A stretch of 34,218 nt of DNA, taken from Parafrankia sp. EUN1f (GTDB lineage: Bacteria; Actinomycetota; Actinomycetes; Frankiales; Frankiaceae). The notes under the pieces were generated by a model. That model was not told where the DNA came from and did no database searches. It saw only the letters and a program-made list of their open reading frames with translations. This document shows, in pieces, positions 1 through 34,218 of the stretch (its first letter is position 1; every line of letters begins with the position of its first letter). The stretch spans positions 1 through 34,218 of the forward strand of contig NZ_ADGX01000090.1 in NCBI RefSeq assembly GCF_000177675.1, in the 5' to 3' direction. A program made the translations under genes and the position numbers.

Positions 1-1473
1 GGTGACCGAGCCCGGATCCGGATCTGGGCCCACCCTCCGGATCCCGCCGGCCGCGTTGCGATGCGGTTGGCCGTCGACACGGCCGACGATCACGTGCAGC
101 TCACGTCGCATTCCCTGGAGTACACGGACCGCGACCACGACGACTCCCCCACCACCGCCCATGCCCCCACCGCCCACCCGGACCAGTGGTGCCCGGTTCG
201 GCCGCTCCAGCCCACGGGGGCGTCCGGCGGGTCGCCCATCGTGCTCGACGACCTCGACCCGTTTCGGGAGCCAGGCGCGCTGGAGCCGGCCCGACGGCTG
301 ACCGCGGCGGAGTTCCGTCACTGGCGTGCCGTCTTCGACGAGGCCTGGCACCTGCTCGTCCGCGACCATCCGCACCGCGTCGACGGCGTCGCGGGTCTGC
401 TGCGGTCGCTGGTGCCGCTGGCCGCTCCGGCCGGTGTGACGTCCATCAGCGCCAGCTCGCTCGAAGCCTTCGGTTCCGTGCTCCTGTCCACTCCAACCGA
501 CAGTGCGCAGCTGGCCGTCACGCTCATCCATGAGATCCAGCATTCGAAGCTGGCGGCCATCGACGACCTCTCACCGCTGGTGGCACGGCGCTCACCGGCG
601 GTGCACTACGCGCCGTGGCGCCTCGACCCGCGCCCGGTCGAGGGGTTGCTGCACGGCGCCTTCGCCTTCGTCGCGGTCGCCGGCTACTGGTACGAACGGT
701 CCCTGATCGACGAGGGCGGCCAAGCCCTCCTGGCCGCCTACCAGTTCGTCTGGTGCCGGGAGTCCGTCCGCGGTGTGGTGGTCACGCTGGAGGCGAACGA
801 AACGCTCACCCCGGCGGGCCGGCGGCTGACCGCGGGGATCGCCGATCAGCTCCGCCGCTGGTCGGGCGCCGCCGTGCCAGAGCTGGCCCACCGGCTGGGC
901 ATGTTGGAGGTCGGCGACTGCCGTGTTCGATGGCGCCTGCGCAACCTGACGCCGGAGCCAGAAGTGATCTCATCGTGGGCTCGGGCGTGGCTGCGAGGTG
1001 ACCCGTACCCGCCGTCGGGGCCACCGGTCTGCAGCGTGCGGGCCGGCACGCCGAGCGCCGCCGGGGGAAACCGGGTGGACGTCGCGCGCCGCCTGCTGGC
1101 GGGCGAGACCGTGGACGCGTCCGGCCGGGCCCGCGCCGACGTGCTCCTGCTGACCGGTCGGGCCGAGGAGGCCGCTGCCGAGTACCGGCGGGCGGTACGC
1201 GCCGACGGCAACGCGCTTGCCGCCTGGTCGGGGCTGATGCTGAGCCGGCTCGGCACCGGTGGGCGCTCCGCGCGCGGATACTCGACCCGGCCGGAGACCG
1301 TCCGGGCGCTGTGGCTGGCCATCAGGCGGGCGTCGGGAGACACCCCCGACCTCGATGCCCTCGCGGCCTGGATCGCCGACGTCGACGACGCGGATACCCG
1401 ACGTTCCCGATCTCCCGCCGTGGAGCGACCTGGCCGAGCAGGTCGCGCGGTGGTCAACCCGCGGACCGCGTGA
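1..1473 (+). CDS. HExxH-motif putative peptide beta-hydroxylase (5' partial)
   Basis: The frame is already open at base 1, so the true start probably lies outside the window; the first internal ATG is at 61. Numbered from that ATG, HEIQH lies at residues 157-161 in the context LIHEIQHSKLAA, followed about 40 residues later by GLLHGAFAF and a WYERSL segment. This pattern is typical of the HEXXH domain found alone or fused to radical-SAM maturases (FxsB-type) in actinobacterial RiPP clusters, where the active form is thought to be an alpha-ketoglutarate-dependent peptide beta-hydroxylase. The histidines and glutamate of the motif are intact. The C-terminal third contains one TPR-like helix pair (LTGRAEEAAAEYRRAV). 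The precursor peptide and any radical-SAM part would be upstream. Its last 20 bases overlap the 3' end of the convergent antiporter gene. Family assignment is good; the reaction is inferred. Confidence 0.8.
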   Translation, partial: GDRARIRIWAHPPDPAGRVAMRLAVDTADDHVQLTSHSLEYTDRDHDDSPTTAHAPTAHPDQWCPVRPLQPTGASGGSPIVLDDLDPFREPGALEPARRLTAAEFRHWRAVFDEAWHLLVRDHPHRVDGVAGLLRSLVPLAAPAGVTSISASSLEAFGSVLLSTPTDSAQLAVTLIHEIQHSKLAAIDDLSPLVARRSPAVHYAPWRLDPRPVEGLLHGAFAFVAVAGYWYERSLIDEGGQALLAAYQFVWCRESVRGVVVTLEANETLTPAGRRLTAGIADQLRRWSGAAVPELAHRLGMLEVGDCRVRWRLRNLTPEPEVISSWARAWLRGDPYPPSGPPVCSVRAGTPSAAGGNRVDVARRLLAGETVDASGRARADVLLLTGRAEEAAAEYRRAVRADGNALAAWSGLMLSRLGTGGRSARGYSTRPETVRALWLAIRRASGDTPDLDALAAWIADVDDADTRRSRSPAVERPGRAGRAVVNPRTA

Positions 1474-2641
1474 CCGGTTCCGGCGCCTCCTCGCCGCCGA
1501 TCCGACCGGCGAACGCCAGCATCAGGCGCGGGAACCGGGCAATCGCCTGGTTGCAGGCGAGGTGCAGGATGTTGATGGCCGCGATCGCCACGCCGACCAC
1601 CCCGACAGCCGACGGAACGATCGGTTGGAAGGTCAGCGCGAGCACGATGCTGGTGATCCCGTTCTGCTGGGAGAGCGACAGGTACACCCGGTCGGTCGGC
1701 TGGAGGCCCCGGGTGAGGAGCAGCCCGACCAGAATCTGGGCGGCGAACGCCGCGACCCCCAGGGAGATACCGGCCGCGAGATCGATGTCCGCGCCACCCA
1801 GAAGGATGCCGAGCAGCACAGCCGCCGCCAGCAGCGCCGCCTGGACGGCCCGGTCGACCCAGCGGCCCCAGGCAGGCGACCTGGGCCGCAGGAAAAGGCC
1901 GGCGGCCGCCAGGCCGAACATCAGGAAGCGCCAGACGGCCACGGCATAGACGACGCCCACCGCGCCGATGATCATCCGGTCGTGGCCCGACCGGCGGTGG
2001 CGGACGATTCGAGCGAAGGTCCAGGCGCCGACCACCAGAGCACCGTTCACGACCAGATCGGCCGCGAGGGTGCCGAACCCGGCATCCGCCATGAGGCCCG
2101 CGTGGTTCGTGCCGCTGATCGCCATGGACGGCAGCACCGTCAGCAACACCAGCGTGGCGAGCACGGTGACCGGGTCGTCGAACGAGGACCACGCGATCAG
2201 CAACGACCGGGCCCGGCGGGACATGGGCGAGTTCTTCAGCAGTGCGGCGACCGAGAGCGGATCTATCTGCGCGATGATGCCGGCCAGGAGGAAGTACACC
2301 GGGTCACGAAAGACCAGCGCCAGAACGCAGCCGATCAGGAGGACCTTGAGAACGACGCCGACGGTCACCACGGAGACGATCAGGCGTGCGTCGCTCCTGG
2401 CCGCGCGGGGAATCGTCGACGTGGCGCCGTAGAGCCCCAGACCGAGCAATGCGGTGGTCAGGTATCCATAGGCCGCGGTGTCGACCATTCCCGCCGATCC
2501 GAGGACCCGCGACAGGGCGTAGCCGGCGCCGACGCAGAGCGGCAGGCGCACCGCGACCAGAGCTCGGCCGAGAAGGTCTGCGCCGCCACCCGACCGGAGG
2601 TGCCGGAGCATCATCACCACGGCGGCCACCGGTAGCCACAC
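1454..2641 (-). CDS. Cation/proton antiporter (CPA family)
   Basis: This is a 395-residue, strongly hydrophobic protein with about 11 to 12 membrane segments. The segment IDPLSVAALLKNSP followed by SSFDDPVTVLATL matches the DP...(N/D)D core of CPA-type sodium/proton antiporters, where the acidic pair carries the ion. The late segment QQNGITSIVLAL resembles the last conserved helix of NhaP/KefB-like proteins. It probably exchanges a monovalent cation for protons across the plasma membrane, with specificity unknown. The GTG at 2641 has no clear ribosome-binding site; Met10 or Met11 could be the real start. It overlaps the HExxH gene tail-to-tail by 20 bases, so no terminator separates them. No TrkA-C or other regulatory domain is visible at the C terminus. 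Confidence 0.8.
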   Translation of the reverse strand: MWLPVAAVVMMLRHLRSGGGADLLGRALVAVRLPLCVGAGYALSRVLGSAGMVDTAAYGYLTTALLGLGLYGATSTIPRAARSDARLIVSVVTVGVVLKVLLIGCVLALVFRDPVYFLLAGIIAQIDPLSVAALLKNSPMSRRARSLLIAWSSFDDPVTVLATLVLLTVLPSMAISGTNHAGLMADAGFGTLAADLVVNGALVVGAWTFARIVRHRRSGHDRMIIGAVGVVYAVAVWRFLMFGLAAAGLFLRPRSPAWGRWVDRAVQAALLAAAVLLGILLGGADIDLAAGISLGVAAFAAQILVGLLLTRGLQPTDRVYLSLSQQNGITSIVLALTFQPIVPSAVGVVGVAIAAINILHLACNQAIARFPRLMLAFAGRIGGEEAPEPVTRSAG

Positions 2642-3056
2642 CGGACCACGACGGCAGCTCTGCCGATACCCCCGGCCCTCACCGGCCGCTCACCCTCCCT
2701 CTCCCTCGCCATGACAACGCTCGCCACGACAAGGCTCGCCATGACCAAGTCGGCTTCGAATCACGGCACCACAGCAGAACAACCAGGGGGATCATGAGAA
2801 TGGGTACACCACTTCACTCCATTCTCGCTCCGTCAGCCGCAGTCGAATGCACAGCCGCCTCAGACACAGCCGCCGCCACAGGCGCAGGCTGACGCGACAA
2901 CAGCCGATGATCGCCCCCGTCGATCGACAACAGCGTACCGTGCGGCCTGTCGCCGAAACACGCATGTCGACGGGTTGTGGGAATCTGTGACAATTCCGCG
3001 AGGCGGCCGGCGGATCACGCGTAATGCGGGTCGCCTGGTCCCGGTCCCGGTCCCGG
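2642..3056. other. Gene-free stretch between antiporter and response regulator
   Basis: No convincing gene was found. It should contain the antiporter promoter (minus strand) and the end of the response-regulator transcript. Visible structure: a direct repeat CGACAACAGC near 2894 and 2928, a near-repeat of CGCTCGCCA/GGCTCGCCA around 2710-2740, and three tandem GGTCCC units just before 3059. Open frames here are arginine- and serine-rich and look like chance frames. Confidence 0.5.
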
Positions 3057-3737
3057 TCATTCTGGCGGACTGCTGTGCAGCAGGCCGGTCTGGTACGCGA
3101 TGACGACGAGCTGAGCCCGGTCGCGGGCGTCGAGTTTCGCCATTGCCCGGTGAACATGGGTGCGAGCGGTCAGCGGGCTTATGACGAGTTTGGCGGCTAT
3201 CTCCTGGTTGGAGTGGCCTTCCGCGGCCAGGATCATGACCTCCCGTTCGCGGGCGGTGAGCGTGTCGAGGGCCGCGTGGCTCGCCGCCGCGGTGGCCGTG
3301 GGTTCGGGGATGGCGACGAACTGCGCGATGAGTGCACGGGTCGCCGCCGGGGACAGGAGCGCCTCGCCGGCCGCGACGGTGCGGACCGCGGCGAGGAGCC
3401 CGTCGGCTTCGACGTCCTTGCCGAGAAAGCCGCTCGCCCCGACACGCAGCGCCCGGGCGACATATTCGTCGATCTCGAAGGTCGTGAGAATGAGAACGCG
3501 GGTCGCGGCGAGCTCTTCGTCCCGGCAGATGGCCGCGGTGGCGGCCAGTCCGTCCATGCCGGGCATTCGGATGTCCATGACCACAACGTCCGGACGGTGC
3601 TCACGGGTGGCAACGACAGCTTCGTTCCCATTAGCCGCCTCAGCGACCACCGTCATGTCGTCACACGAATCGATCAGTATCCGGAATGTTGCTCGGAGGA
3701 GCGCCTGGTCGTCGGCGAGCAGTACGCGGATGGTCAT
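3057..3737 (-). CDS. LuxR/NarL-type response regulator
   Basis: The 226-residue protein has a receiver domain (residues 1-120) with the acidic pair D9/D10, phospho-acceptor D55 in VVVMDIRMPGMDG, the LTT switch threonine and a conserved lysine in GASGFLGKD. A LuxR-type helix-turn-helix follows (about 155-215; LTAREREVMILAAEGHSN, then AKLVISPLTARTHVHR). It should be phosphorylated by the kinase encoded just upstream: its ATG overlaps the kinase stop by four bases (ATGA at 3734-3737), so translation is coupled. The gene order MMPL exporter, kinase, regulator on one strand suggests control of the exporter. All key residues are present. The direct target promoters cannot be seen from the sequence. 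Confidence 0.92.
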   Translation of the reverse strand: MTIRVLLADDQALLRATFRILIDSCDDMTVVAEAANGNEAVVATREHRPDVVVMDIRMPGMDGLAATAAICRDEELAATRVLILTTFEIDEYVARALRVGASGFLGKDVEADGLLAAVRTVAAGEALLSPAATRALIAQFVAIPEPTATAAASHAALDTLTAREREVMILAAEGHSNQEIAAKLVISPLTARTHVHRAMAKLDARDRAQLVVIAYQTGLLHSSPPE

Positions 3738-5008
3738 CCCTGTTCCGTTTTCGTCGGTTTTCCGGGCCGGAGCGGCAGGACTGCGGTGACGTGGAATCCG
3801 AATTCGGGATGGCTGCCGGCGTCGAGGTGCCCACCGACAGAACTCGCCCGTTCGCGCATGCTGATCAGGCCGAACCCGCCGTCGGCACCCTCGCCGGGCC
3901 GGTGACCGGGCCTTTCGCCGGGCTTTTCACCGGGCTTTTCACCGGGCCCGCCACCGGGCCTGCCACTGCGACGGCGCCCGTCATCGGCACCATTTATGAT
4001 CTTCAAGGTCAGGTCGCTCGGCGAGTAGGTGATGTCGACGTACGCGCTGCCGGTGGCCGCGTGCTTCGCCACGTTGGTGAGCGCTTCCTGCGCGATCCGG
4101 AAGGCCGTGAGGTCCACCGCCGGGGAGAGCGAAGGCGGGTCACCGCGGGTGGTGATGGTGACGGTGAGCCCCGCCGCGGCGAAGACACGGGCGAGCTCGG
4201 GGAGCTGAGCGAGCGATGGGGCGGGTTCCAGGGGTGCGTCCTGGTCGTCGCCGTCTCGCAGGAGGCCGACGGTGGCCTTGAGGTCACGCAACGCGGACGA
4301 CGTGGTGGCGGTCAGGCTGGTGAGGATCTGTGCTGCCTGGTCGGGGCGGGTGCGAACGAGGTGTGCGGCGGTGCTCGCCTGAGCGTGGGCGAGGGTTACG
4401 TGGTGGGCGACGACGTCGTGCAGCTCGCGGGCGATCCGGGTGCGTTCGGCGGCCACCCGGCGGCGGGCCTCGGCCTCACGGGTGCGCTCCGCGTACTCGG
4501 CGCGGGCCCGGACGGCGTCGAGGTAGCCCTCCTTGGTGCGCTGTGCGTCACCGAGCGCGGCTGACATCAGGAGCCAGGCCGTCGGTCCGACGCTCTTGAG
4601 TGGCCAGCCGTAGCTGGCGGGATCTGCGACCAGTGCAGTCCCCACCACCAGGACGCACGCGGAGACGGCGAAGATCATGTTCGTCCGGCGGTCCGTGCGG
4701 GTGGCGAGCCAGTAGAGCGCGGCCATCACCGGAGCCAGCAACAGGGGGGTCAGCAGGTAGCCCAGCGCCGTCACCGCGACGGCGCAGACGATCGCCACCA
4801 CGGCGGTGGTGCGGGGGTGGCTTTCATGCCAGAACAGGGCGGTGCAGGCGATGGCCGCGAGAACGACCGCGGGCACCCACCCGCCGATGGGGGCGTTGGC
4901 GGGCGGCGTGATTCTGCTGCCGGGACCGGAGGCGACGAACGCCCCGATCGCGATCACCACCGTGTCGCGGCGATGATTCCCGACCCACCGCCAGGTGGTG
5001 ATCGTCAT
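3734..5008 (-). CDS. NarL-type sensor histidine kinase (HisKA_3)
   Basis: About 424 residues from the chosen ATG (MTITTWRW); a longer frame back to 5281 would run into the MMPL gene and is arginine-rich, so it was rejected. The N-terminal 150 residues form four to five membrane helices with almost no extracytoplasmic domain, the style of intramembrane-sensing kinases. The HisKA_3 dimerisation box is RIARELHDVVAHHV with phospho-acceptor H197. The N box is FRIAQEALTNVAKHA and the G box GGFGLISMRER. Between N and G boxes sits an unusual insertion of four-residue repeats (PGEK, PGEK, PGER, PGHR) encoded by 12-base tandem repeats near 3903-3955, in the ATP-lid/linker region. It may alter lid flexibility or be neutral. 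It ends in a four-base overlap with the response regulator. Confidence 0.9.
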   Translation of the reverse strand: MTITTWRWVGNHRRDTVVIAIGAFVASGPGSRITPPANAPIGGWVPAVVLAAIACTALFWHESHPRTTAVVAIVCAVAVTALGYLLTPLLLAPVMAALYWLATRTDRRTNMIFAVSACVLVVGTALVADPASYGWPLKSVGPTAWLLMSAALGDAQRTKEGYLDAVRARAEYAERTREAEARRRVAAERTRIARELHDVVAHHVTLAHAQASTAAHLVRTRPDQAAQILTSLTATTSSALRDLKATVGLLRDGDDQDAPLEPAPSLAQLPELARVFAAAGLTVTITTRGDPPSLSPAVDLTAFRIAQEALTNVAKHAATGSAYVDITYSPSDLTLKIINGADDGRRRSGRPGGGPGEKPGEKPGERPGHRPGEGADGGFGLISMRERASSVGGHLDAGSHPEFGFHVTAVLPLRPGKPTKTEQG

Positions 5009-5062
5009 TGCTGGTTCCCGTCGAATGCTGGAGCCGTGCCACTCACCGTACGGGGTCGCCAC

Positions 5063-5101
5063 CGTCCGAGGAACGCGCCATGCCTCCACGTTCCTCGGAC
5101 G
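5063..5101 (-). terminator. 13-bp perfect hairpin between MMPL and kinase genes
   Basis: Perfect inverted repeat: CGTCCGAGGAACG (5063-5075) pairs with CGTTCCTCGGACG (5089-5101) around a 13-base loop. It lies directly after the MMPL stop at 5110 and before the kinase start at 5008. There is no U-tract, as is common in high-GC actinobacteria. It may end or attenuate the MMPL transcript, or protect its 3' end. A possible -10 (TACGGT) for the kinase lies beyond it. Confidence 0.65.
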
Positions 5102-5109
5102 AGGGATGC

Positions 5110-7365
5110 TCATCGACCGGAGGCGGGTGCCCAGGAGGCGGACGCCGCCTCCACGCGACCGGGGTCCACGGAGATGGCGCCGTCCACCGCAGTGGACGGC
5201 ACCGAGGCGCGCAGCCCGCTCAGCGCCTCGCCTTCGACGTCGACGCGGGGCAGCACCTTGTCGAGGCCGCGCGGGATCCACCAGGCCCGTTCACCGAGCA
5301 GCGCGAGGACGGCCGGCACGATCGTCATCCGGACGACGAAGGCATCGAGCAGGACAGCGGTGGCGAGGCCGAAGCCGACCATCTTGATCATCGGCTCGGT
5401 CGCACCGACGAATCCCGCGAAGACCGCCATCATGATCAGTGCCGCGGCGACCACGACCCGGGAGCTGTGCCCGAACCCGGAGACGATCGCGTGCCCGGCG
5501 TCATCGCCGTGGATGTAGGCCTCGCGCACGCGGGTGACGAGGAAGACCTCGTAGTCCATGGCGAGGCCGAAGACGATGCCCACCATGAAGATCGGCATCA
5601 TGCTCATGATTGGTCCGGTCTGTTCGAGGCCGATGAGGCCCGCCATCCATCCCCACTGGAAGACCGCGACGACCGCGCCGAGAGCGGCCAGCACCGAGAG
5701 CAGGAATCCGCAGGCGGCCTTGAGTGGGACGAGCACCGACCGGAAGAGCGCCATCAGGAGCAGGAAGGCGAGGCCCACCACGACCGCGAGGTAGGGAACA
5801 AGCGCGTCCTGGACCTTCTGGGCCATGTCAATGTTGACCGCGGTGGTACCCGTGACCTGGAACGTCGCGCCGGTGGCGGACTCGACCGCGGATCGTTCGC
5901 CGCGGATGGCGTGGACGAGATCCGCGGTCGCCGCGTCGCTCGGGCCGGTCGCGGGGACGACGGTGAGCAGCGCGGCGTCGCCGGTGGGACTGGACCGGGC
6001 CGGTGAGACCGAGACGACCCCGGGCGTGCCGGCGAGGCGCTCGACCGTCGTGGCGATCGCCGCCGCCGGGTCGGCGGAAGCCGCCGTGTCGACGACGACG
6101 GTGAGCGGGCCGTTGAAACCCGCACCGAAGCCCCGGGCCAGGTCGTCGTAAGCGCGGCGTTCGGTGGTGGACGTGGGTTTCGCCTCGTCACCAGCGGTGC
6201 CCAGGCGCAGGTCGAGGGCCGGCAGCGCGATCGCGACCAGGGCGAGCACCGCGAAGGCGAGGATGGGCAGCGGGCGACGCAGGACCAGTCGGGCCCACCG
6301 GGTGCCCATCTTCGGCCCGCGCTGTCGTGCCTTCGCCCGTCCCCTGCGGGCGGCGCGTGGGAGCACCGCGCGCTGGAAGAAACCGAGCAGCGCCGGCACG
6401 AGGGTCAGCGCGATGAGGACGGCGACGACGACTGTTCCGGCGGCAGCCAGGCCCATCTTGGTCAGCGTCGGTATCCCGACGATGAACAGCCCGGCCAGGG
6501 CGATCACCACGGTGAGCCCGGCGAACACCACCGAGGAGCCGGCGGTGCCGGTGGCGATGGCCGCGGCCTCCGACGCCTCACGCCCGTGGGCCCGCTCCTC
6601 CCGGTAGCGGGAGACGATGAACACGGCATAGTCGATCCCGACCGCCAGGCCCAGCATCATCGCCAGCGTGCTGGTGGTCGAGGACAGGCCGAAGGTACTG
6701 GCCAGGGCCATGATCGAGAGCATGCCGACCCCGACTCCCACGACGGCGGTCAGCAGCGGCAGCCCGGCCGCCGCCAGCGATCCGAAGGTGACCAGCAGGA
6801 CTATCGCGGCGAGCGCGATCCCGACCACCTCACCGATGCCGCCCGCCCCCGGCCGGGTGGTCAGCGCATTCCCGCCGATCTCGACGGTCAGACCGGCGGC
6901 CTGGCCGTCGGCGACCGCGCCCTTCAGGCTTTCCAGGGTGGCGTCGGTGAGGTCGTCGCTGGTCACGGTGTAGGAGACCGTCGCGTAGGCGGTCGCCGCG
7001 TCCTGGCTCACCGCGCCGCCCTGGAACGGATTCACCGCGGTGAGGACCTGCGGACCGGAGGCGGCCTGCGCGACGACCTTCTCGATCACGGCCCGGTTCT
7101 CGGCCGCGGTCAGCTTCTCCCCCGCCGAAGCGCCGAAGACGATGCGCGCGACCGCGCCGTCCACCCCGGAGCCGGGAAAACGCTCGTCCAGGAGGTCGAA
7201 CGCCCGTTGGGATTCGGTTCCCGGAATGGAGAACTCGTCCTTTGGGGCGTCGGGGGCCTTCATCGCGGCGAAACCCATGGCCGCGAGAGCTGCGATCCAC
7301 AGGAAAAGCACGTATCGGCGGCGCCGGAAGGACAACCGTCCCAGTCGATACAGAAGAGTCGCCAC
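5110..7365 (-). CDS. MMPL/RND-superfamily exporter
   Basis: The 751-residue membrane protein has the classic MMPL layout: one helix, a large periplasmic loop (about 50-190), five helices, a cytoplasmic linker rich in Arg/Lys (PRAARRGRAKARQRGPKMG), one helix, a second periplasmic loop and five more helices. Conserved segments include GLAVGIDYAVFIVSRYREE and its twin GLAMDYEVFLVTRVREAY, whose aspartates carry the proton relay in this family. It probably exports a lipid or drug-like molecule using the proton gradient. I chose the GTG at 7365 (ATLLYRLGRLSF) because GGAG lies nine bases upstream; a longer frame to 7446 is possible but has a poor N terminus. The downstream kinase/regulator pair likely controls it. 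It is divergent from the DUF2993 gene. Confidence 0.9.
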   Translation of the reverse strand: MATLLYRLGRLSFRRRRYVLFLWIAALAAMGFAAMKAPDAPKDEFSIPGTESQRAFDLLDERFPGSGVDGAVARIVFGASAGEKLTAAENRAVIEKVVAQAASGPQVLTAVNPFQGGAVSQDAATAYATVSYTVTSDDLTDATLESLKGAVADGQAAGLTVEIGGNALTTRPGAGGIGEVVGIALAAIVLLVTFGSLAAAGLPLLTAVVGVGVGMLSIMALASTFGLSSTTSTLAMMLGLAVGIDYAVFIVSRYREERAHGREASEAAAIATGTAGSSVVFAGLTVVIALAGLFIVGIPTLTKMGLAAAGTVVVAVLIALTLVPALLGFFQRAVLPRAARRGRAKARQRGPKMGTRWARLVLRRPLPILAFAVLALVAIALPALDLRLGTAGDEAKPTSTTERRAYDDLARGFGAGFNGPLTVVVDTAASADPAAAIATTVERLAGTPGVVSVSPARSSPTGDAALLTVVPATGPSDAATADLVHAIRGERSAVESATGATFQVTGTTAVNIDMAQKVQDALVPYLAVVVGLAFLLLMALFRSVLVPLKAACGFLLSVLAALGAVVAVFQWGWMAGLIGLEQTGPIMSMMPIFMVGIVFGLAMDYEVFLVTRVREAYIHGDDAGHAIVSGFGHSSRVVVAAALIMMAVFAGFVGATEPMIKMVGFGLATAVLLDAFVVRMTIVPAVLALLGERAWWIPRGLDKVLPRVDVEGEALSGLRASVPSTAVDGAISVDPGRVEAASASWAPASGR

Positions 7366-7506
7366 GGGGAAGTTCTCCACATCTTTTCGGGTACCCACAA
7401 GACTGCTCCGGCCCGGCGGGTCCCGTCGTCGTGCGCCTGCCGGCACTTACGGCTGCACGCGTACTGCACCTGCCGTAGCCGGAAGTGACTGCGCCCGGCC
7501 GATGCG

Positions 7507-7521
7507 AGAACAGGCTGTTCT
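7507..7521. promoter_or_regulatory. Palindrome AGAACAGGCTGTTCT in divergent promoter
   Basis: Perfect 7-bp arms (AGAACAG/CTGTTCT) around one base, between the divergent MMPL (start 7365) and DUF2993 (start 7621) genes. It looks like an operator for a dimeric repressor, but I cannot assign one. Confidence 0.4.
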
Positions 7522-7620
7522 GCCGCACAGTGGCCCTGGCCTGTTTCCGGCGCAGCCGGAATCCCGACCGGCGGTTCCTCACGCGAAATCCGGGACACCG
7601 CACGAAGCGAAGGGCACTCG

Positions 7621-8562
7621 GTGGATCACAGACCCGACGACGAAGTCCCCACAGGCTCAGGTGGGCAACAGCCGCCCGCCCACGCCGGGGCGGCATCGCT
7701 TGCCCACGCCGGGGCGGCATCGCTCGCCCCGCGGCGCCGGCGATGGTGGCCGCGGGACCGGCGGCCGCGGCGGCGACGCCGTACTCTCGCGTTCGGCGCG
7801 GTGGTCCTGCTCGTCGTCCTCATCGCGGGTGACCGGTTCGTGGTCTCGACCGCCGAAAGTGAGATGGCCACCCAGATCGAGGCGAGTGTCACCAGGAGCC
7901 TCGCCTGCGACGTCACTCCGCCGACGGTCCGCGACGTCAGTATCGGCGGATTTCCCTTCCTCACCCAGATTGCTTTCGGAAGGTTCAAGAACATCGGGTT
8001 GACCATCGACGGGGTACCAACGCCGGGCCCACGCATCTCCTCGGTCGAGGCGCACCTCAAAGGAATTCGCATTCCAGCCCGGAAGATGCTTTCCAATGAT
8101 GTCGGCGAGATACCGGTCGACAACGTTGAGGCGACGGTACATCTCGACTACGCCGACGTGAACACGTTCCTGGCCGACCAGCCCGGAGATCTTCAGATCA
8201 ATCCGGTGGACGGCGGGAAGAAGGTCGAGGTCGCCGGCCTGGCCGACGTACCGGTGCTCGGCGCCCAGGAGATCGGCGGGGTCATCGCGTTCGAGGTGCA
8301 CGACAACAAGCTCACGCTGATCCCGTCCGAGATCGCCCTGCACGGGTCCATCAACGTGGACATCCCGGTGCCCGGCGGCCTCGGCGGGTTGCTCCCCGCC
8401 ATCCCGATTCCGGTCGGCGCCCTGCCGTTCAACCTCACCGTTGTCGAGGCCTCCTCGGACGCCGCCGGCCTGTCGCTGACCGCGACCGCGCAGGACGTCG
8501 TCCTTCCCGAGACCGACACGGCGACCCGCCGGTGCCCCGCACCGAACAGCAGCGGGCCCTGA
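7621..8562 (+). CDS. DUF2993 / LmeA-like phospholipid-binding protein
   Basis: The 313-residue protein starts at GTG 7621. Residues 1-55 are cytoplasmic and basic and contain an exact eight-residue duplication (HAGAASLA twice, residues 21-36) from a 24-base tandem repeat at 7681-7728. One membrane anchor follows (about 56-70; FGAVVLLVVLIAG). The rest is a beta-rich extracytoplasmic domain with the family signatures VTRSLACDVTPPTVRDVSIGGFPFLTQ and a VDNVEATVHLDYADVN segment, characteristic of DUF2993. The mycobacterial family member LmeA binds phosphatidylinositol and supports mannan elongation and envelope stability. The placement next to, and divergent from, an MMPL exporter suggests shared control and a role in envelope lipid handling. 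No ribosome-binding site stands out, so the start is moderately certain. Confidence 0.8.
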   Translation: MDHRPDDEVPTGSGGQQPPAHAGAASLAHAGAASLAPRRRRWWPRDRRPRRRRRTLAFGAVVLLVVLIAGDRFVVSTAESEMATQIEASVTRSLACDVTPPTVRDVSIGGFPFLTQIAFGRFKNIGLTIDGVPTPGPRISSVEAHLKGIRIPARKMLSNDVGEIPVDNVEATVHLDYADVNTFLADQPGDLQINPVDGGKKVEVAGLADVPVLGAQEIGGVIAFEVHDNKLTLIPSEIALHGSINVDIPVPGGLGGLLPAIPIPVGALPFNLTVVEASSDAAGLSLTATAQDVVLPETDTATRRCPAPNSSGP

Positions 8563-8650
8563 ACCCGAGCTCCGAGGTGGCCGCCGCGATGGGCGGCGAC
8601 CGGCTGCTGCCGGTGCCCGCCGCCCACGACGACAGTGTCGGGCGGCGATC

Positions 8651-8706
8651 GGGACGAGGTGCCCGGTGCCACCGCAGCGGCACCGGGGGAGCTCCTACCT
8701 CGTCCC
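8651..8706. terminator. Two-tier hairpin, bidirectional terminator
   Basis: Outer arms GGGACGAGGT (8651-8660) and ACCTCGTCCC (8697-8706) enclose inner arms CCCGGTGCC (8662-8670) and GGCACCGGG (8679-8687). All pair perfectly. It lies between the convergent ends of the DUF2993 and lcp genes, so it can serve both transcripts. Confidence 0.75.
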
Positions 8707-8716
8707 GACCTCACCT

Positions 8717-8756
8717 CAGCCTTGGCCACCCAGCCTTGGCCACCTCAGCCTTGGCG
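8717..8756. repeat. 14-base tandem repeat CAGCCTTGGCCACC, about three copies
   Basis: Two copies and a third partial copy lie in the non-coding gap between the terminator hairpin and the end of lcp. No function is evident. Confidence 0.7.
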
Positions 8757-8798
8757 TCGCCGGCGCGTGGCCTCGGCCACGCGGGGAGGCAGCGTCCG

Positions 8799-10025
8799 TC
8801 AGTAGTTGGGGTTGTTGGTGTCCGGGATCTGGATGGCGATCGGGAACTGGGCGCCGGACAGAAGCGTCAGGATGCCGATGCGCAGGATCTCGTCGAAGGC
8901 CCAGTAGACCGTCTGGAGCAGGCCGGGCGCCTTCTCCAGGCTCAGCAGGCCCTCGCGGACGGCGACGAAGGGCTTCCAGGCGACCTGGAAGGCCGTGTCC
9001 CAGAACAGGTTCCTCGGCAGCTTGAGCCAGTCAGCGATCTTGTCGCCCAGGAAGTAACGGGTGAGGGCGCACAGGATGGGCTTGCTGAGCAGGGAGCCGT
9101 CGATGAACGACGCGAGGTTGACCAGGATGTCGGCGAGCTTGATGCCCTCGGGGGTCGGGGCGAGGATCGGGGTGAGAACCTGCGCCGCCTGGGTGTTCGC
9201 CGTGGCCCAGGAGTTCGGGATGTACTCGTCGAGCACCCCGAGCATGTGGGCGGTGACCTGCCAGGAGTGCAGGAACCCCGCGGACTCGACGGCGTTGATC
9301 GGCACGCCCCACGCGTTCAGGTTCTGCATCACGGTGGTGGGCAGGCTGTGCCAGGTCACCATGATGTCGGCCTGGGAGATCGGGATGTCCTCCGAGGCGA
9401 CGTTGTTCCAGGCCGCGAGCTGCGGCAGCAGGTGGCGCACGCCGGCGTGGGCCAGGCGCGTCTTGACGCAGGTCACGATCATCTCGCCGCTGGGGTCGAA
9501 GGCGTTGTTCGAGCCGACGTCGTAGCCCAGCTTGGCGGTCTTGGTGATGCGGTCCCGCATGTCCGCACCGCCCTTGGAGTAATAGACGGCCAGGGCCTCG
9601 CGCGGGATGACCGTGCTCATCATGCCGCTGACGAAGCCGTAGGTGACGCCCAGGTACAGGCCGCGCTTCTGGTTGAAGTTGACCGCGTCCTTGAGCTTGG
9701 CCGTGTCGGTCCACGTCGGCAGCTGGCGCGCGTGCTCCATGAAGTCACGCAGCTCCGTGGGCAGCCCGGCGGGCAGTGCCTGGCCGTTCTTCGTCCACGT
9801 CTTCAGCAGCTTGTTGACCGCGGTCGTCTGACCGCTGTCGATGATCCGGGCGACCACCGGGTCGGCCTCGGCATCCCAGACGTACTTCGGGTCCACGCCG
9901 ACGCCGGCCCCGGCGACCGAGCCGTCGGACGACCACGACCACGCCGGAGTCGCCGCCGCCAGCGCCCCGGCAGCGCCTAACATGCCGCCGGTGACCAGTA
10001 CCTGACGCCTGCTTCGCTCAACCAT
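8799..10025 (-). CDS. lcp: Latex clearing protein (rubber oxygenase), Tat-exported
   Basis: The 408-residue protein starts at ATG 10025 with GGAGGA seven bases upstream. The N terminus carries a twin-arginine signal (SRRQVLVTGG, then an alanine-rich core ending near PAWS at 30). The body belongs to the DUF2236 oxygenase group. The residues known to be essential in Streptomyces K30 Lcp (R164, K167, T168 and haem ligand H198) appear here as R159, K162, T163 and H193 with identical spacing (RITKT; KTRLAHAGVRH), and total length is nearly identical to Lcp K30. Lcp is a secreted b-type haem dioxygenase that cleaves poly(cis-1,4-isoprene) into oligo-isoprenoid aldehydes/ketones. Neighbouring dehydrogenases and a thiolase could process such products. 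The substrate could also be another polyisoprenoid. The assignment rests on spacing of catalytic residues, not on an alignment run. Confidence 0.85.
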   Translation of the reverse strand: MVERSRRQVLVTGGMLGAAGALAAATPAWSWSSDGSVAGAGVGVDPKYVWDAEADPVVARIIDSGQTTAVNKLLKTWTKNGQALPAGLPTELRDFMEHARQLPTWTDTAKLKDAVNFNQKRGLYLGVTYGFVSGMMSTVIPREALAVYYSKGGADMRDRITKTAKLGYDVGSNNAFDPSGEMIVTCVKTRLAHAGVRHLLPQLAAWNNVASEDIPISQADIMVTWHSLPTTVMQNLNAWGVPINAVESAGFLHSWQVTAHMLGVLDEYIPNSWATANTQAAQVLTPILAPTPEGIKLADILVNLASFIDGSLLSKPILCALTRYFLGDKIADWLKLPRNLFWDTAFQVAWKPFVAVREGLLSLEKAPGLLQTVYWAFDEILRIGILTLLSGAQFPIAIQIPDTNNPNY

Positions 10026-10422
10026 CTTCCGTCCTCCCCAGAGCCCGACGACCCAAGGGTGGATACAAAGAAACAAAATCCGATTCTCTGTATCAGGGCC
10101 GCCGCGCCCATGGGACCACATCAGCTATATGCGATACAAGGCTCCTTTTTCTTGCCCGACGCGACGAGATGGATCAAGAAACTCTGGAAAATAAGGCATA
10201 TACCGGACATACTGACGATGTCGCACGCCACTCTCCGGGAGCGCGAGGCCGGCACGCGGCAAGGCAGCGGGCAACCACGGGCAGGAAGCGGCTAACGCGG
10301 AGGCTTGCGGGCAACCCGGCAGCCAGCTCAGCAAGGTGCCCGAAACCTTCCCCAGGCCCGTTCGGGCCACCGAGGACCACCCGACGCCGGCCTCTTCGGC
10401 AGCGCTCGGGTTCCGACGGCGC
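10026..10422. other. lcp upstream region with GATACA motifs
   Basis: This is a 397-base gap holding the lcp promoter. It is AT-richer than its surroundings between 10060 and 10210. Three copies of one hexamer occur: GATACA at 10062, TGTATC at 10089-10094 (inverted) and GATACA at 10133-10138. These may be binding sites for a TetR-type regulator, as lcp genes elsewhere are often controlled by one. I see no gene here; open frames have unlikely composition. Confidence 0.45.
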
Positions 10423-11757
10423 TCAGGCCAGGTCGAGGCCCAACATGCGGATGGCGTTGCCACGCACGATCTTGTGGACGGTCGCCGCGGGCAGGCCGGC
10501 CATCATCTCCTCGGCCACGCGCCGCGTGTCCGGCCAGGTCGAGTCGGTGTGCGGGTAGTCCGTCTCGAAGGTGACGTTGTCGACCCCGATGGCGTCCAGG
10601 GACGCCAGCCCGTGCCGGTCGCGGAAGAAGCAGCCGTACACCTGCCGCCGGAAGTAGCTCGACGGCGGCTCGGGCACGAGATGACGCACCCCGCCCCAGG
10701 CCCGATGTTCCCGCCAGACGTCGTCGGCGCGTTCAAGCGCATAGGGCAGCCAGCCGATCTGCCCCTCGGAATAGGCGAGGACCAGCTCGGGGAAGCGGAC
10801 CAGCACGCCGGAGAACAGCCAGTCGGCCAGCGAGGCCATCGCGTTGTTGAAGCTCAGCGTCGCGGCGACCGCCGGCGGCGCGTCGGCGGAGGTGGCGGGC
10901 ATCCGCGAGGACGAGCCGATGTGCATGCATACGACGGTCCCGGTGTCGACGCAGGCGGCGAGGAACGGCTCCCAGCTGCCGCTGTGGATGCTCGGCAGCC
11001 CCAGATGCGGCGGGATCTCGCTGAAGCAGACGGCCCGGCAGCCGCGCGCGGCGTTACGCCGGACCTCCGCCGCGGCGAGCTCCGCGTCCCACAGCGGAAT
11101 CAGGCACAGCGGGATCAGCCGGCCGCCCGAGTCCGCGCACCACTCGTCGATCATCCAGTCGTTGTATGCCCGGACGCAGGCCAGCGCGAGGTCGGTGTCC
11201 CGCGCCTCGGCGAACGTCTGGCCGCAGAAGCGGGGAAAGGTGGGGAAGCACAGCGACGCCTCGACATGGTTGAGCTCCATGTCGGCGACCCGGGCGACCG
11301 GGTCGTAGCAGCCGGGACGCATCTCGTCGTAGGTGATCGGGGACATCGTCATGTCGTCGCGGTCGAAGCCGACCGCCGCGACGTGCCTTTTGTGGATGTA
11401 GACGAGGTCCTCGTACACCCAGCAGTCGGCCTGCGGGCCGTCGTCGTCGAACGCCTGCCGGTAGTTGCCGCCACCGATGTGCTCCATGCGCCCGATGCCG
11501 CGCCGCTGGACGCGGGGGCCGGCGTCGCGCAGCCGGGCGGGCAGCCAGCGTTGCCACAGGTGGGCCGGCTCCACGACGTGATCGTCGACGCTGATGATCC
11601 GCGGCAGCTCGCCGAAGGAGTGGGCGGGCTCGCCGAGGGAGCGGGCGGGCTCACGGAGGGAGCGGGCGGGCTCGCCGAGGGAGCGGGCGGGGCCCTCACC
11701 CGTGCGGTGCGCCGCGGGCGCCATGTGGTGCGAGTCCGTCTGGTGCGAGTCGGTCAC
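10423..11757 (-). CDS. Amidohydrolase-2 family metal-dependent hydrolase
   Basis: The 444-residue protein starts at GTG 11757 with GGAGGGA upstream. After a low-complexity N terminus (residues 1-48) with seven-residue repeats (EPARSLG, EPARSLR, EPARSLG, EPAHSFG; 21-base tandem units at about 11619-11690), a TIM-barrel amidohydrolase begins with IISVDDHVVEP (first metal motif). Further motifs are VCMHIGSSSR and NVTFETDYPHTDS, whose His and Asp are the usual metal/catalytic ligands. PF04909 members hydrolyse or decarboxylate carboxylated substrates; similar actinobacterial proteins often sit in sterol or aromatic catabolic clusters. The substrate is unknown. It is divergent from the zinc alcohol dehydrogenase gene, with a shared 15-bp palindromic operator in the gap. 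Confidence 0.85.
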   Translation of the reverse strand: MTDSHQTDSHHMAPAAHRTGEGPARSLGEPARSLREPARSLGEPAHSFGELPRIISVDDHVVEPAHLWQRWLPARLRDAGPRVQRRGIGRMEHIGGGNYRQAFDDDGPQADCWVYEDLVYIHKRHVAAVGFDRDDMTMSPITYDEMRPGCYDPVARVADMELNHVEASLCFPTFPRFCGQTFAEARDTDLALACVRAYNDWMIDEWCADSGGRLIPLCLIPLWDAELAAAEVRRNAARGCRAVCFSEIPPHLGLPSIHSGSWEPFLAACVDTGTVVCMHIGSSSRMPATSADAPPAVAATLSFNNAMASLADWLFSGVLVRFPELVLAYSEGQIGWLPYALERADDVWREHRAWGGVRHLVPEPPSSYFRRQVYGCFFRDRHGLASLDAIGVDNVTFETDYPHTDSTWPDTRRVAEEMMAGLPAATVHKIVRGNAIRMLGLDLA

Positions 11758-11811
11758 GGGGGGATCCCTCCGGCTTGCACGGCGAGGAACTCATTCACGC
11801 TAACATCAGAT

Positions 11812-11826
11812 CTGACGGTTCATCAG
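11812..11826. promoter_or_regulatory. Operator site 1, CTGACGGTTCATCAG
   Basis: One of five related 15-bp palindromes in this window (others at 17427, 18525, 21906, 26577). It lies between the divergent amidohydrolase and alcohol dehydrogenase genes. A perfect 10-bp palindrome TCAGATCTGA (11806-11815) overlaps it. The flank CAGGAAACGAG is also found beside the P450 site read on the minus strand. Confidence 0.65.
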
Positions 11827-11858
11827 GAAACGAGGAAGCCGACACCCAGGGGGTCGCG

Positions 11859-12923
11859 GTGCCCGAGGCCAGCATGCCCGCCTACCGCCTCACCGACTGG
11901 CTCCAGCAGCCCACGCTCGTGGATATCGCGGTCCCGCGACCGGGCCCGGGGGAGGTCCTGGTGCGGGTCGCGGGCAACGGGCTGTGCCACTCGGATCTGA
12001 CCATGCATCAGATCCCGGCGGAGATCGGGGCCACACTGGGCTGGCGGGTGCCGTTCACCCTCGGGCACGAGATCGCCGGCTGGATCGCCGACGCCGGCGA
12101 CGAGGCAGCCGCGGCGACGGCCGCACCGGGCACGCCCGTCGTGCTGGTGTCACCGGCCTCCTGCGGGCGCTGCCGCTACTGCCTGCGCGGGCTGGACAGC
12201 GCCTGCCCCGACGGCCTGGCGGGCCGCGGCTACGGCCGGGACGGCGGGCTGGCCCCGTACGTGATCGCTCCGGCCGGGCGCGGAGTCGTCCCGCTGACCA
12301 CGCTCGACCCGGTGGAGGCCGCACCGCTGACGGATGCCGGCGCCACCTCTTACCACGCGGTTCGCCGCGCACTCCCCCGGCTCGGCCCGGGATCATGGGC
12401 CGTGGTCCTCGGTGCCGGCGGACTCGGCGCGTTCGCCGTCCAGCACCTGAAGGCGCTCAGCGCCGCCCGAGTGGTGGCGGTGGACCGCGCCGCGGGGCGC
12501 CGCGTGCTCGCCCGCGAGCTGGGCGCCGACGAGGCCATCGACGGGATCACCTCAGCCACCACGCATGACCTTGCCGACGTGTGCGGCGCGCAGGCGGCGG
12601 ATGTCGTCCTCGACTTCGTCGGGACCGACGCCAGCATCGCCACCGGCCTGCGCGCACTGGCCCCCGCGGGCGCCTTCGGCCTGGTCGGATCGGCCGGCGG
12701 CACCCTGCGGCGCGGCTGGTACGGAACCCTGCCCCGCGAGGCGGAGATCTTCACCTTCCAGGGGTCGACCGTCGCCGACCTCCAGGACGTGATCGCGCTC
12801 GCGGAGGCCGGCCGCATCCGCCCTCTCGTCGACCGGTTCGCCCTGGCCGACATCGACGAGGGCTACGCCGCCCTGGCTGCCGGCGCCCTACACGGCCGCG
12901 CCGTGGTCATCCCGCCCACCTGA
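11859..12923 (+). CDS. Zinc-dependent alcohol dehydrogenase (MDR family)
   Basis: I chose the GTG at 11859 because AGGGGG lies six bases upstream; ATG 11874 is an alternative. The protein has 354 residues. Counting from this start, catalytic zinc ligands are C43 (GLCHSD) and H70/E71 (LGHEIAG), and the structural zinc is held by C102, C105, C108 and C116 (CGRCRYCLRGLDSAC). The Rossmann nucleotide site is VLGAGGLGAFAVQHL, and VVAVDR places an aspartate where NAD-preferring enzymes have it. It oxidises an alcohol to an aldehyde or ketone, or the reverse; the substrate is unknown. The family is clear. Its promoter shares the palindromic operator with the divergent amidohydrolase, suggesting both act in one pathway. 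Confidence 0.88.
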   Translation: MPEASMPAYRLTDWLQQPTLVDIAVPRPGPGEVLVRVAGNGLCHSDLTMHQIPAEIGATLGWRVPFTLGHEIAGWIADAGDEAAAATAAPGTPVVLVSPASCGRCRYCLRGLDSACPDGLAGRGYGRDGGLAPYVIAPAGRGVVPLTTLDPVEAAPLTDAGATSYHAVRRALPRLGPGSWAVVLGAGGLGAFAVQHLKALSAARVVAVDRAAGRRVLARELGADEAIDGITSATTHDLADVCGAQAADVVLDFVGTDASIATGLRALAPAGAFGLVGSAGGTLRRGWYGTLPREAEIFTFQGSTVADLQDVIALAEAGRIRPLVDRFALADIDEGYAALAAGALHGRAVVIPPT

Positions 12924-13080
12924 ACCGACGTTCCTGCTCGACAGCAGCACCAACCGGAAGCCGCGACTCGGAGAGCCACCGCCCGCCGCGCGGCGACCCA
13001 CCGGGAATCCCGCGCCGCCGCACCGCGCCAGCATTTCACACCAATAGGCGCAAATGGGGCGGAGATTCGCTTGACGATCC

Positions 13081-13132
13081 GCAGGAATTGGGGATTTCGG
13101 TTGTTGCAGCAGCCGAAATCCTCAATTCTTGC
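13081..13132. repeat. Dispersed hairpin repeat, copy A
   Basis: Twenty-base arms (13081-13100 and 13113-13132) with two mismatches surround a 12-base loop. The core is GGATTTCGG/CCGAAATCC. It belongs to the same family as the elements at 15089-15275, 21481-21700 and 26155-26206, recognised by a GAGGATTYYGG stem and CTTGC ends. Confidence 0.7.
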
Positions 13133-13179
13133 TGGAAAGCAGCGGCGGCAGCGGAAGTCGAAGTCCGGTATTCCGCGAC

Positions 13180-13206
13180 GGGCCGTTCCGGTGACCGGAA
13201 CGGCCC
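13180..13206. terminator. 12-bp perfect hairpin, bidirectional terminator
   Basis: GGGCCGTTCCGG (13180-13191), TGA loop, CCGGAACGGCCC (13195-13206). It is placed between the convergent ends of the alcohol dehydrogenase and marR genes, followed by a short T-containing run. Confidence 0.75.
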
Positions 13207-13229
13207 GAGCCTTTCCCGACAGCGAATGA

Positions 13230-13808
13230 TCAAGAGAAATCGACGGCGCAGGATTTGCGCGCCGGGGGGACCGATCGGCCGGTCGGGTCGACCTGGGCGT
13301 CCAACATCCCCACCCGCATGCGGTCGAGAAGCTCGGCGAGATGCCGGCGCTCGGCGGCCGTGAAGCCGTCGAGCGCCACGCCGATGTCGTGCAGGCCCAC
13401 CTCGCGGACCGCGGCCAGCAGCGCCTCGCCGTGCTCGGTCGGGGCGAGCCGGGCCACCCGCCGGTCCGCGCCGTCCGCGGACCTGCTGACCAGGCGATGT
13501 TCCTCCAGCGGACGCAGCTGCCGGCTCACCGTCGACTGGTCGAGATCCAGCCAGCGGGCCAGGTCTGAGGACGTCGCGCTGCCGTGCCGGGCGATCCACC
13601 GCAGCAGGGTGAGGCTCGCGCCGGTGATCGGCGCGCCGGCGGCCCGCAGCATCCGCTCCCGCTGCCGCGGGCTGCGCGCGGCCAGCCCGACCAGCTCGAT
13701 GAACTCGTGGATGCGGGCCAGGTCCTGGTCCGGCCCCTGATCCGCCACCGGCCCCTGATCCGGCTCCAGCCCCTGATCCGGCTTCTGGCTCGCATCCACG
13801 CAGCTCAC
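13230..13808 (-). CDS. MarR-family transcriptional regulator
   Basis: About 192 residues from GTG 13808; the start is uncertain (GTG 13799 or an upstream ATG overlapping the flavoenzyme gene are alternatives). The core is a winged helix: ITGASLTLLRWIARHG, then SATSSDLARWLDLDQSTVSRQL (recognition helix) and the wing RSADGADRRVARLAPTEHG, the DxR signature of MarR proteins. Residues 4-25 carry repeats (DQGLEP, DQGPVA, DQGP) from tandem CCCCTGATCCG units near 13730-13790. It lies 41 bases downstream of the flavoenzyme on the same strand, so it is probably co-transcribed and may control that gene, whose promoter has its own imperfect palindrome. Ligand unknown. Confidence 0.85.
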   Translation of the reverse strand: MSCVDASQKPDQGLEPDQGPVADQGPDQDLARIHEFIELVGLAARSPRQRERMLRAAGAPITGASLTLLRWIARHGSATSSDLARWLDLDQSTVSRQLRPLEEHRLVSRSADGADRRVARLAPTEHGEALLAAVREVGLHDIGVALDGFTAAERRHLAELLDRMRVGMLDAQVDPTGRSVPPARKSCAVDFS

Positions 13809-13849
13809 GCCGTCGCTGTCGTCGCCGCGGTCGCTGCCGAGGCCGCCGG

Positions 13850-14974
13850 TCAGTCCTCCAGCACCGCCCCGAGCCGCTGGGTCGTCTCGATCCATTCCTC
13901 CACCATCTCGCGCATGACCTCGGCCGTCGGGCGCCGGCGGTCGAGGCTGCCCACGATCTGCCCGACGGGGAAGCCGCTCAGCGCCTTCGTTCCGGCGCGG
14001 GTCCAGCGCCGCGATGCCTCCCCCCACACAATGCCCTGCAGCGGCATCGGCAGGGTCTTCGGGGCGTCCTCGCGCTCCCATGCGTCCGTCCAGGCGCTGC
14101 GCAGCAGCCGGGCGGGCTTGCCCGTCATCGCGCGGGAACGCACCGTGTCCCGCGAGGTGGCCGCGAGCAGGTTCTCGACGATGGGCTCGGCGGTGTCGGC
14201 CTCGGTGACGGTGAGCCACACCGAGCCCGTCCAGGCGCCCTGGGCGCCGAGCGCGAGCGCGGCGGCGATCTGCCGGCCGCCGCCGATCCCGCCGGCGGCG
14301 AGCACCGGGACACCCGGCCCCACCGCGTCGACGACCTCGGGCACCAGGACCATCGTGCTGACCTCGCCGCAGTGCCCGCCCGCCTCGGTGCCCTGGGCGA
14401 CGATGATGTCGACACCCATCTCGACCTGCTTGACGGCGTGCCGCTTCGCGCCGACGAGCGCGGCCACCAGCACACCCTGGGCGTGGGCACGGTCGATGAC
14501 CTCCTTCGGCGGCGGCCCCAGCGCGTTGACCAGCAGTTTCACCGGATGCTTGAGGGACACCTCGACCTGCCCCGGCCCCTCCTGCTCGATGCCGAGCCCG
14601 GCCGCCTTCAGATCACCCCCGGCGGCCGCGTCCGCGGGCAGCGGCGGGACGTCGTGCTCGGCCAGGACGGACTCGGCGAAACGACGATGCTCGTCGGGCA
14701 CCAGCTCGACCATCCTCTCCCTGGTGATCTCCGCTCCGCCTCCCTTCCCGACGTACGAGTTCGGCATGACGATGTCGACGCCGTAGGGCCGGCCGTCGAC
14801 GTGCTCGTCGATCCAGGCCAGTTCGACCTCGAGCTCCTCGGGGTTGAAGGCGAGCGCCCCCAGCACCCCGAACCCACCCGCCCTGCTGACAGCCGCGACG
14901 ACGTCCCGGCAGTGCGAGAAGGCGAAGATCGGGAACTCGATGCCGAGCAGGTCGCAGACAGGAGTACGGGCCAT
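13850..14974 (-). CDS. Nitronate monooxygenase-like flavoenzyme
   Basis: The 374-residue protein starts at ATG 14974 with a strong site (GAGGAGG). It has the TIM-barrel nitronate monooxygenase/2-nitropropane dioxygenase fold: N-terminal RTPVCDLLGIEFPIFAFSHC, flavin site VLAAGGIGGGRQIAAALALGAQGAW, and QGTEAGGHCGEV, which carries the histidine of the family active site. From memory it is closest to the mycobacterial Rv1533-type group, not to IpdC. Members bind FMN and oxidise nitronates or reduce/oxidise enoyl substrates; the physiological substrate is unknown. A marR gene follows on the same strand. The promoter contains an imperfect palindrome (CTTGCATGTATACAAG) close to the start, a probable site for that regulator. 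Confidence 0.85.
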   Translation of the reverse strand: MARTPVCDLLGIEFPIFAFSHCRDVVAAVSRAGGFGVLGALAFNPEELEVELAWIDEHVDGRPYGVDIVMPNSYVGKGGGAEITRERMVELVPDEHRRFAESVLAEHDVPPLPADAAAGGDLKAAGLGIEQEGPGQVEVSLKHPVKLLVNALGPPPKEVIDRAHAQGVLVAALVGAKRHAVKQVEMGVDIIVAQGTEAGGHCGEVSTMVLVPEVVDAVGPGVPVLAAGGIGGGRQIAAALALGAQGAWTGSVWLTVTEADTAEPIVENLLAATSRDTVRSRAMTGKPARLLRSAWTDAWEREDAPKTLPMPLQGIVWGEASRRWTRAGTKALSGFPVGQIVGSLDRRRPTAEVMREMVEEWIETTQRLGAVLED

Positions 14975-15310
14975 ACGTCCTCCTCAGGAGAATTAACTTG
15001 CATGTATACAAGCATGTTTCTCGGACCAGTGGAAGGCCGCGAAATTTCGCCGCCTCGGCACGCGTCGTCAGCGGACCAGCCGACGTGATCCGCGGATTCT
15101 GGTCGTCCGGGAACGCGCGGCGGAGTCCCAGGCACCGGGCTGCTGCCGAGCAAGACCTGAGGACTCTGGTCGCGGCGACGACAAAAATGTGCACATCGTC
15201 GAGCCTCGACTTCGGACTTCCATTGCTACCAGGCAAGACCGGGTGATTCTGGTTGTTGGAACGACCAGAATCCGCCGATCTTCGGACGTCTCCCTGCAGA
15301 GCCGCCCGGC
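14975..15310. other. Gap with NMO promoter and hairpin repeats (copies B)
   Basis: There is no gene in these 336 bases. Next to the flavoenzyme start are its operator-like palindrome and ribosome site. The rest carries three pieces of the dispersed repeat: GCGGATTCTGGTCGT near 15089, GCTGCTGCCGAGCAAG followed by ACCTGAGGACTCTGG at 15139-15168, and a perfect 9-bp hairpin GATTCTGGT (15245-15253)/ACCAGAATC (15264-15272). Confidence 0.65.
14997..15012. promoter_or_regulatory. Imperfect palindrome CTTGCATGTATACAAG
   Basis: Half-sites CTTGCATG/TATACAAG match at six of eight positions, centred 30 bases upstream of the flavoenzyme start. GCATG is repeated directly on both sides. It is a likely operator for the MarR protein encoded at the end of this operon. 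Confidence 0.45.
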
Positions 15311-16132
15311 TCAGGCGGTCATGCCGCCGTCAACCGGGACGATCGTCCCGGTCATCAGGCTGGCCTCGGCGGATGCCAGGAAGGCGATGACGCGCGCGAC
15401 GTCGTCCGGCTCACCGAAGCCCCCCGGCACCGTGAGCTTGCCGAGCAGCTTCATCGACGCCCCTTCGGGGGGCATGAAGCCGGCGATGATGTCGGTGTCG
15501 ATGCCGCCGGGCGCCACCGCGTTCACCCGGATGTTCCTGCTGACGTACTCCCAGGCCAGCGCCTTGGTGAGCATGACGACGCCGCCCTTGGACGCGCAGT
15601 AGGCGGCGCTGTAGGGCTGGGCGCGCAGCCCGGCGCTGGACGCGACGTTGACGATGGTGCCGCCGTCACGAGCCAGGAAACCGGCCAGGCACGCCCGGCT
15701 CATCAGGAACGTTCCGGTGAGGTTGACGTCGATGATCCTGCGCCAGTCGGCGAGGGGCTGCTCCGCGGTGTGCGCGAACCAGCCGATCCCGGCGACGTTC
15801 GCGAGCACCCTGGGTGCGCCCAGGTCATCCTCGACGGCGCGGACGGCGGCCGCCACCGACTCCTCGTCGGAGACGTCGCAGGCGAAGGCGCGGGCCGCGC
15901 CGCCGGCCTCGACGATGCCGGCGGCGGTCTTCTCCGCCTGGTCGATCCGGACGTCCAGGCAGGCCACGGTCGCGCCGCGGGTGGCGAGCCGGTGCGCCGT
16001 CGCCGCGCCGATGCCGCGCGCCGCGCCGGTGACGATCGCCACCGCGCCATCGAAACCACCAGAGATACCGAAGCCAGCAGAACCGCCGGAGCCAGCCGAG
16101 CTACCGGGGCTGTCGGGGCTGTCGGGGCTCAC
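15311..16132 (-). CDS. Short-chain dehydrogenase/reductase (classical SDR)
   Basis: The 273-residue protein starts at GTG 16132, overlapping the P450 stop by four bases (GTGA), so it is translated with the P450. Residues 2-26 are a Ser/Pro/Gly-rich tail with short repeats (SPD, GSGGSAGF). The cofactor site is TGAARGIG (35-42) with D60 after the second strand, indicating NAD preference. NVAG lies at 112-115, the catalytic serine at 165/166, and Y178 and K182 form YxxxK. It ends with the typical TGTIVPVDGG. It oxidises or reduces a hydroxyl/keto group; together with the P450 it may act on a sterol-like or isoprenoid alcohol. The exact substrate cannot be told from sequence. Confidence 0.88.
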   Translation of the reverse strand: MSPDSPDSPGSSAGSGGSAGFGISGGFDGAVAIVTGAARGIGAATAHRLATRGATVACLDVRIDQAEKTAAGIVEAGGAARAFACDVSDEESVAAAVRAVEDDLGAPRVLANVAGIGWFAHTAEQPLADWRRIIDVNLTGTFLMSRACLAGFLARDGGTIVNVASSAGLRAQPYSAAYCASKGGVVMLTKALAWEYVSRNIRVNAVAPGGIDTDIIAGFMPPEGASMKLLGKLTVPGGFGEPDDVARVIAFLASAEASLMTGTIVPVDGGMTA

Positions 16133-17358
16133 TGACCACGCTCCGGCACGAAGCGGACCGGCATTTCCTTCACACCGTTGATGAAGTTCGATCGCAGGCG
16201 GCGGGCGGGCGCGATCGGCTCGATCCGGTCCAGCCGGGTGACCAGCGTTTCGAGCATCAGCTCGATCTCGCGCATCGCCAGGTGCTTTCCGAGGCAGAAG
16301 TGCGGGCCGCCGCCACCGAAGCCCACATGCGGGTTCGGGTCGCGGTCGATGTCGAAACGGTAGGGGTCGGCGAACACCGACTCGTCGTAGTTCGCCGACG
16401 AGTAGTACATGATCACCTTCTCGCCGGCGGCGATCGGCTGGCCGCCGAGCACCACGTCGGTCGTGGTCGTGCGGCGGAAGCCCATCACCGGGCTGACCCA
16501 GCGGACGATCTCGTCCGCCGCCCTGGTGAGCACCGCCGGGTCTGACCTGCCCGCCCTGAGCTTCTCCCACTGTTCAGGATGGTCCAGCAGCGCCTGCATG
16601 CCGCCGGAGATGGCATTTCGCGTGGTCTCGTTGCCGGCGACCATGAGCAGGATGAAGAACAGGTCGAACTCCATCTCGGACAGCTCGTGACCGTCCTCGT
16701 CGGCGGTGACGAGCTTGGTCAGGATGTCGTCGGCCGGGCAGCCGCGCCGCGCCGCGCCCAGCTCGTTCGCGTAGGCATACGCCTCCATGGCTGCGGCCTG
16801 CTGGTCGGCCGCGTCGGCGGACAGCTCGGGATCGTCGCTGGCCAGCATCCGGTTCGACCAGTTGAACAGCCGGTGTCTGTCCTCATGCGGGACGCCGATC
16901 AGCTCCGCGATCACGACGAGCGGCAGCTCCGCCGCGCAGATCCTCACGAAGTCGCCCTCGCCGGCCTCGATCGCGCGGTCGACGATCTTCTCGCAGGAGG
17001 TCCGGATCTTGTCGGCGAGGCGCCCGATCATGCGCGGGGTGAAGCCGCGGTTCACCAGGCTGCGCAGCCGGGTGTGCTCCGGCGGGTCCTGGTTGACCAT
17101 CATGAGCTGCTGCTCGGCCAGGGCTTCCGAGGTGAGCTCGGGCAGCAGGCAGGTCTCCCGGTTGGACGAGAACTGGTCCGGGCTGCGGGAGATGTGCACG
17201 ACGTCCGCGTGCCGGGTCACCGCCCAGAAGCCGGCCTCGCGCTCCGGGTCGCGGTGGTGGAACACCGGTGCCTGGGCCCGCAGGATCCTGAACTCGTCAT
17301 GCGGCAGCCCCTGGACGTAGCGGCCGGGATCGTAGACATCGATCTGGTCGAGCGACAT
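16129..17358 (-). CDS. Cytochrome P450, CYP125-like
   Basis: The 409-residue protein starts at ATG 17358 with GGAGGT eight bases upstream. The oxygen-activating I-helix motif is AGNETT (241-246), the K-helix ExxR is in ADEIVRW, and the haem ligand is C355 in HVGFGGGGPHFCLG. The segments PPEHTRLRSLVNRGFTPR, GDFVRICAAELPL, GVPHEDRHRLFNWSN and NPHVGFGG closely follow mycobacterial CYP125, the steroid C26/C27 monooxygenase that starts cholesterol side-chain breakdown. It needs ferredoxin partners, which are not in the window. Its promoter holds a KstR-like box and a second 15-bp palindrome, so two regulators may act. CYP142 is a less likely alternative. The SDR downstream is translationally coupled. 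Confidence 0.88.
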   Translation of the reverse strand: MSLDQIDVYDPGRYVQGLPHDEFRILRAQAPVFHHRDPEREAGFWAVTRHADVVHISRSPDQFSSNRETCLLPELTSEALAEQQLMMVNQDPPEHTRLRSLVNRGFTPRMIGRLADKIRTSCEKIVDRAIEAGEGDFVRICAAELPLVVIAELIGVPHEDRHRLFNWSNRMLASDDPELSADAADQQAAAMEAYAYANELGAARRGCPADDILTKLVTADEDGHELSEMEFDLFFILLMVAGNETTRNAISGGMQALLDHPEQWEKLRAGRSDPAVLTRAADEIVRWVSPVMGFRRTTTTDVVLGGQPIAAGEKVIMYYSSANYDESVFADPYRFDIDRDPNPHVGFGGGGPHFCLGKHLAMREIELMLETLVTRLDRIEPIAPARRLRSNFINGVKEMPVRFVPERGQ

Positions 17359-17395
17359 GTCGGGACCTCCGAGATCCGTCGCGTCCGCCAAGCTT

Positions 17396-17413
17396 AAAAC
17401 TAGAACAGGTTCT
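17396..17413. promoter_or_regulatory. KstR-like box upstream of P450
   Basis: AGAACAGGTTCT at 17402-17413 has perfect arms AGAAC/GTTCT and matches the known KstR consensus (TnnAACnnGTTnnA) at all but the last position. The left flank AAAACT is shared with the fadA5 site at 21935. Confidence 0.6.
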
Positions 17414-17426
17414 CGCGTCTCGTTTC

Positions 17427-17441
17427 CTGACGCAATATCAG
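17427..17441. promoter_or_regulatory. Operator site 2, CTGACGCAATATCAG
   Basis: The most divergent member of the 15-bp palindrome family, 69 bases upstream of the P450 start. Its flanks match other sites: CAGAAACC on the plus strand as at 26577, CAGGAAACGAG on the minus strand as at 11812. Confidence 0.55.
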
Positions 17442-17474
17442 AAACCACATTGGGGGCCGGACGAGCCGAGCGGG

Positions 17475-18461
17475 TCAGCGAAGCTCGTCGACGTAGGCCT
17501 GCGTTCCGGGCAGGGTGGGGACGAACGGGGCGAGCAGCTCCAGCCGGCCGAGGCCCGACTTCTCCCAGTCCGCGGCGGCCGCGGTGAAGCCGGGCTCCCA
17601 GCACTCGGCCGGCGTCGTCTCGGTGAACCACAGCACGGTCAGGCGGCGCCCGAGACCGGCGACCTGGTCCACATAGGCCATCCGGTCCTCCGGCAGCGGC
17701 AGCGGGGTGAACAGCAGGCCCATCGCCGCCGCGCCACCGGGCGCGAGCACCCGCGGCGCGCGCTCGGCGCGCAGCCAGTCGACGAGGGCGGAGACGGCCG
17801 CGCCACCCACACCAGCCACATCACCCACACCAGCCGCGTCACCCGCACCGGCCGAGGCCTCATCCACCGCGGCCTCGCCCACCGCGGCCTCGCCCACCGC
17901 GGCCTCGCCCACCGCGTCGACGACCTCGACCACCAGGCCACCATACGGATGGTCCAGCGCGTGGATATCGCGCACACCGCCGCGGCCGTCGCGATACACC
18001 GCGCCGAGATAGTCCTGGAACGCGGTGAAGACGTGGTCACGCCGGTGGAAGATGCGTCCGTCGGCGTTGAGCCGCCGGTTCGTGGCGACGGTCCACCGCA
18101 TGTGGTCGCGGTAGCGGCCGCGGGTCAGCCAGTAGACCGCGATGTACTTGCCGGCCTCCAGCGGCCGCGCGACGGCCGAGTCGGCCGGCTCGCGCAGCGC
18201 CTGCAGCGCCCTGGGCGCCACCCAGCGCCGGCCGGCGAACATCCAGGGCATCGCCATGGCACCCGCGTAGAAGTGATCGTCCTCGTACCAGCGGTTGTAC
18301 TCGGCCTCCGCACCCGGATGCGGCTCCACCATCGTGATCAGCGCGGAGCCGATGGCGACGCCGTACGGGCCGGCGGCGGGAAGCACGGAGTACGGGCTGA
18401 CGGAGTATGGGCTGTTGGAGTCGGGGCTGTCGACGGAATCTGCCACCGCGTCGTCCGGCAC
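17475..18461 (-). CDS. EthD-like dimeric barrel protein, function unknown
   Basis: The 328-residue protein starts at GTG 18461 with GGAGGGA eight bases upstream. I do not recognise a named family. The first half (about 35-175) has GSALITMVEPHPGAEAEYNRW, then YEDDHFYAGAMAMPWMFAGRRW, resembling ferredoxin-like EthD/Dabb domains in which a short barrel binds an aromatic or hydrophobic ligand. The second half (about 225-325) seems to repeat the fold (MGLLFTPLPLPEDRMAYVDQV, VLWFTETTPAECWEPGF). Between them is a low-complexity linker of VGEAA and GDAAGV repeats coded by 15-base tandem units (about 17795-17925). It lies upstream of the P450 on the same strand and diverges from an LLM oxidoreductase, with a shared operator. 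A role in the same oxidative pathway is inferred. Confidence 0.7.
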   Translation of the reverse strand: MPDDAVADSVDSPDSNSPYSVSPYSVLPAAGPYGVAIGSALITMVEPHPGAEAEYNRWYEDDHFYAGAMAMPWMFAGRRWVAPRALQALREPADSAVARPLEAGKYIAVYWLTRGRYRDHMRWTVATNRRLNADGRIFHRRDHVFTAFQDYLGAVYRDGRGGVRDIHALDHPYGGLVVEVVDAVGEAAVGEAAVGEAAVDEASAGAGDAAGVGDVAGVGGAAVSALVDWLRAERAPRVLAPGGAAAMGLLFTPLPLPEDRMAYVDQVAGLGRRLTVLWFTETTPAECWEPGFTAAAADWEKSGLGRLELLAPFVPTLPGTQAYVDELR

Positions 18462-18524
18462 GGCTGAACTCCCTCCGCTCCGGGCGCACGTCGGCCCGGA
18501 ACGCGGTCCACTCAAGCACGGAAT

Positions 18525-18557
18525 CTGGTGACCCGTCAGAAAATCTTTGAATACACT
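18525..18557 (+). promoter_or_regulatory. Operator site 3 overlapping a leaderless promoter
   Basis: The palindrome CTGGTGACCCGTCAG (18525-18539; reverse complement CTGACGGGTCACCAG) covers the likely -35 GTGACC. After 18 bases comes the -10 TACACT (18552-18557), only eight bases before the ATG at 18566, so the mRNA is probably leaderless. A protein bound here would block the promoter directly. It also faces the EthD-like gene. Confidence 0.65.
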
Positions 18558-18565
18558 CTGCTGCC

Positions 18566-19531
18566 ATGATCGTTTCTCGCGGCCCGTCCGTCGTGCCCCG
18601 CGGGGCACTCGCCTTCGGGATCCAGCTGCCGATCCAGGCGCAGAGCAGCCTGTTCGCCGAGCCCTGGGAGGCCACGGCCACACCGGACGACCTCGCGGCG
18701 ATCGCCCGCGCGGCGGACGAGCACGGCTTCTTCTACGTCGCGGTGTGCGACCACGTCGCGATCCCCCGCCAGCTCGCCGCCGCCATGGGCACCACCTGGT
18801 ACGACTCCGTCGCGACCCTGAGCTGGCTGGCCGCGGCGACGACCCGGGTACGGCTGCTCAGCCACGTCTACAACCTCGCCTACCGGCACCCGCTGGTGAC
18901 GGCGAAGGCCTTCGCGACCCTCGACCGCCTCTCCGCCGGCCGGGTCATCCTCGGGGTCGGCGCGGGGCATGTCGCGGACGAGTTCGCCGGCCTGGGGCTA
19001 AATTTCTCCCGTCGCGGGCGCATGCTCGACGACGCGATCGAGGTCGTCGACGCGGCCCTGCGCACCGAGTTCCCGACGGTCGCGAACGCCAGCTTCACCG
19101 TCGACGGGCAGCTCGGGCTCGCGCCCCGGCCGGTGCAGGACCCGCGCCCGCCGTTGTGGATCGGCGGCTCGTCGCCGGCGGCAGTGCGCCGGGCCGCGCG
19201 GCTCGGCGACGGGTGGTTACCCCAGGGCACCCCGCTCGACCAGCTGCCGCCGCTGGTCGAGCTGCTGCGCGCCGAACGCGCGGCGGCCGGCGTCGCCCAG
19301 CCCTGCGACATCGGCGCGATCACCGACTGGCTGCACCTCGGCCAGCCGACCTGGGACGTCGGTCGCCCCTGCCAGGCCGGGACGCCGGCGCGGATCGCCG
19401 AGCACCTGCGCCGCTACCGCGACGTCGGCGTCGACCACCTGCAGGTGCGGTTCCCCAGCCGCGGCCCGGCCGAGCTGATCGATCAGATCGCGGCCTTCGG
19501 CTCCGAGGTGGGGCCCCTGCTGGCCCCCTGA
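18566..19531 (+). CDS. LLM-class F420-dependent oxidoreductase
   Basis: The 321-residue luciferase-like TIM-barrel protein has typical segments: FGIQLPIQ at the first strand, FFYVAVCDHVAIP, TTRVRLLSHVYNLAYRHPLVTAKAFATLD, SAGRVILGVGAGHVADEF, and PPLWIGGSSPAAVRRAARLGDGW. In actinobacteria this subgroup usually uses the deazaflavin F420 to transfer hydride to or from a carbonyl or enone. No ribosome-binding site precedes the ATG, which fits leaderless translation from the -10 at 18552. It is divergent from the EthD-like gene with the operator between. The substrate is unknown; the context of P450, SDR and thiolase suggests a sterol- or isoprenoid-derived intermediate. FMN use cannot be excluded. 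Confidence 0.87.
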   Translation: MIVSRGPSVVPRGALAFGIQLPIQAQSSLFAEPWEATATPDDLAAIARAADEHGFFYVAVCDHVAIPRQLAAAMGTTWYDSVATLSWLAAATTRVRLLSHVYNLAYRHPLVTAKAFATLDRLSAGRVILGVGAGHVADEFAGLGLNFSRRGRMLDDAIEVVDAALRTEFPTVANASFTVDGQLGLAPRPVQDPRPPLWIGGSSPAAVRRAARLGDGWLPQGTPLDQLPPLVELLRAERAAAGVAQPCDIGAITDWLHLGQPTWDVGRPCQAGTPARIAEHLRRYRDVGVDHLQVRFPSRGPAELIDQIAAFGSEVGPLLAP

Positions 19532-19653
19532 CCATCGCCCCTGGCCGCCAACCCCCTGGCAGCCAGCCCCTGGCCGCCTGACCGCCGGCCCTCTGGCTGC
19601 TCACCCCCCGCCGCCGGCCGTCTGACCGCTGACCCCTGACACGCTCCCCGGCG

Positions 19654-20745
19654 TCAGAGCAGCTCGATGAGCTTCCGCAACGCTTCCGGGTCGCGCACGC
19701 CGCCGATCAGCAGGGTGTCGACGGGCGAGGCCCGCCACAGCTCGAGGCGCTCCCGGATCCGCGCCCAGGGCCCGACCAGCGCGATGCCGTCGGCGAGATC
19801 GTCCGGGACGGCCCGCACGGCGGCCTCCCGCTCCCCCGCGAGGAACAGCTGCTGCACCCGTGCGGCGGCGTCGGCGAAACCGAACCGCGACACGACGTCC
19901 ACATGGAAGTTGACGTCCTTGGCGCCCATGCCGCCGAGGTAGAACGCCAGCGTCCATTTGATGCGCAGTAACGCCGCCTCGACGTCGTCGTCCACGACCA
20001 CCGTCACCGGGCAGGCGATCGAGAAGTCGGCGGGCGCCCCGGCCAGCGCCGCCGCGTACGCCGCGGGCCCGCGCTCGGGGTGGTAGAAGATCGGCAGCCA
20101 GCCGTCGGCGATCTCGGCGGCCAGCGCCACGTTCCCCGGGCCCTCGGCGCCGAGGTAGACCGGGATCCGCGGCCGCAGCGGATGCGTGGTGATCTTCAGC
20201 GGCTTGCCGAGCCCGGTGACGCCCCGCGCCGGGCCCGAAGCCGCTGTCGCGGCCGCAGCCGACGACGGCAGGCCCGAGGCCGCAGCCGGCGCCGACGGAG
20301 ACAGTGGCAGCGGATAGTGCGGCCCGTCGCTGGTGACCGGGGCATCGCGGCGCCACACCGCCCGCAGGATGTCGACGTACTCCCGGGTCCGGGCGAGCGG
20401 CCGGGCGAAGGGCTGCCCGTACCAGCCCTCGACCACCTGCGGGCCGGACACGCCGAGCCCCAGCAGGAACCGCCCGCCGGACAGGTGGTCCAGGGTCGCC
20501 GCGGTCATCGCGAGGCAGGCCGGCGTGCGGGCGGAAAGCTGTGCCAGCCCGGTGGCGAGGGTGATCCGGCTCGTCCGCGACCCCAGCCAGGCCAGCGGGC
20601 TGATCGCGTCGGAGCCGTAGGCCTCGGCCGTCCACACCGACGCGTAGCCGTACTCCTCGGCGGCGAGCGTCAGCTCGAGATGATCGTCCGGTGGCACCGC
20701 CGGCCAGTAGCCGAGCATCAGGCCGAGTGCCAGATCAGCGGTCAC
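19654..20745 (-). CDS. LLM-class F420-dependent oxidoreductase (second)
   Basis: The 363-residue protein starts at GTG 20745 with AGGAGGA upstream. Luciferase-like motifs are YGYASVWTAEAYGSDAISPLAWLG, TSRITLATGLAQLSARTPACLAMTAATLDHLS, GRFLLGLGVSGPQVVEGWYG and IPVYLGAEGPGNVALAAEIADGWLP. It is only distantly similar to the LLM enzyme at 18566, so it is not a recent duplicate. An alanine/serine-rich insertion (about residues 155-182) precedes GLGKPLKITTHP. The family reduces or oxidises substrates with F420; the substrate is unknown. It is divergent from kstR with a 101-base gap and convergent with the first LLM gene, with a short gap of CCCCTGGCCGCC repeats between them. Confidence 0.87.
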   Translation of the reverse strand: MTADLALGLMLGYWPAVPPDDHLELTLAAEEYGYASVWTAEAYGSDAISPLAWLGSRTSRITLATGLAQLSARTPACLAMTAATLDHLSGGRFLLGLGVSGPQVVEGWYGQPFARPLARTREYVDILRAVWRRDAPVTSDGPHYPLPLSPSAPAAASGLPSSAAAATAASGPARGVTGLGKPLKITTHPLRPRIPVYLGAEGPGNVALAAEIADGWLPIFYHPERGPAAYAAALAGAPADFSIACPVTVVVDDDVEAALLRIKWTLAFYLGGMGAKDVNFHVDVVSRFGFADAAARVQQLFLAGEREAAVRAVPDDLADGIALVGPWARIRERLELWRASPVDTLLIGGVRDPEALRKLIELL

Positions 20746-20833
20746 AACAGTCCTCCTGGATGGGTTCTGTCCTGGTTGCGCATGGATTGCCGCCTGCTCG
20801 GATGTCCGCACCCGGGTTCGGGCTGATCACAGG

Positions 20834-20846
20834 TACGCTCCGGTCC
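20834..20846 (+). promoter_or_regulatory. kstR -10 box, probably leaderless
   Basis: TACGCT (20834-20839) is followed after seven bases by the kstR ATG (20847). The same GGTACGCT string precedes the TetR gene at 26614. No clear -35 is visible. Confidence 0.45.
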
Positions 20847-21452
20847 ATGGCGTCACCGGCGGTTCCGCCCTCCGCGGACAGTGACGGGCTGGACAGGCCC
20901 GCCCAGCGAGCACGGCGGGAGCGGATTCTGGACGCCGCCGTCGCGCTCGGGTCCGAGGGCGGCTACGACGCCGTGCAGATGCGGGCGGTGGCGGAGCGCT
21001 CCGGCGTCGCGCTCGGGACGCTGTACCGCTACTTCCCGTCGAAGGTGCAACTGCTGGTGTCCGCGATGGCCCGCGAGATCGACGGCATCCGGCTGCCGTC
21101 CGCCGAGCGCATGGCGGGCCTCGCCCCGGCGGACCGGATCCTGACGGTCCTCAGCCGCGCCACCAAGGTCTTCCAGCGGGACCCGAACCTGGCCGGCGCG
21201 CTGGTCCGGGCGGTCATGTTCGCGGACGCGTCGGCCACCGCCGAGGTCGACCAGGTCACCCAGCGGATGAACTCGATCATCATTCGCATGATGCGCGGTG
21301 AGGACGGCGATCCGTCCCCGCGTGACATCGCGGTGGCGGGCCTGATCGCCAAGGTGTGGTTCGTCAGCGAGATCCAGTGGCTGTCCGGCCGCACCAAGGC
21401 CCGGCAGGTGATCGACGACCTGGAACTGGTCGTCCGCGAGCTCGTCCACTAG
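20847..21452 (+). CDS. kstR: TetR-family sterol catabolism repressor KstR
   Basis: The 201-residue protein has a helix-turn-helix (about 18-65) that nearly copies mycobacterial KstR: RRERILDAAVALGSEGGYDAV, QMRAVAERSGVALGTLYRYF, PSKVQLLVSAMARE. The ligand domain also keeps KstR segments (RDPNLAGALVRAVMFADASATAEVDQV, and an AKVWFVSEIQWLSGRTKARQV tail). KstR represses cholesterol-degradation genes until a 3-oxo-cholestenoyl-CoA type ligand releases it. KstR-like boxes stand before fadA5 and the P450 in this window, which fits its role. None is seen before kstR itself, so autoregulation as in mycobacteria is not supported here. The ATG is probably used without a leader. Confidence 0.85.
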   Translation: MASPAVPPSADSDGLDRPAQRARRERILDAAVALGSEGGYDAVQMRAVAERSGVALGTLYRYFPSKVQLLVSAMAREIDGIRLPSAERMAGLAPADRILTVLSRATKVFQRDPNLAGALVRAVMFADASATAEVDQVTQRMNSIIIRMMRGEDGDPSPRDIAVAGLIAKVWFVSEIQWLSGRTKARQVIDDLELVVRELVH

Positions 21453-21480
21453 CACTGCCGCGCCTGGCGTTGCTACCGGA

Positions 21481-21700
21481 CAAGCGTTGAGGATTTTGGT
21501 CGTGCCCGCAGCCAGAATCCTCAGGTCTTGCTCGGCAGCAGCCGCAGGACCCGCCGCTTCCTGAAGCCACCGCCCGAAACCCTGAGGATTTTGGTTGTGC
21601 CCGCAGCCAGAATCCTCGGGTCTTGCTCGGCAGCAGCGGCGGCCCGCGGCTCGGGATTCTGCTACCCGCTCGCCGACGACCAAAATCCTCAACTCCTCGA
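21481..21700. repeat. Dispersed hairpin repeats, copies C1-C3
   Basis: Copy C1: GAGGATTTTGG (21489-21499) pairs with CCAGAATCCTC (21512-21522). Copy C2: the same at 21584-21594 and 21607-21617. Both are followed by TCTTGCTCGGCAGCAGC. Copy C3 ends with CGACGACCAAAATCCTC near 21675-21690. C1 starts 37 bases after the kstR stop and could end its transcript. Confidence 0.75.
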
Positions 21701-21748
21701 CCGCGGCCGACTCCAATCGGGCCGACACCCCTGCCACCCGACACCCCT

Positions 21749-21796
21749 GCCACCCGAGGCCGCTGCCACCCGAGGCCGCTGCCACCCGAGGCCGCT
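21749..21796. repeat. 16-base tandem repeat GCCACCCGAGGCCGCT, three copies
   Basis: Three exact units (21749-21764, 21765-21780, 21781-21796) plus degenerate neighbours, in the non-coding gap before the fadA5 promoter. There are no spacers, so this is not a CRISPR array. Confidence 0.75.
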
Positions 21797-21873
21797 GCCG
21801 CCCGGGGTCGCACCCCGGCCGCCGCGCGCCCTCACCGGGCCTGCGCACGTCCCCGTCCGCCACCGCTCCGATG

Positions 21874-21885
21874 AGAACGCGTTCT
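21874..21885. promoter_or_regulatory. KstR-like box, distal to fadA5
   Basis: AGAACGCGTTCT is a perfect 12-bp palindrome and matches the KstR consensus core AAC-N2-GTT. It is 112 bases upstream of the fadA5 start. Confidence 0.55.
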
Positions 21886-21905
21886 ACCGCGATTCACAAG
21901 AACTC

Positions 21906-21920
21906 CTGATGGGTCATCAG
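21906..21920. promoter_or_regulatory. Operator site 4, CTGATGGGTCATCAG
   Basis: The only perfectly symmetric member of the five-site family (CTGATG/CATCAG around GGT). It lies between the two KstR-like boxes of the fadA5 promoter. Confidence 0.65.
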
Positions 21921-21927
21921 ATGATGA

Positions 21928-23162
<1,235 letters not shown>

Positions 23163-23163
<1 letters not shown>

Positions 23164-23768
23164 TGGACGTCCTGCTGTTCCTGTTCATGCGGCGCGCGGG
23201 CATGACGGTCGACGCCTTCCGCCGGTACTACCTCGACGTGCACGTGCCGCTGGCGATCCGGACGTCGACGGCGACCGGCCGGTATGTCGTCCGGCTGACC
23301 GAGGACGGGCACGGCCCCGTCTCCGTCGACGCCGTCACCGAGATCGTGACCCCCTCCGCCGACGTCTTCTTCGACCCCGACCGCGGCTTCACCTCGCCCG
23401 AGGACGCCGTCGAGGTCATCACCGACTCGCTGAACTTCCTCGCCCCCTTCCCGATCTACCAGGTCCGCCGCACCGTGCTGCGGGCCGCCGACCGATCCGG
23501 TGGCCTGGAGGAGCATGTGCCGGGCTCCCGCTCACCGGGGGTGACGCTGGCCCGGCTCGAGCTCGGTGACGGCGGCCCGGCCGGGCCGGTGCCGGACCCA
23601 CCGGACGAACTCGTCCGGGACCACCTCAGATATGACGTCCTGAAAACGATCGGTGAAGGCCCTGATCTGCGTTCAGTCGATCTAGTGCACCTGCGGCCCG
23701 GCGCAGACGTGGACCGTTACGCCGCCGACTTCTACCTTCTGGGGGAGTACGTCCAGAAGGTTCGTTGA
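23163..23768 (+). CDS. EthD-domain protein coupled to fadA5
   Basis: The 201-residue protein starts at ATG 23163, overlapping the fadA5 stop by one base (TGATG), so it is translationally coupled. Residues 1-100 look like an EthD ferredoxin-like domain: LLFLFMRRAGMTVDAFRRYYL, DVHVPLAIRT, and PSADVFFDPDRGF. EthD proteins form small dimeric barrels and are often needed for, or encoded next to, P450 or ring-cleavage systems, with unclear chemistry. The C-terminal half (about 115-201) is less conserved, ending LVHLRPGADVDRYAADFYLLGEY. Its presence in a KstR-type operon is notable; I do not know an EthD gene in the mycobacterial fadA5 operon. The role is inferred only from neighbours. Confidence 0.8.
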
Positions 23769-23826
23769 CCCAGCGAGACAACCGCGCCGCGATTCGGCGC
23801 CGACCGCACAGGAAGCGGGTCCGCAG

Positions 23827-24939
23827 ATGAAGACGAAGGCCGCAGTGCTCTGGAACGTCGGTGATCCATGGAGCGTCGAGGAGGTCGACCTCGACCCGCC
23901 GAAGGCCGGCGAGGTGCTCATCCGGGTGGTCGCAGCCGGGTTATGCCACTCCGACGACCACCTGACGACCGGTGACATGCCGTCGGTCCTGCCGATGGTC
24001 GCCGGCCACGAGGGCGCCGGGATCGTCGAGGAGGTCGGGCCGAACGTCACCCGGGTCCGCCCGGGTGACCACGTCGTCGTGATGTTCATGCCCAGCTGCG
24101 GGCACTGCCGCTGGTGCGCCACCGGCCGGACGAACCTGTGCGACCTCGGCGGGTCGCTGATGATGGGTGTCGGCGTCGACGGGACGTCCCGGCTGCACGC
24201 CCGGGGCAAGGACGTCACGACGATGTGCTTCCTCGGCACGTTCAGCCAGTACGCCGTGCTGCACGAGGCGTCCGTCATCAAGATCGATGACGACCTGCCG
24301 ATGGACGCCGCCGCGCTGGTCGCCTGCGGGGTGCCCACCGGCTTCGGCTCCGCCGTGCACACCGCCGGGGTGCGCCCCGGGGAGGCCGTGGTCGTGGTCG
24401 GTGCCGGCGGGGTCGGCATGAACGCGATCCAGGGCGCCCGGATCGCCGGCGCGGAGCTGATCATCGCGGTGGACCCGGTGGAGTTCAAGCGCGACCAGGC
24501 GAAGGTCTTCGGGGCGACCCACACCAGCCCGTCGATGGCGCAGGCCACCGAGCTCGTCCGCGAGCTGACCAGGGGCGTCATGGCCGACGCGGCGATCCTG
24601 ACCGTCGGCGTGGCGCACGGAGACCAGATCGCGCCGCTGCTCGGGCTCGTGTCGAAGGGCGGGCGGGCGGTCGTCACCGCGGTCGCGCCGGCCGTCGAGA
24701 CCGACGTGACCCTGTCCCTGTTCGATCTGACCATCTTTCAGAAGGAGCTGCGCGGCACACTGTTCGGCGCGTCGAACGGGCAGGCCGACATCCCCCGGCT
24801 GCTGTCGCTCTACCGGTCCGGCCAGCTCAAGCTGGACGAGCTGATCACCACCCGCTACACCCTGGACGAGATCAACACCGGCTACGACGACATGCGGGCC
24901 GGCCGCAACATCCGCGGCGTCATCCTCCACGGGCACTGA
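23827..24939 (+). CDS. NDMA-type zinc alcohol dehydrogenase
   Basis: The 370-residue protein starts at ATG 23827 (CAGGAAG upstream). Zinc ligands: C40 (GLCHSDDHL), H61/E62 (AGHEGAG), and structural cysteines C91, C94, C97 and C105 (CGHCRWCATGRTNLC). The segments MKTKAAVLWNVGDPW, LGGSLMMGVGVDGTSRLHARG, MCFLGTFSQYAVLHEASVIKI and LRGTLFGASNGQADIPRLLSLY are hallmarks of the Rxyl_3153/NDMA-dependent alcohol dehydrogenase group. This group holds its NAD tightly and is tied to mycofactocin-linked redox cycling in actinobacteria. It would oxidise an alcohol, perhaps a product of the P450. It lies 58 bases after the EthD gene on the same strand and four bases before the epimerase gene, so it is likely in the fadA5 operon. 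Confidence 0.9.
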   Translation: MKTKAAVLWNVGDPWSVEEVDLDPPKAGEVLIRVVAAGLCHSDDHLTTGDMPSVLPMVAGHEGAGIVEEVGPNVTRVRPGDHVVVMFMPSCGHCRWCATGRTNLCDLGGSLMMGVGVDGTSRLHARGKDVTTMCFLGTFSQYAVLHEASVIKIDDDLPMDAAALVACGVPTGFGSAVHTAGVRPGEAVVVVGAGGVGMNAIQGARIAGAELIIAVDPVEFKRDQAKVFGATHTSPSMAQATELVRELTRGVMADAAILTVGVAHGDQIAPLLGLVSKGGRAVVTAVAPAVETDVTLSLFDLTIFQKELRGTLFGASNGQADIPRLLSLYRSGQLKLDELITTRYTLDEINTGYDDMRAGRNIRGVILHGH

Positions 24940-24943
24940 CGGC

Positions 24944-26086
24944 ATGCGCACCGGCAGCACGATCCTCGTCACCGGGGTGACCGGCCAGGTCGCCAGGCCC
25001 CTGGCCGCCGCCCTCGCCCGGGAGCACACCGTCTACGGCGCGGCCCGCTTCCGCGACAGCGGCATCCGCGACGTTCTGACCGCTGCCGGTGTGCGCTGCG
25101 TACCGGTCAACCTTGTGACCGCAGGGCGGGACGGCCTCGCCGCCCTGCCCGAGCAGGTCGACCACGTGCTCCACTTCGGCGTGGTCAAGAGCAACCGGTG
25201 GGGCGTCGACCTCGACGGAAACGTCGGCGGGACGCTGGCACTCATGGAGCGCTACGCCGCCGCCCGGTCCTTCCTGCACTGCTCCTCCGGCGCCGTGTAC
25301 GCGGACGCGGGCGGCCCGGTCGACGCGGGCGGCGGCCCGGCGGGCGGGAGCGACGGCCCAGCGGGTGGGAGCGACGGCCCAGCGGGCGGGAGCGACGGCC
25401 CAGCGGGCGGGAGCGGCCCACGGGCGGGCGGGAGCGATGGCCCGGCGGGCGCGGGTTCGGGCGCGGGCGGCGGTGACCCTGCGGGGGCGGTCCGGCCCCT
25501 CGCCGAGGGCGACCGGCTCGGGGACAGCCACCATGTCCTGCCGTTCCTGGCCACCTACAGCGTCTGCAAGATCGCCGCGGAGGGGGCGGCCCGGTACGGT
25601 GCCACCCGTTTCGGGCTGCCGACGACGATCGCCCGCCTGAACATGCCGTACGGGCCCTTCGGTGGTCTCCCCCTCTACCACCTCGACATGATCGCCGCGG
25701 GCATGCCGGTAACCGTGCACCCCGACGGCCCCAGCCGCTACCAGCTGATCCACGACGACGACATCGTGGCGATGGTGCCCGCGCTGCTCGCCGCGGCCGA
25801 CGTGCCGGCAACGGTCGTGAACTGGGCCGGCGACGAGGCGGTCAGCGTCGAGCAGTGGTGCGCCGAGCTGGCCGCCCTCACCGGGCTGAGCCCGGTCATC
25901 GAGCCGTCACCGGAGAACCTGCGCGGAGTCGTGCTCGATCTGACGACCATGCACACCCTCGCCGGGCACGCCCGGGTCGACTGGCGGGAGGGGCTGCGCC
26001 GCAGCGTGGCCGCGCGCCGCCCCGACCTGCTGCGCCCCGAGCACCAGTCGTCGGCGCACCCCGGCCCCGGCCCCGCACCCGCCTGA
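24944..26086 (+). CDS. NAD-dependent epimerase/dehydratase with Gly-rich insertion
   Basis: The 380-residue extended-SDR protein begins with ILVTGVTGQVARPLAAALA (nucleotide site) and has FLHCSSGAVYAD (catalytic serine region) and YSVCKIAAE (YxxxK). Between serine and tyrosine, where the family normally has about 15 residues, lies an extra low-complexity block of roughly 55 residues built of GPAGGSD units (21-base tandem repeats, about 25315-25460). The rest continues normally (ARLNMPYGPFGG, YQLIHDDDIVAMVPALL, NWAGDEAVSVEQW). All catalytic residues remain in frame. The family acts on nucleotide sugars or hydroxy-ketones; here a 3-beta-hydroxysteroid-dehydrogenase-like role is possible. It follows the NDMA-type dehydrogenase by four bases and has a proline-rich C-terminal tail. 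Confidence 0.83.
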   Translation: MRTGSTILVTGVTGQVARPLAAALAREHTVYGAARFRDSGIRDVLTAAGVRCVPVNLVTAGRDGLAALPEQVDHVLHFGVVKSNRWGVDLDGNVGGTLALMERYAAARSFLHCSSGAVYADAGGPVDAGGGPAGGSDGPAGGSDGPAGGSDGPAGGSGPRAGGSDGPAGAGSGAGGGDPAGAVRPLAEGDRLGDSHHVLPFLATYSVCKIAAEGAARYGATRFGLPTTIARLNMPYGPFGGLPLYHLDMIAAGMPVTVHPDGPSRYQLIHDDDIVAMVPALLAAADVPATVVNWAGDEAVSVEQWCAELAALTGLSPVIEPSPENLRGVVLDLTTMHTLAGHARVDWREGLRRSVAARRPDLLRPEHQSSAHPGPGPAPA

Positions 26087-26154
26087 CCGCCTGGCCGCCT
26101 GACCGCCTGTAGCCACGTCATCGGGATGAGAGCGCGGGCTGCCACTGCTGCCGA

Positions 26155-26206
26155 GCAAGAAGTGAGGATCATGGCTGCTGCAGCAACCGAAATCCTCACT
26201 TCTTGC
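26155..26206. repeat. Dispersed hairpin repeat, copy D
   Basis: Perfect 15-base arms: GCAAGAAGTGAGGAT (26155-26169) and ATCCTCACTTCTTGC (26192-26206) around a 22-base loop containing CTGCTGCAGCAACCG. It is preceded by CTGCTGCCGA, the same flank as copies B and C. It lies 69 bases after the epimerase stop, so it may also end that operon. The rest of the gap 26087-26576 has short CCGCCTGA repeats and no gene. Confidence 0.78.
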
Positions 26207-26576
26207 GGATTGCCAAGCGACCTCGTGTCCCCTTTTGCCGCTATTGATGCTAATTGTTCGAGCTTCGCGGCGGCGCGGGATCCCCGGCGGGTCGGCGTGC
26301 GTCGGCGCGCGTCGGGTGAGCACGAACCACCGGGTCAATATGCGGTGGGCGCGTCACAGAATCCCGAGAAGTGGGTGATCGCAGGCCTCAACGCGTCGAG
26401 CCGCCGCTGCGGCTGCCGCCTGCCAGTGGCGATCCCAGCCGAGCCTCGACCTCGTGATCCAACCTCGTCGCCCCCACCCCCAGGTGCGCCCGGCGTGATC
26501 CGACCTCCCAGCACCGTCGCCGGTCGCCCCGGCACACGAGATCGGCGCGCAGGGTGGCTGGCGTCACAATGCAAAT

Positions 26577-26613
26577 CTGACGGGTCGCCAGAAACCGCCG
26601 GTACGCTTGCAAC
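26577..26613 (+). promoter_or_regulatory. Operator site 5 and leaderless promoter of tetR
   Basis: The palindrome CTGACGGGTCGCCAG (26577-26591) covers the probable -35 (TGACGG, 26578-26583). Eighteen bases later is the -10 TACGCT (26602-26607), six bases before GTG 26614. This geometry copies the LLM promoter at 18525 and suggests autoregulation by the TetR product. Confidence 0.65.
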
Positions 26614-27453
26614 GTGCGCAGAGCTGACGCTGCCGTCGCGGTCCCCCCGGTGGTCGAGACCCCGGTGCGCGAGACCCCTGCGGTCGCCACCGCGGCGATC
26701 AGGACCACACCGGCGTCCGTCGCCGACGCGAGCACCGGCACCGGCACCAGCACCGCAGGTGTCGGCACCGCAGGTGTCGGCACCACGGGTATCGGCACCG
26801 CGGTGAACACTCTTCGCGCCTCGGACGGGCGGGTTCCTGGCCGGCGCGGCATGGCGACCCGGCAACGGCTGCTCGACCAGACCTACGAGCTGCTGCGCAC
26901 CACGCCGTACCGGGAGCTCACGGTCGCCGACATCGGCCGCGCCGCCGGCACCTCGGCGGCCACCTTCTACCAGTACTTCGTCGACATCGAGGCGGCCATG
27001 CTGACGCTGGCCAACCAGGTCGCCGCCGAGGGCGCGAAGCTGTCGGAGCTCGTCGACCAGCGGCCGTGGCGGGGCGCCGCCGGCTGGCAGAACGCCAGCA
27101 CCCTCGTGGACGGCATCCTCACGTTCTGGGCCCACCACCAGCCCGTGCTCCGCGTCGTCGACCTGCTCACCGAGGAGGGCGACCAGCGCTTCCGCCGGGT
27201 GCGGGTGGACATGCTCAACGAGATCACCCGCGCACTCGCCGCGGTCATCGCCGAGGCGCAGACCCGGGCCGGCCGGGTGGCGGAGGTCGCCCCGATGGCG
27301 ATGGCAGGGGCGCTGGTGTCCATGCTCGCGCACGTGGCCTCGCACCGGGCCGGCTTCGAGGCGTGGGAGATCCCGATCGACGAGATGCGGGAAGCCATGA
27401 CCAGGCTGGTCTTCTGGGGCGTCGTCGGCCCACGCGTCCCCAAGCACCTCTGA
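26614..27453 (+). CDS. TetR-family regulator with long N-terminal extension
   Basis: The 279-residue frame starts at GTG 26614. Residues 1-79 are low complexity (Thr/Val/Ala/Gly), including five-residue repeats TAGVG, TAGVG, TTGIG coded by 15-base units near 26750-26800. The TetR helix-turn-helix begins at M80 (ATRQRLLDQTYELLRTTPYRE, LTVADIGRAAGTSAATFYQYF), and the ligand domain fills the rest. The start is supported by a -10 six bases upstream; ATG 26851 is an alternative giving a normal 200-residue TetR. It lies at the end of the catabolic island and carries the same 15-bp palindrome in its promoter as four other promoters, making it the best candidate for the protein that binds that motif. 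The ligand is unknown, possibly an acyl-CoA or oxidised isoprenoid. Confidence 0.82.
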   Translation: MRRADAAVAVPPVVETPVRETPAVATAAIRTTPASVADASTGTGTSTAGVGTAGVGTTGIGTAVNTLRASDGRVPGRRGMATRQRLLDQTYELLRTTPYRELTVADIGRAAGTSAATFYQYFVDIEAAMLTLANQVAAEGAKLSELVDQRPWRGAAGWQNASTLVDGILTFWAHHQPVLRVVDLLTEEGDQRFRRVRVDMLNEITRALAAVIAEAQTRAGRVAEVAPMAMAGALVSMLAHVASHRAGFEAWEIPIDEMREAMTRLVFWGVVGPRVPKHL

Positions 27454-27504
27454 CCAGACCTGCACCTCTGACCACACCAGCGCCGCTGACCGCGCCGCAT
27501 CCGG

Positions 27505-27834
27505 CTATCGCGCGTCTGCCAGCCACTCCCGCACGGCGCGCATCGCGGTGCCCGAGCTGTCCTCGTCGATGCCCCGGCCGAGATCGTCGATGGAGACGCC
27601 GGCCAGCGCGTCACGCCACGCCTTCTCCGCGGCCGCCATCGCCCGGGCGATGGCGCACTGCCCGGAGCACTGATCATCGGGCACGGCCAGCGGGCCGTTC
27701 CGGCGGATCTCGGTGCAGCGGAACGCGGGCTCGGGCCCGTCGATGGCCTGCACGACCTGCAGAACAGTGATCTGCGCGGCGGGTCGGCCCGGGGGCGGGC
27801 GCCTGGCTCTGGATCGTCTCCTTTCGAGGCACAA
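27505..27834 (-). pseudogene. Rrf2 regulator remnant lacking DNA-binding half
   Basis: Only the C-terminal part of an Rrf2-type regulator can be read: GRPAAQITVLQVVQAIDG, then PEPAFRCTEIRRNGP and CSGQCAIARAMAAAEKAW. This corresponds to the region after the winged helix and includes the three cysteines that bind an iron-sulphur cluster or sense nitric oxide in the family. The first 60 to 65 residues with the helix-turn-helix are missing: upstream codons give an arginine/proline-rich string and no credible start (a TTG at 27834). Only 27 bases separate it from the end of the NmrA-like gene, so the 5' half was probably deleted. Rrf2 genes often sit beside NmrA-like reductases and control them; that control would be lost here. 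Confidence 0.65.
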
Positions 27835-27861
27835 AACCCGTCGAGAACGGCGTGCAGGCGG

Positions 27862-28725
27862 TCAGTCGGCGGGGTAGGCGGAACGGCCCTGGCGGAGAAG
27901 GTCGGCGAGTGAGGTCGCCGGATGGCCGGTCAGCTCTGGCACGTCCGAGGTGACGATGGCGAGTTCACCTGCGGCGATGGCCGTATATGTCGACACCCAG
28001 GCATCGACCTGCCACTCGGGTGCCCCGTAGCTGGCACGGGAGGCGTACGCCTCGTCGACCGTCTCGGGATGGTAGACGATCCGCCGACCGGCTGCGTCAG
28101 AGACAACAGCGGCCACTTCATCAAGGGTCAGCGCCTCGGGGCCGGTCAGCGAATAGGTCCGGGCAGCATGCGGGAGCGGGTTGAGCAGGACCGCCGTGGC
28201 GGCGTCGGCGATGTCGTCCTGGGCGACGGGGGCAACCTTCCCGTTCCCGGCTGGGCCCCGTATGACGTCATCCGAGCCGACCAGTGCGGTCATGAAATCG
28301 GCGTAGAGATTGTCGCGCAGGAAGGTGAACCTCATGCCGGCGCCCGCGTCGCGGATGTGCTGCTCGGTGGCGGCGTGGTCGCGCCCCAACGTGAACGTGC
28401 ACGTCGGTGTCGCGCCGTAGAACGAGATGTACACCAGGTGCTCAACGCCGGCGGCGGCCGCCGCGTCCACGAACGTCTGATGCTGCCCGATCCGGTCCGG
28501 GGTCTCCGCGGCGGACACCATCAGCAGCGTCGTGACCCCGGCCAGCGCGGCGCGTGCGTTGTCCGGCTCGCCGAAGGACGCACGGGCGACGGAGGCCGCG
28601 GGCAGGCTTGGCGCGCGCGCCGGATCCCGGACTACCAGGCGCTGCGCGACACCCGCCGCGGCCAGCCGGCGCGCGACGCGACCGCCCAGCCGCCCGGACG
28701 CGCCGGTCACGGCGATCAGGCCCAC
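27862..28725 (-). CDS. NmrA-like NAD(P)-binding reductase
   Basis: 287 residues from GTG 28725, chosen for GAAGG ten bases upstream and because the protein then begins directly with the nucleotide motif (GLIAVTGASGRLGGRVARRL). A longer form from 28779 is possible. Further family features: arginine after strand 2 (RLVVRDPARAP), suggesting NADP preference; GVTTLLMVSA; GVEHLVYISFYGATP; FTFLRDNLYADF; and VAQDDIADAATAVLLNP. The protein is an atypical SDR of the NmrA/YwnB type, without a clear YxxxK, often a redox sensor or quinone/NADPH reductase. An Rrf2 remnant lies immediately downstream on the same strand. The function is inferred from the fold only. Confidence 0.82.
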   Translation of the reverse strand: MGLIAVTGASGRLGGRVARRLAAAGVAQRLVVRDPARAPSLPAASVARASFGEPDNARAALAGVTTLLMVSAAETPDRIGQHQTFVDAAAAAGVEHLVYISFYGATPTCTFTLGRDHAATEQHIRDAGAGMRFTFLRDNLYADFMTALVGSDDVIRGPAGNGKVAPVAQDDIADAATAVLLNPLPHAARTYSLTGPEALTLDEVAAVVSDAAGRRIVYHPETVDEAYASRASYGAPEWQVDAWVSTYTAIAAGELAIVTSDVPELTGHPATSLADLLRQGRSAYPAD

Positions 28726-28960
28726 GCTGGCTGTGCCTTCGGCGTCGGTTGGCAGCTCTGCACCGACCCAGCCAAGCACTGTGCGATCGGGTCCGCACGG
28801 ACGTCGGATGAATTCCGGGCGATGGTGGCTACCGTTCGGGGGCTGAGGCCGTCATCGCCTGGGTACACGGCGGCCTTCTCGCCACGCGCCCCACCCCGCG
28901 CCCGATTTCCGACTTCGCCACTCCTGACTTCGCCACTCCTGACCGATGATTCGCGCCCCG

Positions 28961-28992
28961 CGCAGGGGTCTAACACCCGCAGGGGTCTAACA
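28961..28992. repeat. Direct repeat CGCAGGGGTCTAACA, two copies
   Basis: Two exact 15-base copies 17 bases apart, about 20 bases upstream of the hydrolase start, preceded by another doublet of GACTTCGCCACTCCT (about 28911-28945). It may be a regulator site or a simple tandem duplication. Confidence 0.5.
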
Positions 28993-29018
28993 GACAAGGC
29001 GAGGTAGGTGTGGGTGGG

Positions 29019-29729
29019 ATGACTGAGATGGACGAGATGGACGAGCGGGTGCCGGGAGGGCGACGGACGTTCGCGCTGATCCCTGGGGCCGGCGGCGCGG
29101 GGATCTACTGGCACCGGGTCGTGCCGTTGCTGCGCGCGGCGGGCCATGAGGTGGTCGCCGTCGATCTGCCCGGCGGCGACCCGGGCGCGGGTCTGCCGGA
29201 GTACGCCGCCGTGGTCGAGGCCGCGGTGAAAGGACGGCCTGACGTGGTGCTGGTCGCGCAGTCGCTCGGCGGGTTCACAGCACCGCTGGTAGCCGAGCTG
29301 GTTCCGGTGCGCGCGATCGTGTTCGTGAACGCGATGATCCCCGTTCCGGGCGAGACCCCGGGAGCCTGGTGGGACAGCACCGGGCAGCCCCAGGCCTACG
29401 CCGCCGCGGCCGAGCGCGGCGGCTACAGCACCGAGTTCGACCTCGAGACGTACTTTCTGCACGACCTGTCCGCGGAGGACGCAGCGGCGATCTCGGCGGA
29501 TCCTCGCCCCGAGGACGATGTCGTGTTCGGTTCCGCCTGCGCGTTCGGCGGATGGCCACCGGTCCCGATCCGCGTGGTCGCCGGCACCGACGACCGGTTC
29601 TTCCCGGTGGAGTTCCAGCGCCGGGTGGCGCGGGACCGGCTGGGCATCGACGCCGACGTCCTGCCGGGCGGCCATCTGCTCGCCCTTTCACAGCCCGAGG
29701 CGCTCGCGCGCTACCTGCGGGGGATTTGA
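29019..29729 (+). CDS. Alpha/beta hydrolase
   Basis: 236 residues from ATG 29019; GTG 29010, five bases after GAGG, is an alternative start. The protein has the small alpha/beta-hydrolase layout: oxyanion region TFALIPGAGGAGIYWHRV, nucleophile elbow VLVAQSLGGFTAP (serine in AQSLGG), acid in VVAGTDDRFFPVEFQ and histidine in LPGGHLLALSQPEAL. All triad members are present. Related proteins hydrolyse esters or small lactones; some resemble plant salicylate/methyl-ester esterases. It is not visibly linked to the catabolic island. The substrate is unknown. The 230-base gap upstream has two sets of short direct repeats and no gene. Confidence 0.85.
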   Translation: MTEMDEMDERVPGGRRTFALIPGAGGAGIYWHRVVPLLRAAGHEVVAVDLPGGDPGAGLPEYAAVVEAAVKGRPDVVLVAQSLGGFTAPLVAELVPVRAIVFVNAMIPVPGETPGAWWDSTGQPQAYAAAAERGGYSTEFDLETYFLHDLSAEDAAAISADPRPEDDVVFGSACAFGGWPPVPIRVVAGTDDRFFPVEFQRRVARDRLGIDADVLPGGHLLALSQPEALARYLRGI

Positions 29730-29803
29730 TCACCAGGCGGCGAGTCCGACCGACTGGGGTCGAGGCGTTCGAGCTGGACTGAGGTCGTGGTCACGCTGCA
29801 CGT

Positions 29804-29886
29804 TCAGAGCGCGGCGACGAACTCCTCCACCGACAACCCGGTATCTTGACCACATCCCCGCCTGGTAGCACGGGAAGAGGTGGCAT
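29804..29886 (-). pseudogene. hicA: hicA toxin gene reduced to its two ends
   Basis: The ATG at 29886 overlaps the hicB stop by one base (TGATG), the usual coupling. The first codons read MPPLPVLPGGDVVKI, like a HicA N terminus (GRDVVRxL). After the bases GTCAAGATACCGGG the frame changes, and a second frame reads DTGLSVEEFVAAL followed by stop (29804-29806), matching the C terminus of HicA (RDTGLSVEEFxxLL). The middle, including the double-stranded-RNA-binding fold and the catalytic histidine, is absent, so roughly 150 bases appear deleted. The product cannot be a toxin. The identification rests on short terminal matches plus gene position. Confidence 0.6.
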
Positions 29887-30092
29887 CAGGCGACGTCCTG
29901 CACGATCGTCAGAACCGGTGGAACACCGATCTCCTCGATGACCAGGCTGACCGCCTCGTAGAGATCAGCGACCGCCTCCTCGGGCGAAGCACCGAGCCCG
30001 TGCGCACCACCACTGGGGAACGACGCGTGCGCGGCCCAGGTGCCGTCCTCCTCCTGCTCCAGCTCATAGGGGATCTGGACCATCCGCTTCAT
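29886..30092 (-). CDS. hicB: HicB-family antitoxin, now without its toxin
   Basis: A 68-residue protein, MKRMVQIPYELEQEEDGTW, then AAHASFPSGGAHGLGASPEE, AVADLYEAVSLVIEEIG and VPPVLTIVQDVA. This is the short HicB form with the partial RNase-H-like fold that neutralises HicA, with no separate DNA-binding domain. The ATG at 30092 follows a -10 TACAGT (minus strand, 30105-30100) by seven bases, so it may be translated without a leader; ATG 30083 is an alternative. The reading frame is intact although hicA downstream is internally deleted, so it is either under other selection or recently orphaned. Confidence 0.75.
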   Translation of the reverse strand: MKRMVQIPYELEQEEDGTWAAHASFPSGGAHGLGASPEEAVADLYEAVSLVIEEIGVPPVLTIVQDVA

Positions 30093-30315
30093 GACGCTCA
30101 CTGTACGCCGCAGGCCACAGGGCTCGCAGTACTCACGATCATGTCCCAGATCCCCGCCTGGCTGTGTTCGCCTCGGACGGACCTCTCCGGAAAGCCACCA
30201 CCGACGGCACGGACGTACGACAGAACGCGGTAGCGACACAGGCCCACCGGGCCTCTGTGCGCGCAGCGCAAACGGTCTGCGCGCATTCGTGACCGCAAGC
30301 TAGGGTGATCACATC

Positions 30316-30366
30316 ATGGCGGGATCTGTGGGGGTGGGGCGGCGCACCCACCCAGAAGCCCGGTGA
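30316..30366 (+). CDS. Possible 16-codon leader peptide before kinase
   Basis: ATG 30316 starts a short frame (MAGSVGVGRRTHPEAR) ending in a TGA that overlaps the kinase GTG start (GTGA at 30363-30366). A -10-like TAGGGT lies at 30301-30306. It could couple translation of the kinase. It is too short to exclude chance. Confidence 0.3.
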   Translation: MAGSVGVGRRTHPEAR

Positions 30367-33010
30367 TCATCGGGCGGGAGCGGCTCGAGAAGGCGCTGCC
30401 CGGCTATTCCATCGGCGACCGGCTGGGGTCCGGAGCGTTCGGGCTGGTGCTGGCCGGGCACGACCAGCAGGCTGACCGCCCGGTGGCCATCAAGATCGTG
30501 GAGGCTGACGGATCCGAGCAGGCGACCCGCGGCTTCGAGTCCGAGGCCCAGGTGCTGAGCGGCCTCGACCATCCCCATGTGGTGAAGGCGTTCGACTATG
30601 TCGAGACCGAAGGCCTGTGCCTGGTCGTGATGGAGTTGATGGCCGGCGGCACGCTGACCAGCCGGCGGGCCGGAATGGCGCCGGAACAGGCCTGCGCGGT
30701 GGGGCTGGCGGTGGCCGCCGCACTGGCACACGCGCACGGCCGCGGCGTGCTGCACCGCGACATCAAGGCCGACAACATCCTGTTCGCGGCGGACGGCACC
30801 CCCAAGGTCGGCGACTTCGGGATCGCGAAACTGTTCGAAGGATCCGCGGCGACAGCCAGCGGCCGGGTCGGCACGCCGATGTACATGGCGCCGGAGCAGA
30901 TAGCAAGCGGCCGGCTGGGGCCGGCGACGGATCTGTACGCCCTGGGAGTCGTCCTCTACCAGCTGCTCACCGGAGCACCACCATTCGACCCGAAACAGTC
31001 GCTGCCCGCACTGTGGAACCAGCACCTGAACGACCCGCCACGGCCGATGACCGGCGTGGCAGCCCCGGTGGAGCCGGTGGTGCTGCGCGCACTGGCGAAG
31101 GCCCCCGCCGACCGGCACCCCGACGCCACCGCGTTCGCACTCGATCTCGCCCGCGCGGCCACCGAGGCCTACGGAGCGAACTGGACGGCTCGCGCCGGGG
31201 TGCCGCTAAACCTCGACGACGACATCCGTCGCCTCGCCAGCCCACCGCCACCGCCACCGGCACCGGCGTCTATCCGGTCCCTCCAGCCACCCGCCGGTGA
31301 CGATGACGACGAGACCGTCCCGGCGGAACGTGGCGAGGCCGTGGGCCGCGCGGAATCACCGCGGCCAGAGGGCTTCCGGCGGCAAGGCCGCCGGCGGTGG
31401 ACCAGAGTGGCCGGGGTAGCCGTGGTGCTGGCCACAGCGGTTCCGCTGGTGCTCTGGCGCGCCCTCGGAGCAGCCGAACCACCGGCCGAAACAGGCCCGG
31501 CGGCGGTCTCTCGGCGGCTGGCCGCCGCGGCGTCCCGGCTCGCGGACGATCAGCCGGACCTCGCCCGGCGGATGGCCGTGGCCGCCTACCGCACCGCCCC
31601 ACCCCCGAAGCTCGGGCCAGCCTGCTCGCACGCCTCGTCCCCGCCGGCCACCCGCTGGCCACCCTCACCGGCCACCCGACGGCCATCGCCGACCTGGAGT
31701 TCAGCCCGAACGGGAACCTGCTCGTCACCCACGGCAGCGTCGACAGCGCCACCAGGCTGTGGAACGCCGCCGCCAGCGGTGGAGATGACATCGAGCCCCT
31801 CGCCGTCCTCGACCAGGACAGCCAGGGCGTCACCGGCCCGCTGGCGGGGGGTGCGATATCCAGCCTGGTGCGCGGTGCGATCTTCAGCCCGGGCAGTGAC
31901 CTGCTCGCCACCTACAGCAGGGGCACCGTCCAGCTCTGGGAGGCCGCCGCCCATGGCACGGACGTCACGCCGCTCGCCACCTTCCCGGGTGAATCGGCGG
32001 AGTTCAGCCCGGGCAGCGACCTGCTGGTCACCCTTGACGATGCCACTTCCCGGGTGTGGCCCACCACCGCCCACGGCACGGACGTCACGCCGCTGGCCAC
32101 CCTCGGCCCGGCTGGGGAGGTGACCGCCGTGGAGTTCAGCCCACGCGGCGGGCTGCTCGCCGTCGCCGGCGGCGGCACCGTCCAGCTGTGGGACACCAGC
32201 ACCCTCGGCCAGGGCATCCAGCCACTCGCCAGCCTGACCGGCACCGGCGAGGTCACCAGGATGGAGTTCAGCCCGGACGGCACGCGGCTCGCGACCGAGG
32301 ACACCACCGACAACACCGTGCGCCTGTGGGAAACCACCCGCCACGACCAGAAGGCCCCGCGGGCCGTCCTCACCGGTGACAGCGACCTGAGGGGTGCGAC
32401 CTTCAGCCCGGACGGACACCAGCTTCTCACCTACGGCGGCGCATCCGCGCGGGTGTGGGATTCCGAGGTCCAGGGCCAGAACGCCCGGCCACAGGCCGTT
32501 CTCACCGGCAACATCAACGATGCGACGTTCAGCCCGGACGGAAAACTGGTCGCCACCAGCGCCTGGGGCGGTGACGTCCAGCTGTGGGACAGCGGTGCGC
32601 GCGGCGAGGAGATGACGCCGCTGGCCACCCTCACCGATGTCATCGGCAACGGCGAGACCACCGAGTCGGCGCAGGCCCAGCCCGACTTCTCGAACATGAT
32701 GTTCAGCCCGGACGGCGCGCTGCTCGCCACGTCCAGCGTCAGGACCGTCCGGCTGTGGGACACCACCGCCCGCGGCACCGTCAGGCCGCTGGTCACCCTC
32801 CCCGGCCAGCCCGGCTTCCCGTACCAGGCGGAATTCAGCCCGGACGGCCGCACCCTCGCCATCAACAGCTACGACGGCGCGCCCCGGCTGTGGGATGTGG
32901 ACCCCGCTCGCCTGGCGGCGGCTGCCTGCGCGGTGCGGACGAACGCGCTCACCGCGGCGGAGTGGAACGCCGTGCTTCCCGACGCCCCCTACGACCCGCC
33001 CTGCTCCTGA
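30363..33010 (+). CDS. Ser/Thr kinase-WD40 membrane protein, broken by -1 frameshift
   Basis: The first part (GTG 30363 to about 31600) is a Hanks-type kinase: glycine loop GDRLGSGAFGLV, K44 in VAIKI, HRDIKADN with D133, DFG at 151-153, MAPEQ, and one membrane helix (about 349-365). After AVAAYRTAP near 31600 the frame fails, and the continuation TPEARASLLARLVPAGHPLATL lies in the -1 frame and runs to the stop at 33010. This second part has nine WD40-like blades marked by FSPDG-type motifs and [RQ]LW ends, and the usual AVRTNALTAAEW tail. Restoring one C in GCCCCACCCCCGAA (31596-31609) joins both into a protein of about 880 residues, a common kinase-propeller type in Frankia and relatives. 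Without it the kinase ends at 32123 in nonsense sequence. Mutation, sequence error or slippage are all possible. Confidence 0.85.
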
Positions 33011-33043
33011 CCGAGGCCCAAGACCTCCTGCGCGGTCGGCGGC

Positions 33044-33165
33044 TCAGCTGCCGGGACCGACCAGCAGGCCGGCCCAGCTGTCGACGAGTTCGTCGGCATC
33101 TGCTCGCGGGTGATCTTCCAGTCGGCGTCGCCCCAGTTCTGGGCGACGTAGTCGAGCTGGGCCAT
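33044..33165 (-). pseudogene. Short frameshifted gene remnant
   Basis: From ATG 33165 one frame reads MAQLDYVAQNWGDADWKITREQ; a neighbouring frame continues ADELVDSWAGLLVGPGS and stops at 33044. Both pieces have plausible amino-acid composition, unlike other frames here, so this may be the tail of a decayed gene. I do not recognise the family. A weak hairpin GGTCGG/CCGACC (33034-33062) overlaps its end. Confidence 0.25.
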
Positions 33166-33579
33166 GGCCAGGACGCCTTTGAAGTGGCGCTGGTGCGGTG
33201 CGAAGCGACCGGCCTGCGGCCTCCGATCAGGCCGCCAGCACCCGATCACGACAAACCAGAGGTGAACGCCACGTAAAAACTGTGGCGCCGTGGTCCGGCA
33301 TTACCGCCCGAGGCCCACCGGGCGACTCAACCTTCATGCACACCGTTCGGCCTGGTCAGTGCCTTCGAAAGCCGCCTGGCGCTGGCTGACCTCAGCCGAC
33401 GGCGGCTCGCGGCAGGGATCGCGCGCTGCCCGCGGGCCCGCGACACATGGTGGGCTCGGCTATTCTTCTCCGCGCACATCGGGAACGAAATCACTCGAAA
33501 GCAGATGTACCGCGCTGATCTCGCGGCACCGCGGAACATTTCATGCCCGGTGGCGGACAGGGAAAGGGCCCAGTAGGCC
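33166..33579. other. Gene-free stretch before the last gene
   Basis: No gene was recognised. A small hairpin CGCCAC (33267-33272)/GTGGCG (33282-33287) is followed by mixed sequence of lower GC than the neighbours near 33470-33550. It should contain the promoter of the gene starting at 33580. Confidence 0.4.
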
Positions 33580-34218
33580 ATGAAGCTCCAGGCCGCGGAT
33601 CATTCGACTCCGCACGGGCAGAACCCGTCGGCTGAACCGGCCGACACGGATCAGCCGTCGTCGCCAGGCGGTCACAGGCCACCAGGCGGTCACAGCCGGT
33701 CGGATGAGACCGGCCCGATCGACCCGTCGGACGAGATCATTCCACCGGACGAGGTCACCCCGCCGGAGGAGACAGTCCCGCCGGACAGCGGGACACCACC
33801 CGGCGAGGGCGTGCCTGGCCAGGGCGTGCCCGGTGGCCAGCGGTCGGCGGCGCGGCGGCATACACCGGGGCGGCAGGTCCTGCTGCGGTGGTGGCCGAAC
33901 TGGCCGAGGCGGCGCTGGTTGACCCGCCTGCTGGCAGCGACCGCGTACGGGGCTGTCGCCGGGCTGCTCTTCCTCGTGGCCTCCGAATCGGTGAAGGGTA
34001 TTGCCGGCCGCACCCAGCCGCCCGGCGCGCGTGCCGCCGGGCAGGAGGAGACGAACCCGGGGGCCATCGCCGGCGGCCTTCCCGCGGCCGGGATGACGGG
34101 CCCCACCAGTGCCTCGATGACATCGCCGCCGGCACCAGGCGAGACAGCCCCGACAGCCCCGACAGGCGACCCCGGCGCCGGCGGGCAGGCGCCGCCCGAG
34201 CACGGCGGAGCGGCGCCG
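33580..34218 (+). CDS. Proline-rich single-pass membrane protein (3' partial)
   Basis: An open frame from ATG 33580 to the window end, 213 codons without stop. Residues 1-100 are hydrophilic, rich in Pro, Gly, Ser and acidic residues, with PGGH repeats and an acidic run (DEIIPPDEVTPPEE). A basic, tryptophan-rich stretch (LLRWWPNWPRRRWLTRLL) leads into one membrane helix (about 116-135; AATAYGAVAGLLFLVAS), after which a Pro/Thr/Gly-rich presumably extracytoplasmic part begins. I do not recognise the family; the layout recalls cell-wall or secretion-associated anchors. The opposite strand also has open frames, but these are Cys/Arg-rich and look like shadows. The ribosome site is weak. Confidence 0.55.
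   Translation, partial: MKLQAADHSTPHGQNPSAEPADTDQPSSPGGHRPPGGHSRSDETGPIDPSDEIIPPDEVTPPEETVPPDSGTPPGEGVPGQGVPGGQRSAARRHTPGRQVLLRWWPNWPRRRWLTRLLAATAYGAVAGLLFLVASESVKGIAGRTQPPGARAAGQEETNPGAIAGGLPAAGMTGPTSASMTSPPAPGETAPTAPTGDPGAGGQAPPEHGGAAP

What the first reader, a model, noticed from the sequence alone, without database searches (positions are those of the whole stretch)
11812..26591. A shared 15-bp palindromic operator in five promoters defines a local regulon
Seen directly: CTGACGGTTCATCAG (11812), CTGACGCAATATCAG (17427), CTGGTGACCCGTCAG (18525; reverse complement CTGACGGGTCACCAG), CTGATGGGTCATCAG (21906) and CTGACGGGTCGCCAG (26577). All lie in intergenic promoter regions, none in a gene body. 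They control in principle amidohydrolase/alcohol dehydrogenase, P450-SDR, EthD-like/LLM, fadA5-EthD-ADH-epimerase and the TetR gene itself. In two cases the motif covers the -35 of a leaderless promoter. I know no named regulator with this motif. Inference: the TetR at 26614 is the binder and represses itself and the island.
Basis: partly seen in the sequence, partly recalled or inferred. Interest (0 to 1): 0.85.

Follow-up and report, generated by a model that had tools for sequence, protein, structure and literature searches.

The report
Conserved second repressor of steroid-breakdown genes
A short mirror-image DNA site in front of steroid-breakdown genes in this soil actinobacterium is very probably the docking site of a neighbouring repressor protein; protein and site are conserved together in many actinobacteria, and here several of these promoters also carry the docking site of a second, known type of steroid repressor.

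Summary
The five sites exist as stated and lie in promoters, with likely start codons. The loose pattern built from them is at background genome-wide, and window counts alone do not prove it. Comparison does. Orthologues of TetR 26614 carry the palindrome at the matching promoter position in G004 and in all 7 genus-g6 genomes with an orthologue. Strict CTGAYGN3CRTCAG occurs 99 times in 80 named orthologue loci; three scrambled controls gave 0. Over 58 genomes its density follows the TetR, with exceptions. A model trained on other genera recovers two window sites. So TetR 26614 as binder and self-repressor is well supported, though not shown biochemically. "Local" is wrong: at least three further promoters in this genome carry the site. 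Best reading: a conserved acyl-CoA/steroid-catabolism TetR regulon, here layered onto KstR-type control of side-chain degradation.

The parts
11812..11826 (.). Palindromic operator CTGACGGTTCATCAG, divergent amidohydrolase / ADH promoter; no KstR-type box listed there
   Evidence: G004 has CTGACTGATCATCAG there and G014 has CTGACGGACCGTCAG at the orthologous pair; recovered by model R1
17427..17441 (.). Palindromic operator CTGACGCAATATCAG, cyp125 promoter
   Evidence: identical in G004; not among the R1 hits
17401..17414 (.). KstR-type box TAGAACAGGTTCTC, 26 bp from the palindrome (start to start)
   Evidence: motif from PMC1995591 (passages)
18525..18539 (.). Palindromic operator (reverse complement CTGACGGGTCACCAG), divergent EthD-like / LLM promoter
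   Evidence: identical in G004, and CTGTCGACCCGTCAG at the orthologous place in L037, L038 and L042; not among the R1 hits
21906..21920 (.). Palindromic operator CTGATGGGTCATCAG, fadA5 promoter
   Evidence: G004 has CTGACGGCCCATCAG; not among the R1 hits
21873..21886 (.). KstR-type box GAGAACGCGTTCTA, upstream of the fadA5 palindrome
21939..21952 (.). KstR-type box TAGAACACGTACTA, downstream of the fadA5 palindrome
26577..26591 (.). Autoregulatory operator CTGACGGGTCGCCAG upstream of a TACGCT -10-like hexamer and the TetR GTG
   Evidence: same place in G004 and in the 7 g6 loci with an orthologue; recovered by R1
26614..27453 (+). TetR-family regulator (TetR_N + TetR_C_38), proposed binder
20847..21452 (+). 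KstR-like TetR regulator (open frame from 20691), best KstR match in the genome
   Evidence: 211-212 bits, cut-off 280; KstR structures, best E 2e-44
16129..17358 (-). CYP125-type steroid C26-monooxygenase
   Evidence: CYP125MRCA E 9e-156; steroid C26-monooxygenase/CYP125 entries about 1e-110
17475..18461 (-).
18566..19531 (+). F420-dependent LLM oxidoreductase (TIGR03619)
21997..23163 (+). FadA5, steroid 3-ketoacyl-CoA thiolase (NF005889, 634 bits, cut-off 515)
23160..23768 (+). EthD-domain protein (PF07110, found in the open frame 22260-23768)
23827..24939 (+). NDMA-dependent alcohol dehydrogenase (TIGR03989)
24944..26086 (+). NAD-dependent epimerase/dehydratase family protein
10423..11757 (-). 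Amidohydrolase (Amidohydro_2); start uncertain
11859..12923 (+). Zinc-type alcohol dehydrogenase; start 11859 or 11874

Best explanation
TetR 26614 is a conserved actinobacterial repressor. It binds a 15-bp palindrome (19 bp with flanks, AT-CTGAYG-N3-CRTCAG-AT) in its target promoters, including its own. In this genome its targets are catabolic genes: CYP125, FadA5 and their neighbours in the window, and a ChsH/Ltp2-type cluster, an aldehyde dehydrogenase and an amidohydrolase elsewhere. At five promoters the palindrome lies beside a KstR-type box, very likely bound by the KstR-like protein encoded at 20847-21452. Those genes would open only when both repressors are released, presumably by different CoA-thioester or steroid intermediates. 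Shown by sequence: sites, positions, co-conservation, box adjacency. Inferred: binding, repression, the two-key logic and the ligand.
For: The operator is at the same place before the TetR orthologue in G004 and in the 7 g6 genomes with an orthologue, with near-start sites in G045 and G047. Strict palindrome in named TetR-orthologue loci: 99 sites, 59 of 80 loci, three scrambled controls 0; CTGACG is the commonest perfect 6-3-6 half-site there, 47 against 35 for the next, masked N runs left out. 75 of 97 such sites are intergenic or at gene edges by my ORF caller, with A/T-rich flanks; the window sites have A or T at all ten second flanking bases (read). Density 1.26/Mb in 13 genomes with the orthologue (own included) against 0.34/Mb in 44 without, G046 left out; rank test p 3.6e-5 with G046 kept. 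In G051, 7 of 23 strict sites lie within about 32 kb of the TetR, several beside relatives of this genome's genes. Model R1 (48 sites, none found in the own-genus loci checked) gives 9 places in 9.35 Mb, among them window 11810 and 26574, C370 and two on C393. KstR-type boxes: 6 of 13 lie within 150 bp of a loose-pattern palindrome, 0.03 expected; outside the window contig 3 of 10, 0.02 expected. The recognition-helix stretch TSxATFYQYF is invariant but for x in the 13 aligned sequences (its role as recognition helix is recalled).
Against: No binding or expression data. The loose pattern is at genome background, and the window alone is not significant after searching all half-sites. 21 of 80 named loci, some short, hold no strict site, and 22 of 97 sites lie inside called ORFs. 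G055 has an orthologue (172 bits) but no strict site; G020 (g6) has 9 sites with no strong TetR match; G046 has 193 sites, many inside genes, with only an 84.6-bit match. R1 did not list three window sites and hit two places inside called ORFs (C371, C386); only 150 of 4219 first-look candidates were scored. The C393:93767 palindrome lies just inside a called ORF whose true start may be later. KstR-type boxes as a set are only modestly above control (13 against 8). In Streptomyces the near-start site overlaps coding sequence, so its conservation may be coding.
Confidence: 0.8

Rival explanations
1. The palindrome is bound by the KstR-like protein (20847-21452) or another regulator that travels with the pathway, not by TetR 26614.
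For: Both regulators co-occur: a KstR-like protein was found in 8 of 8 tested genomes with the TetR orthologue and in 0 of 3 same-genus genomes without it, and in 5 of 5 Streptomyces/Actinomadura records.
Against: Of 14 KstR-like loci scanned, 9 have a KstR-type box (1-2 mismatches) near the gene and 2 more (G000, G004) have boxes at the nearby fadA5 promoter; a strict palindrome appears only in those two, a one-mismatch one in L245. The KstR motif is different and experimentally known (PMC1995591, passages). The palindrome sits at the TetR gene's own promoter and near it in other genomes.
Confidence: 0.08
2. Chance similarity: five of many weak palindromes in GC-rich promoters, with no common binder.
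For: Loose pattern at background in window and genome; all-half-site test in the window not significant.
Against: Conservation at orthologous promoters, at fadA5 with changed centre bases, and enrichment in TetR-orthologue loci and genomes.
Confidence: 0.04
3. TetR 26614 binds the sites but acts as an activator, or mainly regulates a non-steroid acyl-CoA pathway, steroid genes being only its recent additions.
For: In Streptomyces L119 the flanking genes are CoA ligase, thiolases, an acyl-CoA dehydrogenase and an ATP-grasp CoA synthetase; in Actinomadura L069 a CoA synthetase and an amidohydrolase. No KstR-type box at up to 1 mismatch was found in the fetched G051 stretches.
Against: At the TetR promoter the site lies just upstream of the -10-like hexamer or over the start region, as expected for repression. 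In this genome the targets include CYP125 and FadA5.
Confidence: 0.3

Closest known systems
KstR (Rv3574) regulon
   Same: TetR repressor with a short palindrome in many catabolic promoters, autoregulated (PMC1995591, passages); steroid side-chain genes (recalled)
   Different: KstR box is TAGAACN2GTTCTA; TetR 26614 does not match the KstR model and its proposed operator is CTGAYGN3CRTCAG. The KstR-like protein is a separate gene in this window.
EthR (M. tuberculosis)
   Same: Closest solved fold of TetR 26614 (VIA-align Z 19.5, rmsd 2.5, 192 aligned, 20% identity)
   Different: Low sequence similarity (27-28 bits); EthR's operator is described as larger and more complex (PMC4482099, passages).
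FasR / FadR / DesT acyl-CoA-responsive TetRs
   Same: Lower-ranking folds (Z about 15-16); acyl-CoA-type target genes
   Different: A shared fold does not show a shared ligand; none of the three was among the sequence matches.

Membership tests
TetR family (TetR_N, TetR_C_38) | N-terminal TetR HTH and TetR ligand-binding domain | tested here: met
   PF00440 E 4.1e-9, PF19352 E 5.5e-51; all-helical model, pLDDT mostly 75-95 over residues 71-270
TetR family (TetR_N, TetR_C_38) | Binds a short palindrome, usually as repressor | not testable with these tools
   only co-conservation of protein and palindrome
KstR (NF033703) for the protein at 20847-21452 | score above the curated cut-off of 280 bits | tested here: not met
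   211-212 bits; so called KstR-like, not KstR
KstR (NF033703) for the protein at 20847-21452 | nearest solved relative by sequence is KstR | tested here: met
   KstR chains E 2e-44 to 3.8e-44, next sequence E 1.8e-24
KstR (NF033703) for TetR 26614 | match to the KstR model | tested here: not met
   NF033703 is not among its five NCBIfam matches at E up to 0.001
EthR | sequence-level orthology | tested here: inconclusive
   about 27-28 bits over the HTH region; fold Z 19.5
CYP125 | best sequence relation to solved CYP125 | tested here: met

The most novel reading that the evidence does not exclude
A steroid/acyl-CoA TetR regulator for which I found no description, widespread in Actinobacteria (Frankiaceae, Actinomadura, Streptomyces), has been layered onto KstR-type control in Frankiaceae. 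Side-chain degradation genes (cyp125, fadA5, chsH/ltp2-type) then sit behind a two-key switch of two TetR repressors on adjacent operators, each sensing a different pathway intermediate.
Probability: 0.5. Interest if true: 0.62.

Novelty: new member of a known kind. Interest (0 to 1): 0.55.

Why it matters
It gives a conserved TetR family an operator, a regulon and a direct test in many genera, Streptomyces included. It also suggests that steroid side-chain degradation outside mycobacteria can be under two repressors at once. CTGACGNNNCGTCAG and six further motif strings were found in no paper of the held open-access library, and no paper there holds Frankia, steroid and KstR together. Subscription papers are mostly not held, so this is no proof that the regulator is undescribed.

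Tried and rejected
Window-only statistics do not support the motif on their own. The loose genome pattern is at background. A KstR identity of TetR 26614 was rejected. Literature: a mycobacterial TetR survey (PMC4482099, passages) has its motifs as logos that are not held as text, so they could not be compared; PccD (PMC11596240, passages) has a different footprint; Frankia + CYP125 gave three papers, seen in the listing only and not relevant by title; I saw the listings, and passages of those papers named here; PMC4810484 (passages) has no occurrence of Frankia. Of the loose palindrome places looked at, those inside called ORFs (C205, C199, C189, C339) and the R1 hits C371 and C386 were set aside, as were the KstR-type boxes inside ORFs on C223, C237, C390 and C394. 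C245 lies between called ORFs, C267 is intergenic but far from a gene, C316's box is at the edge of a called ORF; these were left undecided. Most of the other 68 loose palindrome places (list) were not inspected.
Full report
OBSERVATION. The five 15-mers are at their coordinates. With likely start codons they lie between genes, in front of the divergent amidohydrolase/ADH pair, the P450, the EthD-like/LLM pair, FadA5 and the TetR gene. Statistically the window alone is not enough: the loose pattern is at background in window and genome, and a test over all half-sites in the window's intergenic DNA is not significant.

COMPARATIVE TEST. Of 58 genomes searched, the own one included, 13 have a TetR match above 150 bits; named relatives are in Pseudofrankia, Frankia, Frankiales MAGs, Actinomadura, Streptomyces and a few others (the 80 best of 552 relatives found, a capped list). 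G026 and G025 of genus g6 hold contigs of the same length as named contigs of Pseudofrankia sp. BMG5.36 and Frankia nepalensis CN7, so the window is from the Frankia family by inference. In G004 and in the 7 g6 genomes with an orthologue (of 8 g6 genomes; G020 has none above 150 bits), the palindrome, with at most 1 mismatch, sits just upstream of the TetR start, before a TACGCT-like hexamer and GTG. These 7 g6 loci also hold a second copy further up. G047 and G045 have near-start sites, G051 a weaker one over the start, G055 and G046 none. In G004 all five window sites are present, two with changed bases.

ENRICHMENT. In 80 named orthologue loci (1.28 Mb) the strict form occurs 99 times, in 59 of 80 loci; three letter-scrambled controls gave 0, and 136 kb of other loci gave 0. 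CTGACG is the commonest perfect 6-3-6 half-site there (47, next GATCCG 35; masked N runs left out). Of 97 sites in the 78 loci L064-L141, 75 are intergenic or at gene edges and 22 inside called ORFs; over 65 distinct sites read both ways, position -2 is A in 103 of 130 and position -1 is T in 81 of 130. In the window sites all ten -2 bases are A or T and 7 of 10 -1 bases are T (read). Across the 58 genomes: 133 sites in 105.7 Mb with the orthologue, against 79 in 230.3 Mb without, G046 excluded.

INDEPENDENT MODEL. R1, built from 48 sites of other genera, gave 9 distinct places at E up to 10 in this genome: C364:6110, C393:93765, C371:72166, C393:105796, window 11810, window 26574, C386:59149, C245:1469, C370:21375 (150 of 4219 first-look candidates scored). 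It did not list 17427, 18525 or 21906. C364:6110 is intergenic; C371 and C386 are inside called ORFs; C393:105796 lies inside a called ORF, about 130 bp from a KstR-type box.

THE SECOND REGULATOR. The best KstR match in this genome is in the window: 20901-21446, 212 bits, next best 90.8; below the curated cut-off of 280. KstR-type boxes, TAGAACN2GTTCTA with at most 1 mismatch (motif from PMC1995591, passages), occur at 13 places (control 8). Six lie within 150 bp of a loose-pattern palindrome: 17401, 21873, 21939, C370:21335, C393:84527, C393:93636; expectation 0.03, and outside the window contig 3 of 10 against 0.02. Four others (C223, C237, C390, C394) are inside called ORFs. The C370 promoter separates a ChsH1/ChsH2-type fusion (Pfam domains) and a downstream lipid-transfer protein (NF005892, 637 bits, cut-off 469; Ltp2 is my label) from an SDR. 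The C393 sites precede an aldehyde dehydrogenase and, between a binding-protein gene and an Amidohydro_2 gene, lie at or just inside the called Amidohydro_2 start. G014 shows palindrome and KstR-type box within 100 bp at three places. KstR-like proteins were found in 8 of 11 genomes tested: 8 of 8 with the TetR orthologue, 0 of 3 same-genus genomes without it; and in 5 of 5 Streptomyces/Actinomadura records. None passed the cut-off.

TARGETS. The P450 is CYP125-type; 21997 is FadA5 by NF005889 above cut-off. In Streptomyces L119 the palindromes flank a CoA ligase/thiolase pair, an IpdE2-related acyl-CoA dehydrogenase (214 bits, cut-off 450) with a thiolase, and a ChsH2-type OB protein with an ATP-grasp CoA synthetase; in Actinomadura L069 a CoA synthetase and an amidohydrolase. 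In G051, 7 of 23 strict sites lie within about 32 kb of the TetR, and four lie at or before relatives of this genome's amidohydrolases, LLM and EthD-like genes at 49-71% identity. Of G014's 13 strict sites, 12 were fetched; some lie inside called ORFs (for example in L221 and L226), most at gene starts.

PROTEIN. AlphaFold model: mean pLDDT 75, residues 15-66 under 50, 138 residues at 90 or more. Nearest solved folds: EthR Z 19.5, FasR 16.2, FadR and DesT about 15.5. The HTH stretch is nearly invariant over the 13 aligned sequences.

VERDICT. The operator and its TetR are real and conserved with high probability. The regulon is not local, and it is intertwined with KstR-type boxes at five promoters here. 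Direction (repression), ligand and two-key logic are inferred. On checking, confidence in the main explanation was lowered slightly (0.82 to 0.80) for the exceptions listed.

Noticed in passing
G046 (unnamed, same class, 5.5 Mb), whole genome: CTGAYGN3CRTCAG occurs 193 times (reversed control 0), many of them inside genes in the 30 loci looked at; in 240 kb, partly chosen near known sites, CTGACG palindromes have spacing 3 in 9 cases against 0-1 at other gaps. It looks like a genome-specific iterated palindrome, unexplained.
   Followed up: partly
window 20847-21452: KstR-like TetR gene between the LLM gene and fadA5, not mentioned in the finding.
   Followed up: yes
G000 contig C364:6110-6128 (L231, 4113): Best-scoring R1 site in the genome, AGATCTGACGGAGCGTCAGATCT, intergenic, upstream of a gene 44% identical to the window LLM at 19657.
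   Followed up: partly
window 8799-10121, minus strand: MPAB/Lcp-type (rubber oxygenase-like) protein beside the island, conserved in G004.
   Followed up: no
window 31397-33010: WD40-repeat protein.
   Followed up: no
window 13850-14974, minus strand: Nitronate monooxygenase-family protein inside the island.
   Followed up: no
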